From Roseibaca calidilacus (GTDB taxonomy: Bacteria; Pseudomonadota; Alphaproteobacteria; Rhodobacterales; Rhodobacteraceae): a DNA stretch of 64,000 bases. The DNA lies in assembly GCF_001517585.1 (NCBI RefSeq), contig NZ_FBYC01000004.1:2003501-2067500 (forward strand). The letters are read 5' to 3'. The notes beneath the pieces are model-generated. The model saw nothing but the letters and a program-made list of their open reading frames with translations, ran no database searches and was not told the DNA's origin. Position 1 is the first letter of the stretch. The number at the start of each line of letters is the position of its first letter. The position numbers were made by a program, and so were the translations under genes. Shown one piece after another: positions 1-64,000 of this stretch.

Positions 1-1281
1 ATCAGCACGCGGTTCGACAAGGTGGATTCGCGGCTTAGCTTCGGGCATGTCGCAGAACCCGGCGAATATGCCACCACCGTCACGCGCCCTGACCTGTTTC
101 GCCATTACCTGCGCCAACAGATCGCGCTGTTGATGGAAAACCACAACATGCCGGTTTGGATCGGCGCGTCGCAAACCCCTATTCCACTGCACTTTGCCAT
201 GGCCGGGCGTGGCGATGTCACCCTGCCCGCGGGCGGCGAGATGGCTTTGTCCTTGCGCGATGTGTTCGACGTGCCGGATCTGGGCACCACCAATGACGAC
301 ATCGTCAATGGCGACCGGGTGCGCAATGCCGATGGGTCTTTGCCGCTGGCTTTGTTCACGGCGCAGCGTGTCGATTACTCGCTGGCACGGCTGGCGCATT
401 ACACCGCCACCACGCCAGAGCATTTCCAGAACCACATTCTATTCACCAACTACCAGTTCTACGTCGATGAATTCGAAGCCTTCGCCCGCGACATGCTGCG
501 CGATCCCGACAGCGGCTACACCGCTTTCGTCGCGCCGGGGGACGCCGTTATCACCGACCCGGATGGAGAGATCCCTCCCCTGCCCCGCCTGCCGCAAATG
601 CCGACCTATCACCTGAAACGGGCGATGGGCGCGGGCATTACACTGGTCAATATCGGCGTCGGCCCCTCGAATGCGAAAACCGCGACCGACCATATCGCGG
701 TGCTGCGCCCCCATGCGTGGCTGATGGTCGGCCATTGCGCGGGGCTGCGCAACTCTCAGGCGTTGGGCGATTTCGTTCTGGCCCATGCTTACTTGCGCGA
801 GGACAACGTGCTGGATGCCGATTTGCCGGTCTGGGTGCCCATCCCGGCGCTTGCGGAAATCCAGATCGCGCTGCAAGACGCGGTGGCGCAGGTGACCAAG
901 CTGGATGGCTACGGGCTGAAACAGATCATGCGCACCGGCACGGTCGCCACCATCGACAACCGCAATTGGGAGCTGCGCGACCAATCCGGCCCGGTGCAGC
1001 GGCTTAGCCAGTCGCGCGCGATCGCGCTGGACATGGAAAGCGCCACGATCGCGGCCAACGGGTTCCGCTTCCGGGTGCCCTATGGCACGCTTCTATGCGT
1101 GTCGGACAAGCCCTTGCATGGCGAATTGAAGCTGCCCGGCATGGCATCGAGCTTTTACAAAACGCAGGTCGCACGGCATTTGCAGATTGGCATTCGCGCC
1201 ATGGAACTGTTGCGCGACATGCCGCTGGAACGCATACACAGCCGGAAGTTGCGCAGCTTCAGCGAAACCGCGTTTTTGTGA
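1..1281 (+). CDS. amn: AMP nucleosidase (5'-partial)
   Basis: Hydrolyses AMP to adenine and ribose 5-phosphate in purine salvage and adenylate control. The reading frame is open from base 1, so the true start lies before the window; about 426 residues are visible against roughly 480-490 in the family. The N-terminal AMP nucleosidase domain (ThrPro-Asp-Leu-rich, with a VWIGASQTPIP stretch) is followed by a nucleoside-phosphorylase-like C-terminal half containing GVGPSNAKT, VGHCAGLRN and the substrate-binding ALDMESATIAANG segment. The GTG at 22 is only an internal codon. The next gene is 185 bases downstream. The assignment is firm from motif content; only the start is missing. Confidence 0.93.
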   Translation: MSTRFDKVDSRLSFGHVAEPGEYATTVTRPDLFRHYLRQQIALLMENHNMPVWIGASQTPIPLHFAMAGRGDVTLPAGGEMALSLRDVFDVPDLGTTNDDIVNGDRVRNADGSLPLALFTAQRVDYSLARLAHYTATTPEHFQNHILFTNYQFYVDEFEAFARDMLRDPDSGYTAFVAPGDAVITDPDGEIPPLPRLPQMPTYHLKRAMGAGITLVNIGVGPSNAKTATDHIAVLRPHAWLMVGHCAGLRNSQALGDFVLAHAYLREDNVLDADLPVWVPIPALAEIQIALQDAVAQVTKLDGYGLKQIMRTGTVATIDNRNWELRDQSGPVQRLSQSRAIALDMESATIAANGFRFRVPYGTLLCVSDKPLHGELKLPGMASSFYKTQVARHLQIGIRAMELLRDMPLERIHSRKLRSFSETAFL

Positions 1282-1466
1282 CAAACCGGCGTTCCGCGAC
1301 GACTGTTTTGCCAAAAGCAGCCAAATTTCGGTAGTTTTCCACGGGAAAAGTCGTTTTTGCGGGGTTCAAGGAATTGTCACTGCCCAGAAAACAAGGCTAG
1401 ATGCGCCTTGCAAATCAGCTCAGCGCTGCGCGAGCAAGGCAGTCCAAACCGAATTAGGAGAAAAGA

Positions 1467-1757
1467 ATGACCGCGAAACCGATGACCAAGACCCAGCTTG
1501 TCGCCGCACTGGCCGAAGAGATGGACGCCGACAAGAAAACCGCGAATGCCGCGCTGGACGCAATCGCCGCGCTGGTCATGCGCGAGGTCGCGGCAGGTGG
1601 CGCTGTCACCCTGCCCGGTATTGGCAAGGTCATGTGCCGCGCGCGCCCCGAACGTCAGGTCCGCAACCCCGCCACGGGCGAGACGATGACCAAGGAAGCC
1701 GACCGCGCCGTGAAGGTCACGATCGCCAAGGCCCTGAAAGACGCCGTCAACAGCTAA
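1467..1757 (+). CDS. HU family DNA-binding protein
   Basis: Small basic nucleoid protein of 96 residues, the usual HU size. It shows the family pattern: an N-terminal helix pair (TKTQLVAALAEEMDADKKTA), the core GAVTLPGIGKV, the beta-arm tip RPERQVRNPATGE and the C-terminal helix ending KALKDAVNS. It should dimerise and bend DNA without strong sequence preference. AGGAG at 1456-1460 is well placed for the ATG at 1467; the second in-frame ATG at 1482 is less well placed. It stands alone between amn and the thiolase gene and is followed by a hairpin with a T-tract. Whether it is HU or an HU-like paralogue cannot be decided here. Confidence 0.92.
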   Translation: MTAKPMTKTQLVAALAEEMDADKKTANAALDAIAALVMREVAAGGAVTLPGIGKVMCRARPERQVRNPATGETMTKEADRAVKVTIAKALKDAVNS

Positions 1758-1778
1758 GTGCTGCGACAGGTTGCGAAG

Positions 1779-1807
1779 GCGGGTGCGCGAAAGCGGCCCG
1801 TCTTTTT
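1779..1807 (+). terminator. Putative terminator after the HU-like gene
   Basis: An imperfect GC-rich stem (arms about 1779-1788 and 1793-1801, GAAA loop) runs directly into a T-rich tract (TCTTTTT). It lies 22 bases after the HU-like stop and before the thiolase ribosome binding site. The position fits intrinsic termination; the stem has an internal mismatch, so strength is uncertain. Confidence 0.5.
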
Positions 1808-1872
1808 CTATGCGCGCAAGCTCTGGCCAAGTGCGGGGGCGCGGTCTAACCTCTCTGACGGGAGGAAACACC

Positions 1873-3042
1873 ATGGCGAATGCGCAGATCGTGGGCTGGT
1901 CCCACACCCTTTTCGGCAAATCTGAAGCCGAGAGCACCGAAGCCTTGATAGCGCAGGCCCTTGCCCCGGCGTTGGAACATGCGGGCATCGGGGCCGAAGA
2001 TGTCGACGGTATTTTCGTAGGCGTCTACAATAACGGCTTTTCCAAGCAAGATTTTCAGGGCGCATTGGTAGCCATGGCGGATGACCGTTTCGCCCACACC
2101 CCCGCCACCCGCTATGAAAACGCCTGCGCCACCGGGTCGGCTGCCCTACATGGCGCGATGGATTTCATCGAATCCGGGCGCGGGCGCATTGCGCTGGTGG
2201 TGGGCGCGGAAAAGATGACCGCCACCCCGATTGCTGAAGTGGGTGACATTCTGCTGGGTGCCAGCTACCGGGCCGAGGAAGCCGAGGTCGAGGGCGGCTT
2301 CGCGGGCCTGTTCGGCCAGATCGCCGCCAGCTATTTCCAGCGATACGGTGACAAGTCGGAAGAACTGGCCATGATCGCCGCCAAGAACCACGCCAATGGC
2401 ATGAAAAACCCTTTGGCGCATATGCGCAAACCGTTTGATGTTGCGTTTTGCAACACGGTCTCTGACAAGAACCCGCGCGTGGCCGGCCCCTTGCGGCGCA
2501 CCGATTGCTCGCTGGTCAGCGATGGCGCGGCGGTGCTGGTGCTGGCGGATGCGGACACCGCCGCAACCCTCAACCGCGCAATCGCGTTTCGCGCGCGGGC
2601 ACATGCCAATGACATCATGGCGCTATCGCGCCGCGACGTGCTGGAATTCAGGGGCGCGCGGCTGGCATGGGCCAAGGCGCTGGCCGAGGCGGCTGTCACG
2701 CTAGATGACCTGTCGTTGGTGGAAACGCATGACTGTTTCACCATTGCCGAGTTGCTGGAATACGAGGCGATGGGGCTGGCCGAACCCGGCCAAGGGGGCC
2801 GCGTCATCCGCGAGGGCATAACCGCCAAGGACGGGCGCTTGCCGGTGAACCCCTCGGGCGGGCTGAAATCCAAGGGCCACCCGATTGGGGCCACCGGCGT
2901 GTCGATGCATGTCATGGCTGCGCAACACCTGACAAATGACGCGGGCGAGATGCAAATCCCCGGCGCGACCATGGCGGGCGTGTTCAATATGGGGGGTGCG
3001 GCCGTCACGAATTACGTCTCCATCATGGAGCGGGTGAAGTGA
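1873..3042 (+). CDS. Thiolase family acetyl-CoA acetyltransferase (SCP2-thiolase-like)
   Basis: Cytoplasmic thiolase of 389 residues. The acylated cysteine sits in ENACATGSAA, and the catalytic histidines in VETHDCFTIAE and in the GLKSKGHPIGATG signature near the C-terminus. The first-Cys context and length resemble the SCP2/lipid-transfer-like thiolases rather than PhaA. The start at 1873 is chosen because GGGAGGA lies 8-14 bases upstream; the longer frame from 1771 has no such site and runs through the terminator region. The ligase starts within a few bases of the stop, so the two are co-transcribed. It probably cleaves or forms a beta-ketoacyl-CoA made from the ligase product; the substrate is unknown. 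Confidence 0.88.
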   Translation: MANAQIVGWSHTLFGKSEAESTEALIAQALAPALEHAGIGAEDVDGIFVGVYNNGFSKQDFQGALVAMADDRFAHTPATRYENACATGSAALHGAMDFIESGRGRIALVVGAEKMTATPIAEVGDILLGASYRAEEAEVEGGFAGLFGQIAASYFQRYGDKSEELAMIAAKNHANGMKNPLAHMRKPFDVAFCNTVSDKNPRVAGPLRRTDCSLVSDGAAVLVLADADTAATLNRAIAFRARAHANDIMALSRRDVLEFRGARLAWAKALAEAAVTLDDLSLVETHDCFTIAELLEYEAMGLAEPGQGGRVIREGITAKDGRLPVNPSGGLKSKGHPIGATGVSMHVMAAQHLTNDAGEMQIPGATMAGVFNMGGAAVTNYVSIMERVK

Positions 3043-3044
3043 TC

Positions 3045-4613
3045 ATGGACCTGTCGCACGGCATGACGCCGGTTTCGACCCGGGTGATGAACCTGTCGCA
3101 CCTGCTGACCGAAAGCGCGCGGCGCGCGCCCGGTGACATCGGGCTGGTCTGGGGCGAGCAATCATGGACATGGGCCGAGTTGGACGCCCGCGCCACCGCC
3201 TTCGCCCGCGTGCTTGCGCAAGACTATGGCGTGGCCAAGGGCGACCGCGTGCTGGTGCAATCGGCCAATTGCAACCAGATGTTCGAAGCGGTCTTCGGCT
3301 GCTGGCGCGCAGGTGCCGTGTGGGTGCCTGCCAATTTTCGCCAATCGCCGGATGACGTGGCCTATCTGGCGCAATCCTCTGGCGCGAAGGTTCTGCTGTG
3401 CGGGGCGGAATTTGCCGACCACGCGCGCGCCTGTGCCCTGCCCACCATCGCCATTGGCGCGGCAGAGTTCGGCCCGGATTACGAGGCACTGATCGCGCCG
3501 CATCTGGGCCAGCCGCAGCCGGTGGCAGAGGTGTTCCGCGACGACCCGTGCTGGTTTTTCTTCACATCGGGCACCACGGGTCGGCCAAAGGCGGCGGTGC
3601 TGACGCATGGGCAGATGGCCTTTGTCATCACCAACCACCTGTGCGACCTGATGCCCGCGACCGGGCCAGAGGATGCCTCGCTTGTGGTGGCGCCCTTGTC
3701 GCATGGCGCGGGCGTGCATCAACTGAGCCAAGTAGCGCATGGGGTGAAAACCATCCTGCCCAAGGGCGCGAAGTTTGACCCGGACGAACTTTGGGCGCTG
3801 GTGGCAAAATGGCGGGTGACCAACATGTTCACCGTCCCGACCATCGTGAAACTGCTGGTCGAACACCCGGCGGTGGACGCGCATGACCATACCTCTTTGC
3901 GCTATGTCATCTATGCAGGCGCGCCCATGTATCGCGCCGACCAGATCCGCGCGCTGGACAAGTTGGGGCCGGTGCTGGTGCAGTATTTCGGGCTGGGCGA
4001 GGTGACGGGCAACATCACCGTGCTGCCGCCCGCGCATCACCACAGGGACGACGCGGCCATGCGCATCGGCACCTGCGGCTTTGCCCGCACAGGGATGCAG
4101 GTGCAGATCCAAGATGCCGAGGGGCGCGAGGTGGCGGCGGGAGAGACGGGCGAGATTGCTGTCATTGGCCCCGCCGTGTTTGCAGGCTATTTCAACAATC
4201 CCGACGCCAATGCCAAGTCCTTTCGCAATGGCTGGTTCCTGACTGGTGATCTGGGGCATATGGATGCCGAGGGCTTCGTCTACCTGACAGGCCGCGCTTC
4301 GGACATGTATATTTCGGGCGGGTCGAACATCTACCCACGCGAGATTGAGGAAAAGCTGCTGATGCACCCCGCCATTTCCGAGGTCGCAGTGCTGGGCGTG
4401 CCCGACCCGGTTTGGGGCGAGGTGGGGATGGCGGTGTGCGTGTGCCATGGCGATCCGCCCGCCGACCTGCTGGATTGGCTGTCGGGCAAGATCGCGCGCT
4501 ACAAACTGCCGCGTCATGTCGTGTTCTGGGACGCATTGCCGAAATCCGCCTATGGCAAGATCACAAAACAGACGATCCGCGCGGAGTTAGACGCACGCGG
4601 GCAATTGCCATGA
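3045..4613 (+). CDS. AMP-dependent acyl-CoA synthetase/ligase
   Basis: Activates a carboxylic acid to its CoA thioester through an acyl-AMP. The adenylation-domain signature is FTSGTTGRPKAAVLTH (about residue 170), with YFGLGEVTGN and the TGDLGHMDAEGFVYLTGR hinge, and a C-terminal lysine in SAYGKITKQ. At 522 residues it has the normal class size. Start choice: an ATG at 3045 or a GTG at 3039 that overlaps the thiolase stop; both give the same protein within two residues. The stop overlaps the start of the DUF296 gene (ATGA). Substrate cannot be read from sequence; benzoate/medium-chain/fatty-acid ligases are all possible. Confidence 0.88.
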   Translation: MDLSHGMTPVSTRVMNLSHLLTESARRAPGDIGLVWGEQSWTWAELDARATAFARVLAQDYGVAKGDRVLVQSANCNQMFEAVFGCWRAGAVWVPANFRQSPDDVAYLAQSSGAKVLLCGAEFADHARACALPTIAIGAAEFGPDYEALIAPHLGQPQPVAEVFRDDPCWFFFTSGTTGRPKAAVLTHGQMAFVITNHLCDLMPATGPEDASLVVAPLSHGAGVHQLSQVAHGVKTILPKGAKFDPDELWALVAKWRVTNMFTVPTIVKLLVEHPAVDAHDHTSLRYVIYAGAPMYRADQIRALDKLGPVLVQYFGLGEVTGNITVLPPAHHHRDDAAMRIGTCGFARTGMQVQIQDAEGREVAAGETGEIAVIGPAVFAGYFNNPDANAKSFRNGWFLTGDLGHMDAEGFVYLTGRASDMYISGGSNIYPREIEEKLLMHPAISEVAVLGVPDPVWGEVGMAVCVCHGDPPADLLDWLSGKIARYKLPRHVVFWDALPKSAYGKITKQTIRAELDARGQLP

Positions 4614-5422
4614 TCCGCCGCGTTGTCCATCCCGGCCCGGCGGTGGAGCCGCGCGTGACCGCGCTGCCGGTGCAGGCGCATCCGGTAAAGGTGGTGCTTC
4701 GCGGCGGTCTGCCCTTTGGGCAGGCCGTAGCAGAGGCTTTGGAAACGTTCGACGGCGGTTTTCTGGAGCTGCGCGACGTGGCGATGGACCCGCTGGCCTA
4801 TGTCATCCCCGGCCCGGCGCAGAACGGCCACGCCGCGTGGTATAGCGAAACGCACCAGATGGGCGCGGGCGCGCGGATCGTGCAAGGCTGCGTGCACTTA
4901 GGCTGGCGCGAGGGCGCGCGGTTCACCCATACGCATGGTATCTGGGCAGATGATACAGGCGCGCGGCATATGGGGCATATCCTGCCCGAGCAAGCGGTGA
5001 TCGCGCGCGATTGCACCGTGGCGGGTTGGGGGCTGACGGAGGGCTGTCTGGTGGCGCGGCCCGACCCGGAAACCGCCTTTACCCTGTTCCAGCCAGAGGC
5101 GCGCGATGCGCAGGACGGTGGCACGCCTGCGCATCTGGTTATGCTTCGGCCCAATCAGGACATTGGCACAGCGCTGAGCGGGTTGGGGCTGACAGGCCGC
5201 TTGCTGGGCTTGGGCAGCCTGATCGGCACACAGATGGAAGGCGGCGCGGCGCTGGACAGCTACGCGACAGAGATTTTGCTGACAGACGGCCATATCGGGC
5301 CGGAGGGCGCGGTTCTGGATGCCGCCAGCATCGGGCTGGATGGCCGGATGATCGAAGGGCGATTAGCGGCGGGAGTGAATGCGGTTCTGGTCACGGCAGA
5401 GCTTTTGGTTCTGACCAAATAG
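4610..5422 (+). CDS. DUF296/PPC-domain protein, tandem
   Basis: A 270-residue protein whose start overlaps the ligase stop as ATGA, indicating translational coupling. The middle shows the PPC (DUF296) hallmarks: a FTHTHGIWAD segment followed by GHILPEQ, the His cluster that binds metal in bacterial members. A second similar half follows (VVLRGGL near the start, GLGSLIGTQMEGGAALDSY near residue 200), so it appears to be two fused PPC-like domains. Bacterial PPC proteins form trimers with a metal site but have no assigned reaction. Its place as third gene after a thiolase and an acyl-CoA ligase suggests a role with an acyl-CoA or its acid; this is inference only. Confidence 0.75.
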   Translation: MIRRVVHPGPAVEPRVTALPVQAHPVKVVLRGGLPFGQAVAEALETFDGGFLELRDVAMDPLAYVIPGPAQNGHAAWYSETHQMGAGARIVQGCVHLGWREGARFTHTHGIWADDTGARHMGHILPEQAVIARDCTVAGWGLTEGCLVARPDPETAFTLFQPEARDAQDGGTPAHLVMLRPNQDIGTALSGLGLTGRLLGLGSLIGTQMEGGAALDSYATEILLTDGHIGPEGAVLDAASIGLDGRMIEGRLAAGVNAVLVTAELLVLTK

Positions 5423-5448
5423 CGGGCTGCGCCCAAGCCTTTTCCTTA

Positions 5449-5487
5449 GGGGGCTTTGCCCCCGTCTGGCCCCTTGTGGGGCCAGAC
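5449..5487. terminator. Double hairpin between convergent genes
   Basis: Two adjoining perfect hairpins: GGGGGC-TTT-GCCCCC (5449-5463) and a 10-bp stem GTCTGGCCCC-TTGT-GGGGCCAGAC (5464-5487). They fill the gap between the convergent DUF296 and mct stops and could end transcripts from both sides. No long T-tract follows on either strand. Confidence 0.6.
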
Positions 5488-5494
5488 TCCCCCA

Positions 5495-5517
5495 GGATAT
5501 TTGGACAAGGATGAAAG
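5495..5517. repeat. Dispersed ATATTTGG...GATGAAAG motif, copy 1
   Basis: GGATATTTGGACAAGGATGAAA just outside the stop of a minus-strand gene at a convergent junction. It closely matches GAGTATTTTTGGCAAGATGAAA at 53139-53160, which lies in the same position relative to another convergent gene pair. Similar strings recur at gene ends in Rhodobacterales as far as I recall; function unknown. Confidence 0.5.
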
Positions 5518-5519
5518 GC

Positions 5520-6740
5520 TTAGGGTTTGCCTTGTTTGACCACACCTGCGTCGAAGAGCTGTGCGATTTCCGTGTCGGGCAGACCGATCACATCGCCCAA
5601 GATCGCTTCGGTATGTTCGCCAAGGATGGGCGCGCGGCGCGGGGTTTCGCGCGGGTCATGGCTAAAGGACATGGGCGAGCCGGGTACGCGGTAACGGCCG
5701 ATGCCGGGCTGGTCGAGCTGCGCGAACATGGGGTTGTCGAGCGACATATCCTCGTCCTCGGCCACAGCCTGTTTGAAGTCGCGGAATTGCGCCCATGTCA
5801 CGCCGCCATCGTCAAAGGCCTTGGCGAAATCCTCGACCCGGCGCGCGGCGAACCATGGGCGCAGCACCTCTGTGATGGCGTGACGGTGCTGCCAGCGCGC
5901 GCCCTCGCCTGCCAGCGAGGTGCCGAGTTGCGTTTCCAGTGCCTTGATGGCGTCGGTGGTGCCTGTGACCTTCAGCAGGTTGCGCCATTGCCGGTCGGTC
6001 AGGCCAATGACCATGACGCGCTTGCCATCGGCGCAAAGGAAATCCTGCCCATATGCGCCATACAGCGCATTGCCGGATTTGGGGCGCGATATGCCGTTCA
6101 CCTCAACCTCTCCGATCACGCCCAGATGGCCGAGCATTGCGGCGGCGACATCCTTGAGCGCCAGATCGACCGCAGAGCCGTGGCCATGGCGCAAGCGCTT
6201 GCGCTCTGCCGCCAAGAGCGCCGAGACGACCATGTTGCCCGCGATGCAATCCCAGGCGGGCAGCGCGTGCGCGACGGGTTCAGTGGAGCCCTCGGGACCG
6301 GTTGCCATGGGAAAGCCCAAGGCCGGGTTCACGGTATAATCCACCGCCGGGCGGCCTGCGCGATCGCCCGTCAGCGTGACCATGCACAGATCGGGGCGGC
6401 GGGCCGACAGGGTTTCGTAATCCATCCAGCCGCGCACGCGCAGATTGGTGATGAACAGGCCCGCATCTTCGCCCGGTGCGCAGATCAGTTCCGAGATGAT
6501 CTCGCGCCCGCGCGGGTGTTTCATGTCGATGGCAATCGACCGTTTGCCCTTGTTCATGCCCGCCCAGAACATGCTTGCGCCCGACGGGGCGACAGGCCAG
6601 CGCCCGGCATCCAAGCCGCCTTCAACCCGGTCGAAGCGGATGACATCGGCCCCCATCTGCGCCAGCGTCATGCCAGCAAGCGGCACGGCGACAAACGCGG
6701 ACCCTTCGACCACGCGCATACCTTTCAGGATGCCGCTCAT
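5520..6740 (-). CDS. mct: Mesaconyl-CoA C1-C4 CoA transferase (CaiB/BaiF class III)
   Basis: Intramolecular transferase that moves CoA from the C1 to the C4 carboxyl of mesaconate. It is 406 residues long with the class III CoA-transferase fold. The N-terminus (GMRVVEGSAFVAVPLAGMTL, DVIRFD, NKGKRSIAIDMKHPRG) closely follows the Chloroflexus Mct sequence as I recall it, including the PAWD motif (D164 here) carrying the catalytic Asp of that enzyme and the LGEHTEAIL end. The ATG overlaps the upstream meh stop (ATGA). It is the last gene of the six-gene operon. A generic formyl-CoA-transferase-like enzyme is the alternative, but the neighbouring mesaconyl-C4-CoA hydratase makes Mct much more likely. 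Confidence 0.82.
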   Translation of the reverse strand: MSGILKGMRVVEGSAFVAVPLAGMTLAQMGADVIRFDRVEGGLDAGRWPVAPSGASMFWAGMNKGKRSIAIDMKHPRGREIISELICAPGEDAGLFITNLRVRGWMDYETLSARRPDLCMVTLTGDRAGRPAVDYTVNPALGFPMATGPEGSTEPVAHALPAWDCIAGNMVVSALLAAERKRLRHGHGSAVDLALKDVAAAMLGHLGVIGEVEVNGISRPKSGNALYGAYGQDFLCADGKRVMVIGLTDRQWRNLLKVTGTTDAIKALETQLGTSLAGEGARWQHRHAITEVLRPWFAARRVEDFAKAFDDGGVTWAQFRDFKQAVAEDEDMSLDNPMFAQLDQPGIGRYRVPGSPMSFSHDPRETPRRAPILGEHTEAILGDVIGLPDTEIAQLFDAGVVKQGKP

Positions 6741-7618
6741 GCAGCCCACTCCATCCGGGCCTGCATACATTGATGGTTCGAAATAGCGGCAACGCTGCAC
6801 AGGTCCACGGCGGGCGCATCGGGGTCCATCCGGCCCACGGCGGCCATGTCTTCGGTGTGGAACATCGGGTGCACTCCTTTGAAGCGGAAGCGTTTTGGCA
6901 CCTGCCCGGTATGGCGGCAGGCTGCTTCCATCAACAGGCAGGCCTGCATCGGCCCGTGTACGATCAGGGCGGGGTATTTTTCAACCTCGCGCGCATAGGG
7001 CATGTCGTAATGAATGCGATGCGCATTGAAGGTGACGGCGGAAAAACGGAACAGCCGCGCTTCGTTCATCGGCACGACCTCGCGGAAATCGGGCGCGTCG
7101 GGCGCAGGAATGGCGCGGGGCGGGCGGAAGCTGTCGGGCATGTCCAGATAGACGATGTCCTGTTCTTCGCGGATGGCCCCGTTCTTGCCGTGCAAATCAT
7201 GGCCCACGCGGACGAAATACATAGACCCGGTGCTGCCCTGCTTTTCCGTGACTGACAGAATTTCAGAGCGGCGGTGCAAAACCTCTCCGACGTCCAGCAT
7301 ACCCGTCCATTCCAGCTTGCCCCCCGCCCACATGCGGCGCGGGTAGGGCAAGGGCGGCAGGAAGCGGCCCAGCGCGGGGTGGCCGTCTGCTCCCAATTCG
7401 GACAATGGTACGAATTCGGGAAACGCGATCCAGTGCCACAAGGGCGGCAGCGGCGCGCCGACCGCCAAGTCATGTGCCGGGGCCGCGGCGTGCGACAGGG
7501 TCGCCGCCATCATGCCCGCCAAGTTGGGCGTCAGCGCGCCAGCGTGTTCTTCCACGCGGCCGACCCATGCTTGCGGATCGGCCACGGTTGCGTCGTCATA
7601 CCCTTCGGGGTGCATCAT
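6737..7618 (-). CDS. meh: Mesaconyl-C4-CoA hydratase (MaoC/FAS1-type double hot dog)
   Basis: Predicted to hydrate mesaconyl-C4-CoA to (S)-citramalyl-CoA. The 293-residue protein has the layout of the HTD2/FAS1-like dehydratase group: an N-terminal hot-dog half (LPYPRRMWAGG, GSTGSMYFVRV, EEQDIVY) and a C-terminal half with the active-site loop FRFSAVTFNAHRIHYD followed by YALIVHGPM-like YPALIVHGPMQ. This architecture is shared by mesaconyl-C4-CoA hydratase of the 3-hydroxypropionate bicycle and by itaconyl-CoA hydratases. The start overlaps the mtkB stop by four bases; a second ATG lies at 7615. Linkage to mct and malyl-CoA lyase supports Meh over itaconyl-CoA hydratase. Confidence 0.8.
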   Translation of the reverse strand: MMHPEGYDDATVADPQAWVGRVEEHAGALTPNLAGMMAATLSHAAAPAHDLAVGAPLPPLWHWIAFPEFVPLSELGADGHPALGRFLPPLPYPRRMWAGGKLEWTGMLDVGEVLHRRSEILSVTEKQGSTGSMYFVRVGHDLHGKNGAIREEQDIVYLDMPDSFRPPRAIPAPDAPDFREVVPMNEARLFRFSAVTFNAHRIHYDMPYAREVEKYPALIVHGPMQACLLMEAACRHTGQVPKRFRFKGVHPMFHTEDMAAVGRMDPDAPAVDLCSVAAISNHQCMQARMEWAA

Positions 7619-8511
7619 GCAGCAGCCTTTTTGCCAAGAATCTCTGCCACCGTCGCCCCCATGGAGGACGGGTTCGGCGCGACCTTGATGCCTGCTTCCT
7701 GAAGGATCACAACCTTTTCCTGCGCGCTTTCGCCAAAGGCAGAGATGATCGCGCCAGCATGGCCCATCTTCCGGCCCTTGGGGGCGGAAAGCCCTGCAAT
7801 ATAGGCCGCGACCGGTTTGGTCATGTGGTCGCGGATGTATTCGGCGGCTTCGGCTTCCTGTGGGCCACCGATTTCGCCGATCATCATCACGGCATCGGTG
7901 TCGGGATCATTCTCGAACAGTTCAAGGATGTCGCGGAAGCTGGAACCGTTGATCGGATCGCCCCCAATGCCGACAGACGTGGACACGCCAATGCCCAGTT
8001 CCTTCATCTGGCTGGCGGCCTCATAGCCCAGCGTGCCAGAACGCCCGACAATGCCCACACGCCCCGGCATGTAGATATGCGGCGGCATGATGCCCATAAA
8101 GCCAATGCCGGGGCTGATGACGCCTGCGCAATTCGGCCCGATCAGGCGCATCTTGCGGGTTTCCTTGTAGCGGCGCAGGAAGCGTTTGACCTTCATCATG
8201 TCTTGCGCAGGAATGCCGTCTGCCACGCTGACGGCCACGCGGATGCCTGCATCGGCCGCTTCCATCATCGCATCGGCGGCCACGGGCGGCGGCACGAACA
8301 TCAAGGACGCATCGGCGCCGGTGGCCTCAACAGCTTCGCGCACAGTGTTGAACACGGGCTTGCCCAGCACCGTGGTGCCGCCGCGACCGGGGGTCACGCC
8401 GCCCACGACATTGGTGCCGGTTTCGATCATTTCCTGCGCGTGGAACTGGCCAATACGGCCCGAAATGCCCTGCACGATGATCTTGGTTTCTGGAGTGATC
8501 AGGATCGCCAT
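7615..8511 (-). CDS. mtkB: Malate-CoA ligase (malate thiokinase) alpha subunit
   Basis: Nucleotide-binding and phosphohistidine subunit of the ATP-dependent ligase making L-malyl-CoA from malate. It has a CoA-binding Rossmann N-terminus (IIVQGISGRIGQFHAQ, GTNVVGGVTPGRGG), the GPNCAGVISPG motif and the phosphorylated His in KGRKMGHAGAII, 298 residues in all. The beta subunit lies immediately upstream (15-base gap). Succinyl-CoA synthetase alpha is a paralogue, but the neighbouring malyl-CoA lyase and the close resemblance to Methylobacterium MtkB (for example IPAQDMM, SVGIGGDPINGSSF) favour malate as substrate. Housekeeping sucCD would normally sit in the TCA operon instead. Confidence 0.87.
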   Translation of the reverse strand: MAILITPETKIIVQGISGRIGQFHAQEMIETGTNVVGGVTPGRGGTTVLGKPVFNTVREAVEATGADASLMFVPPPVAADAMMEAADAGIRVAVSVADGIPAQDMMKVKRFLRRYKETRKMRLIGPNCAGVISPGIGFMGIMPPHIYMPGRVGIVGRSGTLGYEAASQMKELGIGVSTSVGIGGDPINGSSFRDILELFENDPDTDAVMMIGEIGGPQEAEAAEYIRDHMTKPVAAYIAGLSAPKGRKMGHAGAIISAFGESAQEKVVILQEAGIKVAPNPSSMGATVAEILGKKAAA

Positions 8512-8526
8512 AGGAATGGTCCTTTC

Positions 8527-9699
8527 TTATGCAGCGGCGGCGTTGGGGCGCGCTTTGACGGCGGCCTCGGCGGCTTCGGCAAGGGTGCCTGCGGTGATGA
8601 TGGGCACATCGGCGCTTTCAAGGATGCGGCGGCCTTCATCCACATTGGTGCCCGCCAAACGGACAACCACCGGAATGGTCATGCCCACTTCCTTATAGGC
8701 CTGCACCACGCCCGCCGCGATCCAGTCGCAACGGTTGATGCCCGCAAAGATGTTCACAAGGATCACGCTGACATTCGGGTCGGTCAGAACCGTGCGGAAC
8801 GCGGTCACAACGCGCTCGGCACTGGCACCGCCGCCGATGTCAAGGAAGTTGGCAGGTTCGGCGCCGGCCAGTTTGATCATGTCCATCGTGGCCATGGCCA
8901 AACCGGCCCCGTTGATGATGCAGCCAATATCGCCGTCAAGGCCGATATAGGACAGGCCGGACCCTGCCGCCATCGCCTCACGCGGGTCTTCTTGTGACAG
9001 GTCGCGCAGCGCGGCTACTTCGGGGCGGCGGAACATGGCGTTGGTGTCAAAGCTCATCTTGGCATCCAGCGCCACCAGATCGCCCGCGCCGGTAATGGCC
9101 AGCGGGTTGATCTCTACCATGGTGGCGTCCAGATCGCGGTAGGCGCGGTAGCAGGCGCGCAGGGTGTTGACCATCTGACCAATCTGGTTGCCGGTCAGGC
9201 CAAGGCGAAAGGCCAGTTCGCGCGCCTCGAAATCACACAGGCCGGTGGCCGGGTCGATAATCATGCGCACAAGGCTGTCAGGGTCTTTTTCCGCCAGATC
9301 CTCAATCTCCATCCCGCCTGCGCCGGATGCCACGATCATGATGCGCTCCGATTTCCGGTCCAGCACGAAACCCAGATAGATTTCCTGCGCAATATCGGTC
9401 GCGGCTTCGACCCACAGGCGATACACGCCTTTGCCGCCGGGGCCGCTTTGCTTTGTCACAAGCTGACGGCCCAGAATATTGGCGGCAAACTCGCGCACCT
9501 CTTCATCGGTGCGGCAGAATTTCACGCCGCCCGCTTCGCCGCGCCCACCCGAATGGATTTGCGCCTTGATGACAACCGGCAGGCCAATTTCGCGCGCCTG
9601 ATAGGCCGCTTGCTCGGGCGAATAGGCCAAGCCGCCACGCGGCACCGGGACACCGAATTTTGCCAGAATGTCCTTGGCCTGATGTTCATGAATGTCCAT
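8527..9699 (-). CDS. mtkA: Malate-CoA ligase (malate thiokinase) beta subunit
   Basis: ATP-grasp subunit pairing with the next gene to form malyl-CoA. It is 390 residues and begins [17 protein letters not shown]. The ATP-grasp fold shows [14 protein letters not shown] (phosphate-binding loop), [11 protein letters not shown] and the carboxylate/CoA-ligase segment [20 protein letters not shown], then NFLDIGGGA and [14 protein letters not shown]. Residues around [16 protein letters not shown] and [11 protein letters not shown] agree with Methylobacterium MtkA as recalled. It is preceded by AGGAG-like bases 8 positions before the ATG and follows mcl after 22 bases. Confidence 0.88.
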
Positions 9700-9721
9700 G
9701 GTTTCTCCTCCCTTGGGGTTC

Positions 9722-10663
9722 TCAGCCCTTGGCTGCGATGGCTTCGGCCACGTCGATCAGATTGCGCGCCATCTTCTCGGATGCCGCGTCGATCATCTTG
9801 CCATCAAGCGAGGCGGCACCCTTGCCTTGCGCTTCGGCCTTTTTCAGTTCTTCGATGATGCGATGCGCTTTCGTCACTTCCGCTTCCGGCGGGCTGAACA
9901 CTTCGTTGGCCAATGCGATCTGGCTGGGGTGAATGGCCCATTTGCCTTCGCAACCCAGCGCCGCGGCACGGCGCGCGCCCGCCTTGTAGCCTTCGGGATC
10001 GGAAAAATCGCCAAACGGCCCATCAACCGCGCGCAGCCCGTAGGCGCGGCAGGCGACGACCATGCGGGTGATGGAAGCGTGCCACTGGTCGCCCGGATAA
10101 TCGGGGTTCAGGCCGCCGATATTGGTGGTGCGGGCGCGCATGGATGCCGCGTAGTCGGCCACCCCGAAATGCAGGCATTCCAAACGCCCGCCAAACTGCG
10201 CAATGGCTTCGACATTGGCCATACCCAGCGCGGTCTCGATCAGCGCTTCCAGCCCCACGCGGGTTTTCAGCCCGCAGCCCTGTTCAATCTGGTTGACCAT
10301 GGCTTCGACCATATACAGGTCGGCGGGCACGCCCACCTTCGGCACCAGCAGCGTGTGCACACGGTCGCCCGCCTGTTCCATGATATCGACTACGTCGCGA
10401 TACATGTAATGCGTGTCCAACCCGTTGATGCGCACCGACACGGTCTTGCCCTTGGCTTCCCAGTCGATCTCGTTCAGCAGCTTGACCGCATTCTTGCGGG
10501 CCTGATCCTTCTCTGGCGGGGCGACGGCATCTTCAAGGTCCAGAAACACCACGTCGGCGTCGCTGTCGGCGGCTTTCACCACCATGTCGATATTGGATGC
10601 AGGCACCGCCAATTCGGAACGGTGCAGCCGCTGCCGCCGTAGCGGGTAGAGTGTGTGTGACAT
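9722..10663 (-). CDS. mcl: L-malyl-CoA / beta-methylmalyl-CoA lyase
   Basis: CitE-like TIM-barrel lyase, 313 residues, cleaving malyl-CoA to acetyl-CoA and glyoxylate. In related enzymes it also condenses glyoxylate with propionyl-CoA to beta-methylmalyl-CoA. Motifs: [14 protein letters not shown] (substrate/metal Asp-Glu), [15 protein letters not shown], the metal-binding Glu in [18 protein letters not shown], and [10 protein letters not shown]...[17 protein letters not shown]. It is closer in these strings to serine-cycle MclA than to Rhodobacter Mcl1. Whether it also cleaves citramalyl-CoA, as the Chloroflexus enzyme does, cannot be read from sequence. It stands between the aminotransferase and mtkA in the operon. 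Confidence 0.88.
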
Positions 10664-10686
10664 GTTCTGTCCCTTCCAGTGTTATG

Positions 10687-11904
10687 TTATTCAGCCGCGA
10701 TCGGGGTGCTTTCCACCACGCGCGGGCGGTCGCGGCGCTTGCCATCCGACCAATAGCGCTGCGCGGCAGCCAGCCCCGCGCCCAGTTCGATATCGACACC
10801 CGCGCGCCACAAGGCCATTTCGGCCATTGACAGCGCACCGGCGAGCGAGCCTTCATTGACCCAGCCCAGATGCCCGATGCGGAACACCCGATCCGCCAAG
10901 CGGCCCAAGCCGCCGCCGAAGGAAGCGCCCAATTCGTCATGCGCAATGGCAATCACCTCGCGCGCGTCGATATGCATGGGCGTGCGAATGGCGGTCACGG
11001 TGTTTGAATAAAGCGAGGGGTGCTCGGCGACCATATCCAGCCCCCAAGCCTGCACGGCGGCGCGCACGCCGGTGGCGATGCGGGCATGGCGTGCGATGAC
11101 CGTGTCGATGCCTTCATCCAGCAATAGCTCGACGGACGCGCGCAGCCCATGCAGCAGCGGAATGGGTGGCGTGTAGGGGAAAACCCCGTCACTTTGCAGA
11201 TTCGCCATATCGGCAAATTCGAAATAGGCGCGGCGCAGGGTGGCACTTTTCGCCGCCTGCATGGCTTTGTCGCTGACGCCCAGAATGCCCAGACCGGCAG
11301 GGCACATCAGCCCTTTCTGGCTGCCGGTGACGGCCAAGTCCACGCCCCAATCGGCCATGCGAAACTCGATCGACCCGATGGACGACACGCCATCCACGAA
11401 CAAAAGCGCGTCGTGAAAATTCATGTCCAGCGCCCGGCGCACCGCGGCCACATCTGAGGTAACGCCGGTCGCGGTTTCGTTATGCGTGACGAACACGGCC
11501 TTGATGCGATCCTCTTTGTCGGCACCCAGACGGCGTTCGATTTCCTTGACCGGACAGCCCGCGCCCCAAGCGACATCGATCAATTCCACATCCAGCCCCA
11601 GCCGTTCGGCCATCTGCGCCCAAAGCACGGAAAAATGCCCATGGCGCGCCATCAGCACGCGGTCGCCGGGGTTGAGCGTGTTGGTGATCGCAGCCTCCCA
11701 AGCCGCAGAGCCAGAGCCGGGGAACAGAAAGACATTCCCCCCCTCCATCCGCATGATCTGGCGCAGGCCCGCAGTGATCTCGGTGGCAAGCGCGCCGAAG
11801 CCGGGGGCGCGGTGGTCCTCTGCTGCGACATTCATGGCGCGACGCACCGCTTCGGGGATCGGCGTCGGGCCGGGGGTGAAAAGATGGTGCTGTCCGATGG
11901 TCAT
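10687..11904 (-). CDS. sgaA: Class V aminotransferase, serine-glyoxylate type
   Basis: PLP-dependent aminotransferase of 405 residues converting glyoxylate to glycine with an amino donor. Fold-type I class V features: NHLFTPGPT-like N-terminus (HLFTPGPTPIP), FLFPGSGSAAWE cofactor loop, NETATGVTSDVAAVR, LLFVDGVSSIGS with the PLP Asp, and the Schiff-base Lys in VTGSQKGLM. It is the first gene of the operon and faces the ScfR-type regulator across 140 bases. It could be serine-glyoxylate aminotransferase (serine cycle) or the aspartate-glyoxylate enzyme BhcA of the beta-hydroxyaspartate cycle. No bhcBCD genes are nearby and mtkAB-mcl are, so the serine-cycle reading is preferred. Confidence 0.82.
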   Translation of the reverse strand: MTIGQHHLFTPGPTPIPEAVRRAMNVAAEDHRAPGFGALATEITAGLRQIMRMEGGNVFLFPGSGSAAWEAAITNTLNPGDRVLMARHGHFSVLWAQMAERLGLDVELIDVAWGAGCPVKEIERRLGADKEDRIKAVFVTHNETATGVTSDVAAVRRALDMNFHDALLFVDGVSSIGSIEFRMADWGVDLAVTGSQKGLMCPAGLGILGVSDKAMQAAKSATLRRAYFEFADMANLQSDGVFPYTPPIPLLHGLRASVELLLDEGIDTVIARHARIATGVRAAVQAWGLDMVAEHPSLYSNTVTAIRTPMHIDAREVIAIAHDELGASFGGGLGRLADRVFRIGHLGWVNEGSLAGALSMAEMALWRAGVDIELGAGLAAAQRYWSDGKRRDRPRVVESTPIAAE

Positions 11905-11979
11905 GGTGGCGTCCTCCCAAACGCGATGGGCTGACCATGGGGCACAAATACCGTTTCGTGAATTCTTTCCGCGTCCTGC

Positions 11980-12031
11980 TGTAAATGCGAAGATTTACAT
12001 GTTATCATTTCCGTAAATTTGTGAATTTTAC
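11980..12031. promoter_or_regulatory. Tandem dyad operators between sgaA and the ScfR-type regulator
   Basis: TGTAAAT (11980-11986) and ATTTACA (11993-11999) form a perfect 7-bp dyad with a 6-base spacer. A related, less symmetric dyad GTAAA (12013-12017) and TTTAC (12027-12031) follows. Both lie in the AT-rich gap between two divergent starts, the second ending 14 bases before the regulator ATG. They are plausible binding sites for the adjacent regulator, controlling both itself and the operon. Confidence 0.6.
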
Positions 12032-12044
12032 AGGATACAATCGC

Positions 12045-13451
12045 ATGCTGAAAACCTTCATCGGCCCGCGTTTGCGCCGCTTGCGCCAAGAGCATAAGCA
12101 AACCCAAAGCCAGATGGCGCGGGCTTTGGGGATTTCGACATCTTACGTCAACCTGTTGGAAAAGAACGAAAGATCAGTCTCTGTCCCGGTGCTTTTGAAG
12201 ATATTCGAGACCTATGGCGTCGAATGGCGCGACATTGCCGAAGATGACGACACCGCCACGCTGGCCGATCTGCGCGCAGCACTTCTGGACAACCTGTTCG
12301 ATGCCGACCGCCCCGATTTGCCGCAACTGCGCGCGGCGCAAATTCACAGCCCCGACCTTGTGGCGTCGTTCCTGACGCTGCACCGCGCGTATCAGGCTGC
12401 GACAGATCAACTCATGTCGCTGGCCACCAGCGGCACCGATGCAAGTGACGTGCTGCCAAGTTCGCCCGAAGCGGCGGTGCATAATTTCTTCCGGCGCAAT
12501 CACAACCATTTCGCGGTGCTCGAATCGGTCGCGGCTGAATTCTGGGGCGGCAAAACGGTCGCCCCGGACGATACCTATGCCGCGCTGAAAGCCCTACTGC
12601 GCGACCGGCTGGGCCTGCATGTGCGACTGGTCACAACCGCAGAGATGCCCGAAACCCTGCGCGAATATGACGAAGCCGCGCGCGAAGTGCGCCTGTCCGA
12701 AGCGTTGGACCATCCCAACCGGGTGTTCCAGCTTGTGCATGTGGCCGGGCTTATCGAACATGCGGAGCTGCTGGATACGCTGTTGTCGCAATCGCGGATA
12801 ACCGACCCGCACGGGCTGGCGCGCTGCCGGGTGGAACTGACCAATTATTTCGCCGCCGCCGTGCTGATGCCCTATGCGCCCTTCTTGTCCGAAGCCTTGG
12901 CGTCACGCTACGATTTCACGCATCTGGCCACGCGTTTTGGTGTCAGCTTTGAACAGGCTTGCCACCGCGCCACCACCTTGCAGCGCGCGGGCGCGCAGGG
13001 GGTGCCGTTTTTCTTCGTGCGGATTGACAAGGCGGGCAACGTGACCAAGCGGTTCAACGCGACCGATTTCCATCTGGCCGAATATGGCGGCGCCTGTCCC
13101 CGGCTGGATGTGCATACCTCGTTTCGCACGCCGGGGCAGATCGTGCCGCAATTCGTGGAAATGCCGGATCGCAGCCAGTTTTTCGTGTTCTCGCGCACCG
13201 TGGACCGGCCCAGCCTGTCGGGGCATGCGACTGATGTGCGGCTGGCCGTGGCCATGGGCTGCGATGTCGAACATGCCGCGCAGATCGGCTATGCCGAAAG
13301 CCTGCGCGCCAGCAAAACGCGGCCCGTGCCCATCGGCATAAACTGCCGCACCTGCCCGCGCAATGATTGCGACCAGAGGGCGCATAATGCCGTTGTCTTG
13401 TCAAAACCGGTTGATGCAAGGCGGCGTGGGGCGACGCGCTATGCAAGTTAG
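12045..13451 (+). CDS. ScfR/PccR-type XRE regulator with IrrE-like and DUF2083 domains
   Basis: A 468-residue transcription factor. Residues 8-63 form an XRE helix-turn-helix (RLRRLRQEHKQTQSQMARAL, ISTSYVNLLEKNERSVS). A long middle part resembles the ImmA/IrrE-like region (ELTNYFAAAVLMPYAPFLSEA). The C-terminal DUF2083 portion carries four cysteines near the end (CRTCPRNDC). Regulators of this architecture (RamB, MccR, PccR of Rhodobacter sphaeroides) control acetate and propionyl-CoA metabolism. The ATG at 12045 is chosen over the upstream in-frame start because the longer form runs through the operator dyads. Its divergent placement suggests it governs the glyoxylate/malyl-CoA operon, likely sensing an acyl-CoA. 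Confidence 0.85.
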   Translation: MLKTFIGPRLRRLRQEHKQTQSQMARALGISTSYVNLLEKNERSVSVPVLLKIFETYGVEWRDIAEDDDTATLADLRAALLDNLFDADRPDLPQLRAAQIHSPDLVASFLTLHRAYQAATDQLMSLATSGTDASDVLPSSPEAAVHNFFRRNHNHFAVLESVAAEFWGGKTVAPDDTYAALKALLRDRLGLHVRLVTTAEMPETLREYDEAAREVRLSEALDHPNRVFQLVHVAGLIEHAELLDTLLSQSRITDPHGLARCRVELTNYFAAAVLMPYAPFLSEALASRYDFTHLATRFGVSFEQACHRATTLQRAGAQGVPFFFVRIDKAGNVTKRFNATDFHLAEYGGACPRLDVHTSFRTPGQIVPQFVEMPDRSQFFVFSRTVDRPSLSGHATDVRLAVAMGCDVEHAAQIGYAESLRASKTRPVPIGINCRTCPRNDCDQRAHNAVVLSKPVDARRRGATRYAS

Positions 13452-13481
13452 GGCGGCACGGTGCCGGATTGGGCAAAGCCC

Positions 13482-14414
13482 TTAGAACACCGCGTGCTCG
13501 CCCAGATCGGTCACGGCCTCGCCGCGCACCAGCGCCGCGTAATGGTCGCTCAGGGTGTCGGTGCCAAATTCGGGCGTGGCGTCGGCGTTATAGCGGGTGC
13601 CATCCCAGACCAGCATCGATTCGGTCGCGTAGTACCGCCCGATGCGGGCAAATTCGGCCTTGGCGCGCAGGGCCGGAACCACCCACCCGCCCAGCGACAG
13701 TGCGCCGATGATCGCATCCATCACGCCCACGGGCAGGCTGCGGAAGCGGGGCGTCTGGCCGGTCATCTGGAACAGCATCTCGCCCTGTTCGCGCGGGGTG
13801 ATCGCCGGGCCCGGCCCGCCGATGGGCAGGATGCCGTCGCGCGCGGGGTCGGTCAAACAGCCCACGATGAACCCCGCCAGATCACGGTCCGAGATGGGCT
13901 TGCACGCCGTCAACCGCCCATCGCCGAACAGCAGGAACGGCTTGCCTGCCCGCACCCGCGCCACCTGCCCGGACAGCGATTTGAAAAACGCGGTCGGGCG
14001 CACGATAGCATGGCGCAGGTTTGACGCTTGCAACTCCGCCTCGAAGGCCAGTTTCGCGCGCTGGAATTCCAAGAGCGGTTTCTGCACGCAGATAGCCGAC
14101 AGAAGCACGAATTGTCCTACACCCGCGCCTTTGGCTGCGCGCAACAGCGCCGATTGCGCGGCATGGTCCACTGCCCAAGCATCGGCAGGTGTGCCAGAGC
14201 GCGACGCCATGCAAGAGATCACAGCCTCTATTCCCGCCAAGGCACCGGGGGCCAGTGCTTTGGGCTGGGTCAGATCTGCTTCCAGCCGGGCTACGGCATC
14301 GGGCAAATGGCGGCCAGAGCGCGCAAGGCAGGTTACATCGTGCCCCTCTGCCAGCAAACGCGCCAAGACCGCGCGCCCGATCGTGCCGCTTGCCCCGGTC
14401 ACCAGCACTTTCAT
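13482..14414 (-). CDS. bciA: Divinyl (proto)chlorophyllide a 8-vinyl reductase
   Basis: Atypical SDR of 310 residues reducing the C8 vinyl group during bacteriochlorophyll synthesis with NADPH. The N-terminal cofactor loop is VLVTGASGTIGRAV. Family-specific strings follow: LLEFQRAKLAFEAELQAS, IVRPTAFFKSLSGQ, FGDGRLTACKPISDRDLAGF and a C-terminal GRYYATESMLVWD/ATPEFGTDTLSDHY. These fit BciA of purple bacteria as recalled. The ATG at 14414 overlaps the upstream LysR stop (ATGA); the longer frame reads through that gene. No other pigment genes are in the window, as expected because bciA is usually outside the photosynthesis gene cluster. Confidence 0.85.
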   Translation of the reverse strand: MKVLVTGASGTIGRAVLARLLAEGHDVTCLARSGRHLPDAVARLEADLTQPKALAPGALAGIEAVISCMASRSGTPADAWAVDHAAQSALLRAAKGAGVGQFVLLSAICVQKPLLEFQRAKLAFEAELQASNLRHAIVRPTAFFKSLSGQVARVRAGKPFLLFGDGRLTACKPISDRDLAGFIVGCLTDPARDGILPIGGPGPAITPREQGEMLFQMTGQTPRFRSLPVGVMDAIIGALSLGGWVVPALRAKAEFARIGRYYATESMLVWDGTRYNADATPEFGTDTLSDHYAALVRGEAVTDLGEHAVF

Positions 14415-15310
14415 GCCGCGCCCTCGCGGGTTTTGAACAGGCGGCGCGCCTGCGCCAGCAGCGCGGTCAACACCGGGGTATGAGGTTCGCGCCAAGGTGC
14501 GATCAGCCCGACCTCTTTCGCGCCTTGCCCGCCCGTCAGCGGTATGGCGCACAGTTCGGGCCGCGCGGCGAACAGCGCCGCCGTATCGGCATTCACGATG
14601 CTGACCCAATCGCCGGTCAGGACATGCGCGACCAGCGCAATCATAGAGTTGGATTCGATGCGCGGCGTGATCGGCACGCCTGCCTGCACCAGTTCATGAT
14701 TGATGATGCGGCGGTTCTGCATATCCTCTGTCAGCAGGCACAGCGGCATCCCGGCAAGGTCGGCCCAGCTAAGCGCGCTTTGCCGCGCACAAGGACGGCC
14801 CTTGACGGTCAGAAGCAGGTATCGCTCGGTGTAAAGCGGTTCCGTGACAACGCGCCCAAGGGGTTCATTATCCAGATAGCTGATCCCGGCATCCAGCCGC
14901 AGATCGTCAATCTGTTGCAGGATTTCTACGGAACTGCGCGACAGGATTTCGATTTGCACGCCCGGATGGCGGGCAATGAACGGCCCGGTCAGATCCGCGA
15001 CCATGGGCAGCGCGGTGGGCACCACGCCCAGCCGCAGGTTGCCCGACAAACCGTGCCGGGCAGAGCGCATTTCCTGCCGCAAGGTGCGCGCATCGCCCAC
15101 GATGCGGCGCGCCCAGTCCAGCACGCGCGCGCCTTCGGGGGTCAGCCCCTCGAAGCGCGAGCCGCGCCAGACAAGCTGGACGCCCAATTCCCCTTCAAGC
15201 TGCTTGATGCCGGCAGACAGTGACGGTTGCGAGATACCGCATTTTTCCGCCGCACGGCCAAAGTGGCGTTCGGCGGCAAGGGCCATGAACATTTCCAGCC
15301 GGTCCAGCAT
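14411..15310 (-). CDS. LysR family transcriptional regulator
   Basis: 299 residues with an N-terminal winged helix (LDRLEMFMALAAERHFGRAA...CGISQPSLSAGIKQLE) and a LysR substrate-binding domain (LRLGVVPTALPMVADL, LDAGISYLDNEPLG). The N-terminal pattern RHFGRAAEKCGISQ with GVQLVWRGSRFEGLTPEG resembles regulators that accompany formate dehydrogenase genes, though none is present here. It starts at 15310; a longer start at 15334 is possible. Its stop overlaps bciA, so both are probably one transcript. Effector unknown. Confidence 0.85.
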   Translation of the reverse strand: MLDRLEMFMALAAERHFGRAAEKCGISQPSLSAGIKQLEGELGVQLVWRGSRFEGLTPEGARVLDWARRIVGDARTLRQEMRSARHGLSGNLRLGVVPTALPMVADLTGPFIARHPGVQIEILSRSSVEILQQIDDLRLDAGISYLDNEPLGRVVTEPLYTERYLLLTVKGRPCARQSALSWADLAGMPLCLLTEDMQNRRIINHELVQAGVPITPRIESNSMIALVAHVLTGDWVSIVNADTAALFAARPELCAIPLTGGQGAKEVGLIAPWREPHTPVLTALLAQARRLFKTREGAA

Positions 15311-15419
15311 CGGGCACTCTCCTAGCCCGGCCATATGGGCAGAGCCTATTTCGCCACGCAAGCGGATAATCCGGGCGGCCCTCTTGTTGCCCATGCGCCC
15401 GCAGCCTATTTGCGAGAGC

Positions 15420-16217
15420 ATGAAACATCTGATCCCCTTCGTCAAATCGCCGCCCAGCGTGGCGGTCATCCGCCTGCAAGGCATGATCGCCAGCGGCCCC
15501 GGCGCGGGACGGTTGAACGACGCGGCCTTGGCCCCGGCAATCGAGATCGCGTTCAAACGCGGCAAGCCCAAAGCCGTGGCGCTGGTCATCAATTCGCCCG
15601 GCGGCAGCCCGGTGCAAAGCGCGCTGATCGCCGCGCGCATCCGGCGGTTGGCAGGGGAACACAAGCTGCCTGTTCTGGCCTTTGTCGAGGATGTCGCGGC
15701 CTCTGGCGGCTATTGGCTGGCCACGGCGGCGGATGAGGTGTTTGCCGATGCCAATTCGATCCTTGGATCGATTGGCGTTATCTCTGCCGGGTTCGGCCTG
15801 CATGACCTGATCGGGCGCTACGGGGTGGAACGGCGTGTCTACACCTCTGGCACGTCGAAATCGCAACTGGACCCGTTCCGCCCGGAAAAGCCCGAAGATG
15901 TCGCGCGGCTGCAAGGGTTGCTGGACCAGATACACCAGAACTTCATCGCGCAGGTGAAAGACCGGCGCGGCGTGAAACTGGCGGATCAAGACCTGTTCAC
16001 CGGCGAGTTCTGGCTGGGCGCGCAGGCAGTCGAACTGGGGCTGGCCGACGGGTTGGGCCACTTGGTCCCGGTGCTGAAGGACCGTTACGGCGACAAGGTG
16101 AAATTGCGGGTCTACGGCCCGCGCCGCCCCTTCCTGTCGCGCTTCGGCCTGTCGCTGATGCAAGACGCGCTGACCCTGTCGGAAGAACGTGCGCTTTATG
16201 CGCGGTTCGGGCTGTAG
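15420..16217 (+). CDS. sppA: S49 family serine peptidase (SppA-like)
   Basis: 265-residue short-form signal-peptide-peptidase-like protein. Core features: VALVINSPGGSPVQSALI oxyanion region, the nucleophile Ser in EDVAASGGYWLA, and GSIGVISAGFG. Lysine K general base is expected in the SGTSKSQLDPF segment. There is no clear N-terminal membrane helix, so it may be cytoplasmic or peripheral, unlike E. coli SppA. The ATG at 15420 is the first after the LysR divergence; longer frames run antisense through LysR. It is followed after three bases by a small membrane protein. Confidence 0.85.
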   Translation: MKHLIPFVKSPPSVAVIRLQGMIASGPGAGRLNDAALAPAIEIAFKRGKPKAVALVINSPGGSPVQSALIAARIRRLAGEHKLPVLAFVEDVAASGGYWLATAADEVFADANSILGSIGVISAGFGLHDLIGRYGVERRVYTSGTSKSQLDPFRPEKPEDVARLQGLLDQIHQNFIAQVKDRRGVKLADQDLFTGEFWLGAQAVELGLADGLGHLVPVLKDRYGDKVKLRVYGPRRPFLSRFGLSLMQDALTLSEERALYARFGL

Positions 16218-16220
16218 CGC

Positions 16221-16412
16221 ATGTTGTTGAAGGTCGTTGTCGGGTTCTTGCTGTTCATGATCGTGATGGGCGCGGTCCAGAAATGGCTGAACCCGAAGCA
16301 TCGCACCCCGTTGGACCGGCTGCGCAGCACCAAACTACCCAAACCGCGCAAATGCAAAGCCTGTGGTCGTTTCCTGCTGGGGCAGGACGACTGCACCTGC
16401 AAGGACCAATAA
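16221..16412 (+). CDS. Small membrane protein with zinc-ribbon-like cysteines
   Basis: 63 residues: an N-terminal transmembrane helix (LLKVVVGFLLFMIVMGAVQKW), a basic linker (KHRTPLDRLRSTKLPKPRK) and a C-terminal cysteine cluster CKACGRFLLGQDDCTC. The spacing C-x2-C-x9-C-x1-C could bind zinc. It starts three bases after sppA and ends three bases before the exchanger gene, so it is clearly part of that operon. I do not recognise a named family. Tight packing and compositional order make it a real gene. Confidence 0.75.
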   Translation: MLLKVVVGFLLFMIVMGAVQKWLNPKHRTPLDRLRSTKLPKPRKCKACGRFLLGQDDCTCKDQ

Positions 16413-16415
16413 TTC

Positions 16416-17357
16416 ATGTTGCTTGATCTTGGGATGGTCGCGGGCGGCCTTGTGGTGCTGCTGCTGGCGGGCGATCTGCTGGTGAAGGGCGCGGTCAACC
16501 TGTCGCTGCGTCTGGGCATTCCGGCGCTGCTGGTGGGGATGACGGTCGTGGCCTTCGGCACCTCTGCCCCGGAACTGCTGGTGTCGGTGCGCGCGGCCAT
16601 TGCCGATGCGGGCGGGCTGGCGCTGGGCAACGTGGTCGGGTCCAACATCGCGAATATCCTGCTGGTGCTGGGCGCGCCCGCGCTGATCTCGGCTATGGCG
16701 GTGGGGCGCGACATTGCGCGCGATTACATCATCATGATCGGCGCGTCGCTGCTGTTCATTGCCGTGGCCTTCACCGGGCAAATCGGGACATGGCAAGCGC
16801 TGGTGCTGCTTGGTGCGTTCTCGCTCTTCATGTTCGACAGCATTCGCCGTGGGCTGAAAGCGCGTGTCGAACCGGAAGAATTGGAAGGCGCGGACCCTGG
16901 CATCGGCTGGGGCAAGATCGCCCTTTTCCTTGTGCTGGGCTGCGTGGGCCTGCCGCTTGGGGCGAATTTCCTTGTCGATGGCGCAACATCCATCGCGCAA
17001 GACCTTGGCGTGTCCGATGCCCTGATCGGGCTGACGCTGGTGGCCATCGGCACATCCTTGCCGGAACTGGCCGCCACCGTCATGGCCGCCATCCGGCGTG
17101 AGGGCGGCGTGGCGCTGGGCAATATCGTGGGCTCGAACCTGTTCAACCTGCTATTCATCATCGGCACGGCAGGGCTGTTCGGCACCATGGTCGTGCCGCC
17201 GGAAATGCTGCGGCTGGACCTGTGGGTCATGCTGGGCGCATCATTGGTGCTGGCGCCCTTCATCTGGCGCACAGCCCCCATCACGCGGGCTTGGGGCGTG
17301 GTCTTGCTTCTGGGCTATGCGGGCTACATTTGGGTTCTTATCCAAACCGGAGCCTGA
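16416..17357 (+). CDS. Na+/Ca2+ exchanger family protein (CaxA/YrbG-like)
   Basis: Inner-membrane K+-dependent Na+/Ca2+ exchanger type antiporter, 313 residues and about ten helices. Both alpha-repeats are visible: GMTVVAFGTSAPELLVS...LGNVVGSNIANILLVLG in the N-terminal half and GLTLVAIGTSLPELAAT...ALGNIVGSNLFNLLFIIG in the C-terminal half. These carry the ion-coordinating acidic residues. The inverted duplication is typical of the family. It lies between the small Cys protein and the SDR gene, two bases before the latter. Confidence 0.92.
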   Translation: MLLDLGMVAGGLVVLLLAGDLLVKGAVNLSLRLGIPALLVGMTVVAFGTSAPELLVSVRAAIADAGGLALGNVVGSNIANILLVLGAPALISAMAVGRDIARDYIIMIGASLLFIAVAFTGQIGTWQALVLLGAFSLFMFDSIRRGLKARVEPEELEGADPGIGWGKIALFLVLGCVGLPLGANFLVDGATSIAQDLGVSDALIGLTLVAIGTSLPELAATVMAAIRREGGVALGNIVGSNLFNLLFIIGTAGLFGTMVVPPEMLRLDLWVMLGASLVLAPFIWRTAPITRAWGVVLLLGYAGYIWVLIQTGA

Positions 17358-17359
17358 CA

Positions 17360-18136
17360 ATGCCAAACGCCCTTGTGACCGGCGGCGCACGCCGATTGGG
17401 TCGCGCCATGTGCCTGTATCTGGCCAAGCGCGGGTATGATCTGGCCATTCACTACGCCACTTCCCGGGATGAGGCCGACGCTTTGGCCACAGAGATCCGC
17501 GCTATGGGCCGTAAGGCTGTTTGCCTGCAAGCTGACCTGCTGGACGAAGACGCGATTGCACCACTTGTGCCAGACGCCGCCATGGCGCTTGGCGGCCCGA
17601 TTTCCGTGCTTGTCAACAATGCGTCCATTTTCGAGCAGGACAGCATCGCCACTGCTACCCGGCAAAGCTGGGACAGGCATATGATGAGCAACCTGCGCGC
17701 GCCCTTTGTGCTGATACAGGCCTTCGCCGCCCAAGTGCCACCCCCAGTGGCTGACATGGCGGGCGAACCCTTGGCACAAGGGCTGGTGGTGAACCTGATC
17801 GACCAGAAAGTGCGCAAACTGACGCCGCAGCACATGACCTATTCCATTGCGAAGATGGGGCTTTGGGCCTTTACCCGGCTGGCCGCGCAAGAGCTTGGGG
17901 GGCATGTGCGTGTGAACGCGGTCGGGCCGGGGCCGACGCTACAGGCCCATGACCAGACCCGCGCGGTTTACGAGGCCAGCCGCCGCGCGACCCTTCTGGG
18001 CCGCGGCGCAAACCTGGATGACATTACGGCGGCACTGGGTTTTTTCCTTGATGCCAAGGCCGTCACAGGGCAACTTTTATGCGTTGACGGCGGGCAGCAC
18101 CTTGCATGGCAAACGCCTGACATCGCGCCATCCTGA
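17360..18136 (+). CDS. SDR family oxidoreductase (FolM/pteridine reductase-like)
   Basis: 258-residue Rossmann enzyme. The cofactor loop is ALVTGGARRLGRAM, NNAS motif VLVNNASIFEQD, catalytic Tyr-x3-Lys as YSIAKMGL, and a C-terminal GQLLCVDGGQHL. The ARRLGR version of the glycine loop and the VDGGQ end resemble dihydromonapterin/pteridine reductases; substrate remains inferred. The ATG at 17360 follows the exchanger stop by two bases. In related genomes an SDR of this kind is often found before uvrC, as here. Confidence 0.82.
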   Translation: MPNALVTGGARRLGRAMCLYLAKRGYDLAIHYATSRDEADALATEIRAMGRKAVCLQADLLDEDAIAPLVPDAAMALGGPISVLVNNASIFEQDSIATATRQSWDRHMMSNLRAPFVLIQAFAAQVPPPVADMAGEPLAQGLVVNLIDQKVRKLTPQHMTYSIAKMGLWAFTRLAAQELGGHVRVNAVGPGPTLQAHDQTRAVYEASRRATLLGRGANLDDITAALGFFLDAKAVTGQLLCVDGGQHLAWQTPDIAPS

Positions 18137-18450
18137 CGGCTTTACCGCGAAATACCGCAAGAGTTGTGCACCGCTCACGAAACCGTCACAAAGTTGCAAT
18201 CAAATTTGCCGCCATATCAAAGACTTGTGACGCTTTAAAATTTTTACTAATAAATTCATTAGCTTATTTAGATGCCTATTTTTTGTGCAGATCATCAAAG
18301 CACCTATCGCACAAGGAAAAATCGGCCCCCTCCAACTTCTATCCACCAAGTTATCCACAGATTCCGTGGACAGGATTCTGGTTGAAGAGGGTTTGAATTC
18401 GGTGCAGCGGCGCATAGAATCGGGTCATCTTCAAAGGTGCCGCCAAACAG
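18137..18450. other. AT-rich intergenic region with a DnaA box before uvrC
   Basis: 314 bases without a gene. About 18228-18296 is notably AT-rich (AAAATTTTTACTAATAAATT, TATTTTTTG). A perfect DnaA-box sequence TTATCCACA lies at 18351-18359, preceded by a partial copy TCTATCCACC near 18338. The uvrC promoter must lie here. I see no tRNA, small gene or GTTC-N7-GTTC LexA site. Confidence 0.55.
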
Positions 18451-20325
18451 ATGCAGAACACGCCCGACCAGACCGATGAAACACCGCTTGCCGGGCATGA
18501 TTGTATCCAGTCCTATCTGAAGGTTCTGGACAATTCGCCGGGCGTCTACCGCATGCTGAATGAACGTTCGGAAGTGCTGTATGTGGGCAAGGCGCGGAAC
18601 CTGCGGGCGCGGGTGTCGAACTACGCGCGGCCCTCGGGGCACACGGCCCGCATTGCCCGGATGATAGATGAAACCCGGTCGATGATGTTTCTGACCACGC
18701 GCACCGAAACCGAGGCGCTGCTGCTGGAGCAGAACCTGATCAAGCAGTTGAAACCGCGCTACAACGTGTTGCTGCGCGACGATAAAAGCTTTCCCTATAT
18801 CCTGCTGCCGCGCGACCATGCCTTTCCGCAATTGCGCAAACATCGCGGGCGGCGGTCCACCAAGGGCAAGTATTTTGGCCCCTTCGCCAGCGCGGGTGCC
18901 GTGAACCGCACGCTCAACCAATTGCAGCGCGTATTCCTGCTGCGCAACTGCACGGATTCGGTGTTCAACAGCCGCACCCGCCCTTGCCTGCAATACCAGA
19001 TCAAGCGGTGCTCTGCGCCTTGCGTTGGCTACATCTCGGAAGAGGATTACGGCGCGCTCATGGCCGACGCCGAGCGCTTTCTGTCGGGCAAGGACACGCA
19101 TCTGCAAAAGGATTTGGCCGTGGAAATGCAGGCTGCCTCCGACGCGATGGAATTTGAACGCGCCGCAGCCCTGCGCGACCGCATCCGCGCGCTGACCAAT
19201 GTGCAGCAACAACAAGGCATCAACCCCCAAGGCGTGCCAGAGGCCGATGTGATCGCGCTGCATCTGGAAAAGGGGCAGGCTTGCGTGCAGGTGTTCTTCA
19301 TCCGCGCCAACCAGAACTGGGGAAACCGCGATTTTTACCCGGCCACCGGCGCGGGTGCAGCGGAACCCGAAATCCTGGAAGCCTTCATGGCGCAGTTTTA
19401 CGACGGCAAGGAACCGCCCCGGCAGATCTTGCTGTCGCACGGGCTGGAAGAGCCTGACCTGATGGCTGACCTGCTGGCCCAACGCGCGGGCCGCAAGGTG
19501 GATATTCAGGTGCCGCAGCGGGGTGAGAAAGCTGAACTGGTGGAATCCGCCCTGCGCAACGCCCGCGAAAGTCTGGCCCGGCGCATGGCCCATAGCACCG
19601 CGCAGGCCAAATTGCTGCAAGGCTTGGCCGATGCCTTCGGGCTGGACACCGCGCCCACCCGGGTAGAGGTGTATGACAACAGCCATATCCAAGGCAGCCA
19701 CGCGGTCGGCGCGCTGATCGTGGCGGGGCCGGAAGGCTTCATCAAAAGCCAATATCGCAAATTCGACATTAGGGACGAAACCATCACCCCCGGTGACGAT
19801 TTCGGCATGATGAAAGAAGTGCTGACTCGCCGCTTCACCCGCCTGCAAAAAGAAGACCCCGACCGCCAATCCGACGCATGGCCCGACCTGCTGCTGATCG
19901 ACGGCGGCGCGGGGCAGGTGTCGGCGGTGGCGGGCGTTCTGGAGGAATTGGGCGTGGCCGATATTGCCATGGTCGGCGTGGCCAAGGGCGTGGACCGCGA
20001 CGCGGGCAAGGAAGAATTCCACCGCGCGGGCCAGCGCCCTTTCGCGCTGCGCCACAATGACCCGGTGTTGTATTTCGTCCAGCGCCTGCGGGATGAAGCG
20101 CACCGCTTCGCCATCGGCACCCACCGCGCGAAACGCGCGAAAGCCTTCACGGCTTCACCGCTCGACGACATTCCGGGCGTGGGCGCAGGCCGCAAAAAGG
20201 CGCTTCTGGCGCATTTCGGGTCCGCCAAGGCGGTCACGCGGGCCGGGCTGGCCGACCTGCGCGCAGTTCCGGGCATATCCGACGCGCTGGCACAGGTGAT
20301 CCATGACCATCTGAACGAACGATAG
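18451..20325 (+). CDS. uvrC: Excinuclease ABC subunit C
   Basis: Makes both incisions in nucleotide excision repair with UvrAB. 624 residues, full length. Domains in order: GIY-YIG nuclease ([20 protein letters not shown], residues about 30-115), Cys-rich segment ([15 protein letters not shown]), UVR motif ([14 protein letters not shown]), RNase-H-like nuclease ([24 protein letters not shown]) and C-terminal helix-hairpin-helix pair ([19 protein letters not shown]). The ATG at 18451 gives the normal N-terminus. The next gene downstream is not pgsA/moaDE as in many relatives but an accessory region. Confidence 0.97.
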
Positions 20326-20694
20326 GCAGACCACTGATTTCTGTGCGTCCAGTAAAACCGGGCTTTCCTTATCGGGTCAACGCGCGGCACTCTTGGCTTC
20401 GGCTCGAACCAGAGACTGCGTGGATTGGCCAAGGTTTATCCTCTGCGGGACAGGGCAAATCGGTTGCTTGGGGATTACACCGCCAACCGAACAACGATTA
20501 AGCATGCAAGCCGGTCAGACCTGCACCGCAACCGGCACCATCAGGCAAAACATTCCCGCCCGCGGCTGTGTCATTTTAACCCAAACTCGCGCCTGTCATG
20601 AAAGAACGGACGAAATCTGACATGGTCGGTGGATACGGTATTCATTCGGCCCAAATTCTGCATCAATGCGGGCATAGGCCGTGGATAGCTTGGA
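20326..20694. other. Non-coding stretch at the left edge of the accessory region
   Basis: 369 bases after uvrC. Short frames on both strands have no recognisable domain and atypical composition. Just before the LysR start the region turns AT-richer, probably holding its promoter. I see no tRNA end or direct repeat that would mark an attachment site. Confidence 0.4.
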
Positions 20695-21574
20695 ATGAAG
20701 TGGGACGACATCAAGGTATTCATCGCCGTGGCCGAGGCCGGGTCCACGCTTGCCGCGTCGAAATCGCTTGCGGTAAACCAGACCACGGTCAGCCGCCGCA
20801 TTGATGCGTTGGAAAGCGCGACCGGCCTGACGCTGTTTCACCGGGACCTTGCCGGGTATCGCCTGACCACGACGGGCCGCGAGTTGCTTGCGGTCAGCCG
20901 CCCGGCGCTTCCGCTGTTCCAGCAGATTCTTACAAAGGTAGAGGATCTCGCCCGGCACGATGCAGAGCATATCCGTCTGACCGGCCCTGCCGAGACGATC
21001 AATCACTGGGTCTACCCAATTCTCAATCGATTTCGGCAGGCGCACCCGGATGTGGTCATGGAAGTCGATACAAGCGAAGCGCAGGTCGATCTGCATAGCG
21101 GAGAGTTCGACATCGCCGTCAGGCTTACCGACGAGATTGAAGATGAGCGCCTGATCGCCCGGCGCATCGCTGCCGTGCCTTGGGGGGGGGTACTGCTCTC
21201 GGGCCTACGAGACCAGACACGGCGCGCCGCGCGACATCAGCGAAGCGGCGGGGCATGACGTGGTGCATTACGCGGACCGGGTGGCGCGGCGGATACACCC
21301 GATCCGATGGCTTGGCACCCATCTTGATGAAGCCCGCATCAAACTGCGGGTCAGTTCGGTGCCGGGAATGGTGACCGCGCTGAAATCCGAGGGCGCGATC
21401 GGGATCTTGCCAAAGGTCGTGGGCGACAACACCCCCGAGCTTGTGCCCTGTTTCCGGCATGACGAGTTGCGCCACAATTGCTGGGTCGTGGCCGCGCCCG
21501 AAGCGTATAGGCGGCCGCTTGTGCGGGCCTGTATGCGGCAGATCGGCGAAGAATTTCCGCGTGACAGCCTGTGA
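20695..21574 (+). pseudogene. LysR family regulator, frameshifted at a run of nine G
   Basis: The first frame (20695 to about 21190) gives a LysR helix-turn-helix (DDIKVFIAVAEAGSTLAAS, LAVNQTTVSRRIDALE) and the first half of the effector domain (FDIAVRLTDEIEDERL). At 21182-21190 a G9 run shifts the frame. Removing one G restores the expected PWGGYCSRAYETRHGAPRDI and joins the downstream frame, which carries the rest of the effector domain (SSVPGMVTALKSEGAIGILP) to a stop at 21574. It is a pseudogene, a phase-variable gene, or an assembly error in the homopolymer. The neighbouring amidohydrolase remnant may have been its target. Confidence 0.8.
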
Positions 21575-21627
21575 CCCGACCGGGGTGGCAAATACACCGC
21601 CCCGGCCTGAAACTGTGCGGGTTTCCC

Positions 21628-22278
21628 TTACAGCCGTCCCAACACCGCGTCGCGCGAGGCTTCTGCCTCTGACAGGACACGCGCGACATCTACGCCCACA
21701 AGTGCGCCATCACGCTTGCGGAAATCCCCGGCGACCATCACGCTGTCGACATGGCTGGTGTCCATCGCAGTCGCCACAAGGCCGATGGGATCATTCATCG
21801 GCCCGACATCGATCCGGCGCGCATCAAGCAGCACGATATCGGCCTGCTTGCCGCGACTAAGCGTTCCGGTCCGGCCCAAAAGCCCGTTGGCGCGCGCGCC
21901 CTCGACGGTTGCGGCTTCCAGCACCTCGCGGGCAGTTATCATGCCGTCGCGGCACGCGGCCGGATCCTGGAAGAACGTGAACAGGCAAGCCTCTGGATCA
22001 GCTTGGGTGCGAAGCGAGCGTTGCAACATGAAAAGCGCGCGCATCTTCGAGAACATGTCGGTGCCTTGATTCGTCGGCACATCCACGCTCAGGCTGTAGC
22101 GATAATTCGGCGCGATCCGGCGCAAACGCTCTACCGAGGGCGTTCCCATGCCCATCATCAGGCCGTCAACATCGCTCTCCATCATCAGTTGCAGGACAGC
22201 CTCTGCGATCGAGCGCAGCAAGTCGCCCTGATCATGCTTTTGCAGAAGCTCGGTTAGGTCCATGGTGGTCTTGGTCAT
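21628..22278 (-). pseudogene. Amidohydrolase C-terminal part fused to an IS256 transposase N-terminus
   Basis: Residues 1-40 (MTKTTMDLTELLQKHD, LLRSIAEAVLQLMMESDVDGL) are the start of an IS256-family transposase. From residue 41 the protein becomes an amidohydrolase fragment: MGTPSVERLRR, LSVDVPTNQGTDMF, then the family end TAREVLEAATVEGARANGL...LSRGKQADIVLLD. The missing N-terminal two thirds contains the metal-binding HxH of the amidohydrolase barrel, so no activity is expected. The transposase part lacks the DDE domain. The reading frame is intact across the junction near 22158. The start is the usual IS256 transposase ATG; a longer start at 22314 exists. Origin: IS insertion followed by deletion. 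Confidence 0.8.
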
Positions 22279-22380
22279 CGGGGTCTCCGTGTGGTCCGTG
22301 GTTGAAGTCGCCAAACTCCACCTCGACCATACACCTCGATGGCCACCTGAGATTACACCGTTGACGGCGCAGAAATTACA
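22159..22380 (-). mobile_element. IS256-family remnant (5' end only)
   Basis: Encodes the first 40 residues of the transposase (22159-22278) plus its leader. The outer part on the minus strand (TGTAATTTCTGCGCCGTCAA, followed by a second GGTGTAATCTC) looks like the terminal repeat zone of such elements. The exact terminus cannot be fixed. The other end and the catalytic domain are missing. Confidence 0.6.
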
Positions 22381-22720
22381 CCACGTCCGTGGACGCTACC
22401 CAAGCACCGGAACTTTGCCAAGGGTTCCAGCCCAAACCCATTGCATCGACGGATTCGCCGATAATCATCAATCGGACGAACCGCTTTGAGGAATGGCAAA
22501 CATTAGCCAACCCGCTCGGAACCGGTGACCTTGTTGAACACCCAAGCTGCCAGTGGACCACCTATCTGGCCACACACAACAACCCGCCATCTCCCCCGAA
22601 ATAACTCTCGAAACAGATGCTTTGAAGTGGGCAATAGTTCACGAATCGTCCTCGTGAACAATCCTTCACGAGCCATCCCATCCAGAAACCGCCCACTGAT
22701 TTTGTTGCCCCACGGGGTCT
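22381..22720. other. Non-coding stretch between IS256 remnant and VOC gene
   Basis: About 340 bases. Frames of 60-72 codons occur on both strands but show no domain or codon pattern I can support. It likely represents degraded sequence plus the promoter for the VOC operon. Confidence 0.4.
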
Positions 22721-23305
22721 ATGCACCGCTTACGAACGAATGACGGAAAACTGCCCACAGAGGGCGTTCATCACATCACGCTTGTGGGCGCGGATCGCCA
22801 GACCTCTATCGATTTCTGGGAGGGGCTGCTGGGCATGCCCTTCGTTTTCGAGCAACCGAACCTCGACAATCCGGGCGAGTCCCACCTTTACTTCGATCCG
22901 GGCGATGGTCGTTTGATCACGATCTTCACCAATGAAGACCGCGCCGCCGACAGCACCCGCACCTCAACCGAGGTGGGCGCGGTTCATCATCTGGCATTCA
23001 CCGTCAGCCAATCGGTCTTCGACCAAGTCGAAGCGCGGCTGGATGCACGCCAAATGGGCCATTCCGGGCGCAAGGACCGTGGGTTCATGGAATCGATCTA
23101 TTTCGAGGACCCGCTCGGCCTGACGATAGAGCTGACCTATTACCGCTTCACCGTGCCCGAGGGACGCCGGATTGCCGACGTGATGATCGCCGCGCACCGC
23201 ATCCGCGTCGCCGAGGGTGCCTATAACATCCAGCAAAGCCATATCGCCCGCGCGATCGAACAGCTGACCGCGACGCGCGACAGCCTGTCGAAGCGCCCGG
23301 CGTGA
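22721..23305 (+). CDS. VOC family (glyoxalase/dioxygenase-like) protein
   Basis: 194 residues with a vicinal-oxygen-chelate domain: GVHHITLVGADRQTSIDFWE at residue 15, HLYFDPGDG, then AVHHLAFTVSQSVFDQV and ESIYFEDPLGLTIEL. His-17, His in VHHLAF and Glu in IEL would chelate the metal. The C-terminal 45 residues are helical (RVAEGAYNIQQSHIARAIEQL). The ATG at 22721 has no strong ribosome binding site and upstream DNA is degraded, so the extreme N-terminus may be altered. A Tat-signal cupin gene follows after 29 bases. Confidence 0.8.
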   Translation: MHRLRTNDGKLPTEGVHHITLVGADRQTSIDFWEGLLGMPFVFEQPNLDNPGESHLYFDPGDGRLITIFTNEDRAADSTRTSTEVGAVHHLAFTVSQSVFDQVEARLDARQMGHSGRKDRGFMESIYFEDPLGLTIELTYYRFTVPEGRRIADVMIAAHRIRVAEGAYNIQQSHIARAIEQLTATRDSLSKRPA

Positions 23306-23334
23306 TGCCCCCGAACGCCAGCCAAAGGAACCCC

Positions 23335-23958
23335 ATGTCTCGGATCACCCCTCAGATCACGCGACGCGACGCGCTGCTGGCCAGCGGCGGCGCAGTCGCG
23401 GCATCGCTTCTTCCCCTCAAGTCCCTCGCACAAGCCGGAGCTTCTGACATGAGTCACGCGTCCAAGATCGTCACCGCCGCAGGTCAGCGCGAAATCCCCT
23501 TTCCGCTGCACCCCATTTTCCAAGTGGTCAACAGCACCGACATGCCGTCGGGCGTGTCCTTCTTTCACAGCGCCATCCCCGCTGGTGCCCCCGGCGCGCC
23601 GCCGCATGTGCATGAGAACGAGGACGAGATCTATTTCATCCTTGAAGGCACCGCGCATTTCCTGCTGGGCGACCGGGTCGAGACCGCCGGTCCCGGCGAT
23701 ACCGTGATCCTGCCGCGCGGCGAATTCCACGCCAACTGGAACGAGGGCACAACGCCCGTCACGTCCTTGGTCTTCGTCTCGCAGAATTCGCGCTTCGAAG
23801 GGTTCTTCGATGACGTGGCCCGCCGGATCATGGAACAGGGCATCAAAGACCCGATGCAGGCCGCGATGGTCGTCGGTCAGACCGGGGCGGGATACGGCGT
23901 GACAATCGACATGTCGAAGACGCCCGAGCGCGCCAAGCCTTTCTTCGGCATGGGCTGA
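23335..23958 (+). CDS. Tat-exported cupin domain protein
   Basis: 207 residues. The N-terminus has a twin-arginine signal (TRRDALLASGGAVAASLLP) ending LAQA, so the mature cupin is periplasmic. Cupin motif 1 is PPHVHENEDEIYFILEG and motif 2 PGDTVILPRGEFHANW, giving the His-His-Glu-His metal set. The ATG at 23335 has AAAGGA seven bases upstream; the longer GTG start at 23302, overlapping the VOC stop, is less likely because it would place extra residues before the Tat motif. Function unknown; possibly a quercetinase-like dioxygenase or isomerase. Confidence 0.8.
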   Translation: MSRITPQITRRDALLASGGAVAASLLPLKSLAQAGASDMSHASKIVTAAGQREIPFPLHPIFQVVNSTDMPSGVSFFHSAIPAGAPGAPPHVHENEDEIYFILEGTAHFLLGDRVETAGPGDTVILPRGEFHANWNEGTTPVTSLVFVSQNSRFEGFFDDVARRIMEQGIKDPMQAAMVVGQTGAGYGVTIDMSKTPERAKPFFGMG

Positions 23959-24029
23959 CCGCCCCTGCCACAAGCCCACCGGGCCTTCGGGCCCGCGCCC
24001 CAACCCAACCGACACTATTGGAGATGACC

Positions 24030-24305
24030 ATGGTCCTTCTACTTGCACGTCACAAAGTCGCCGATGCCGAAACCTTCATCGCGGGCTACACCGGTCCCGA
24101 TGCCGCCGCTGTTCGCGCCAAGTTTGGTGTGACGGAAGAGTCCGTCTGGGCAACGGTTCAGGACAATAACGATGTTCTTGTTATGCATCACTTTGACACC
24201 GAAGATCAGGCAAATGCCTTCCTCGCCGCCGAAGAGCTGAAATCCGCGATGGCGGCCTTGGGCGTTACCGAGGCACCGAAACTGCAAGTTTTCAACCGCC
24301 TCTGA
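24030..24305 (+). CDS. Small ferredoxin-like/ABM-type protein
   Basis: 91 residues starting MVLLLARHKVADAETF, with alpha-beta alternation, VTEESVWATVQDNNDVLVMHHF and LAAEELKSAMAALGV. This looks like the antibiotic-biosynthesis-monooxygenase (dimeric alpha-beta barrel) fold. GGAG at 24020-24023 selects the ATG at 24030 over those at 24024 and the TTG at 24018. No catalytic residues can be named. It lies 71 bases after the cupin gene, probably in the same operon. Confidence 0.65.
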   Translation: MVLLLARHKVADAETFIAGYTGPDAAAVRAKFGVTEESVWATVQDNNDVLVMHHFDTEDQANAFLAAEELKSAMAALGVTEAPKLQVFNRL

Positions 24306-24393
24306 GGCGATACGACCGGGCCGCGACCAAACCTGTCGTGGCCCGCCCCTTGCGCCGATATGCGCCCCACATTCCCCCTTTCGGAGATCACCC

Positions 24394-24549
24394 ATGTATA
24401 ACGAAGCCGCCTATATCGTTTTTGCACTGCTCTTGTCCCCCATGCTGGTCTTTAGCCTTGGCGGGGTCGTCTGGCTGATTGCCTGCGCCCTGTCGCGTGC
24501 TAAGCGTAGCAATGCCTCATTGGTCAGCCCTGCGGGTTCGCTGGTCTAA
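24394..24549 (+). CDS. 51-residue single-helix membrane protein
   Basis: A short frame with a good ribosome binding site (CGGAGA, 7 bases before the ATG). The product begins MYNEAAYIVFALLLSPMLVF and continues as one hydrophobic helix (SLGGVVWLIACAL), then a basic RAKR and a short polar tail. A strong hairpin (24556-24584) follows immediately after its stop, supporting it as last gene of the VOC-cupin-ABM unit. No family recognised. Confidence 0.6.
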   Translation: MYNEAAYIVFALLLSPMLVFSLGGVVWLIACALSRAKRSNASLVSPAGSLV

Positions 24550-24555
24550 CGCAAA

Positions 24556-24584
24556 TACGCAACCGGACCGGTCCCGGTTGCGTA
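24556..24584 (+). terminator. Hairpin after the VOC-cupin operon
   Basis: Perfect 11-bp stem TACGCAACCGG (24556-24566) and CCGGTTGCGTA (24574-24584) with a seven-base loop. It lies seven bases after the stop of the 51-residue gene. No T-tract follows, so it may stabilise the mRNA end rather than terminate by itself. Confidence 0.55.
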
Positions 24585-24711
24585 GCCACGCCGCCGCAAC
24601 GGGATGCCCCCGGAACAACACCTTCGGGGCCAGAACCGTCACCCATAGCGCCGCAAAGATCGCCACCCGGCCAACATCCGGCCGCAGGTTAACGGAAGCA
24701 CCTGAAACTGA

Positions 24712-25749
24712 CTATTGAACGGGGGCTTCAAGCGGTCCGAAGGATGTAGACCAGTCCGCAAGGAAGCGAACCTGCTTCATCCGGTCAAGATAGGTGAGAA
24801 GGCCGGGGCCAAGGCGGATTGGAAACAATGGCTTGCCGCGCAAGAGGTCCACAACCCGATCGGGCGCGACTCCGTCCTCTAGCGCAGCAATCGGCACCAG
24901 CCCGCCAGAGCGCGCGATCTCGGCCTGCCCTTCGTCCGACAGCAAATAGGTGATGAAGCGCTGTCCCAGCTCTGTATTGTTCGCCCGGCGGGGAACAAAG
25001 GCGGTTCGGCTGAACGCCAAGGTGTAGTCGTCCAGCAGGTACAGCCCTATCCTTGGGTCCCGCGCTGCCACGTCAAGCGCATATGATCCGATGACATTAT
25101 AGCCATAAACCAGGCGCCCTTCGCCCAAGGCCTTTAGAACAAGGCTGCTACAGCAGTATGTCTGGGACTGCGCGCGGCCGAGCGTTTCGACCAGCCGTGG
25201 CAACTGATAGCCCCGGCGCGCATCCTGCGTCGCAAAAAGATAGCCCACACCCGAGAGCGCGACATCATATGTGCCGACCCGCCGGTTGTAGAATGCGGGA
25301 TCGTCACGAACCTGACTGGCCAGTTCGGACCGGGTGCGGGGTAGGCTGCGTCCTTCGAACGCGGCCCGGTTGTAGGCCATGACCACGGGTTCAAAGGTGA
25401 ACCCCCACAGTTCATCGCGCCACACGGCCCAATCCGGCAGGGCATCGGCCCCGCGCGGGCGAAACGCCAGTGCGAGCCCGCGATTAACAAGATCGACCTG
25501 AAGGTCCATGGCTGACGAGATCACGACATCCATCCCCGCACCGCCATCGGCCAGAACCGCCGCGTGCAGTTCTGCGGTGTTGTATTCGATGTAATCCACC
25601 TGCACGCCGGGATTGGCCGCCTCGAACCCGGAAATAAGACCAGAGATCGCCGACGTGTCGGTGGCGCTATGGATGCTCAATGGCTGGGCCTCGGCCCTCA
25701 TGTTTAGGCTTCCAGCCAGCGCGAGCGCGACAAGGCAAGCACGGATCAT
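24712..25749 (-). CDS. Periplasmic solute-binding protein (family 1) linked to a two-component system
   Basis: 345 residues with an N-terminal signal peptide (ACLVALALAGSLNMRAEAQ). The body resembles iron/polyamine-type binding proteins (IHSATDTSAISGLISGFEAANPGV-like opening in parts, FEPVVMAYNRAAF, LLSDEGQAEI, GGLVPI). There is no adjacent ABC permease or ATPase. Its ATG overlaps the histidine kinase stop (ATGA), so it is co-translated with a sensor. In such three-gene units the binding protein is thought to act as the periplasmic ligand receptor for the kinase. Ligand unknown; the divergent Tct transporter suggests a carboxylate. Confidence 0.82.
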   Translation of the reverse strand: MIRACLVALALAGSLNMRAEAQPLSIHSATDTSAISGLISGFEAANPGVQVDYIEYNTAELHAAVLADGGAGMDVVISSAMDLQVDLVNRGLALAFRPRGADALPDWAVWRDELWGFTFEPVVMAYNRAAFEGRSLPRTRSELASQVRDDPAFYNRRVGTYDVALSGVGYLFATQDARRGYQLPRLVETLGRAQSQTYCCSSLVLKALGEGRLVYGYNVIGSYALDVAARDPRIGLYLLDDYTLAFSRTAFVPRRANNTELGQRFITYLLSDEGQAEIARSGGLVPIAALEDGVAPDRVVDLLRGKPLFPIRLGPGLLTYLDRMKQVRFLADWSTSFGPLEAPVQ

Positions 25750-27188
25750 GTTGCGGCCCCCAAGATCGGTCCGGCGGGCAGCAAAAGCCGCGCCGAAAGC
25801 CCCCCCTCTGGGGACGCATCAAGTTCAAGCCGGCCGCAATGCGCGGACACAGCGGCCTCGACAATCGCCAGCCCTAGGCCGGACCCGCGACGCGGCCCAA
25901 GGCTGCAAAAACGCTGGCGGGCCCGGGCCCGGTCTGCCGCTGCAATGCCCGGACCGTTGTCTTCGACGCGCAGGTCCAGCGCCGTCTGCCCATTCAATTC
26001 GCCCTGCGAAAAGGCAATGCGGACCAATGGTGCCGCCCCGGCGTGGCGCAGCGCGTTGTCGATCAAATTGCGCATCGCTTCGCGTAGGCTGACCGGATCT
26101 CCGGCAACCATAAGGGTTTCGGCCCCCTTGGCCAGTTGCACTTCAAACTCCGGTTCCCCCATGTCATCCCGGCTCCGGCTGGCCTCTTCGATCATGCCTC
26201 GCGCAATGCCGACCATATCGACAATCTCGCGCGGGGCGGTGTCGGCGCGATGGATCACCATGGCGTGCGTCAGAAGCTGGTTGGTCAGCCGGATCGTGCG
26301 GCTGGCCTGCTCAGCGGCCTTCGCAACCCGAACGCGCTGGCCCGCTGGATCGACGGTTTCGGACGCCAATTCCAGTTGACCGTGCAGGGCTGACAATGAC
26401 GTGCGGATCTGGTGCGATACATCTGCGATAAAGGTTTCGGCATTGTCCTTGCTGGCAACAAGACGCGACATGAACCCGTTGATCGCAGAAATAAGGCCCG
26501 CAATCTCGCGCGGGGGTAAGGCGCGCAGGGGGGCAAGGTTGGCGGGGTCGCGGCCCTGTATATCAGCCTCGATCCCGGCGAGCGGACGCATCGCCAGAAA
26601 AATGGCGAACTGCACAAAGACAAGACCGATCAGCGCCAGCACCGACAGCACGGCTATGCCCTTGATGAACAGGTCGCGCTGCATCGCATCGCGGGCACCG
26701 CGGGTCTGGCCGACTTGGACGGCAACCTCCTCAAGGCCGGCCATGCCCGTCAACACCTGCTGGCGGCGAACGAAGCGCACGGCTTCGCCAGTATGTGGTG
26801 CATCAAAGAATTGTCTTTCGGGCACGCGCGGGGTAGCGCGTGGCGTCTGGCCAGGTGGGGCAGGCAGGTTGGCGTCGCCGGTCAGCACAGTGCCATCGGC
26901 GGTTGATACCTGATAGAAAACGCGGTCATCCTCGACAAGCGCGAGGATTTCCAGCGCTGAATTTGGGATGTCGATCTGTATGCCGGACGGCGTGGCGGTG
27001 ACACTGTCCAGAATGGCTATGGCGGCCCCGTCCAACAGCAGGTCGAAAGAGGTGTCGGCGGCATTGCGCGCGTAGCTCCACAGTCCGAACGCCAGCGCCG
27101 TCATAATGACCGAGAAGCCCGCAAGCATAGCCGCCATCAGGCGTCGACGCAGGGAATACGGTCTGTGGGGTGTCCTAGTCGCGAACAT
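25746..27188 (-). CDS. Sensor histidine kinase (TctE/QseC-like)
   Basis: 480 residues. TM1 about 20-40 (LMAAMLAGFSVIMTALAFGL), periplasmic sensor of about 140 residues, TM2 about 180-200 (GIAVLSVLALIGLVFVQFAI), HAMP, HisKA with phospho-His in FIADVSHQIRTSLSAL, and HATPase with N-box LIDNALRHAG and G-boxes VEDNGPGIA, GSGLGLAIV. The sensor region resembles the TctE N-terminal type. The start overlaps the response-regulator stop by 14 bases. It is expected to phosphorylate that regulator and control the divergent tctCBA genes. Confidence 0.9.
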   Translation of the reverse strand: MFATRTPHRPYSLRRRLMAAMLAGFSVIMTALAFGLWSYARNAADTSFDLLLDGAAIAILDSVTATPSGIQIDIPNSALEILALVEDDRVFYQVSTADGTVLTGDANLPAPPGQTPRATPRVPERQFFDAPHTGEAVRFVRRQQVLTGMAGLEEVAVQVGQTRGARDAMQRDLFIKGIAVLSVLALIGLVFVQFAIFLAMRPLAGIEADIQGRDPANLAPLRALPPREIAGLISAINGFMSRLVASKDNAETFIADVSHQIRTSLSALHGQLELASETVDPAGQRVRVAKAAEQASRTIRLTNQLLTHAMVIHRADTAPREIVDMVGIARGMIEEASRSRDDMGEPEFEVQLAKGAETLMVAGDPVSLREAMRNLIDNALRHAGAAPLVRIAFSQGELNGQTALDLRVEDNGPGIAAADRARARQRFCSLGPRRGSGLGLAIVEAAVSAHCGRLELDASPEGGLSARLLLPAGPILGAAT

Positions 27189-27843
27189 CTGCGATATACC
27201 CCAGACCGCGAATGGTGCGCAGGCGCAAGGGTGATCCCTCTAGCTTGCGCCGCAACCTGACGACGGCCTGCTCAACCGCGTTCAGCGTCGGCGTTTCCTC
27301 GAAGGTATAGATCCGGTCGGCAACCTCTTCTTTCGACAGGACACGACCGAGGCTGCTCAGGAATGCCTCAAGCAAATGCACATCGCGCGACCTGAGTTCA
27401 AGGTCCACGCCGTCCAGCGTCGCACGCTTGGCTGCGCGGTCATAGACCAGCCCGCCGACGACGAACTGGTTCGAGGCTTGGCCAGCGCGGCGGCGCACAA
27501 GCGCACGGGCACGCGCGGCCAGTTCGCGAAAGTCGATCGGTTTGATGATGTAATCGTCCGCGCCAAGATCCAGTCCTGAAATGCGGTCGTCAATTTCTGA
27601 TCGTGCCGTCAAGATCAGCACCGGGGTGCGGTCGCCGCGGGCACGAAGGCGGCGCAGCACTTCGGTCCCCGGCAAACCGGGTAGGTTGATGTCAAGGATC
27701 AGCAAGTCGAAGTGGCTGTGTATAAGCAAGGCGTCCGCCTGCGCCCCATCTGTTTCGCGGTCAATGGCGTGGCCCTCGGCAAGGAACCGGTCCATCACCA
27801 TTTCCGCCAATTCGTCATTGTCTTCGATCAGAAGCATACGCAT
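27175..27843 (-). CDS. OmpR-type response regulator (TctD-like)
   Basis: 222 residues. The receiver domain has the acidic pair in LLIEDNDELAEMV, the phospho-Asp in LLILDINLPGLPGTEVL and the Lys in YIIKPIDFRELAAR. The C-terminal winged helix is of OmpR type (LELRSRDVHLLEAFLSSLGRVLSKE, LRTIRGLGYIADV). Start at 27843 is preferred to the ATG seven codons upstream because it directly precedes the receiver. First gene of the RR-HK-binding protein operon, divergent from tctC with a 207-base shared promoter region. Confidence 0.9.
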   Translation of the reverse strand: MRMLLIEDNDELAEMVMDRFLAEGHAIDRETDGAQADALLIHSHFDLLILDINLPGLPGTEVLRRLRARGDRTPVLILTARSEIDDRISGLDLGADDYIIKPIDFRELAARARALVRRRAGQASNQFVVGGLVYDRAAKRATLDGVDLELRSRDVHLLEAFLSSLGRVLSKEEVADRIYTFEETPTLNAVEQAVVRLRRKLEGSPLRLRTIRGLGYIADVRD

Positions 27844-28050
27844 CCGCCAATCATGCCATGCCACGCGAAAATATCCATAAGGAAACGGATGCCGCGCACC
27901 CCGGTCAGCGTCACGTCAGTTTCGCGTCAAGGCTAGGTCAGGCCGCCCGGATAAGGTTTGAGTCGGGAGGATGGTAAACGGTGGCCGCGCAGAATGCGCG
28001 AACCGCAATCCGTGGATGCCTCCTGCACGATACAAATGGGAGGAGACCCA

Positions 28051-29019
28051 ATGAACATGACCCGTCTTTTTGCCGCGACCGTCGCCCTTGTCGGCGCGAC
28101 CGGCTTCGCCGCCATGGCCGACATCACGCGGCCCGAATGCATTGCGCCCGCCAATCCCGGCGGCGGTTTTGACCTGACCTGCCGCGTGGTGCAGATCGGG
28201 CTTGCAGACCAGATGCCGGAACCCGTGCAGGTTACCTTCATGCCCGGCGGCATCGGCGCCGTGGCGATCAACCTGTTCAACACCACCCGCACCGATGACA
28301 GCAATGCCATCGTCGCTTTCTCGTCGGGATCGCTTCTGAACATCGCGACCGGCAAGTTCGGCGAATGGACCGAAAATGACGTCCGTTGGCTGGCCTCGGC
28401 AGGGACCGATTACGGCGCGGTCGTGGTGCGTGAGGACAGCCCCTTCGAGACGCTGGACGACGTGATGGCCGCTGCCAAGGAAGACCTGAGCGGGATCGTG
28501 TTCGGCGCGGGCGGTTCGGTCGGCTCGCAGGACTGGATGAAAGCTGCGATCCTGCTGAAATCCGAAGGGCTGGATCCGAAGGCCATGCGCTATGTCGCCT
28601 TCGACGGGGGCGGCGCTTCCATTGCGGCGCTGCTGGGCGGGTCGATCGACGTTTATACCGGCGATGTCGCCGAACAGGCGGCCCATATCGGCGCGGGCAC
28701 GATGCGCGTTCTGGCGGTCATGGCACCCGAGCGTCTGGACGCGCCATATGACCAATTCCCGACCGCACGGGAGCTAGGCTACGACGCCGTATGGAGCATT
28801 GTGCGCGGCTTCTACATGGGCAAGGACGTGTCCGATGAGGATTACGACGCCTGGGTCGCGGCCTTCAACGCAGCCTATGAGACCGAGGGCTTTGCGCAGA
28901 ACCAAGCCGACAAAGGCTTGCTGCCCTACAATCTTGCCGGGCCCGAGTTCGCCGCCGAAATGAAGGCCGGCGTCGAGGACATGCGCACCATCGCGCGCGA
29001 AGCGGGCCTGCTCGAGTAA
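28051..29019 (+). CDS. tctC: TctC-type tripartite tricarboxylate transporter binding protein
   Basis: Periplasmic receptor of a TTT carboxylate importer, 322 residues. The signal peptide is LFAATVALVGATGFAAMA; the mature part opens ECIAPANPGGGFDLTCR, the conserved loop that binds a carboxylate in Bug/TctC proteins, and contains GIVFGAGGSVGSQDW. GGGAGGAG six bases before the ATG at 28051 fixes the start. Followed by tctB and tctA, so the whole transporter is present. Substrate may be citrate, another di- or tricarboxylate; it cannot be read directly. Confidence 0.93.
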   Translation: MNMTRLFAATVALVGATGFAAMADITRPECIAPANPGGGFDLTCRVVQIGLADQMPEPVQVTFMPGGIGAVAINLFNTTRTDDSNAIVAFSSGSLLNIATGKFGEWTENDVRWLASAGTDYGAVVVREDSPFETLDDVMAAAKEDLSGIVFGAGGSVGSQDWMKAAILLKSEGLDPKAMRYVAFDGGGASIAALLGGSIDVYTGDVAEQAAHIGAGTMRVLAVMAPERLDAPYDQFPTARELGYDAVWSIVRGFYMGKDVSDEDYDAWVAAFNAAYETEGFAQNQADKGLLPYNLAGPEFAAEMKAGVEDMRTIAREAGLLE

Positions 29020-29091
29020 GCACGACGACATGGTCATGACCGGGCGGCAGATTGCCGCCCGGTCAACGTCGCCACGCCCAAGGAGGTTATC

Positions 29092-29532
29092 ATGGCTGAC
29101 CGTATTTTTGCCGGGCTGCTGCTGTTGGTGGCACTCGGCTATTCCGTTATCGCGTTCACCGCGATCAAGGCTCCGTTCCAGTATGACCCGGTCGGCCCTG
29201 AGGGATGGCCGCAGATTCTGGGGATCGTGGCGATCCTCTGCACGGCCTTCATTATGTTGCGCCCCGACATTATGCACTTCGATGCAAACGCCAAGACCCT
29301 GCGCCGCATCGCGGTGCTGTTGGTTCTTCTGTTCGCCTATGCGGCGGCCTTCCAGCCCGTGGGGTTCATCCTTGCAACGTGGCTGTTCTGCACCACGCTG
29401 TCCATCATCTTGGGCGCGCGGCCTGTCCGGGCCGTGGGCTACGGCGCGGCGACCGGCATCATAGGCTATTTCGTCTGCACCGGCCTGCTTGATCTGAACC
29501 TGCCTGCGGGCATCCTGCAACCCTGGCTGTGA
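29092..29532 (+). CDS. tctB: TctB small membrane subunit of tripartite tricarboxylate transporter
   Basis: 146 residues with four predicted helices (IFAGLLLLVALGYSVIAF, ILGIVAILCTAFIML, IAVLLVLLFAYAAAFQPVGF, GYFVCTGLLDLNLP). The central FQPVGFILATWLFCTT is typical of TctB. A perfect AGGAGG lies five bases before the ATG. It sits between the binding protein and the large permease. Confidence 0.92.
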   Translation: MADRIFAGLLLLVALGYSVIAFTAIKAPFQYDPVGPEGWPQILGIVAILCTAFIMLRPDIMHFDANAKTLRRIAVLLVLLFAYAAAFQPVGFILATWLFCTTLSIILGARPVRAVGYGAATGIIGYFVCTGLLDLNLPAGILQPWL

Positions 29533-29542
29533 GGCTTTACCA

Positions 29543-31048
29543 ATGGACACTATCATTTCTGGCCTTGGGCAGGGCTTTGGCGTGGCGCTTGATCCCTTCA
29601 ACTTGTTTCTGGTGCTTATTGGCTGTTTTGCTGGCACGCTTGTCGGCGCCCTGCCCGGCATCGGGCCGATCAACGGCGTGGCGATCCTGCTGCCAATTGC
29701 CTACAGCCTGAACTTTCCGCCTGAATCCGCGCTGATCCTGCTTGCGGGCGTGTACTACGGTGCCGAGTTCGGCGGGCGGATCAGCTCTATTCTTCTGAAT
29801 GTGCCGGGGGACGCCAGCGCGGTAATGACCACGCTGGACGGCCACCCCATGGCCAAGCGCGGCCAGGCTGGCAAGGCGCTGTCACTATCGGCATGGTCAT
29901 CGTTCATCGGGGGCACCTTCGCCGTAATCATGATGACTTTCTTCGGGCCGCTGATGGCGTCCTATGCCGTGACCTTCTCGCCCTCGGATTACGTGGCGCT
30001 GATGGTCTTTGCCTTTGCCTGCCTCGCGTCGCTGGTGGGATCGAACCCGGTGAAGACGCTGCTGGGCGCGTTGATCGGGCTGATGCTGGCCTCGATCGGG
30101 ATCGACGCCAATACCGGCGTGGTGCGGTTCACCTTCGGGGTGCCAGACCTGCTGGCGGGCATCGACTTTCTGGTGATCGTGATCGGTCTTTTCGGCATGG
30201 CCGAGCTGATTTCGCTGGTCGAGCAGCAGGTAACGGGGAAGCTGAAGGCGCTGAAGATCGACAAGAGTTTCGTGACATGGAAGGACATGATGAGTGTGCG
30301 CTGGACCATCGTGCGGTCCTCGATCATCGGGTTCTTGGTGGGCGTGCTGCCGGGCACCGGCGCGTCGGTTGCCTCTGCCGTGGCCTACGGCACCGAAAAG
30401 CGCATCAACGGCGCAAAGGGTACGTTCGGTGAGGGCGATATCCGGGGGCTGGCCGCCCCCGAAAGCGCCAACAATGCCAGTGCGGGCGGCGCCATGGTGC
30501 CGATGCTGACGCTTGGCATTCCGGGGTCGGGCACCACGGCCATCCTGCTGGGCGCGCTGCTGCTGTTCTCGGTCACGCCGGGTCCGATGATGTTCGAAAC
30601 CCGCCCCGAGATCGCCTGGGGCCTGATCGCCAGCATGTATATCGGCAACATCGCGCTGCTGGTCATCAACCTGCCGCTGGTGGGGCTGTTCGCCCGCATG
30701 CTGACCGTTCCACAGCAATACCTGACGCCGATGATCGCGGTTCTGGCCTTTATCGGGGTCTACTCGGTGGTGTCGAACCCGCACGACCTATACATGATCA
30801 CGGCCCTTGGCGTGTTTGGCTGGATCTTGCGCAAGCTCGACTTCGCGCTTGCTCCTGTGATCCTCGGCTTCGTGCTGGGCGGGCTGTTTGAGGACAACCT
30901 GCGCCGCGCGCTGTCCATTTCGGGCGGCGATTGGGGCATCTTGTTCCAGTCGGTCAACGCCGTCGTGCTCTATGGCCTAGCGTTCGTCATGGTACTTGCG
31001 CCGATCTTGCTAGGCCGTCGCAAGCGTGCCGTGTCCGACGATGAATAA
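29543..31048 (+). CDS. tctA: TctA large permease subunit of tripartite tricarboxylate transporter
   Basis: 501 residues, about 11-12 helices. Family signatures: LIGCFAGTLVGALPGIGPINGVA near the start, YYGAEFGGRISSILLNVPGDASAVMT, GVLPGTGASVASAVAYGTEKR and GGAMVPMLTLGIPGSGTTAILLGALL. These Gly-Pro loops form the transport core. Ten bases after tctB. Completes the importer. Confidence 0.95.
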   Translation: MDTIISGLGQGFGVALDPFNLFLVLIGCFAGTLVGALPGIGPINGVAILLPIAYSLNFPPESALILLAGVYYGAEFGGRISSILLNVPGDASAVMTTLDGHPMAKRGQAGKALSLSAWSSFIGGTFAVIMMTFFGPLMASYAVTFSPSDYVALMVFAFACLASLVGSNPVKTLLGALIGLMLASIGIDANTGVVRFTFGVPDLLAGIDFLVIVIGLFGMAELISLVEQQVTGKLKALKIDKSFVTWKDMMSVRWTIVRSSIIGFLVGVLPGTGASVASAVAYGTEKRINGAKGTFGEGDIRGLAAPESANNASAGGAMVPMLTLGIPGSGTTAILLGALLLFSVTPGPMMFETRPEIAWGLIASMYIGNIALLVINLPLVGLFARMLTVPQQYLTPMIAVLAFIGVYSVVSNPHDLYMITALGVFGWILRKLDFALAPVILGFVLGGLFEDNLRRALSISGGDWGILFQSVNAVVLYGLAFVMVLAPILLGRRKRAVSDDE

Positions 31049-31057
31049 GGTCGCAGC

Positions 31058-32083
31058 TTGAACTTGCGCGGCTCTGCAATCGCCCTCGGAATAGCCTTTC
31101 CCGCCGCGGCAGCGCTTGCCGCGGTTGGAATGCCCGCAGGCGCACTGTTGGGGGCCACCGCCGCGGTGGCTGCGGCGGCGCTGGCGGGGCTGGGCCCGGT
31201 GGTGCCCGGGTTTCTACGCAACCTTGCCTTTGTCATCATCGGGCTGTCGCTGGGCGCAGGGATAACCGGCGACATTCTGGACGACATCGCCCGCTGGCCC
31301 GTCAGCCTTGTTGGATTGGCACTGACGATCGTGCTGACCATGGTGATAACCGCTCGCTTGCTGGTGCGCGGTTTCGGTGTGTCCCCCGACACGGCGGCGC
31401 TGTCGGTGTCGCCGGGGGCCTTGTCCTATGCCGTTGTGCTGGCCGCACAAGGGCATGGGGACCTCAGATCGGTCGTCGTGCTGCAAAGCGTGCGGCTGCT
31501 GCTTGTGACGCTGTGCCTGCCGCCCATCATCGTGGCATTGGCCGGGGTCGCAGCGTCTGGCCCGATCGCGGAAGGCGGCGCCGTAGTGCTGGGTCCTCTG
31601 CCCACCATCGCATTTGTGCTGGCGGGGCTGGCAAGCGGATGGCTGGTCGACCGCGCTGGCAGCCCCGCTGCGTATCTGCTCGCAGGGCTGGTGGTAAGCG
31701 GGCTGGCGCATGCCCTCGGCTGGGTGAACGGGGTCCTGCCCAGCCCGGTGGTCTTCTCGGGCTTCGTCGTCACCGGGGCGGTGATCGGCTGTCGCTTCAC
31801 CGGCATTGCCCGATCCGACCTTGTTCGCCTGGCGGCAGCGGGCCTAGTGGCAACGGGCCTGTCAGTGGCCCTGTCAGCGGCTGGAGCGCTCTGCGTGGCC
31901 AGTCTGACCGGTCTGTCATTCCCGGTGGTCTGGGTGGCTTTCGCGCCTGGCGGGGTCGAAGGCATGGCCGCGATTGGCCTCGCGCTTGGGTATGATCCCG
32001 CTTTCATCGCCACCCACCATATCTTCCGCATCGTCTTGGTGATCGCCCTGCTTCCCTTGGCCGTGCGCTTGGCCGGACGTTGA
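31058..32083 (+). CDS. AbrB-family membrane protein (ammonia monooxygenase regulator type)
   Basis: 341 residues, about ten helices in two similar halves, with MPAGALLGATAAVA and GFLRNLAFVIIGLSLGAGI in the first, and PGGVEGMAAIGLALGYDPAFIATHHIFRI at the end. This is the AbrB-duplication family of putative transporters. It begins with TTG ten bases after tctA and has AAGG eight bases upstream, so it belongs to the transporter operon. Members are often found beside TTT systems; role unknown, perhaps exchange of the same substrate. Confidence 0.82.
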   Translation: MNLRGSAIALGIAFPAAAALAAVGMPAGALLGATAAVAAAALAGLGPVVPGFLRNLAFVIIGLSLGAGITGDILDDIARWPVSLVGLALTIVLTMVITARLLVRGFGVSPDTAALSVSPGALSYAVVLAAQGHGDLRSVVVLQSVRLLLVTLCLPPIIVALAGVAASGPIAEGGAVVLGPLPTIAFVLAGLASGWLVDRAGSPAAYLLAGLVVSGLAHALGWVNGVLPSPVVFSGFVVTGAVIGCRFTGIARSDLVRLAAAGLVATGLSVALSAAGALCVASLTGLSFPVVWVAFAPGGVEGMAAIGLALGYDPAFIATHHIFRIVLVIALLPLAVRLAGR

Positions 32084-32428
32084 CAAGCGCCGCTCTGGGG
32101 TGGTCATCGCGCCGGGTTTAGCAAGCAGAATAATCGCGCCAATTCCACCCCTGCGACGCGGATAATGCACCCCAAGGACCATGGACCAAGCCTAAGGCAG
32201 ATCTTGGCAACCCATGACGGCAGCCCTTCGCACGGCTGGTGTTCGGGTATTCTTGCAGGACGACGGTGATTAGGGAAACTTGAACGAACGCAGGAACGTC
32301 GATGCAAAACTCATATAGAGAACTGATAAAACGACAATTCAACAAGGGCAGCGCGGCAGCGCTGCCCTTTGCCTTTAGTATTGGACGAGATCACATACCC
32401 CTATTGGAAATCAGTTGAGGTGATTCAC
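32084..32428. other. Non-coding DNA between the transporter operon and the IS5 element
   Basis: 345 bases. A strong hairpin (separate entry) lies near the right end. The 60-base strip next to the IS (32370-32428) should hold the continuation of the gene cut at 33513, but in that frame it reads only five codons before a stop. No gene is supported here. Confidence 0.4.
32344..32369. terminator. Perfect 11-bp hairpin
   Basis: AAGGGCAGCGC (32344-32354) pairs fully with GCGCTGCCCTT (32359-32369) around a GGCA loop. It resembles an intrinsic terminator for either strand, though the T-tract is short. It could end the tctCBA-abrB transcript, which lies 260 bases upstream. Confidence 0.55.
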
Positions 32429-33512
32429 GGCTCTGTTGCACAAATCGGTTGAATGCCGAGGTTGCCCTTTTCCCAGACGGACTCATCCCACGGGCTCTGT
32501 GACGGGTATTCCGAGCGCAGTGTAGCCGTTCAGCACGGCGATCCGGATTTGGAGTTCCGCGACCTGACGGTCGAAGTCCCGTGCCATGAGCCTCTGGCCC
32601 AGCAGTTTCATGCAATGCATCTTCGTCTCGACGCGGCTTCGGCGGTGGTATCCGCTCCATCGTCGCCAGAGGGCGCGGCGCAGATATTTTGATGCTCGCA
32701 GGGCCTCGTTCCGGGCTGCGGCACCGGCTGTGACGGGCTTCCATGGCTTGGCATTCTTGCGGGGCGGGATGACGGCATGTGCGCTGCGGTCGGCAATGGC
32801 GTCGTGGCATTTGCGGGTATCGTAGGCGCCGTCTGCGGTGACACTGCCGATCTCAATCTCCGGCGGATCTGGTCCAGCAGGTCGGGCAGCACGTTCGCGA
32901 CGCGCTCGAACCGGTGGCGCTGCGCCGCTCACCATCTCCGATGTGGCTCCCGGTGATCTCGACGGCTCGGATCTCCAACGTTTCCTCGTCGATCCCGAGG
33001 TGGATCTTGCGCCACACACGCCGTTTGGGGCCGCCATGCTTGCGGGCGTGCCATTCGCCTTCGCCCTCGACCTTGATCCCGGTGCTGTCGATCAGAAGGT
33101 GCAACGGACCCTTGGAGCAACGATATGGAATGCTGAAGGCGAGGGTCTTCTGGCGGCGGCTCAACGTGCTGAAGTCGGGCACCGTCCAGTCGAGGCCGAC
33201 AAGCCGCAACAGGCTTTCGACGAAGCCGGTCGTCTGCCGCAGGGCCATGCCGAACAGAACCTTCATCGTCAGACACGTCTGGATAGCGGTGTCACTGTAG
33301 GTCTGCTGGCGGCCACGCCTGCCTGACGGCGCGGCATCCCAGTTCATCTCGGGATCGAACCAGATCGTCAGCGAGCCGCGGCGCTTGAGCGCTTCGTTAT
33401 AGGCTGGCCAGTTCCTGGTCTTGTAGGTCGGTGCTGTCGTGCTGCTCATGCAACCCAGCTACCACGCTGGATTCGCAAGATGAATCCCTCACAGGATTTG
33501 TGCAACAGAGCC
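32429..33512 (-). mobile_element. IS5-family insertion sequence
   Basis: 1084-bp element bounded by perfect 18-bp inverted repeats GGCTCTGTTGCACAAATC (32429-32446) and its complement (33495-33512). It carries one transposase gene on the minus strand, broken by frameshifts. The bases outside the repeats (...GATTCAC left, GTCAAAA right) do not form a target duplication, which suggests the flanks were rearranged after insertion. The right end cuts a membrane protein gene. Confidence 0.9.
32483..33449 (-). pseudogene. IS5-family transposase, frameshifted
   Basis: The N-terminal frame (33449 to about 32920) gives the IS5 start TRNWPAYNEALKRRGSLTIW and the catalytic LIDSTGIKVEGEGEW and HLGIDEETLEIRAVEITGS. 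It then runs into nonsense. A second frame supplies ERVANVLPDLLDQI, and a third gives EIGSVTADGAYDTRKCHDAI, RRSRVETKMHCMKLLGQRL with the DDE glutamate region. At least two small indels around 32860-32930 separate these pieces, one seemingly a lost C near the DQIPPE codons. The copy is probably inactive unless the indels are sequencing errors. Confidence 0.82.
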
Positions 33513-33614
33513 GTCAAAAACAGAGAAATCGAAGTTTTGCACGAATAGAATCAACCCCAGAGGAAGGTAGGAGCCGATAAATACCATCAGTGCGGTTAGA
33601 AATCTGAACTGCAC
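33513..33614 (-). pseudogene. 5' fragment of a membrane protein gene cut by IS5
   Basis: On the minus strand a GTG at 33614 has AGGAAA eight bases upstream and opens a 34-codon frame. The product reads QFRFLTALMVFIGSYLPLG followed by LILFVQNFDFSVFD, a signal-anchor or first transmembrane helix. The frame runs directly into the IS5 repeat. Beyond the IS the expected continuation is absent, so the rest of the gene is lost. Too short to name a family. Confidence 0.65.
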
Positions 33615-34137
33615 GGTAATTTCCTACTTTTTGCTTCACAGGGGGTGATTTATCTGCCCCTGCTGAACTACGAAAGACCCGACATGGTTGTGTGTCAAGA
33701 ATTCAGTTAACCCTTGATCTCCACAAAAGAGGCAGAACGATGCGTTGTATCGCCCGCTGCGTCGAGCAGACCTTTTCGTAAGCGAACCGCCCGAGCAAAT
33801 TTAGTTGCTACGCAGTCAAAATACCTCTTGACACCCTGCGCGCAGGCTTATGGTTTCGTCTGCGCACGGTTATGGTTTTTCTCGTGTGGAAACCACCAAT
33901 AAATGTCCACCACCTGACGTCATCCGAAAATAAATTGTTGTTATTAAACAATAATATTTGCACTAATCACGCTGAGGCGGCTATTTTGACCACTGCACCC
34001 ACATCAAATGACCATCGAAAGTTCACAAAAAATGCCGCCCGAAGGCGGCATTGCAGACTTCCCAGGTTCGACAGTTAATCGCGTAAGTGATTGATATTGT
34101 TCACACGGAAATTGTGTTTGTGTGACTACACTGCCGG
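33615..34137. other. AT-rich non-coding stretch between two IS elements
   Basis: 523 bases, lower in GC than the rest of the window, especially 33920-33970 (AAATAAATTGTTGTTATTAA with a partly complementary AACAATAA). It contains the promoter of the truncated membrane protein gene and, at its right end, the outer part of the IS1634-like element. Frames on the plus strand at 33714-33902 and 33872-34078 have no recognisable content. Confidence 0.45.
34031..34052 (-). terminator. Intrinsic terminator reading leftwards
   Basis: Perfect 9-bp stem AATGCCGCC (34031-34039) and GGCGGCATT (34044-34052) with a CGAA loop. It is preceded by a run of A on the plus strand, which is a T-tract for minus-strand transcripts. 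It would end transcription from the transposase genes to the right. Confidence 0.65.
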
Positions 34138-35730
34138 TCAGGCGGGCTTTTTGAGGCCCATGGCCTCGAAGAGATCGAGCTGCTCCTGTGTGGTTTTGCT
34201 GGTTCCGTTGAATGTGCGATCGCCGATATGGGCAGTGTGCTTCTGGATGCGTGCGAGAAGGTTCAGAGCGGTGCTCGGGCTGGCGGTATGTCTTTGGGCC
34301 TTCAGGCGTATGCGCATGACACGGTAGAGGGTTAAGGCCATGAAGCAGATCAATGCATGGGCGCGGATGCGATCTGGCAGTCTGTGATGCACTGGTGCGA
34401 TTTCGATATCGGATTTGAGGCCTCGAAATCCGCGTTCAATATCTGCGAGGGAACGATAGCGTTCGACCGCCTCAGTTGGTGTCAGGTCTGGGGCATTGGT
34501 GATCAGGGCGAGCTTGCCATCGAATAGCTGTGCATCGGCAATGGCATCTTCATCAATGCTCCAGGAGAACCGGTCTGCGGTCAGGTCGGGCTTCACAAAG
34601 CGCAACATTTCGGCCTCGGCGACAGCGCGGGTGAAGCGGCTGTAGGCGCCGCGGTCTGAAGCACGACGCCCCTGAGCGGTTTTCCCATCATCCTGTGCAT
34701 CAAGTTTTGTGACCATTTTCTCGGCCATGGCTTCGAGCTCAGCGATGCGCGCACGGCGCTTGTCACTTTGCTCAGCTGCGCGCAGTGGATCATGAGCAAC
34801 GATCAGACGATGATCGGCAAACTGCGCCTCGGCCAAACCCTCTTCATCGAAGTTCAGCTCTCGGAAAGTGCCGGTCAATTCGCCATACCGCCTGGCAGGC
34901 ACGGCCAGGATGAATTCCAGCTTGCGCCCACCCTGATTGGCCATCTCCGTCAGGTGATGAATGTTATCAAAGCTCAGCAGGCCGCGATCTGCCACCAAGA
35001 TAACGCGGTCAATGGGGAAGCGTTGCAGAACGGTCTTCAGCATGGCCTGCAGAGTCTTGGTTTCGGCGACATTGCCGGGGTGAACTGTGTGCATGAGTGG
35101 CAGGCCATCGGCGGTCTGCACAATGCCCAAGACAAACTGACGGGCGATACCACCCCGCTCCTTGTTCATCCCGAACGCCCGGATATCATCCTCGACCGCG
35201 CCTTCCCCATGGATGCGCACTGTGGTCAGGTCATAAAAAACAACGGCCAGATCACGATCGACCAAGGGGCGGATCTGGCGCGCCAAAGCCTCCTCGACAC
35301 CTCCCGCATTATCCATGAGCGCATCCATCGCGCGCAACAATTGCTGGTGCGTCACGCTGTCGGGCATTGCCGGCATGGCCACTGTCTCCAGCCAGCGCAG
35401 GCAGCCCAATTTGCTGTCGGGTTCGCAAAGTCGATTAAAGACCATGGCGCGGACGAGGGCTTCCGCGTCAAACTCACGGCGGCTGGAACGCAGGGCGCGG
35501 TTGAGCGCCTTCTGGAACCCCAGTTCGCACCAGAGCTCATGAAGGGCAAAGACATTTCCATGTGCCCGGCCTGCCTCCTGAATGATCTCGGACGATGTAT
35601 TCTCGCTGCGCCCAAGCGCACGGTTCAGCCCATTGATAAGCGGATCAAGCTTGTCGGGGCTCAATCTGTCGAGGCGTCCGAGATTGGCAATGTGAACCGC
35701 CCCGGGTTTACCGGAGGTTTTTTTGTTCAA
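34138..35730 (-). pseudogene. IS1634-like (IS4 superfamily) transposase, 5' end replaced by IS3
   Basis: About 518 native residues of a DDE transposase: IANLGRLDRLSPDKLDPLIN at the left, VVFYDLTTVRIHGEG and RVILVADRGLLSF (first and second Asp), DIERGFRGLKSDIEIAPVHH (Glu region) and a normal C-terminus. Family members have about 30-40 further N-terminal residues before the IANLGRLDRL motif. Here these are missing, and the frame instead begins with a TTG at 35730 inside the terminal repeat of the adjoining IS3 element, adding NKKTSGKPGAVH. The hybrid could be translated but is unlikely to be active. Confidence 0.82.
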
Positions 35731-35733
35731 AAT

Positions 35734-36636
35734 TTACGCGACTTTTTCAAGGTTGTTCATGCTTGCATAGAATTGCTCCTCTACTTCTTGGGGCGGTTTG
35801 TGGCCAATTGCGCTGTGCAACCTTTCGGTATTGTACCAGCTCACCCATTGCAGGGTTTCCCACTCGACCTGGCTCATTGATTTCCACGGGCCAAGAAAGT
35901 TGATCACCTCAGTCTTGAACAGGCCAATTGTGCTTTCGGCGAGAGCATTGTCATAGCTGTCACCGACGCTTCCAACCGAGGTATCGATGCCCGCGTCCGC
36001 CAACCTTTCGGTATACCGGATGGATAAATATTGGCTGCCCCGATCCGAGTGGTGGATAAGGCCATCGCTTTCCGCAGGACATCTTTGGCAGACCGCCTGG
36101 TTCAATGCATCGAGGACGAAGCTTGTTGTCATAGAGGTGGACACTCGCCAACCTACGATTTTGCGGGCGAAGACATCGATGATAAAAGCAACATAGACCA
36201 TGCCCCGCCAAGTCGATACGTAGGTAAAGTCGGACACCCAGAGCTGATTGGGGAATGCCGCTTTGAACTGCCGGTTGACCTTGTCATCTGGGCACGGCTG
36301 GGCGGGGTCAGGGATCGTCGTCTTCTTCTTGCCGCGGGTAACCCCATGTAATCCTGAGATTTGCATCAAGCGCTCGACTGTGCAGCGGGCGATGTCTTGC
36401 TTGTCGCGGCGAAGCTGATGCCAAACCTTGCGTGCCCCGTAACGCCCTCTGCTTTTCTTGTGGACCTGCTTTATCTTAACCAAATCGTGGGCATCCTGCT
36501 TGGCCCGGTTGCAGGCCAAGTCAGGATTGCGGGCAATCGCGGCACGCGCATAGAAGGTAGATGGGGCAATCTGCAGTACACGGCAGATCGGCTCGACCCC
36601 GAACACCTCTCGGTGATCTGCGATGAAAGCGGTCAT
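35734..36636 (-). CDS. IS3 transposase OrfB
   Basis: 300 residues with the IS3 integrase core: HTH_21 region (GVEPICRVLQIAPSTFYARA), then the DDE triad in NQLWVSDFTYVSTW, HSDRGSQYLSIRYTE and the Glu in YDNALAESTIGLFKTE. It ends QEVEEQFYASMNNLEKVA. The ATG overlaps the orfA stop by four bases; as in other IS3 elements the active enzyme is probably an OrfAB fusion made by frameshifting. The frame is intact, so the element may still be mobile. Confidence 0.93.
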   Translation of the reverse strand: MTAFIADHREVFGVEPICRVLQIAPSTFYARAAIARNPDLACNRAKQDAHDLVKIKQVHKKSRGRYGARKVWHQLRRDKQDIARCTVERLMQISGLHGVTRGKKKTTIPDPAQPCPDDKVNRQFKAAFPNQLWVSDFTYVSTWRGMVYVAFIIDVFARKIVGWRVSTSMTTSFVLDALNQAVCQRCPAESDGLIHHSDRGSQYLSIRYTERLADAGIDTSVGSVGDSYDNALAESTIGLFKTEVINFLGPWKSMSQVEWETLQWVSWYNTERLHSAIGHKPPQEVEEQFYASMNNLEKVA

Positions 36637-36974
36637 TTGCGAAATGGGCGGTCGAGCTCCGCCTGGGCAAAATATGCCGACGCCTTCTTCAAAATCTCAT
36701 TTGCTTGGCGCAGTTCGCGGTTCTCTCGTTCGAGTTCCTTGATGCGTGCCTTCTCTTCGCTGCTGGGACCAGAGCGCTCACCAGCATCCCGGGCCGCCTG
36801 CACGTGCCACGCTCGTAAAGTGTCTGGCGAACAGCCAAGCTTTGGCGCAATCACACAATATGCCGCGTTATCGCTGCTGTAATCAGGCCGCTGATCGCGG
36901 AAAAGCCGAACCGCACGTTCGCGGAATTCGGCGGTGTATCTCGGGGTTTGCTTCTTCTTGTCCATGGGGGCCAT
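36633..36974 (-). CDS. IS3 transposase OrfA
   Basis: 113 residues: a helix-turn-helix (RYTAEFRERAVRLFRDQRP, CVIAPKLGCSPDTLRAWHVQ) and a C-terminal leucine-zipper-like coiled coil (RIKELERENRELRQANEILK). It overlaps orfB. The start may be the ATG at 36974 or MDKKK at 36965. Confidence 0.92.
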   Translation of the reverse strand: MAPMDKKKQTPRYTAEFRERAVRLFRDQRPDYSSDNAAYCVIAPKLGCSPDTLRAWHVQAARDAGERSGPSSEEKARIKELERENRELRQANEILKKASAYFAQAELDRPFRK

Positions 36975-37302
36975 CTTCTGAGAGTTTTACCCTCCGGTAA
37001 ACCCGGGGCGGTTCACTATTCCGGGGCGCAATACTTGGCGGATTACATCCTTCTTGCCCAGGAGGCGATGGGTGAGGTCGAGGTCAATAATGGTCGTCCG
37101 GTGATCGGCTATGATGGCCCCTTCATCCCCACAATCCTTCAACGCCCGGATGGGATTGAGGCCGATTTTGCGGCCCTCGAGAATTTCGGGGTTGGTGAGG
37201 GTGAGAAGTATTTCGGCGAGGATGACGCATAAACGGGGTGACCCCGTCGGCTGTCTTGAACACAAATGCCGATCTGATCACCATCATGGGTCCTGACTGA
37301 AG

Positions 37303-37324
37303 CACCGCCCCCACCGGGGCGGTG
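37303..37324 (+). terminator. Hairpin terminator
   Basis: Perfect 9-bp stem CACCGCCCC (37303-37311) and GGGGCGGTG (37316-37324), followed by TTGTCATTT. Position 71 bases after the plus-strand stop at 37232 fits a terminator for the truncated plus-strand frame. Confidence 0.6.
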
Positions 37325-37402
37325 TTGTCATTTCCGGGGGGTGACAGCCGGGGCGTGGCCGAGGATGGCCCGTCCGTCGGTGGGATTTCGGATCGATACG
37401 CA

Positions 37403-37431
37403 AAAACGCCGCCCCGGTAGGGCGGCGTTTT
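37403..37431. terminator. Bidirectional intrinsic terminator
   Basis: 12-bp perfect stem AAAACGCCGCCC (37403-37414) and GGGCGGCGTTTT (37420-37431), with A-run on one side and T-run on the other. It is well suited to stop nrdJ transcripts coming from the right as well as anything from the left. Confidence 0.75.
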
Positions 37432-37555
37432 GCGTTTTCGGTGTTTTCAAGGGGTTACCCGACAGAGGCAAAAACAGACCCTGAAAGGCACAGGTTTTTC
37501 GGCCAAAAAGGCTAAAAATTGCCTGTCTTTACACTCGGTCATCTTGAGAAGCATT

Positions 37556-39796
37556 TCACCCGCATTTGCTATGCCCGCAGGCGCGGCAGGTCATGCAACC
37601 TTCGATCATCACCATCTCGAACGCGCCGCAGGACGGGCAACCCGAGGGGCGCGCGCCGGTTTGCGCGGCCGGGTCCGATGCCAGCCCCAATCCTGCCCCT
37701 TCGATGAAACCGATGCGCACAAGGTGCTGTTCGATCACCCCGCCAATCGCGGCCAGAATGGACGGGATATACTGCCCCTGCACCCAAGCGCCGCCGCGCG
37801 GGTCGAACACGGCTTTCAGTTCCTCGACCACGAAAGACACGTCGCCCCCGCGCCGGAACACCGCCGAAATCATCCGCGTCAGCGCCACGGTCCAAGCATA
37901 ATGTTCCATATTCTTCGAGTTGATGAAAATCTCGAACGGGCGTCGGTGCCCTGCGATCACAGTGTCATTGATGGTGACATAAATCGCATGTTCCGACCCC
38001 GGCCATTTCAGCTTGTAGGTATGGCCTTCCAGGGCCTCTGGTCGGTCGAACGGGTCGGACAGGTAAACGACATCGCCGCTGGTTTTGGGGGCGGGCTCGG
38101 CTTCTGACACCGACAGGACAGAGCCGGTCACGTCATTGGGCCGGTAGGTGGTGCAGCCCTTGCAGCCCATATCCCATGCCGCCAGATACACGTCCTTGAA
38201 CGCATCGAAGGAAATATCCTCGGGGCAGTTTATGGTTTTCGAGATGCTGCTATCGACCCATTTCTGCGCCGCCGCCTGCATCTTGACATGGTCCATGGGT
38301 GCCAGCGTTTGCGCGGTCACGACATGCTCTGGCAAGGGCGCGTCGCCGTGCAACTGCCGCCACAGGGCGACGGCGTAATCCTCGACCACTTCTTCGGTGC
38401 GCGAGCCGTCCTTTTGCAGCACCTTTCGGGTGTAGCTGGTGGCGAAAATGGGTTCGATCCCGGAACTGACATTGCCAGCATACAGGCTGATCGTGCCCGT
38501 GGGTGCAATCGAGGTCAGCAGCGCGTTGCGGATGCCGTGTTCGGCCACCGCCGCGCGCACATCGGCATCCATGGCCTGCATGGTGCCCGATGCCAGATAG
38601 GCATCGCGGTCATAAAGCGGGAACGCCCCCTTTTCGCGCGCAAGCTCCACACTGGCCAGATAAGCCGCGCGGGCGACCGCGCGCATCCAGTCGTCGGTCG
38701 CCGCCACCGCCGCGTCAGAGCCATAGCGCAACCCCGTCAGGACCAGCGCATCGGCAAGGCCCGTCACGCCCAGCCCGATCCGGCGCTTGGCCTGCGCTTC
38801 CTGCGCTTGGGCCGGCAACGGGAAGCGGGACACATCCACAACATTGTCCATCATCCGCACCGCCACGCGCACCAGATCGTCCAGCGCGGCCATGTCGAGC
38901 GCGGCCGCGTCGGTGAACGGATCACGCACCAACCGGGCAAGGTTGATCGACCCCAGCAGGCATGCGCCATAGGGCGGCAGGGGCTGTTCGCCGCAAGGGT
39001 TGGTCGCGGCGATGGTTTCGCAATAGGCAAGGTTGTTGGCGGCATTGATCCGGTCGATGAAGATCACCCCCGGTTCGGCATAATCATATGTCGCGCGCAT
39101 GATCTGGTTCCACAGATCCCGCGCCCGCACGGTGCGGTAAACGCGGCCATCGAAAACCAGATCCCACGATCCATCCGCTTTGACCGCATCCATGAACGGG
39201 TCGGTCACAAGCACCGACAGGTTGAACATGCGTAAGCGTGCCGCGTCCTGCTTTGCGGTTATGAAATCCTCAATATCCGGGTGGTCGCAGCGCATGGTTG
39301 CCATCATCGCGCCCCGGCGGCTGCCCGCCGACATGATGGTGCGGCACATCGCATCCCATACATCCATGAACGACAGCGGCCCAGAGGCATCTGCCGCCAC
39401 CCCATGCACCGCCGCGCCCTTGGGCCGAATGGTGCTGAAATCATACCCGATCCCGCCACCCTGCTGCATGGTCAAAGCGGCCTCTTTCAACATGTCGAAA
39501 ATGCCGCCCATGCTGTCAGGGATGGTGCCCATCACGAAACAGTTGAACAAGGTCACACTGCGCCCGGTGCCCGCGCCTGCGGTAATACGGCCTGCGGGCA
39601 GGAATTTGAAATCCTCCAGCGCTGAATAGAAGCGATCTTCCCACGCGGCGGGGTCAGCTTCAGCCTGCGCCAGCGCGCGGGCAATCCGGCGCCAGCTCTC
39701 CTCGACCGTGTGGTCCTTTACCGACCCATCAGCCGATTTCAGGCGATATTTCATATCCCATATCTGTTCTGCAATGGGAGCAGAGAATCGGCTCAT
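37556..39796 (-). CDS. nrdJ: Adenosylcobalamin-dependent ribonucleotide reductase (class II)
   Basis: Makes deoxyribonucleotides using adenosylcobalamin instead of oxygen-dependent iron. 746 residues. Catalytic features: LFNCFVMGTIPDS (first redox Cys), QQGGGIGYDFS, the radical Cys/Glu finger loop ATNPCGEQPLPPYGACLLGS, and SIAPTGTISLYAG. The C-terminus has a zinc-ribbon (CPSCGAFEM...CMTCRACGHSKCG) that acts in re-reduction. Start at 39796 (MSRFSAPIAEQIWD); an ATG 8 codons upstream is possible. It is divergent from an MFS gene with 108 bases between; I see no cobalamin riboswitch there. Suits growth at varying oxygen. Confidence 0.95.
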   Translation of the reverse strand: MSRFSAPIAEQIWDMKYRLKSADGSVKDHTVEESWRRIARALAQAEADPAAWEDRFYSALEDFKFLPAGRITAGAGTGRSVTLFNCFVMGTIPDSMGGIFDMLKEAALTMQQGGGIGYDFSTIRPKGAAVHGVAADASGPLSFMDVWDAMCRTIMSAGSRRGAMMATMRCDHPDIEDFITAKQDAARLRMFNLSVLVTDPFMDAVKADGSWDLVFDGRVYRTVRARDLWNQIMRATYDYAEPGVIFIDRINAANNLAYCETIAATNPCGEQPLPPYGACLLGSINLARLVRDPFTDAAALDMAALDDLVRVAVRMMDNVVDVSRFPLPAQAQEAQAKRRIGLGVTGLADALVLTGLRYGSDAAVAATDDWMRAVARAAYLASVELAREKGAFPLYDRDAYLASGTMQAMDADVRAAVAEHGIRNALLTSIAPTGTISLYAGNVSSGIEPIFATSYTRKVLQKDGSRTEEVVEDYAVALWRQLHGDAPLPEHVVTAQTLAPMDHVKMQAAAQKWVDSSISKTINCPEDISFDAFKDVYLAAWDMGCKGCTTYRPNDVTGSVLSVSEAEPAPKTSGDVVYLSDPFDRPEALEGHTYKLKWPGSEHAIYVTINDTVIAGHRRPFEIFINSKNMEHYAWTVALTRMISAVFRRGGDVSFVVEELKAVFDPRGGAWVQGQYIPSILAAIGGVIEQHLVRIGFIEGAGLGLASDPAAQTGARPSGCPSCGAFEMVMIEGCMTCRACGHSKCG

Positions 39797-39904
39797 AGTG
39801 GCATCCTTTGGGGTTGGCACGGGGGAAGTGACAAAATAGGCCTTGCAAAGGCGTCGGTCAACGCTGTCATAGCGCTGTTACCGCCACGACCGTACAGGAC
39901 CAGT

Positions 39905-41098
39905 ATGAGCGCGCTTTCAAGAGGATGGGCCGGCGTTGTCGCGGCATTAGGGGTGACAGCCATCTTGGGCTATGGCGCGATATTCTACGCGTTTCCCATT
40001 CTTGTGCCCTTCGTCGCGGCAGATTTCGGCGTGACCCCGGCAACCTTGTTCGGCATCTTTTCCGCAGGCTTGTTTCTGGGCGGGGTGCTGTCCAGCCGGT
40101 TCGGCGGATGGCTGGACCGCTTTGGCGCGCCCCGCGTTATGACCTTGGCCAGCGCATGTGTAGCAGCGCTGTTCATTGGCATGGCGGTTGCACCGAATAT
40201 CTGGGTTTACGGCGCGCTTGTCATCACGCTCGAAGCTATCAGCTTTTTGGTGCTTTATGATGCGGCCTTCGCGGCGCTGGCGTTGCGCGTGCCACGCGGC
40301 ACGCGGCAGGCCATCACGCGGCTGACATTGATCGGCGGCTTTGCCTCGACCCTGTTTTGGCCGCTGACCGGCTGGATGGTGGACAGCATCGGCTGGCGCG
40401 GCTGCTATATGGTCTTTGCGGCCCTACACTTGCTGGTCGCCCTGCCCCTGCACGGCTGGATCGCCACTTTGGGCAGCAAAGCCGCCCTAGCCCCACACCC
40501 CGAAACGCCCCCTGCGCCCGAATGGCCCCCAGTGCCGCCTGCCCAAACGACCCGCGCCTTCTGGTTTCTGGGCGTCAGTTTCGCGCTGACCGGCATAACC
40601 ATCGCAGCCTTTGGCGTGCATCTGGTGCCGGTGCTGCTGGAACGCGGCTTGGGGCAAAACGCTTATCTGGTGGGCATGGCAATGGGACCGACACAGGTTC
40701 TGGTGCGGGTGGTCGATGCCACGCTCTGGCGCGGGTTCCACCCGCTCAGCGTGGCAATGATTTCTGGTAGCGCGGTGGTGCTGGCGGTGCTGGCACTGCT
40801 GTTGCCCGGCGATCTTGGGCTGGCGCTGGCCTTTGCCGTGCTGTTTGGCGCAGGGCAAGGGCTGGCCAGCATCGTGCGCGGCGCGGTGCCGCTGGCGTTG
40901 TTCGGACCTGTCGGGCTGGGCAGGCGGTTGGGCCAATTGGCAGGGCTGCGCAATGTCAGCGCCGCCGCAGCGCCAGTGCTGTTCGCGGTGGCGCAACAGA
41001 CAATCGGGCTGCCCGCCACCCTGTGGCTGACACTGGCGATTGCCCTTGCCGGGCTGGCACTGCTGGTGCCGCTGCGCAAACTGGCGCCAGCGCGCTGA
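39905..41098 (+). CDS. Major facilitator superfamily transporter
   Basis: 397 residues and 12 predicted helices in two halves joined by a Pro-rich loop (PHPETPPAPEWPPVPP). The N-half has GYGAIFYAFPILVPFVAADF and the motif-A-like GGWLDRFGAPRV. It resembles monocarboxylate-porter-like or Bcr-like MFS members found in Rhodobacterales; substrate unknown. The start at 39905 follows the promoter gap; longer frames run into nrdJ. Confidence 0.85.
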   Translation: MSALSRGWAGVVAALGVTAILGYGAIFYAFPILVPFVAADFGVTPATLFGIFSAGLFLGGVLSSRFGGWLDRFGAPRVMTLASACVAALFIGMAVAPNIWVYGALVITLEAISFLVLYDAAFAALALRVPRGTRQAITRLTLIGGFASTLFWPLTGWMVDSIGWRGCYMVFAALHLLVALPLHGWIATLGSKAALAPHPETPPAPEWPPVPPAQTTRAFWFLGVSFALTGITIAAFGVHLVPVLLERGLGQNAYLVGMAMGPTQVLVRVVDATLWRGFHPLSVAMISGSAVVLAVLALLLPGDLGLALAFAVLFGAGQGLASIVRGAVPLALFGPVGLGRRLGQLAGLRNVSAAAAPVLFAVAQQTIGLPATLWLTLAIALAGLALLVPLRKLAPAR

Positions 41099-41138
41099 TC
41101 GGACTTGCCCCCAATGACCGACAGGTTAATTAGACCCC

Positions 41139-41567
41139 ATGGCACAGTTGCACCTTGTGAAGATTTGCGTCGGCGCGGAAACGGTCGATGACCTGTTGGA
41201 CTGGCAGCGCAACCCGCGCGCCAAAGGGCCAGATGGATTGCCGCGCCACGTGACCCGTATGTGGCCCAAACGCGCCGAGGAATTGCTGGCGGGCGGGTCG
41301 CTCTATTGGGTGTTCAAAGGGTCCATTCTGGCGCGGCAGTGCATTTTGCGTCTGGACGAAGCGATGGGGGCAGACGGGATTGCCCGCTGCGCTATCGTGC
41401 TTGACCCCCATGTCGTGCGCACCCATGCCGCGACGCGCCGACCGTTCCAAGGCTGGCGCTACCTGAAAGCCGAAGACGCACCCCCAGACCTGCCCAAAGC
41501 CCGCGCGGGCGATGACAGCTTGCCGCCAGACCTTGATGCGATGCTGGCCGAAATCGGGCTGCGCTAG
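41139..41567 (+). CDS. DUF1489 family protein
   Basis: 142 residues, conserved in alphaproteobacteria: LVKICVGAETVDDLLDWQ start, TRMWPKRAEELLAGGSLYWV and LDPHVVRTHAATRRPFQGWRYL. The family is uncharacterised; some annotations place it near lysophospholipase or RNA-related genes but no function is established. Its stop overlaps that of the convergent ccdA by four bases. Confidence 0.88.
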   Translation: MAQLHLVKICVGAETVDDLLDWQRNPRAKGPDGLPRHVTRMWPKRAEELLAGGSLYWVFKGSILARQCILRLDEAMGADGIARCAIVLDPHVVRTHAATRRPFQGWRYLKAEDAPPDLPKARAGDDSLPPDLDAMLAEIGLR

Positions 41568-42313
41568 CCGATCTGCGACAAGGTCGGGAATGTTTCCAGC
41601 AGCCACCAGCTGAACCGGGTGAAGGCTCCTGTAACCATGGCCAGCCCGACCAGCAGCAACAGCCCGCCCATGACTTTTTCGATCAGCCCCATATGGCGCT
41701 TGATCCGGTTCATAAGGGTCATGGAGCGTTGCACGAAAACCGCGGCCAGCAGAAAGGGCAGTCCCAGCCCCAGCGCATAGATGCCCAGCATCAACGTGCC
41801 GCGTGCCGAATCGGCTTCGGTTGCGGCCATGGACAGGATCGCGCCCAGAACCGGGCCAATGCACGGCGTCCAACCAAAGGCAAAAGCCAGCCCCAGCACA
41901 TAGGCCCCAAAGGCCGAGCCGCCCTTGTCGCCCGCGTCGATCCGCGCCTCGCGCATCAGGAACGGAATGCGGAACACGCCCAGGAAGTGCAGGCCGAACA
42001 CAATGACCACCGCCCCCGCGATTTGGCCGAACAATTCGGCATTGCGCAAGAACAGGTTGCCCATGGTAGAGGCCGTGAACCCAAGGATCAGGAACACAGT
42101 CGACAGCCCCATCACGAAGAACAGCGCCGGCACGATGGTGCGCCGCCGCTGCGTGCCCGATGTCATTTCCTGCATCGACACACCGCCCATATAGGCCAAG
42201 TAGGGCGGCACGATGGGCAAGACGCAGGGCGACAAGAAAGACAGGATACCGCCCGCGAAGGCGATCATCAGCGCGGGTAAAAGCGCCGCATCAAATAGGT
42301 CTATGCCGAACAT
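41564..42313 (-). CDS. ccdA: Cytochrome c biogenesis protein CcdA
   Basis: Inner-membrane thiol transporter moving electrons from cytoplasmic thioredoxin to periplasmic apocytochrome c maturation. 249 residues, six helices. LSPCVLPIVPPYLAYMGG carries the first redox Cys with the conserved prolines, and AFGWTPCIGPVLGAIL the second. Convergent with DUF1489 and 113 bases from the rne stop. Confidence 0.94.
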   Translation of the reverse strand: MFGIDLFDAALLPALMIAFAGGILSFLSPCVLPIVPPYLAYMGGVSMQEMTSGTQRRRTIVPALFFVMGLSTVFLILGFTASTMGNLFLRNAELFGQIAGAVVIVFGLHFLGVFRIPFLMREARIDAGDKGGSAFGAYVLGLAFAFGWTPCIGPVLGAILSMAATEADSARGTLMLGIYALGLGLPFLLAAVFVQRSMTLMNRIKRHMGLIEKVMGGLLLLVGLAMVTGAFTRFSWWLLETFPTLSQIG

Positions 42314-42426
42314 GAAGGGCCTTTGGTGTCAAACATCCGCAAGGGTAATCCAAGGACTGGCAAAGATCACGCGCCCGCGCCGTCACTTTCCCGTGGTCAG
42401 GATAAGCGACGGCGCAGGGCAGTTAG

Positions 42427-45204
42427 TCAGCGGGACCACCAGCCACGGCGGCGCGGCTTCTCTGCGACCGGGGCGGTTTCTGCGGCCGGGGTGGCTGCGT
42501 CCTCATCCCCTGCGGGGTCTGACGCGGGTTCAGCTACATCGGTCACGGGCACCTCGGTTTCTGCGGCCTCAGTCGTGACCTCTGCCGCCGTTGGCACCGA
42601 CAGTTCCTCGGGTGCCGCAGACGCTGTCTCCACAAAGGCAGGCTCTGCCGCCGGTTCTGCCGCAGGGGCGTCCGTGACCGTGGCTGACGGGGCCGCTTCG
42701 GGCACAGCGCTGTCGGCCACTGCATCCTCTGACACAGGCGCTTCCACCTCTGCCGCCGGTTTACGGCGACTGCGGCTACGGCGCGCAGGCTTCTTTGGCG
42801 CAGCAGCCTCGGTCGCTTCATCCGACGGAAGCTCTGCGCTCTCGCCCTCGGTCACGGGCTCCGCCACGGGCTTCTTTGCACGCGAGGCACGCTTGCGCTT
42901 GGGCTTTTCGGCCGGGGGCGCTTCGGGCGCGGGAGCCTCAACGGCTTCCGGCGTGATGTCATCTGCCTCTGGCGCAACCTCGGAATCCGTAAGGGATTCC
43001 GGACCGGATTCCGATTCGGAATCCGGCGTTGCGTCCTCGGCTCCAGTTTCGCCATCCTTGCCACCGCGCCGACGCCGCCGACGCCGGCGCTTCTTGCGCG
43101 GCTGCTCTTCGGTGTCAGCGTTGGTCTCTTCCGCCACCACATCGGTATCTTCGGGCTCTTCTTCCAGCTCGGGCATGAGCTTGCTGTCCATGGACACGAC
43201 CGCCGCCTGCGGGGTGGGCACACGGGTGGCGGTCTTGAATTTCTCGATCACGAAATCAGGGCTGACCAGCGCCGGGTCCGCTTCCAGACGTACCGCCATC
43301 CCGAACCGCGCCTCGATCTGCGCAAGGTGTTCGCGCTTGTAGTTGAACAGGAAGTTCACCACAGCTGCGGGCGCACGCACCAACACTTCGCGGGATTTGC
43401 CGCGCGTGCCCTCTTCTTCAATCTGACGCAGCACGGTTAGCGCCATGCTGTCATCGGACCGGATCAGCCCAGTGCCATGGCAATGCGCGCAAGGCTGTGT
43501 GGTCGCTTCCAACATGCCGGGGCGCAGGCGCTGGCGGCTCATTTCCAGCAAACCGAAGCCAGAGATGCGCCCGACCTGAATCCGCGCGCGGTCGGTTTTC
43601 AGCTTGTCTTTCAGCATCTTCTCGACAGCGGCGTTGTTCTTGCGCTCTTCCATGTCGATGAAGTCGATGACAATCAACCCGGCCAAGTCGCGCAGGCGCA
43701 ATTGCCGCGCGATTTCTGCCGCCGCTTCCAGGTTGGTCTTGACCGCCGTATCCTCAATCGACCCTTCGCGCGTCGCCCGCCCAGAGTTGATGTCGATGGC
43801 AACCAGCGCCTCGGTGATCCCGATCACAATATAGCCGCCTGACGGCAGCTGCACCGTCGGGTTGAACATGGCGGTCAGCGTCGTTTCAACTTGGTAGCGC
43901 GCGAAAAGCGGCAGGCCCTCGTCATACAGTTTCACGTTCTTGGCGTGGGACGGCATGATCATTTTCATGAAGTCCTTGGCCACGCGATAGCCGGCCTCGC
44001 CTTCGACCAGAACCTCGTCGATATCCTTGTTGTACAAGTCACGGATCGACCGCTTGATCAGGTTGCCTTCCTCGTAGATCGGGGTCGGCGCGATGGATTT
44101 CAGCGTGAGGTCGCGGATCTGTTCCCAAAGACGCAGCAGGTATTCATAGTCGCGCTTGATCTCTGCCCGGGTGCGGTTCGCGCCCGCAGTGCGGATGATC
44201 AGCCCCGCACCTTCGGGCACGGTGATTTCGGCCGCGATGGCCTTCAGTTTCTGACGGTCTGCGGCATTGGTAATTTTGCGGCTGATCCCGCCGCCGCGCG
44301 CCGTGTTGGGCATCAACACGCAGTAGCGGCCCGCCAGCGACAGGTAGGTGGTCAGCGCAGCGCCTTTGTTGCCGCGCTCTTCCTTGACGACCTGCACCAG
44401 CATGATCTGGCGCACCTTGATGACTTCCTGAATCTTGTAGCGGCGCATCCGCGGCTTGCGGCGCGGGCGCGCTTCTTCGATCGGGTCACCATCCGAGATA
44501 GACTCGATCCGGTCGTCAAGATCGCTGGCATGCTCTGCTGCGACATAGGCCTCTTCGTCCGACGCATGTTCTGCGTCGGCGCCATCGGCATCATCCAAAG
44601 GCTCGGTGGTTGCAGGGGCCTCTGCGGCATCGGCTGGCATGTCGGCGTCGCCGGGCTGTGCCGCGCGCTCTGCGGCCTGCGGCTGCGCGCCTTCTGCATC
44701 CGCGTCGCCCTCGGCTGGGGCCGCGCTCTCATGGCTACGTTCGTCGCCATCGCCCAAGGGCTCGACAATATCCATGCCGGCGATGTCGCCGGTCTGCACC
44801 TGATCGTCCGCCTCGACCGCTTCGGCCTTGGCCGATTTGCGGCGATTGCTGGAGCGGCGCGGCTTGCGGGCCGGTTTTTCGGCCTTGGGCGCGTCATCCT
44901 CATCTGCATCGGCGGCCAGCGCCCGTTCCTCTTCCAGAAGCGCTGCGCGATCGGCAGCGGGGATCTGGTAATAGTCGGGGTGGATTTCGTTGAAGGCCAA
45001 AAAGCCATGGCGGTTGCCGCCATAATCAACAAACGCCGCCTGAAGCGATGGTTCGACCCGAGTAACCTTGGCTAGGTAGATATTGCCGGCAAGCTGACGG
45101 CGGCTGGCGGTTTCAAAATCGAATTCCTCGACCTTGTTGCCGTCCACCACGACGACGCGGGTTTCTTCCGCATGCGTGGCATCGATAAGCATTTTCTGTG
45201 GCAT
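42427..45204 (-). CDS. rne: Ribonuclease E
   Basis: Essential endonuclease of mRNA decay and rRNA processing. 925 residues. The S1 domain is split: its first part (IYLAKVTRVEPSLQAAFVDY) is separated from YKIQEVIKVRQIMLVQVVKEE by an acidic insertion of about 170 residues, a feature of alphaproteobacterial RNase E. Catalytic centre: VAIDINSGRAT and IDFIDM. Zn-link: CAHCHGTG. The C-terminal third is low-complexity Ala/Glu/Pro with basic patches (RRRRRR, KRKRASRAKK) for RNA and degradosome partners. Start at 45204, MPQKMLIDATHAEE; the ATG at 45192 is an alternative. Confidence 0.95.
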   Translation of the reverse strand: MPQKMLIDATHAEETRVVVVDGNKVEEFDFETASRRQLAGNIYLAKVTRVEPSLQAAFVDYGGNRHGFLAFNEIHPDYYQIPAADRAALLEEERALAADADEDDAPKAEKPARKPRRSSNRRKSAKAEAVEADDQVQTGDIAGMDIVEPLGDGDERSHESAAPAEGDADAEGAQPQAAERAAQPGDADMPADAAEAPATTEPLDDADGADAEHASDEEAYVAAEHASDLDDRIESISDGDPIEEARPRRKPRMRRYKIQEVIKVRQIMLVQVVKEERGNKGAALTTYLSLAGRYCVLMPNTARGGGISRKITNAADRQKLKAIAAEITVPEGAGLIIRTAGANRTRAEIKRDYEYLLRLWEQIRDLTLKSIAPTPIYEEGNLIKRSIRDLYNKDIDEVLVEGEAGYRVAKDFMKMIMPSHAKNVKLYDEGLPLFARYQVETTLTAMFNPTVQLPSGGYIVIGITEALVAIDINSGRATREGSIEDTAVKTNLEAAAEIARQLRLRDLAGLIVIDFIDMEERKNNAAVEKMLKDKLKTDRARIQVGRISGFGLLEMSRQRLRPGMLEATTQPCAHCHGTGLIRSDDSMALTVLRQIEEEGTRGKSREVLVRAPAAVVNFLFNYKREHLAQIEARFGMAVRLEADPALVSPDFVIEKFKTATRVPTPQAAVVSMDSKLMPELEEEPEDTDVVAEETNADTEEQPRKKRRRRRRRRGGKDGETGAEDATPDSESESGPESLTDSEVAPEADDITPEAVEAPAPEAPPAEKPKRKRASRAKKPVAEPVTEGESAELPSDEATEAAAPKKPARRSRSRRKPAAEVEAPVSEDAVADSAVPEAAPSATVTDAPAAEPAAEPAFVETASAAPEELSVPTAAEVTTEAAETEVPVTDVAEPASDPAGDEDAATPAAETAPVAEKPRRRGWWSR

Positions 45205-45646
45205 TGTGTTCCGTTGCATCCAGGACCAAGCGGGCCATGCAGCACGGGCAAAGAGCCGGGCGGCGCGTCAGGCGTGGCGGGATGGCTTGTCAGAGCGCCA
45301 AACGGACCCGGATTGGCGCAGCGCTCTATCAACACCGCGGCAGAAACCCTGCTGCGGGATAGAGCTGACATGCGCATCGGTCCGTTCATCGCGGTTCCAA
45401 AAGTGCCACGTCGCCGTGGCTGTTCAGGTTACGCCCGGTCATTCGCGAAAACGAGACGGGCATTTCAAGCCTTGCGGCCTATCCATCTGCCAAGGGAACG
45501 CGGCGGGTTCGGCACGTTCGTCCACCAAGGCAGCGAAATCTGTCGGGGTTTGCACTTACGATGCAGACCTTAACACGCGTAGCATAACGACCAACTGCGC
45601 CAAATGACAATGGCAATTCCGCGTCAGGTCCGAAATCGCCCCATTC
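45205..45646. other. rne promoter and long 5' leader region
   Basis: 442 bases between the dctD-like stop and the rne start, read leftwards into rne. Several GC-rich self-complementary stretches occur in the 200 bases next to rne. Long structured leaders are known for rne in other bacteria, where they allow autoregulation; that role here is inference. No gene is supported. Confidence 0.5.
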
Positions 45647-46981
45647 TCAGGTATAATCGGACCGCACCAACCCGTATTTCGCCATCTTCTCGTTCAAGGT
45701 GCGGCGCGGCAGGCGCAATTCTTCCATGACTGCCGCGATAGACCCTTTGTGCCGCCGCATCGTATTGTCGATCAGAATGCGCTCGAACGCTTCGACATGC
45801 TCTTTCAGCGGCTTGCCCTCGGTGGTCATCGCCTCGCCGACAGCTTCGTTATCGGCCATGACCAATGACATGAGCGCGCCATCCTCGCGGCGGCTTTGCA
45901 GCACGCAGCGCTCGGCAATGGTGACAAGCTGGCGCACATTGCCGGGCCATGGCGCTTGCAACAGTTGGGCGGCATCGGGCATGGACAGCTCTGGCACCGC
46001 GCAGCCGTATTCCTCTGCGAACTGGCCCAGATATTCGTTGAACAGCGCGATAATATCCTGCCCCCGCGTGCGCAGCGGCGGCAGCACGATCTTATGCGCG
46101 CCAAGGCGGAAGAACAGATCCGGGCGCAAGGCGTCCTCTAGCGTCTGGTTCTGCTTGTGAGCGTTGCACACGGCAATGATGCGGGTTTCGGGCGGGGTGC
46201 CTTGCGCATCGACAAAAGCCAGCAGGCGAGCCTGAACCGGTTCCGACAGTGCCTCGATATCTTCCAGCACCAGCGTGCCGCCGCGCACCACATCGGCAAG
46301 CGGACGTTCGGCGCTGTCGGGCGCGGCGGGGCCAAACAGGCGGGCGATCAGATCCGCGTCCTCCAGCCCCGCGCAGTTCAATGAAACCAGTTTGCGCGCC
46401 GACCGGCTGCCAACTGCGTGCAACGCATGAGCGACCAGAGTCTTGCCGGTGCCGGTTTCGCCGTCAATCAGAACATGCCCATCCGCCTGCCCGATATCGA
46501 GGATATCCTCGCGCAGCCGCTGCATAAGTGGCGAATCCCCGACAAGACGTTTCATCATTGTCGCGCCATCGGCCAGTTCTGACCGCAAGGCCCGCGCTTC
46601 CATCGCCTGCGCGCGGACTTTTGCCGCGCGTTCGGCCAGCGCCATCATCTTTTCCGGGTTGAACGGCTTTTCCAGAAAATCGAATGCGCCAAGGCGCATG
46701 GCCTCGACCGCCATGGGCACATCGCCATGACCGGTTATCAGGATGACCGGAATCGTGCTGTCAAGCGCGTTGATCCGCTTCAGAAGCGCCATCCCATCCA
46801 GTCCCGGCATCCGGATATCGGTAATGACGACGCCGGGAAAATCACTGTCGATCGCTGCGATCGCTTCGGCCCCATCGGCATAGGTTTCGGTCTTGAAACC
46901 GGACAAGGCCAGCCATTGGCTGATGGATTGGCGCATATCCTGTTCATCATCGACAATGGCGACATGCATGGCGCGACTCAT
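45647..46981 (-). CDS. dctD: DctD-like AAA+ response regulator lacking GAFTGA
   Basis: 444 residues. Receiver (VAIVDDEQDMRQSI, phospho-Asp in GVVITDIRMPGLDG, Lys in FLEKPFNPEKM), AAA+ domain with Walker A LIDGETGTGKTLVAHAL and a Walker-B-like GGTLVLEDIEAL, then a Fis-type helix-turn-helix (SIAAVMEELRLPRRTLNEKM). The loop after LFG, which in sigma54 activators reads KGAFTGA, is replaced by PAAPDSAERPLADVV. It therefore probably does not contact sigma54. Start at 46981. Transcribed after the DctB-like kinase gene. Confidence 0.85.
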   Translation of the reverse strand: MSRAMHVAIVDDEQDMRQSISQWLALSGFKTETYADGAEAIAAIDSDFPGVVITDIRMPGLDGMALLKRINALDSTIPVILITGHGDVPMAVEAMRLGAFDFLEKPFNPEKMMALAERAAKVRAQAMEARALRSELADGATMMKRLVGDSPLMQRLREDILDIGQADGHVLIDGETGTGKTLVAHALHAVGSRSARKLVSLNCAGLEDADLIARLFGPAAPDSAERPLADVVRGGTLVLEDIEALSEPVQARLLAFVDAQGTPPETRIIAVCNAHKQNQTLEDALRPDLFFRLGAHKIVLPPLRTRGQDIIALFNEYLGQFAEEYGCAVPELSMPDAAQLLQAPWPGNVRQLVTIAERCVLQSRREDGALMSLVMADNEAVGEAMTTEGKPLKEHVEAFERILIDNTMRRHKGSIAAVMEELRLPRRTLNEKMAKYGLVRSDYT

Positions 46982-47057
46982 AGGCGCGATCCTTTCAGTT
47001 TTGGCCAGATGGCCCAAGCCCCCGACCACAGGCAAGCGGTTTCAGGGCACATTCGCG

Positions 47058-48821
47058 TTACGTCCCGCCCGTCTGGGGCGCGACATGAAGGGGGAACTCG
47101 ACCTCGAACACCGCGCCGCCTTCGCCGGGGTTCATGGCCGTCAGACGCCCGCCATGATCCTTGACGATGCCCGAGGAAATTGCCAGCCCAAGCCCAACCC
47201 CCTGCCCCGCCGGTTTGGTTGTGTAGAACGGCTCGAACAGGCTGTCGATATCGGCGATCCCCTCACCATTGTCGCGCACGGTCAGCTTGGCTGTGTCGCC
47301 CTTGCTAAGGATAATGTCGATCTGCGGCGCATTCATGTTGCGGGTGGCGTCCACGGCGTTGCGCACAAGGTTCAGGATCACCTGTTCCACGCGCACGCTG
47401 TCGCCCAGAATCATAACCGGGGCGGGCGGCACGGTGCGCACCAACAACACCCGGCTGTCGCGCAGCAGGGGTTCTGTCATGGTCAAGGCATCTGCCACGC
47501 AGGTGCGCAGGTCGATGGGGGCAAAGGCCTCTCCACCCTTGCGGGCAAAGGATTTCAGCGTTCGGGCAATCGCACCCATACGGTCGATCAGGTCATCAAT
47601 ACGCTGGAAGGACGCCAGCGCCTCTTCGGTGCGCTTGCGTTTCAGAAGCAGCCGCGCCCCGGCCAGATAGGTTTTCATCGCGGCCAGTGGCTGGTTCAAT
47701 TCATGGCTGACAGAGGCCGACATCTCACCAAGGCTGGCCAGCTTGGAAGATTGCGCCAGCGTCTGTTCGGCCACGGCCAGATCTTTTTGCATCCGCACAC
47801 GCGCCGCGACCTCGCGTTGCAGACGGGCATTGAGCGCGCGCAACTCTTCGGATTCGCGCTGGAACAGGGCAGATTGCGTGTAAGCGCGGCGGCTGAGGAT
47901 ATAGAAGGTCAGCGCCAGAAGCAGCGCGAAACCGGTCATAACCAGCGCCAGCGCCGCATTGACCTGCTGGCGCACCGAATCGTACCGGGTGAAACTGACC
48001 AGCCGCCAGCCCCGGAACGGCACCCGCACTTCGGATCGCAGCACCGCCTCGCCGCGCACGAAGGCATCGGGTGATGGTTGGGTCCAGTCGGTCGTAGCAC
48101 GAAAGGCGCGGGCAATGGCCGAGGGCGCATCGCGGATCGCCAATGCTTCTTCCAGCGACCGCCCGCGCCAGCGCGGCTCTGTCGCCAGCACGATCCGGCC
48201 AGAGGATTCCAGCAGCGCCACCGCATCGGCAAACCCGGCCCAGCTCCGTTCGAATTTCGACAAATCCGCCGACACCACGACCACGCCCAATACATCGCGC
48301 CCGTCCCGCACCCCCCGAGAGAAGGTGAAGCTGAAGGCGCCGCTATCCAGTTCGCGGGTCTGGAAGATGGTCTCGGGGGTGCGCCGCGCCTCGACAAAGG
48401 CCGCATCGGATGATCGCATCGTGCCCAGAATATTGCGGTCGGTGGCCCCCACGGTGCGCCCGTTATGGTCCAGAAGTTCGATAGAGGCCGCGCCGATTTC
48501 GTCTTGCAGGTCGATCAACCGCTGCGAGATGGTGGCGAAATTGGCATCGCGCAAGGCATCTGTGATTACCGGGTCGCGCGCCAGCAATAGCGGCACGACC
48601 GAATTGCGCTGCAATTCCGACTGGATATTCCCGGAATATAGAACCAGCCGCAACTCCGCGCGGTTGCGGGTGGCTTCGGTAAAGCTGGTGGACAGCCAGC
48701 CATTCAGAAACCAAGTGCTGCCCGCCGCCACCAACAGCAGCGCGATCACCGCCATACGCCCCCAAAGCGGTATGCCAAGAATGCTGGCACGGCGATTGTC
48801 CAGATCGGGCGGGCTAATCAT
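47058..48821 (-). CDS. dctB: DctB-like sensor histidine kinase
   Basis: 587 residues. TM1 near residue 20-42 (MAVIALLLVAAGSTWFLNGW), a periplasmic double-PAS/Cache sensor of about 240 residues (VLYSGNIQSELQRNSVVPLLL, GTMRSSDAAFVEARR), TM2 about 285-305 (LALVMTGFALLLALTFYIL), coiled linker, HisKA with SVSHELNQPLAAMKTYLAG and HATPase (NLVRNAVDATRN, DNGEGIADIDSLFEPFYTTK). The DctB type senses C4-dicarboxylates; the absence of dctPQM nearby leaves the signal open. Start at 48821, 12 codons inside the longest frame. Confidence 0.88.
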   Translation of the reverse strand: MISPPDLDNRRASILGIPLWGRMAVIALLLVAAGSTWFLNGWLSTSFTEATRNRAELRLVLYSGNIQSELQRNSVVPLLLARDPVITDALRDANFATISQRLIDLQDEIGAASIELLDHNGRTVGATDRNILGTMRSSDAAFVEARRTPETIFQTRELDSGAFSFTFSRGVRDGRDVLGVVVVSADLSKFERSWAGFADAVALLESSGRIVLATEPRWRGRSLEEALAIRDAPSAIARAFRATTDWTQPSPDAFVRGEAVLRSEVRVPFRGWRLVSFTRYDSVRQQVNAALALVMTGFALLLALTFYILSRRAYTQSALFQRESEELRALNARLQREVAARVRMQKDLAVAEQTLAQSSKLASLGEMSASVSHELNQPLAAMKTYLAGARLLLKRKRTEEALASFQRIDDLIDRMGAIARTLKSFARKGGEAFAPIDLRTCVADALTMTEPLLRDSRVLLVRTVPPAPVMILGDSVRVEQVILNLVRNAVDATRNMNAPQIDIILSKGDTAKLTVRDNGEGIADIDSLFEPFYTTKPAGQGVGLGLAISSGIVKDHGGRLTAMNPGEGGAVFEVEFPLHVAPQTGGT

Positions 48822-48868
48822 GCCTGCAAGGATATGGCGATTGCCGGGGCCGCTCAAGCGAGCCGTTT

Positions 48869-49537
48869 TCAGCCGGGCACGAAAGCGCCGATCAACCCGG
48901 CGAATAACGCACGGCCATCAGCGCTGCCATGAGCGGCTTCCATCGCGCGTTCGGGATGCGGCATCATTCCCAGCACACGGCGGTTTTCCGACAGGATACC
49001 GGCAATATCCCCATCCGACCCGTTGGGGTTCTGCGCATAGGTAAAGGCCACGCGCCCCTCGCCCTGCAAGCGGGCGACGGTGTCGGCATCGGCGGTGAAA
49101 TTGCCGTCATGATGCGCGACAGGCACGGTAATCTGCGCGCCTTGTGCGTAACCCACGGTAAAGGCGCTATCCGTGCTGGCCACGTTCAGCGCAACAGGCT
49201 TGCAGACGAATTTCAGCCCGGCATTGCGCAACAGCGCGCCCGGCAGAAGGCCCATTTCCAGCAGCACCTGAAACCCGTTGCACACGCCCAGCACATAGCC
49301 CCCGGCCTGCGCATGTGCCGCAATGGCCGTGCCTATGGGCGAGCGCGCGGCAATCGCGCCGCAGCGCAGGTAGTCGCCATAGGAAAACCCACCGGGCAAG
49401 CCAACCACGTCCACGCCGTCGGGCAGGGACGTGTCCTTGTGCCAAACGCGCACGACCTCTGCGCCCGACTGCTCAAAGGCAACGGCCAGATCGCGGTCGC
49501 AATTCGACCCCGGAAAGGTGATGACGGCGGCTTTCAT
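48869..49537 (-). CDS. purQ: Phosphoribosylformylglycinamidine synthase, glutaminase subunit
   Basis: Supplies ammonia to PurL in step 4 of purine synthesis. 222 residues, class I amidotransferase: [31 protein letters not shown], nucleophile Cys in [15 protein letters not shown], and His/Glu in [15 protein letters not shown]. Forms the PurLQS complex with PurS, encoded three bases upstream. Confidence 0.97.
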
Positions 49538-49540
49538 GGC

Positions 49541-49786
49541 TTACCCTTCCAGCGGTTCCAGCGCGTAGCTTTCGATGACGGTATTCGCCAGCAGCCGCTC
49601 GCACATGGCGCGGGCCTGCTCCGTGGCGCGGGTCGGGTCTGTTTCGGCCAGATCCAGTTCAATCATCTTGCCTTGGCGCACCTGATTGACGCCGTCGAAC
49701 CCAAGCGAGCCGAGCGCATGGCGCACGGCCTCGCCCTGCGGGTCCAGAACACCGGGTTTCAGGGTGACGATGACACGCATTTTCAT
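49541..49786 (-). CDS. purS: Phosphoribosylformylglycinamidine synthase subunit PurS
   Basis: 81-residue small subunit bridging PurL and PurQ. Typical strings: VTLKPGVLDPQGEAVRHAL, LGFDGVNQVRQGKMIEL and MCERLLANTVIESY. Lies between purC and purQ with 15- and 3-base gaps, the usual alphaproteobacterial order. Confidence 0.96.
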   Translation of the reverse strand: MKMRVIVTLKPGVLDPQGEAVRHALGSLGFDGVNQVRQGKMIELDLAETDPTRATEQARAMCERLLANTVIESYALEPLEG

Positions 49787-49801
49787 GGCTGGAACTACCT
49801 T

Positions 49802-50563
49802 TTAATTCATCAACTTGGGTTTGGTCATGGGGGTCGCGTTGCGGGGCATCACGCCCAACCGCCGCGCGACTTCGGAATAAGCGTCGGTCAGGTTGCCAAG
49901 GTCGCGGCGGAACACGTCCTTGTCCAGCTTCTGTCCGGTCTTGATATCCCACAGGCGGCACGAATCGGGGCTGATTTCATCGGCAATGACCAGCCGTTGC
50001 ATATCGCCTTCGAACTGGCGGCCAATTTCGATCTTGAAATCGACCAGCGTGATGCCGACCGCCAGCATGATCCCCGACAGGAAATCATTGACCCGCACAG
50101 CCAAGGCCACCATGTCATCCAAGTCCTGATGGCTGGCCCAGTTGAACGCAAGGATTTGATCTTCGCTGACCAGCGGGTCGCCCAGCTTGTCGTCCTTGTA
50201 ATAAAACTCGATGATCGGGCGCGGCAAGCGTGTGCCTTCTTCTATGCCCAGACGCTTGGACATGGACCCCGCGGCAATGTTGCGCACGACCACTTCCAGC
50301 GGAATAATCTCGACCGCGCGGATCAACTGCTCGCGCATGTTGATGCGCTTGATGAAATGCGTGGGCACCCCGATCTGGTTCAGCCCGGACATGACAAATT
50401 CCGACAGCATGTTGTTCAACACGCCCTTGCCATCGATCACGTCGCGCTTTTCCGCGTTGAAGGCGGTGGCATCATCTTTGAAATATTGCACCAGCGTGCC
50501 CGGTTCGGGGCCCTCATAGAGAATCTTGGCCTTGCCCTCATAAACTTTCGTGCGGCGCGCCAT
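49802..50563 (-). CDS. purC: SAICAR synthase
   Basis: Condenses CAIR with aspartate in purine synthesis. 253 residues: [62 protein letters not shown] and SPDSCRLWD signature. Start at 50563 with GGAG seven bases upstream; an ATG two codons earlier is too close to that site. Confidence 0.97.
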
Positions 50564-50742
50564 CGGCATTCTCCAACAGGTGTAGCACCGCGAAATGCGG
50601 TGTGATCTGGGGTGCCTATACTCCAGCCTGAACGCGGTCGCAAGCAAAGCTGTCAGCCACCGCGACACCCTGTTTAACCTTGCAGCATGGCACGGCACCG
50701 GGCATATGTTGCGCAACGCCAATTCAACGGACGAGGCCAGTG

Positions 50743-51054
50743 ATGACCACCTTTAACGACCGCGAACGCGCCTTCGAGAATAAATACGCCCATGATGCGG
50801 AAATGCAGTTCAAGGCCATTGCGCGCCGCAACAAGAAACTGGGCCTGTGGGCTGCGGGCTTGCTGGGCAAGACCGGCGATGCGGTCGAAGCCTATGCCAT
50901 GGACGTGATCCGCGCCGATTTCGAGGAAGAGGGCCACGAGGACGTGTTCCGCAAGGTGGCCGCCGATCTGGCGGACAAAGCGGACGAAGCCACGATCCGC
51001 GACAAGATGGCGGAACTGCTGGCAGAGGCAAAGGCGGAACTGGCCGAAGGTTAA
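50743..51054 (+). CDS. F1-ATPase zeta subunit (DUF1476)
   Basis: 103 residues, specific to alphaproteobacteria. In Paracoccus the zeta protein inhibits ATP hydrolysis by F1. Family strings: [37 protein letters not shown] and a four-helix body with [17 protein letters not shown]. The N-terminal segment is the inhibitory helix. Divergent from purC, as in related genomes. Confidence 0.93.
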
Positions 51055-51166
51055 GGCCAAGCAGGTCGGCGCGCGCAGTTTGCGTTTGATCTGCGCCCCC
51101 GCTTTGCGCTAAGCGCGCCATGATGAAAGGGGGCCACCCGGCCCCTCGCTGCATGGTGGACCCGAC

Positions 51167-52189
51167 ATGACCGACGCGCTGACCGAAATGCTGGCAACCC
51201 GCGACTGGCTTCTGGCCGATGGCGCGACCGGCACCAACCTGTTCAACATGGGTCTGCAATCTGGCGACGCCCCGGAATTGTGGAATGCCGACGAACCGGA
51301 AAAGATTCGCACGCTCTATCGTGGCGCGGTCGAAGCCGGGTCGGACCTGTTCCTGACCAATACATTCGGCGGCAATGCCAGCCGCCTGAAGCTGCATGAC
51401 GCGCAAGCGCGCGTGCATGAATTGAATCGCCTTGGCGCGGAACTGGGCCGCGAGGTGGCCGATGCCAGTGGTCGCCGTGTGATCGTCGCCGGGTCGATCG
51501 GCCCGACAGGAGAGATCATGGCGCCGATGGGCAGCCTGACGCACGCGCTGGCGGTCGAGATGTTCCATGAACAGGCCGAAGGGCTGAAAGCAGGCGGGGC
51601 CGATGTGTTGTGGGTGGAAACCATTTCCGCCCCCGAGGAATACAAGGCCGCGTCCGAGGCCGCCGCGCTGGCTGACATGCCATGGTGCGGCACCATGAGT
51701 TTTGACACCGCCGGGCGCACCATGATGGGCCTGACCTCTGCGGCGATGGTGCAGATGGTCGATAAGCTGGCGCATAAGCCGCTGGCTTTTGGCGCGAATT
51801 GCGGGGTTGGCGCATCGGACCTGCTGCGCACCGCGCTTGGCTTTGTCGAAGCGGGCGCAACGCTGCCGATCATTGCCAAGGGCAATGCGGGTATTCCGAA
51901 ATATGTAGACGGTCACATCCACTACGATGGCACGCCAGAGCTGATGGCCGATTACGCGGTCTTGGCGCGCGATTGCGGCGCGCGCATTATCGGGGGCTGC
52001 TGCGGCACGATGCCCGACCACCTGCGCGCCATGCGCGCAGCACTGGAAAGCCGCGCCCCCGGCCCGCGCCCGGATCTTGACACGATCAAGGCGCGAATCG
52101 GCGGGTTCTCTTCCGCCGTGGATGGGACAGAGGCTGACAGTCCCGACACACCCGCACGCCGGGGCAACCGCCGCCGCCGCGACGGTTAA
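51167..52189 (+). CDS. Homocysteine S-methyltransferase module of split methionine synthase
   Basis: 340 residues with the homocysteine-binding barrel: LLADGATGTNLFNMG start, TNTFGGNASRL and the zinc cysteines in FGANCGVGAS and IIGGCCGTMPDHL. It corresponds to the first domain of MetH. In Rhodobacterales B12-dependent methionine synthase is divided into separate homocysteine, corrinoid and pterin proteins, and the corrinoid protein is the next gene. Databases often label it betaine-homocysteine methyltransferase (BmtB); donor specificity cannot be settled from sequence. The last 25 residues are a disordered basic tail (RRGNRRRRDG). Confidence 0.85.
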   Translation: MTDALTEMLATRDWLLADGATGTNLFNMGLQSGDAPELWNADEPEKIRTLYRGAVEAGSDLFLTNTFGGNASRLKLHDAQARVHELNRLGAELGREVADASGRRVIVAGSIGPTGEIMAPMGSLTHALAVEMFHEQAEGLKAGGADVLWVETISAPEEYKAASEAAALADMPWCGTMSFDTAGRTMMGLTSAAMVQMVDKLAHKPLAFGANCGVGASDLLRTALGFVEAGATLPIIAKGNAGIPKYVDGHIHYDGTPELMADYAVLARDCGARIIGGCCGTMPDHLRAMRAALESRAPGPRPDLDTIKARIGGFSSAVDGTEADSPDTPARRGNRRRRDG

Positions 52190-52201
52190 GCTACCGCGCC
52201 G

Positions 52202-52225
52202 CTGCCCGGCTTTCGCGCCGGGCAG
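52202..52225 (+). terminator. Hairpin after the homocysteine methyltransferase gene
   Basis: 9-bp stem CTGCCCGGC (52202-52210) with GCCGGGCAG (52217-52225), six-base loop TTTCGC. It lies 12 bases past the stop. No T-tract, so termination would be partial. Confidence 0.5.
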
Positions 52226-52260
52226 GTCGCCAAGCCCCACGTCAAGGTCGCAAATGGACG

Positions 52261-52286
52261 TGTCGGGCGCGACAAAATGCCCGACA
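52261..52286 (+). promoter_or_regulatory. Leader hairpin before the corrinoid protein gene
   Basis: 8-bp perfect stem TGTCGGGC (52261-52268) and GCCCGACA (52279-52286) around a 10-base loop GCGACAAAAT, 60 bases before the start. It could be an operator or an mRNA structure. It does not match SAM, SAH or cobalamin riboswitch consensus known to me. Confidence 0.35.
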
Positions 52287-52345
52287 TACGCATCAGTTAA
52301 CAAGCCAGCATGCGCCTTGGCGCGACCCTTCAAGAGGTGCCCCGA

Positions 52346-53047
52346 ATGTCCGACGAAGAAGAAATCATCCTCTCCGACCTGTCCGATGACGAGCTTGTCG
52401 AGCAGATGATGGACGATCTTTATGACGGGATGCGCGAAGAGATCGAAGAAGCGGTCGGCATTCTGCTGGAACGCGGCTGGACGCCCTATGACATTCTGAC
52501 CAAAGCGCTGGTCGCAGGCATGACCATCGTGGGGCACGATTTCCGCGACGGCATTCTGTTCGTGCCCGAAGTGCTGCTGGCCGCCAATGCCATGAAGGGC
52601 GGCATGGCCATTCTCAAACCGCTGCTGGTGGAAACCGGCGCGCCGCGCATGGGCAAGATGGTGATCGGCACCGTCAAGGGCGATATCCACGACATTGGCA
52701 AAAACCTTGTCGCCATGATGATGGAAGGCGCGGGGTTCGAGGTGATCGACATGGGCATCAACAACGCGGTTGAAGCCTATCTGGAAACGCTGGAACGCGA
52801 ACAGCCCGATATTCTGGGCATGTCGGCGCTGCTGACCACGACCATGCCCTACATGAAGGTGGTCATCGACACGCTGGTCGCCAAGGGCCTGCGCGACGAT
52901 TACATCGTGCTGGTGGGCGGCGCGCCGCTGAACGAGGAATTCGGCCGCGCCATTGGCGCTGACGCCTATTGCCGCGATGCCGCTGTTGCCGTTGAAACCG
53001 CGAAAACGCTGGTCGCGCGCAAACACAACCAGATGCCGGCGGGCTGA
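52346..53047 (+). CDS. Corrinoid (B12-binding) methyl carrier protein
   Basis: 233 residues. Helical cap domain (residues about 15-95, EIEEAVGILLERGWTPYDIL, LFVPEVLLAANAMKGGMAIL) and Rossmann B12 domain with the axial-His motif in VKGDIHDIGKNLVAMMMEGA and LVGGAPLNEEFGRAIGADAY. It corresponds to the cobalamin module of MetH and should carry the methyl group to the homocysteine protein encoded upstream. The pterin-binding module is not in the window. Confidence 0.9.
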   Translation: MSDEEEIILSDLSDDELVEQMMDDLYDGMREEIEEAVGILLERGWTPYDILTKALVAGMTIVGHDFRDGILFVPEVLLAANAMKGGMAILKPLLVETGAPRMGKMVIGTVKGDIHDIGKNLVAMMMEGAGFEVIDMGINNAVEAYLETLEREQPDILGMSALLTTTMPYMKVVIDTLVAKGLRDDYIVLVGGAPLNEEFGRAIGADAYCRDAAVAVETAKTLVARKHNQMPAG

Positions 53048-53138
53048 TACCCGCCGAAGGATTGCGCGCGGGGCTATTCGGCCCAGCGCCCTTTTCCTAT
53101 GCAGCCAACCGTCTGCCCCGCGGCGAATGCTGTGTCAT

Positions 53139-53160
53139 GAGTATTTTTGGCAAGATGAAA
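53139..53160. repeat. Dispersed TATTTTTGGCAAGATGAAA motif, copy 2
   Basis: GAGTATTTTTGGCAAGATGA plus AA ends ten bases before the stop of the minus-strand rluA gene, between convergent genes. Same placement and related sequence as the copy at 5495-5517. Confidence 0.5.
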
Positions 53161-53170
53161 TCAGCCACGA

Positions 53171-53821
53171 TCAGAACGGGACCGGCGCGCTGACGGTCAA
53201 CCCGCGCCCGCCATCGGGGTGGCGCAGCCGCAATTCGCGCGCATGCAGCATCAGGCGCGGGAAAGCTGCCGCTTCTGCGGTCGCATAGAACGGATCGCCC
53301 AAAATGGGGTGGCCCATGGCCAGCATATGCACCCGCAATTGATGGCTGCGCCCGGTGACAGGGCTAAGCCGCAGGCGCGAGCCGTGCTCTTCATGGCGCA
53401 GCACCGCCCAATCGGTTTGGGCCGGGCGGCCCGTGTCGTGGCACACCATCTGGCGCGGGCGATTCGGCCAATCAACGGTCAGCGGCAAATCCACCCGGCC
53501 CGATGGCTCGGCCACCTGCCCCCAGACCCGCGCCACATACTGCTTGCGGGTTTGGCGCTTCTCGAATTGCAGGCCAAGGTGACGCTGCGCCATGGGACTG
53601 CGCGCAAAGACGATCACACCTGACGTGTCCATATCCAGCCGGTGCACCAACAACGCTTCGGGAAACACGGCCTGAACGCGGGCCAGCAGGCAATCGGCCA
53701 GATGCGCGCCACGCCCCGGCACAGATAGCAGCCCGGCAGGCTTGTCGATGAAGACAAGCTCATGATCTTCGTGCAGAATGACCAAATCATCCTGCGGCGG
53801 CTGATAAATGAAATCGGACAT
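53171..53821 (-). CDS. rluA: RluA-family pseudouridine synthase
   Basis: 216 residues. The catalytic Asp is in HRLDMDTSGVIVFARS, the RluA signature. Other strings: VFIDKPAGLLSVPGRG, LGLQFEKRQTRKQYVARVWG and TGRSHQLRVHM. No S4 domain, which fits RluA (23S U746 and tRNA U32) rather than RluC/D. Start at 53821; longer frames overlap the YbjN gene. Confidence 0.9.
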   Translation of the reverse strand: MSDFIYQPPQDDLVILHEDHELVFIDKPAGLLSVPGRGAHLADCLLARVQAVFPEALLVHRLDMDTSGVIVFARSPMAQRHLGLQFEKRQTRKQYVARVWGQVAEPSGRVDLPLTVDWPNRPRQMVCHDTGRPAQTDWAVLRHEEHGSRLRLSPVTGRSHQLRVHMLAMGHPILGDPFYATAEAAAFPRLMLHARELRLRHPDGGRGLTVSAPVPF

Positions 53822-53924
53822 GGGCCGGGTGTGCCGGAAATGGCGCGGCCGCGCAAGCTTCTGCGCGGCGCGATTGCCAGACGCCGCCAGTCCCGTATGT
53901 TTGCGCAAAGAAATGGAGGATTGG

Positions 53925-54389
53925 ATGAGAACGCATTTCATGGCTATGACCATTGCGGCCTTGGCCCTGCTTCCCGGCACTGCAAGCGCGCAGATATTGG
54001 TCGATGCAACCGACCCCGCCCGCATTGCGGAAATCGCGCGCGGCTACGGGGCGGTCGAGGTCACCACCGATGCTGTCGGCGATCCGATGCTGCGCGGGCG
54101 CATGGACGGGACGCAATACCTTGTGTTCTTCTATGGGTGCCAGAATGGCCGCGACTGCACCAATATCCAGTTCCGGGCAGCATGGCAGAATGACGGGTCC
54201 GTCACCGAAAGCACGATACAAGCTTGGAATGCCGAAAACCGGTTTGGCAAGGCAATGCTGGATGCAGAGCGCGATCCAGTCATTCAATGGGATGTGAACC
54301 TGTTTGGCGGCGTAAGCCGGACCAACCTAGATGACACATTCGATTGGTGGCGCGTCGTTCTACAGGGGTTCGAAAGCCGCTTGTATTGA
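53925..54389 (+). CDS. YbjN domain-containing exported protein
   Basis: 154 residues with a signal peptide (MAMTIAALALLPGTASAQ) and a YbjN-like sensory-fold body (MDGTQYLVFFYGCQNGRDC, NIQFRAAWQND, AENRFGKAMLDAE). ATGGAGGA precedes the ATG at 53925. Family members are thought to be chaperone-like or regulatory; in Rhodobacterales they are often exported and uncharacterised. A pair of cysteines in GCQNGRDC could form a disulphide. Confidence 0.78.
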   Translation: MRTHFMAMTIAALALLPGTASAQILVDATDPARIAEIARGYGAVEVTTDAVGDPMLRGRMDGTQYLVFFYGCQNGRDCTNIQFRAAWQNDGSVTESTIQAWNAENRFGKAMLDAERDPVIQWDVNLFGGVSRTNLDDTFDWWRVVLQGFESRLY

Positions 54390-54404
54390 CACGCTACCCC
54401 CCGG

Positions 54405-55040
54405 TCAAAGGCGAGATTGCACCGCATAGACATCGGCATTGATGCTTGGCGCATCGTAATGCAGCTCTGACGTGATGACGCCGGGCTTAGCGGCGATCTG
54501 TTCCATCAGCCGGTGCGGGTAATAACCAGAGCGCAGATCCCCGAAACCCGGCAATTCGCGCAGAATGGCAATCGTGGACACGGCGCAATGCGCAGGCGGG
54601 ACTGGCCCCGCCTCAGAGGCAAGCTGTTTGGCGCGCAGGGCCGTTTCCATAGATACCGGAATACGCTGCACCACGGTGTAATGCGTCTCGCGGGTGTGAC
54701 TAAGGTAGTAGGACGCGCCAATCTGCGGTGTCATGCCGTAATGCAGGTCATTGCGTTCGGGCACGTTGGGCAGTTTCCAGCTACCCGCGGGGTCGAACAG
54801 CACACGTTCATCCGCGTTGATGAACAGCGCCGTATGGTCGCCGCGCTTGGTGCTGTAATTCATGACCGTCACGACGGTCAGTTCCGCCTGTCCGCCATGA
54901 ACATAGCGCGCAGCCTGAACGGCTGCGTCGGGCGCCCAGACGCGTTCGCCCGCGCAGGCCGATAGTGTGACGACAGCCAGCACCACAAGCACAAGAATGC
55001 GAAGCTGCGGAAGCGTCCGCAAGGAAAGGATTGCCTGCAT
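54405..55040 (-). CDS. Uncharacterised lipoprotein
   Basis: 211 residues. N-terminal signal and lipobox LSACAG (Cys about 29), so it should be lipid-anchored. The body has VVTVMNYSTKRGDHTALFIN and AGPVPPAHCAVSTIAILRELPGF; the conserved His, Asp, Cys spacing recalls NlpC/P60-like or papain-fold peptidases (His in GDHTALFI), but I cannot confirm a triad. Tail-to-tail with the YbjN gene. No family name is claimed. Confidence 0.7.
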   Translation of the reverse strand: MQAILSLRTLPQLRILVLVVLAVVTLSACAGERVWAPDAAVQAARYVHGGQAELTVVTVMNYSTKRGDHTALFINADERVLFDPAGSWKLPNVPERNDLHYGMTPQIGASYYLSHTRETHYTVVQRIPVSMETALRAKQLASEAGPVPPAHCAVSTIAILRELPGFGDLRSGYYPHRLMEQIAAKPGVITSELHYDAPSINADVYAVQSRL

Positions 55041-55068
55041 GATGTTGCCGCCAAATGCCCAGACAGGA

Positions 55069-55203
55069 TCAGCCGTTGGCCAGCCCGATGAAGATCAGCA
55101 CGCCAATGCTGATCGCTGCACCCCAGGTGACCATACGCATGAAACCGTCAAAGGTCTTTTCCTGAGTGCTGATATCCATCTTGCCATGTTCATGCTTGGC
55201 CAT
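55069..55203 (-). CDS. aa3-type cytochrome c oxidase subunit IV
   Basis: 44-residue single-helix protein: MAKHEHGKMDISTQEKTFDG followed by a helix (VTWGAAISIGVLIFIGLANG). It matches the bacterial aa3 oxidase subunit IV family of alphaproteobacteria, where it packs against subunits I and III. It is transcribed towards the lipoprotein gene 28 bases away. Confidence 0.8.
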   Translation of the reverse strand: MAKHEHGKMDISTQEKTFDGFMRMVTWGAAISIGVLIFIGLANG

Positions 55204-55278
55204 GTCGCAGTCTCCGTGTTCGCGTTGTTGCCTTGCTGATTACCGCATAGCCGCGAAGCTGTCATCCCTTTTGCGCGG

Positions 55279-55740
55279 CTATAGTGGCAATGCCGTGGTT
55301 TCCTTCAGAAACTCCATCACGAAACTGGCCGAAATGTCCGAAACAGGCACCCGTGCGGTCAGGGCTTTGTAGAACTGGTCATAGGCCGCCATATCCGCCA
55401 CGCGCACGCGCAGCATATAGTCCAGATCGCCGGTCATGCGGTAGGCGCTGACCACCTGCGGCATGGCATTGACCGCGCGCTCGAACCGGGTGCGCCACTC
55501 GGCGTCATGCGCGCTGGTGCGGATTAGAACCACGGCCATCAGCGGGCAACCAAGCGTATCGGGGTCCAGCAGCGCGGGGCGGGCGCGGATCACACCTGCC
55601 TGTTCCAGCAATTTCACGCGCCGCCAGCAGGCATTGCGCGACAGGCCCGCAAGCTCTGCCAACGCGTCCATGGACAGCGTCGCGTCAGATTGCAAAACAC
55701 GCAGGATGCGGCGGTCTATATCATCCAATGAAATCGGCAT
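55279..55740 (-). CDS. Lrp/AsnC family transcriptional regulator
   Basis: 153 residues: N-terminal helix-turn-helix (DIDRRILRVLQSDATLSMDA, LAGLSRNACWRRVKLLE) and C-terminal RAM ligand domain (VVSAYRMTGDLDYMLRVRVAD). Amino-acid-responsive regulators of this type often control adjacent genes. It is divergent from the DUF6356 gene with 106 bases between. Confidence 0.93.
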   Translation of the reverse strand: MPISLDDIDRRILRVLQSDATLSMDALAELAGLSRNACWRRVKLLEQAGVIRARPALLDPDTLGCPLMAVVLIRTSAHDAEWRTRFERAVNAMPQVVSAYRMTGDLDYMLRVRVADMAAYDQFYKALTARVPVSDISASFVMEFLKETTALPL

Positions 55741-55846
55741 ATCTTGGGACTGTATCCTGTTTTTATCGGAAAAACAGTGAAATTCGGGATGGTTTTCGAT
55801 CCCGCATAGATATTCTGCGCCTGACAGTCAGAATATGGAGCACGCG

Positions 55847-56092
55847 ATGTCCGCAATCGACCCCCAATCACGCGCAAAATCCTTGTTTGCCAAGGTGTTT
55901 CTGGACCATCCCGCCAGCGTGGACGAAAGCTATTTTCAGCATATGCGCTTTGCGTTCGGCTTTGCCGCATTGCTGGCAGTTGCGGCGGGCGCGGCGCTGG
56001 TCCATGCGGTTATTCCCGCCCTGTGCAAGACCACCGCCAGCACCATCCTGCGGCGGTTGCATGCGCGCCTGTCGCACCGTCACGCGCAGTAA
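55847..56092 (+). CDS. DUF6356-type small membrane protein
   Basis: 81 residues: an N-terminal soluble part (SLFAKVFLDHPASVDESYFQHM), one long hydrophobic helix (FAFGFAALLAVAAGAALVHAV) and a basic tail. FLxHPxxVxExYxxHxxFA is the pattern of this uncharacterised family common in Rhodobacterales. It is three bases before the amidotransferase gene, so co-transcribed. Confidence 0.75.
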   Translation: MSAIDPQSRAKSLFAKVFLDHPASVDESYFQHMRFAFGFAALLAVAAGAALVHAVIPALCKTTASTILRRLHARLSHRHAQ

Positions 56093-56095
56093 CAC

Positions 56096-56860
56096 ATGTG
56101 CCGCATTGCTGCCTATCAGGGGCCGGACATTCCGCTGGAACGGATCGTCACGCGGCCCGCGCATTCGCTTTTGTCGCAAAGCCGCCACGCGACCGAAGCC
56201 CCGATCCCGGTCAATGGCGACGGGTTCGGGCTGGCTTGGTATCGGCCCGACATGACCGAACCGGGCCTATATCGTGACGTGCTGCCCGCATGGGCCGATG
56301 CCAATTTGCAGAACCTGTGCCGGATGGTCAGCGCGCCAGTGTTCATCGCGCATGTCCGCGCCTCGACCATGGGCGAAACCAGCCGCGCGAATTGCCATCC
56401 GTTTGTATCGGGCGCGTGGTCGTTTTGTCATAACGGGCAGGTGCCGCATTTCGCCGCCATTCGCCGCAGCATGGATGCCGCCTTGCCAGATGCGCTTCAC
56501 GCCCAGCGCCAAGGCACCACCGACAGCGAGATGATCTTCCTGACGCTGCTGGCGCTTGGGTTGGCGGATGACCCGGCACAAGCCCTGCGCGCGCTATTGC
56601 CGCGCATAACCCCACCCGCAGGCGCGGCCCCGCTGCGCCTGACCTGCGTGTTCAGCGACGGGGCACGGATGTTCGGGTTTCGCCATGCCTCTGACGGGGC
56701 ATGTCCCAGCCTCTATGTCTCGGGGCGGCTGGATTCGGGTGGCCGCGCCATCGCGTCGGAACCTTTGTGCTGCCAGACAACCGCGTGGGAGGCGCTAGAG
56801 CCCGACACGCTTTATTGCCTGTCACACGGCACATTGACTGCCACAAGGATCACGCCCTGA
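56096..56860 (+). CDS. Class II glutamine amidotransferase (YafJ/EgtC-like)
   Basis: 254 residues starting MCRIAAYQG, with the N-terminal nucleophile Cys2 exposed after Met removal. Also NGDGFGLAWY, FIAHVRASTMGETSRANCHP and WSFCHNGQVP, the Ntn glutaminase set. No partner domain is fused, as in YafJ/EgtC proteins. Substrate unknown; ergothioneine genes are not nearby. Its stop overlaps that of the convergent MBL gene by 11 bases. Confidence 0.85.
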   Translation: MCRIAAYQGPDIPLERIVTRPAHSLLSQSRHATEAPIPVNGDGFGLAWYRPDMTEPGLYRDVLPAWADANLQNLCRMVSAPVFIAHVRASTMGETSRANCHPFVSGAWSFCHNGQVPHFAAIRRSMDAALPDALHAQRQGTTDSEMIFLTLLALGLADDPAQALRALLPRITPPAGAAPLRLTCVFSDGARMFGFRHASDGACPSLYVSGRLDSGGRAIASEPLCCQTTAWEALEPDTLYCLSHGTLTATRITP

Positions 56861-57878
56861 CCCACAGCCACGCCCCATCCGGCCCCATGCTGCGGCGCAC
56901 CTGCCCCCGCCGTTCCAGATGGTTCAGATGCGCGACCGCTTCCACCAGCGCCAGCCCATAGGTGCCTTCGGTGATCTTGCGCTTGAACAGCGGCGCGAAG
57001 CACTCGCTGGCGCGGCGCGGTTCGGTCAGGTGATCGAGCAACCGGGCCAAGGCCCCGTGGTGGTTGTCGATCTTTTGGCGCAAGCGCATTGGCAGCCCGG
57101 TGAAGGGCAGTTTGTGACCGGGCAAGACAAGATGATCGTCGCGTGCAATAGTTTGGAATTGCGCACAGCTTTGCAGCCATTCCGCCACCGGGTCGGCGGT
57201 CGGTTCGGTCGCATAAACCCCAAGATTGGGCGAGATTGAGGGCAACAACTGATCCGCGCCCAGCACAAGGTTGCAATCGCGGCTCCACAGCGTGACCTGA
57301 TCGGGCGCGTGGCCTTGGCCCAAGCGCACTTCCCAGTCGCGCCCCCCGGCGCGCACGGTATCGCCCTCTGACAACCGCTCGAACCCCAAGGGCAGCGGCG
57401 TGACGGCATCGGCAAAGTTGAAGGGGCGTTCCCCGGCGCGTTTGGCAAGGATGTCGGCCGCCATCCCCGCGCCGCGCCAGAATTCCAGCGTTTCGGGCGG
57501 CGGGCGGTCCTGGTCGTCAAGCGTCAGCATCCGCGCGAACAGCCATGCGGTGCGCGACATGGCCAAACGCGCGCCCTCGGCCTGAAACCAGCCTGCCAGC
57601 CCGATATGGTCGGGATGGTGGTGGCTGGCGATGACGCGGGTCACAGGCTTGCCGCGCAAAGGCCCGGCCAACAGCTTCACCCAAGCCCCGCGCGTGCGCT
57701 TGGTGTCAAAGCCCGTGTCAAACACTGTCCAGCCATCGCCATCGTCCAGCGCGTAGACATTGACATGGTCCAGCGCCATCGGCAGCGGCATCCGCGCCCA
57801 GAACACACCCGGCGCGATTTCCAGCGCTGTGCCTTCGTCGGGGGCGGCATCATACGGGTAACGAATACCGGGTTTCAC
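56850..57878 (-). CDS. Metallo-beta-lactamase fold hydrolase
   Basis: 342 residues. Metal motif ASHHHPDHIGLAG (HxHxDH) at about residue 85, later histidines in LGQGHAPDQV and VLPGHKLPF. A C-terminal winged-helix-like segment (ALVEAVAHLNHLERRGQVRR) matches the BLACT/LACTB2-like group. The GTG start at 57878 overlaps the acyl-CoA dehydrogenase stop, so it is probably a thioesterase or hydrolase coupled to acyl-CoA oxidation. Confidence 0.83.
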   Translation of the reverse strand: MKPGIRYPYDAAPDEGTALEIAPGVFWARMPLPMALDHVNVYALDDGDGWTVFDTGFDTKRTRGAWVKLLAGPLRGKPVTRVIASHHHPDHIGLAGWFQAEGARLAMSRTAWLFARMLTLDDQDRPPPETLEFWRGAGMAADILAKRAGERPFNFADAVTPLPLGFERLSEGDTVRAGGRDWEVRLGQGHAPDQVTLWSRDCNLVLGADQLLPSISPNLGVYATEPTADPVAEWLQSCAQFQTIARDDHLVLPGHKLPFTGLPMRLRQKIDNHHGALARLLDHLTEPRRASECFAPLFKRKITEGTYGLALVEAVAHLNHLERRGQVRRSMGPDGAWLWVRA

Positions 57879-59563
57879 GCAGTCAGATCCTCTGGGGACA
57901 GGCCCATATAGGCTGCGGGGTCCGACCGCATAGCAGCCAGATGCGCCGCATGCTCTGGCAACAGATGGTCGATATAGACCTGCGCCAAGGCCACGCGCGC
58001 CGCATCCCCGGCCTGTGCCGCGCGCAGGTGCATATCGGCCCCCAACACGCGAGCAAAGGCGCGCAGATAGGCGGTGGCGCCCGCCGCGCGACCTTCCATC
58101 CCCTGCCCTAGCATCCACTCGGTCGCGCCGCGCTGGGCGTGCACCGCATCGGCCACGGGCGCGCCCATATCCGCCGCGGAGGCGGTGGCGCTCATCTCAT
58201 CCAGCAGCGCGAAAGCGGCCTTGCCGCCATCGCCCAGCTTGCGGCCCACAAGGTCGAGCGCCTGAATGGCATTGGTGCCTTCATAAATTGTCGTTACCCG
58301 CACATCACGCAGGAATTGCGCGGCACCCGTTTCCTCTATGAAGCCCATGCCGCCATGAATCTGGATACCCATATCCGAGACAGTGACCCCAGCCTCTGTG
58401 CCATAGGCCTTGGTGATCGGCGTCAGCCAGCCCGCGCGCGCGGACCACTCGTCACCGCCAGTGGCGGTTGCCATGTCGATTGCCACGCAATTTTCCATGG
58501 CAATGGCGCGGGCGGCGAAAATCTCGGCGCGCATGATGGCCAGTTGGCGGCGAATATCGGGGTGGTCGATGATCGCGGTCGCGCCCTTTGGCGTTGGCCC
58601 CTGTTTGCGGTCCTGCGCATAGGTCAGCGCGTGCTGATACGCGCCCTCGGCCACGCCAATGCCCTGCACGCCGACGCCGACGCGGGCATTGTTCATCATG
58701 GTGAACATGGCAGCCAGCCCCTTGTTCGGTGCGCCGACCAGCCAGCCGGTCGCCCCTTCATAGTCCATCACGCAGGTGGGAGAGCCGTGAATACCCAGTT
58801 TGTGTTCCAGACTGACCACGCGCAGGCTGTTGGGCTGTCCAAGGCTACCATCCTCATTCGGGATCACTTTTGGCACCAGAAACAGGCTGATGCCCTTGGA
58901 CCCTGCCGGCGCATCGGGCAAGCGGGCCAGCACCAGATGACAGACATTCTGCGTGAAATCGCAATCGCCCCAGGAAATATAAATCTTTTGCCCGCTGATG
59001 TGGTAGCTGCCATCCGCCTGCGGCTCTGCCTTGGTGCGCAAAGCACCTACATCTGTGCCCGCCTGCGGCTCTGTCAGGTTCATCGTGCCCGACCATTCGC
59101 CGGAAATCAGCTTGGGCAGATAAAGCGCCTTGATCGCGTCCGAGGCATGATGTTCCAGCGCCTCTATCTGCCCTTGGGTCAGAAGCGGGTTCATCTGTAA
59201 GGACAGGCAGGCCGATGACATCATTTCATAAAACGCGGTCGACACGGTTTGCGGCATGCCCATGCCGCCGAATTCTGGCGCGGCGGAAATGCCGATCCAG
59301 CCGCCGGTCGCCAGCGCGCCGAACCCTTCGGCATAGCCCGGCGGGCTGACGACCGCGCCGTTTTCCAGCCGTGTGGGCGTCGTGTCACCGGGGCGGCGCA
59401 GGGGGGCAATCACTTCGGAACATATGCGCCCGCCTTCCGACAGGATCGCCTGCACCATGTCCGGTGTCGCCTCTGCAAAGCGGTCGGTCGCGCGGACCTG
59501 ATCGAAGCCTGCGACATGGTCAAGGATGAAGGCGAAATCGCGCAAAGGGGGCGTGTAGGGCAT
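57875..59563 (-). CDS. Acyl-CoA dehydrogenase
   Basis: 562 residues, flavin-dependent alpha,beta-dehydrogenation of an acyl-CoA. FAD/substrate motifs: SGTMNLTEPQAGTDVGAL, YISWGDCDFT, GVGVQGIGVAEGAYQHAL and the catalytic-base region GGMGFIEETGAAQFLRDVRVTTIYEGTNAIQ. The long form with a C-terminal extension corresponds to the FadE-like group common in proteobacteria. Chain length unknown. ATG at 59563; overlaps the MBL hydrolase start at its end. Confidence 0.92.
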   Translation of the reverse strand: MPYTPPLRDFAFILDHVAGFDQVRATDRFAEATPDMVQAILSEGGRICSEVIAPLRRPGDTTPTRLENGAVVSPPGYAEGFGALATGGWIGISAAPEFGGMGMPQTVSTAFYEMMSSACLSLQMNPLLTQGQIEALEHHASDAIKALYLPKLISGEWSGTMNLTEPQAGTDVGALRTKAEPQADGSYHISGQKIYISWGDCDFTQNVCHLVLARLPDAPAGSKGISLFLVPKVIPNEDGSLGQPNSLRVVSLEHKLGIHGSPTCVMDYEGATGWLVGAPNKGLAAMFTMMNNARVGVGVQGIGVAEGAYQHALTYAQDRKQGPTPKGATAIIDHPDIRRQLAIMRAEIFAARAIAMENCVAIDMATATGGDEWSARAGWLTPITKAYGTEAGVTVSDMGIQIHGGMGFIEETGAAQFLRDVRVTTIYEGTNAIQALDLVGRKLGDGGKAAFALLDEMSATASAADMGAPVADAVHAQRGATEWMLGQGMEGRAAGATAYLRAFARVLGADMHLRAAQAGDAARVALAQVYIDHLLPEHAAHLAAMRSDPAAYMGLSPEDLTA

Positions 59564-59648
59564 GGGCCGCTCCATCAGGCTGGACAGGGTGTTGCCCTAC
59601 TGATAGCCGGTTGCAATCCTTTGCAGAACCCCAACGCAGCGTCAGCGC

Positions 59649-60599
59649 ATGGAAAACCACACGGAAACCGCCATTTTAGGCCCGGGCGACATAGCGCGCG
59701 CTGCACAACTTTTGCGTGCAGGGCGGCTTGTCGCCATGCCCACCGAAACCGTCTACGGGCTGGCAGGCGATGCGCGGAACCCCGAATCGGTCGCCGCCAT
59801 CTTCGCGGCCAAAGGAAGGCCCGCGCATAACCCGCTGATCGTGCATCTGGACAGTCTGGACGCGGCAGAGCATCTGGCAAACCTGCCCGAAGCCGCCCGT
59901 GTTTTGGCCCAAGCCTTCTGGCCCGGCGCGCTGACGCTGGTTGCGCCCTTACGCCACGGTCACGGGCTGGCCAATGCGGTCACGGCGGGATTGCCCACGG
60001 TGGCGCTGCGGGTGCCCGCGCATCCGTTGGCCCGCGCGCTTTTGTCCGAATTCGGCGGGCCGGTGGCGGCCCCGTCGGCCAACCCTTCGGGCCGGATCAG
60101 CCCCACCACGGCGGCGCATGTCATGGCCGGGCTTGCCGGGCGGATCGCTGCGGTGCTGGATGGTGGCCCCTGCCCCGTTGGCGTGGAATCGACCATTTTG
60201 GGGTTCGAGGGCAATGAGGCCGTGTTGCTGCGCGAGGGCGGGATCAGCGCCGAACAGATTGCGGCTGTCTTGGGCCAGCCGCCGCGCACCAGAACCGGCG
60301 CCAAGATCACCGCACCGGGGCAAATGCTGTCGCATTACGCCCCCCGCGCGCGCGTGCGGCTGAACGTGACCACACCGCAACACGATGAAATCTGGATCGG
60401 CTTTGGCCCCGATTGCAGGGGCGCGGCGCTGTCGCTGTCGCTGTCGGGCGATCTGGATGAAGCGGCGGCCAAGCTGTTCGCCACATTGCACCAAGCCGAC
60501 GCCATGGGCCAGCCTATCGCCATTGCCCCGGTTCCCGAACACGGGCTGGGGGCGGCCATCAATGACCGCTTGCGCCGCGCCGCTGCCCCGCGCGCTTAG
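59649..60599 (+). CDS. tsaC: L-threonylcarbamoyladenylate synthase
   Basis: 316 residues: YrdC domain (GRLVAMPTETVYGLAGDA, KGRPAHNPLIVHL, GPVAAPSANPSGRISPTTA) followed by the Sua5 C-terminal domain (PGQMLSHYAPRARV). Produces the intermediate for t6A37 of ANN-decoding tRNAs. The length indicates the Sua5 type. Convergent with the LOG gene with four bases overlapping. Confidence 0.94.
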   Translation: MENHTETAILGPGDIARAAQLLRAGRLVAMPTETVYGLAGDARNPESVAAIFAAKGRPAHNPLIVHLDSLDAAEHLANLPEAARVLAQAFWPGALTLVAPLRHGHGLANAVTAGLPTVALRVPAHPLARALLSEFGGPVAAPSANPSGRISPTTAAHVMAGLAGRIAAVLDGGPCPVGVESTILGFEGNEAVLLREGGISAEQIAAVLGQPPRTRTGAKITAPGQMLSHYAPRARVRLNVTTPQHDEIWIGFGPDCRGAALSLSLSGDLDEAAAKLFATLHQADAMGQPIAIAPVPEHGLGAAINDRLRRAAAPRA

Positions 60600-61414
60600 T
60601 CGGCTTCAAACCCGTCGATGATTGCAATCGCCTCTTCGGCGGTGTCGACCATGTGGAACAGGTTCAGATCCTCGCGGCTGATGGTGCCTGCCTCTGCCAG
60701 CATGTCCCAGTTCACGACCTTGGACCAGAAATCGCGCCCGAACAGGATGAAGGGCAGTTTGGCCATGCGCTTGGTCTGGATCAGGGTCAGCGCCTCGAAG
60801 GTTTCATCCAGCGTGCCAAAGCCGCCGGGAAACACCGTGATCGCTTTGGCGCGCATCAGGAAATGCATCTTGCGAATGGCAAAGTAATGAAAGTTGAAGC
60901 ACAAATCCGGCGTCACATGCGGGTTCGGGGCCTGCTCATGCGGCAGCACAATGTTCAACCCGATAGAGACACCGCCCGCCTGCTCTGCCCCCAAATTGCC
61001 CGCTTCCATCACGCCCGGCCCACCGCCGGTAATGATGACATCCTCGCGGCCATAGGCCTGCACCGAGCGCAGCGTCATTTCATAGGCGAATTTGCGCGCT
61101 TCCTCGTAGAAGCGCGACAAATCGGCCAAGGCAGGCGTGCGGGCTTTCGCCGCATCTTCGGGCCGGGGAATGCGCGCGCCGCCGAACATGACGATGGTGG
61201 ACCGGATGCCGCGTTCGGCGATCAGCAATTCGGGTTTCAACAGTTCCAGTTGCAGCCGCACCGGGCGCAATTCGTCGCGGACCATAAAATCGGGGTCGCT
61301 AAAGGCCAGCCGATAGGCCGGGTGACGGGTCTGCGCGGTGTCGGGCACACCATCCCACAGGTCGATATCCTGCTTTGCATCCGGGAAAATGCGGTGGGTC
61401 TCGCGGTCTTTCAA
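60596..61414 (-). CDS. LOG family protein (TIGR00730)
   Basis: 272 residues. Rossmann-type nucleotide-binding fold with the LOG signature GGGPGVMEAGNLGA and PGGFGTLDETFEALT. Family members cleave ribose 5-phosphate from cytokinin riboside monophosphates or related nucleotides; physiological substrate in bacteria is uncertain. The start is TTG at 61414 with GGAGG six bases upstream; no ATG occurs in a reasonable place. The N-terminal 70 residues (HRIFPDAKQDIDLWDG) are typical of the long bacterial form. Confidence 0.88.
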   Translation of the reverse strand: MKDRETHRIFPDAKQDIDLWDGVPDTAQTRHPAYRLAFSDPDFMVRDELRPVRLQLELLKPELLIAERGIRSTIVMFGGARIPRPEDAAKARTPALADLSRFYEEARKFAYEMTLRSVQAYGREDVIITGGGPGVMEAGNLGAEQAGGVSIGLNIVLPHEQAPNPHVTPDLCFNFHYFAIRKMHFLMRAKAITVFPGGFGTLDETFEALTLIQTKRMAKLPFILFGRDFWSKVVNWDMLAEAGTISREDLNLFHMVDTAEEAIAIIDGFEAD

Positions 61415-61506
61415 AAGGGCCTCCGGGGGCTTCGCGGCAATTGCGGTTATCAGGCTGTAACGCTATAGCCGTAACACCCTGATGACCAGAGCCATGGAGC
61501 GCCCCG

Positions 61507-62337
61507 ATGACCGACACAGCCGCCCTCGAATCCGCAATCGAATCTGCGTGGGACGCCCGCGATACGATCACCCCCGACACCAAGGGCGAAACCCGCGACG
61601 CCATCGAGGCCACGCTGGAAGCGCTGGACAGCGGCACGCTGCGCGTGGCCGAGCGGCAAGAAAATGGCGACTGGCATGTGAACCAATGGGCCAAGAAAGC
61701 CGTGCTGCTGGGGTTCCGGCTGAAAGACATGGAAAAGCACGACGGCGGCCCGCAGGGCGGCACTTGGTGGGACAAGGTCGACAGCAAGTTTGCCGACTGG
61801 AAAAAGAAAGACTGGAAAGACGCAGGCTTTCGCGCCGTGCCCAACTGCATCGTGCGCAAATCCGCCTATATTGCGCCGGGTGTCGTGCTCATGCCGTCCT
61901 TCGTGAACCTTGGCGCCTATGTCGATAGCGGCACGATGGTCGACACATGGGCCACCGTCGGCAGCTGCGCCCAGATCGGCAAGAACGTGCACCTGTCGGG
62001 TGGCGTGGGCATTGGCGGCGTGCTGGAACCCATGCAGGCCGGGCCGACCATTATTGAGGACAACTGTTTCATCGGCGCGCGGTCCGAAGTGGTTGAAGGC
62101 TGCATCGTGCGCGAGGGGTCCGTGCTGGGCATGGGCGTGTTTATCGGCAAATCCACCAAGATCGTGGACCGCGACACCGGCGAGGTCATGTATGGCGAAG
62201 TCCCGCCCTATTCGGTGGTTGTGGCCGGGTCCATGCCGTCGAAGAACGGTGTGAACCTTTATTGCGCGGTGATCGTGAAACGGGTGGATGCGCAGACACG
62301 CTCGAAAACCGGGATCAACGAATTGCTGCGCGACTAA
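61507..62337 (+). CDS. dapD: Tetrahydrodipicolinate N-succinyltransferase
   Basis: Lysine/diaminopimelate synthesis, succinyl-CoA dependent. 276 residues: N-terminal helical domain ([19 protein letters not shown]), then left-handed beta-helix hexapeptides ([54 protein letters not shown]) and the C-terminal [20 protein letters not shown]. Confidence 0.97.
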
Positions 62338-62355
62338 ACCTATCGGGCGGGGCGG

Positions 62356-63552
62356 CTATCTGGTCGCCCCTTCGAACAAGGCTTTCAACCGGGCGGCGCT
62401 TTCATGCAGATCGTGCCGTTCCTCTATGCGGGCGCGGGCGGTTTGGCCCATCCGCGCCAACCGATCTGCCGGGGTATCAAGGCTTTTGCGCAACGCATCC
62501 GCCAGCGCCGACACATCGCCCGCCGCGACCAGCCAGCCCGCTTCGCGGTCCACCAGTTCCGGAATGCCCGCGATATAGGTCGAGATAACCGGCCGCCCCA
62601 GCGCGAAGGCTTCCATGATGACAATGGGCAGTCCTTCGGCAAAGCTGGGCAGCACCATGGCGCGGGCATTGGTCAGGGCGGCCTTGACCGCCGCACCATC
62701 GGCCCAGCCGCGCAAGTCTACCGCGCCTTCCAGCTTGTGACGGGCGATCAGCGCCTCTATCTCGGGGCGGGTTTCACCATCGCCGATCAGCACCAAGCGC
62801 GCGGCGGGATGGGTTTTCACCAGTTCCGCCATGGCCTGAACCAGCAACACCTGCGCCTTTTGCGGGCAAAGCCGCCCCACGCAGACAAAAGGCGCATCTT
62901 CGGGCGCGGGCGGCGCTGGTGCGAAATCGGCCAGATCTACGCCGCAATGCACCACATGCAGCTTGTCCGAGACATGCGCGCCACCGGCCAGCGCCAATCG
63001 GGTGCGGGCGAATTGGGTGATGGCGACCGCAAAGCGCGCTTCGGACAGTTTCAGCGCCAACGACGACGCCTTTGGGTCATCAAACTCATCCGGCCCATGT
63101 GCCGTAAAGGAAAACCCCGGCCCGCCCATCCGGTGGCACAACAGTGCCACGGCAGCGGTGTTGGTGGTGAAATGCGCGTGAATGTGGTCGCAGCCCCTGG
63201 ATGCGCGTTTCAGATGCACCGCTTCCAGCAGATAGGCGACATGGCGCACCAAGGCGCCATGGCCTGCCGCGCGCGCCATGGTCCACATGCCGGACACGGC
63301 GCGCAAAACCCCACGCGGATTGCGCAGGCTTTCCGCCAACAGGTAGCCTAGAAGCCGCCCCGCGCCGGGGGCCAGCAGGTAATGGGTGCGCGCGGCTTCG
63401 GCCTTGTCGGCAGCCTCGACCAAGGCTTCACCCCAAGGCCGGATCGCGTAGCGCGCGATATTAACGCCTTGCGCTTCCAAGGCCCCGATTTCGCGGCGGA
63501 TAAAGGTCGCACTTGTCACCGGGTAGGTGTTCATCAAATACCCGATGCGCAT
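62356..63552 (-). CDS. Glycosyltransferase family 4
   Basis: 398 residues, GT-B fold. N-domain with GYLMNTYPVTSATFIRREI; C-domain with VCVGRLCPQKAQVLLVQAMA and the nucleotide-sugar E-x7-E region FAEGLPIVIMEAFALGRPVI. GT4 retaining transferases of this type build exopolysaccharide or colanic-acid-like chains; acceptor unknown. No other polysaccharide genes are in the window. Start at 63552. Confidence 0.9.
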   Translation of the reverse strand: MRIGYLMNTYPVTSATFIRREIGALEAQGVNIARYAIRPWGEALVEAADKAEAARTHYLLAPGAGRLLGYLLAESLRNPRGVLRAVSGMWTMARAAGHGALVRHVAYLLEAVHLKRASRGCDHIHAHFTTNTAAVALLCHRMGGPGFSFTAHGPDEFDDPKASSLALKLSEARFAVAITQFARTRLALAGGAHVSDKLHVVHCGVDLADFAPAPPAPEDAPFVCVGRLCPQKAQVLLVQAMAELVKTHPAARLVLIGDGETRPEIEALIARHKLEGAVDLRGWADGAAVKAALTNARAMVLPSFAEGLPIVIMEAFALGRPVISTYIAGIPELVDREAGWLVAAGDVSALADALRKSLDTPADRLARMGQTARARIEERHDLHESAARLKALFEGATR

Positions 63553-63575
63553 GGCAGACGCCCCCGGAAATGACG

Positions 63576-63887
63576 TCAATGCGTCCAGACCTGCCGACGG
63601 TTCGTGGCGAAATTCTCGGCATAGCCGGTGGGGCGAATGTTCGGGCGGCGGGTTTTGGGTTCGACCACCGTATAGTCGATGCCATGCGCCTTTGCATAAG
63701 CTTCGGCGCTGTCGCGGTCGTCAAAGCGCAGCGTCACTTGGCTGTCCATGTCGGCGGAACTGGTCCAGCCCATCAGCGGGTCGATCTTGCGCGCTTGTGA
63801 CGGCGCGAAGGACAAAACCCATTGCTTGGTCTTTGCCGTGCCCGATTGCATGGCAGTGCGGGCGGGACGGTAAATTCGTGCGCGCAT
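63576..63887 (-). CDS. Complex I NDUFS4-like accessory subunit
   Basis: 103 residues: [20 protein letters not shown] start, [20 protein letters not shown] and [39 protein letters not shown] end. This is the ETC_C1_NDUFA4/NDUFS4-type family, an alphaproteobacterial homologue of the mitochondrial 18-kDa subunit that binds at the matrix arm of NADH dehydrogenase. Encoded away from the nuo operon, as in relatives. Confidence 0.92.
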
Positions 63888-64000
63888 GATCAGACCTCTG
63901 TTGGCTGCTTGGCCATGTTATCGTGCCAACGCCCCGAATTTGCAAGCCCGTGCAGCGGTGCAGGCAGGAAGGCCCCGCCGAAAGGAGGGAACGAGGAGTA

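Follow-up and report, generated by a model that had tools for sequence, protein, structure and literature searches.

What does an operon that joins genes of the serine cycle to genes of the 3-hydroxypropionate bicycle do in Roseibaca calidilacus, and from which metabolites is it fed? Within the window, by which we mean the whole 64,000-nucleotide stretch analyzed, six minus-strand ORFs span positions 5520–11904 and are all open: a class-V aminotransferase, mcl, mtkA, mtkB, meh, and mct. Gaps of 23, 22, and 15 bp separate aminotransferase/mcl, mcl/mtkA, and mtkA/mtkB, and 4-bp overlaps link mtkB/meh and meh/mct, as the initial annotation had described. The start of mct was taken as the ATG at 6740, the longer ORF (5520–6800) being a mechanical call. 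Judged from its sequence, the cluster seems to extend the acetate pathway of some Rhodobacter relatives by the final steps of a green-bacterial carbon cycle.

The best PDB match of the operon Mcl (9722–10663, minus strand) is the malyl-CoA/β-methylmalyl-CoA lyase 5ugr, presumably a Methylobacterium protein (390 bits and 63% identity, vs. 294 bits and 50% for 4l9y). Its loop is shortened, the equivalents of Arg76, Glu141, and Asp168 are retained, and a 14-residue stretch is identical across the 20 type-A loci (mtk block plus meh–mct) with a called gene, its own locus included. Against the RipC/Ccl citramalyl-CoA lyase model it reaches 176.8 bits, under the curated cut-off of 375; Rhodobacter MCL can form citramalyl-CoA in vitro, according to the available part of PMC3832036. 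MtkA (8527–9699, minus strand) passes the malate-CoA ligase beta model NF010647 (658.6 bits, cut-off 604) and pairs with MtkB (7615–8511, minus strand), a malate/succinate-CoA ligase alpha subunit recognized by the succinate-CoA ligase alpha model NF004230 (417.6 bits, cut-off 336). For the aminotransferase (10687–11904, minus strand), which would act on glyoxylate, the best NCBIfam model is BhcA (NF045640, 539 bits, under its cut-off of 650) while the best structure is the serine-glyoxylate aminotransferase 6pk1 (380 bits). We therefore call it SgaA/BhcA-like: the earlier label sgaA-like holds as to the class-V family, and the choice of SgaA over BhcA is not firm.

Mct (5520–6740, minus strand) falls in the 2-methylfumaryl-CoA isomerase family TIGR04253 with 529 bits, below the cut-off of 725, and the next family reaches only 117 bits; that cut-off is exceeded in 0/390 Rhodobacterales and 1/337 Alphaproteobacteria genomes. 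Its PDB matches are 7xkg (512.6 bits) and 8apq (503.9 bits). In the alignment it keeps the equivalents of Leu43, Arg47, Arg104, Tyr136, and Asp165, and carries Met, Lys, Leu, and Gly at the positions of Ile74, Arg75, Phe101, and Arg314. Leu43, Arg47, Tyr136, and Asp165 are named in the available text of PMC9813914, and the residue set compared was also drawn from that of PMC9196870. The Asp165 equivalent is present in all 173 aligned rows, made up of 56 order loci, 79 of the 80 loci L107–L186 (L164 is missing), and 38 class rows. L107–L186 represent the 80 best-ranked of at least 578 confirmed candidates and overlap with the other genomes, so counts are not summed across these sets; the class rows derive from 40 of 46 places other than our own locus, two of which (L232 and L252) have no called mct. 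Meh (6737–7618, minus strand; PF13452) resembles mesaconyl-C4-CoA/itaconyl-CoA hydratases, its PDB matches being the itaconyl-CoA hydratase structures 8huc and 8khg (193 and 192 bits). Family and structure matches thus bear out, at the sequence level, the initial assignments of mcl, mtkA, mtkB, meh, and mct and the view of the operon as a hybrid of serine-cycle and 3-hydroxypropionate-bicycle genes.

The likeness of Meh to itaconyl-CoA hydratase would also suit a catabolic role with a C5 acid (mesaconate, itaconate, or citramalate) as substrate, in which MtkAB would activate the acid and Mct, Meh, and Mcl would cleave it to acetyl-CoA and pyruvate, a three-step logic shared with itaconate degradation as outlined in the available part of PMC12290011. 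However, Mct has the residues of an intramolecular enzyme, which would serve no purpose if CoA were attached to the acid at C4 from the outset, MtkA fits the malate-CoA ligase model, and the conserved seven-gene block contains no uptake gene; we consider such a role improbable.

The mesaconyl-C1-CoA hydratase that the initial annotation had placed outside the window is encoded elsewhere in the genome (mch, L045:7258-8301; Pfam MC_hydratase PF19315, 67.5 bits, cut-off 26.5), so the lack of such a gene, named by the initial annotation as grounds for refutation, is not observed. So are ccr, for crotonyl-CoA carboxylase/reductase (620 bits, cut-off 378.55), a chromosomal malyl-CoA lyase of the Rhodobacter type, Mcl1 (86% identity to 4l9y), and two CoA mutases. 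One mutase gene adjoins carboxylase genes and another ScfR-type gene, a cluster that we read as pccR-pccB-pccA-mcm; the second mutase, of 659 aa, would act on ethylmalonyl-CoA. No methylsuccinyl-CoA dehydrogenase was recognized in the gene lists near ecm or pcc (L257 and L258). A candidate for this enzyme in the window, the acyl-CoA dehydrogenase at 57875–59575, was rejected: it scores 104 bits with 6es9, which we take to be a methylsuccinyl-CoA dehydrogenase structure, and 69 with 8ciw, vs. 475 with 8png. Because the genome encodes enzymes of the ethylmalonyl-CoA pathway, mesaconyl-C1-CoA need not derive from glyoxylate and propionyl-CoA; the source originally proposed is open to the cell, which encodes Mcl and Mch, but need not be the only one.

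The same genome bears on whether the operon could be a serine-cycle variant, with sga, mcl, and mtkAB serving C1 assimilation and meh–mct as passengers. The closeness of Mcl to 5ugr and the fit of MtkA to its model agree with this idea. Yet PEP carboxylase has no match in the genome and matches in only 2 of the 54 mct-carrying Rhodobacterales, which disfavors the canonical serine cycle and leaves a serine cycle of the PEP-carboxylase type unsupported. Entry through PEP carboxykinase is possible for a serine cycle, according to the available part of PMC8262859. Overall, we regard this variant as very improbable, and two further results given below, on gene order and on the regulator, speak against it.

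To place the operon in a wider context, we compared gene order across genomes, using a codon-usage caller plus tblastn; the caller was trained on Rhodobacterales, so gene labels at class loci are weak. An Mct-family gene reaches E ≤ 1e-100 in 54/390 Rhodobacterales genomes (56 loci) and 44/337 Alphaproteobacteria genomes. These frequencies advise caution in equating TIGR04253 matches with autotrophy; the available part of PMC9802188 describes a survey in which TIGR04253, with E below 1e-99, served as the key marker for the 3-hydroxypropionate bicycle before completeness was checked. By tblastn, mtk genes lie beside mct in 23 of the 56 order loci and all seven genes, the divergent regulator included, in 17, a recurrence across Rhodobacterales that argues against a chance arrangement. 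Type-A exceptions by tblastn are L076, without meh, and L081, without mcl. Carriers of the complete operon include Roseibaca ekhonensis (L107), Mameliella alba (L121), and Sagittula salina (L131). In four operons that are intact in other respects (L082, L084, L089, and L137), a short ORF (156–162 aa in three cases) replaces the aminotransferase, weakening the earlier suggestion that the operon disposes of glyoxylate and that the aminotransferase takes up the overflow. Among the 135 loci examined, one Rhodovibrio locus (L127) has mtkBA near meh–mct, meh and mct are followed by a citrate-lyase-like gene at seven loci in six records, and L098 has the order meh>lyase>mct. In a tree of Mct from 53 of the 56 order loci (the three weakest homologues were left out; L056 and L098 form very long branches), type A requires three changes, and four of its loci fall within groups of loci with meh–mct only. 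This scatter suggests that the mtk block and meh–mct were joined more than once, which counts against meh–mct as passengers of a serine cycle.

All 54 mct-carrying Rhodobacterales have ccr and 53 have mch relatives, although the order baseline for ccr is 370/390 and the association test has little power (p 0.09). Across the 337 Alphaproteobacteria, a sample that includes MAGs and in which 36 of 44 mct carriers pass a 90%/5% quality bar, ccr is no commoner in carriers (14/44) than in non-carriers (90/293; Fisher p 0.86). Hence there is no general dependence of mct on the ethylmalonyl-CoA pathway, and an exit from that pathway was rejected as Mct's general role. Some class members may do other work, as identity to the window's Mct falls to 44%.

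Could the ethylmalonyl-CoA pathway have no part in the operon's function at all? The 30 of 44 class-sample carriers with no ccr match would fit this, as would the order maeB>meh>mct>prpE, found at nine loci in seven genomes among 135 loci, where malic-enzyme-like and propionate-CoA-ligase-like genes (scoring below their model cut-offs in L053) flank meh–mct. An Mch-like gene directly adjoins mct in L221 (PF19315, 28.1 bits, cut-off 26.5), and the partial 3-hydroxypropionate bicycle offers a published precedent in the available part of PMC6593406. However, the cell's own Ccr and mutase are expected to yield the same mesaconyl-C1-CoA, so that keeping this supply out would require separate control, and meh–mct stand with no mtk alongside in 29/56 order loci (neighborhood only). 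We judge a complete exclusion of the pathway rather unlikely. The link to propionate in the initial annotation gains from the maeB and prpE neighbors, while the ethylmalonyl-CoA pathway provides an alternative input.

Upstream of the operon, the initial annotation had overlooked a divergent ScfR-family regulator (12045–13451, plus strand) and an intergenic motif. The regulator has the domain set of the family, namely an HTH (PF01381), an IrrE-like domain (PF06114), and the ScfR C-terminal domain (PF09856, 195 bits), and scores 351 bits with the RamB model NF038139 (cut-off 700). Two operator-like boxes, with no strand assigned, lie between the genes: box 1, TGTAAATGCGAAGATTTACA (11980–11999), has perfect 7-bp arms, and box 2, CGTAAATTTGTGAATTTTACA (12012–12032), has the core GT.AA.tTGT.AA conserved in the intergenic alignment. 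The box 1 motif occurs in 21/21 testable type-A loci, including our own. Box 1 scores 35.2 and the next best site in the 64-kb window 9.5, with a matrix built from the same 21 sites that it scores. The 20-kb stretches surrounding ccr, mch, mcl1, ecm, and pcc hold no copy above 9.0, and thus no regulation shared with these loci is seen. Among the 135 loci examined, L124, L136, and L142 have the regulator with meh–mct where the mtk/mcl block is absent, again at odds with meh–mct as passengers; the motif is present in L124 and L142, and L136 has only a weak candidate.

Since the genome holds Mch, Ccr, two mutases, and Mcl1 and has no match for PEP carboxylase, we place Mct and Meh on a mesaconyl-C1-CoA hub. 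The operon is probably a regulated drain from this hub to central C3 and C2 metabolites. Mesaconyl-C1-CoA would arise from acetyl-CoA and CO2 through Ccr, ethylmalonyl-CoA mutase, and a putative methylsuccinyl-CoA dehydrogenase step, or from propionyl-CoA and glyoxylate through Mcl and Mch. Mct would shift the CoA from C1 to C4, Meh would hydrate the predicted mesaconyl-C4-CoA to citramalyl-CoA, and the operon Mcl or Mcl1 would cleave the latter to acetyl-CoA and pyruvate. MtkAB and Mcl would interconvert malate with acetyl-CoA and glyoxylate, which the aminotransferase would connect with glycine. The six genes are presumably co-transcribed, with flux running toward pyruvate, and the ScfR regulator may sense an acyl-CoA of the hub and bind the two boxes.

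A bolder proposal, which we hold as a tentative possibility, is that these Rhodobacteraceae naturally convert acetyl-CoA and CO2 into pyruvate by way of Ccr, mesaconyl-C1-CoA, Mct, Meh, and the cleavage of citramalyl-CoA, with the ScfR protein switching the route in response to a C5 intermediate or propionyl-CoA. If true, part of the family would possess a second exit from the ethylmalonyl-CoA pathway, with fixation of CO2 and with pyruvate and acetyl-CoA as products rather than glyoxylate and propionyl-CoA. Such a route would be an oxygen-tolerant counterpart of pyruvate synthase and would show a designed pathway occurring in nature, together with a candidate regulator–operator pair.

That design, the reductive citramalyl/ethylmalonyl-CoA pathway, was published in silico in 2021 and, in the available part of PMC10521678, likewise joins the ethylmalonyl-CoA branch to mesaconyl-C1-CoA with the part of the bicycle that yields pyruvate and acetyl-CoA; the net reaction is acetyl-CoA + bicarbonate to pyruvate (listed value −39 ± 9) and the module has no direct ATP need. 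The design is theoretical, whereas most of its parts are encoded here in a natural genome, methylsuccinyl-CoA dehydrogenase not being among those located. The serine-cycle malate branch (mtkAB-mcl) shares the MtkAB and Mcl sequence types, malate-CoA ligase together with malyl-CoA lyase, but here the branch is coupled to meh–mct, with no PEP carboxylase match. The operon differs from itaconate degradation (Ict-Ich-Ccl) in the sub-cut-off RipC/Ccl score of its Mcl, and from the β-hydroxyaspartate cycle in the sub-cut-off BhcA score of its aminotransferase. As with RamB, PccR, and MccR of the ScfR family, a divergent regulator, a predicted pair of similar operator-like boxes ahead of the operon, and a link to ethylmalonyl-CoA or propionyl-CoA metabolism come together; in the available part of PMC10370305, RamB of Paracoccus works through two boxes upstream of its operon, with an apparent preference for β-methylmalyl-CoA. 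By contrast, the boxes predicted here lie 12 bp apart as drawn, vs. 18 bp for RamB, and among the stretches scanned the motif is seen only at this operon. Heterotrophic use of the C5 reactions, derived from genes, is described for the partial bicycle of Kentron, Thiosymbion, Competibacter, Accumulibacter, and Riegeria, although in the available part of PMC6593406 Kentron has no predicted ethylmalonyl-CoA pathway and Rhodobacterales are absent from the list. Finally, the second cycle of the 3-hydroxypropionate bicycle in Chloroflexus and Roseiflexus shares Mct, Meh, Mch, malyl-CoA-type lyases, and the predicted products pyruvate and acetyl-CoA, whereas the Rhodobacterales set resides in bacteria of the ethylmalonyl-CoA pathway, together with MtkAB, an aminotransferase, and an adjoining ScfR regulator.

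The six minus-strand genes at 5520-11904, an SgaA/BhcA-like aminotransferase gene (10687-11904) followed by mcl, mtkA, mtkB, meh and mct, are separated by gaps of 23, 22 and 15 bp and then by two 4-bp overlaps, which confirms the gene arrangement that the initial annotation had read as an operon. That account overlooked the adjoining, divergent gene for a ScfR-family regulator (12045-13451; PF09856, PF06114 and HTH matches). By alignment, the window Mct has the equivalents of Leu43, Arg47, Tyr136 and Asp165, described in an excerpt of PMC9813914 as catalytic and entrance residues tied to intramolecular transfer, with Lys at the Arg75 position and Leu at the Phe101 position. Model TIGR04253 matches this Mct at 529 bits, below its curated cut-off of 725, a value exceeded by no match in 390 Rhodobacterales genomes. 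At four other loci with mtk genes beside mct (type A; L082:14544-15014, L084:5091-5579, L089:4808-5293 and L137), a short ORF occupies the aminotransferase position and the other operon genes are intact; it is 156-162 aa long as called in three of them and aligns to parts of the aminotransferase with large gaps. Convergent to the operon (1873-5422, plus strand) lie genes for a thiolase (PRK07516), an acyl-CoA synthetase (PRK07470) and a third protein with no Pfam or NCBIfam match; in the order set, two loci of the same genus (L057 and L061) have such neighbours too.

Elsewhere in the window, a homocysteine S-methyltransferase gene adjoins a separate B12-binding protein gene (51167-53047, plus strand), a pair that we take to resemble a split methionine synthase. 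A ribonucleotide reductase with a TSCPD domain (37556-39754, minus strand) is presumably like the B12-dependent class II enzymes. A sensor kinase and a regulator-like ORF adjoin a tripartite tricarboxylate transporter (25746-31048; TctA 515.6 bits), and three minus-strand ORFs at 32853-36636 resemble, by reading, insertion-sequence transposases.

Two routes lead to mesaconyl-C1-CoA: the ethylmalonyl-CoA pathway, where it is an intermediate, and the joint action of Mcl and Mch on glyoxylate and propionyl-CoA. The genome encodes crotonyl-CoA carboxylase/reductase (620 bits), and the mesaconyl-C1-CoA hydratase, which the initial annotation had found absent from the window and proposed to seek in the genome, is indeed present, its gene adjoining sdhCDAB (names by reading) and an Mcl2-like gene. 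Also encoded elsewhere are Mcl1, which shares 86% identity with the 4l9y protein, and two CoA mutases, one of them downstream of carboxylase genes in a cluster headed by a ScfR-type gene that scores 422.6 bits with the RamB model (cut-off 700); we read this cluster as a putative pccR-pccB-pccA-mcm. PEP carboxylase had no match in the genome, and methylsuccinyl-CoA dehydrogenase was not recognised in the parts of the genome inspected. Mct and Meh would convert mesaconyl-C1-CoA to citramalyl-CoA, which a lyase would split into acetyl-CoA and pyruvate, and MtkAB with Mcl would connect this drain to malate, in either direction. The cleavage may be performed by the operon Mcl or by Mcl1, because Rhodobacter MCL forms citramalyl-CoA in vitro from acetyl-CoA and pyruvate (PMC3832036, in excerpt). 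Arg, Glu and Asp residues are kept in all three lyases of the genome, and the shortened loop of Mcl is identical wherever mcl was called at a type-A locus (20 loci, window included).

Among 337 alphaproteobacterial genomes, ccr occurs in 14 of 44 mct carriers versus 90 of 293 others (p 0.86); therefore Mct has no general tie with the ethylmalonyl-CoA pathway, and many carriers must manage with some other input, for example glyoxylate together with propionyl-CoA. In the order sample, ccr is present in 54/54 mct carriers and in 370/390 genomes overall (p 0.09). On these counts, the best reading of the R. calidilacus gene content is that two inputs would feed mesaconyl-C1-CoA and one drain would empty it. 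The route for glyoxylate and propionyl-CoA proposed initially is supported in part, by the enzyme set and the presence of Mch, and is extended by the predicted ethylmalonyl-CoA input. Searches of the open-licence literature turned up no account of this operon. As far as the excerpts go, PMC6593406 describes Mct/Meh-type genes as uncommon and assigns them to Chloroflexi and a small number of proteobacterial clades, with Rhodobacterales unnamed; a computational study from 2021 (PMC10521678) combined the ethylmalonyl-CoA pathway with the 3-hydroxypropionate bicycle in an artificial module designed to lead from acetyl-CoA to pyruvate; and a 2021 review of purple bacteria (PMC8307300) shows no such ethylmalonyl-CoA exit.

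TIGR04253 matched (E <= 1e-100) in 54 of the 390 Rhodobacterales genomes, which were sampled evenly from a larger group, and mct is present in 4/5 genomes of Roseibaca itself. By tblastn, mtk genes are present at 23 of the 56 order loci (the full set of seven genes at 17), mtk is missing but meh and mct are present at 29, and mct stands alone at 4; the 23 are spread over 14 genera, judged by genus codes. Among 80 named loci, the best of at least 578 confirmed candidates, 23 have mtk genes, including Roseibaca ekhonensis (Mct identity 91%), Maritalea mobilis and Roseibacterium records, Mameliella and Sagittula. A malic-enzyme-like gene, meh-mct and a propionate-CoA-ligase-like gene stand in line at nine loci from seven genomes (two pairs being the same record), with 77-134 bp between mct and prpE in eight of the nine; at L053, the malic-enzyme-like and propionate-CoA-ligase-like proteins scored 970 (cut-off 1178) and 725 (cut-off 955) with NCBIfam models. 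A citrate-lyase-like gene follows mct in six records and lies between meh and mct in L098; the two proteins scanned, from L145 and L098, matched RipC/Ccl best (171 and 167 bits, under the cut-off of 375). By gene names read from the sequence, meh-mct lies just upstream of nusG-rplK-rplA in ten order loci (L066, L067, L071-L074, L087, L090-L092) and likewise in several named ones, e.g., Roseovarius and Sulfitobacter; some of these pairs follow a tuf gene. Such a place among ribosomal and translation genes is unusual for a metabolic pair. In an alphaproteobacterium of another family, a mesaconyl-CoA-hydratase-like gene is directly upstream of mct (L221:9237-10280).

The type-A label requires three changes on the Mct tree, where the window Mct sits in a type-A group of 18 rows (support 86/57). 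Four further type-A loci (L093, L094, L096 and L097) are nested within loci that have only meh-mct. In these four, mcl, mtk and the aminotransferase gene resemble the window's about as closely as in other type-A loci, meh (48-50%) and mct (62-67%) differ from the window's as much as in meh-mct-only loci, and the regulator is somewhat further from the window's (66-67%). This nesting and these mixed distances suggest that the mtk block and meh-mct were joined repeatedly.

The regulator has a match in 21 of 23 type-A loci. Sequence reading finds two similar, operator-like boxes between the regulator and aminotransferase genes (11980-11999 and 12012-12032), and the motif GCTGTRAAtGCGaraWTTYACA, or a variant, is common to all 21 regulator-operon intergenic regions of type-A loci, window's included. 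With a matrix built from these same 21 sites, self scores had a minimum of 20.0 and a median of 35.2; the site in the window reaches 35.2, against 9.5 for the runner-up anywhere in the 64 kb. Top scores were 12.0 in 33 order loci without mtk and 9.0 in 20-kb stretches around the ccr, mch, mcl1, ecm and pcc genes of R. calidilacus. Three MAG loci (L124, L136 and L142) have the regulator, meh and mct and no mtk block, and the motif was found in two of them. Paracoccus RamB, a member of the same family as the window regulator, works through two boxes, with the motif 82 bp before its operon, and apparently prefers beta-methylmalyl-CoA, according to PMC10370305.
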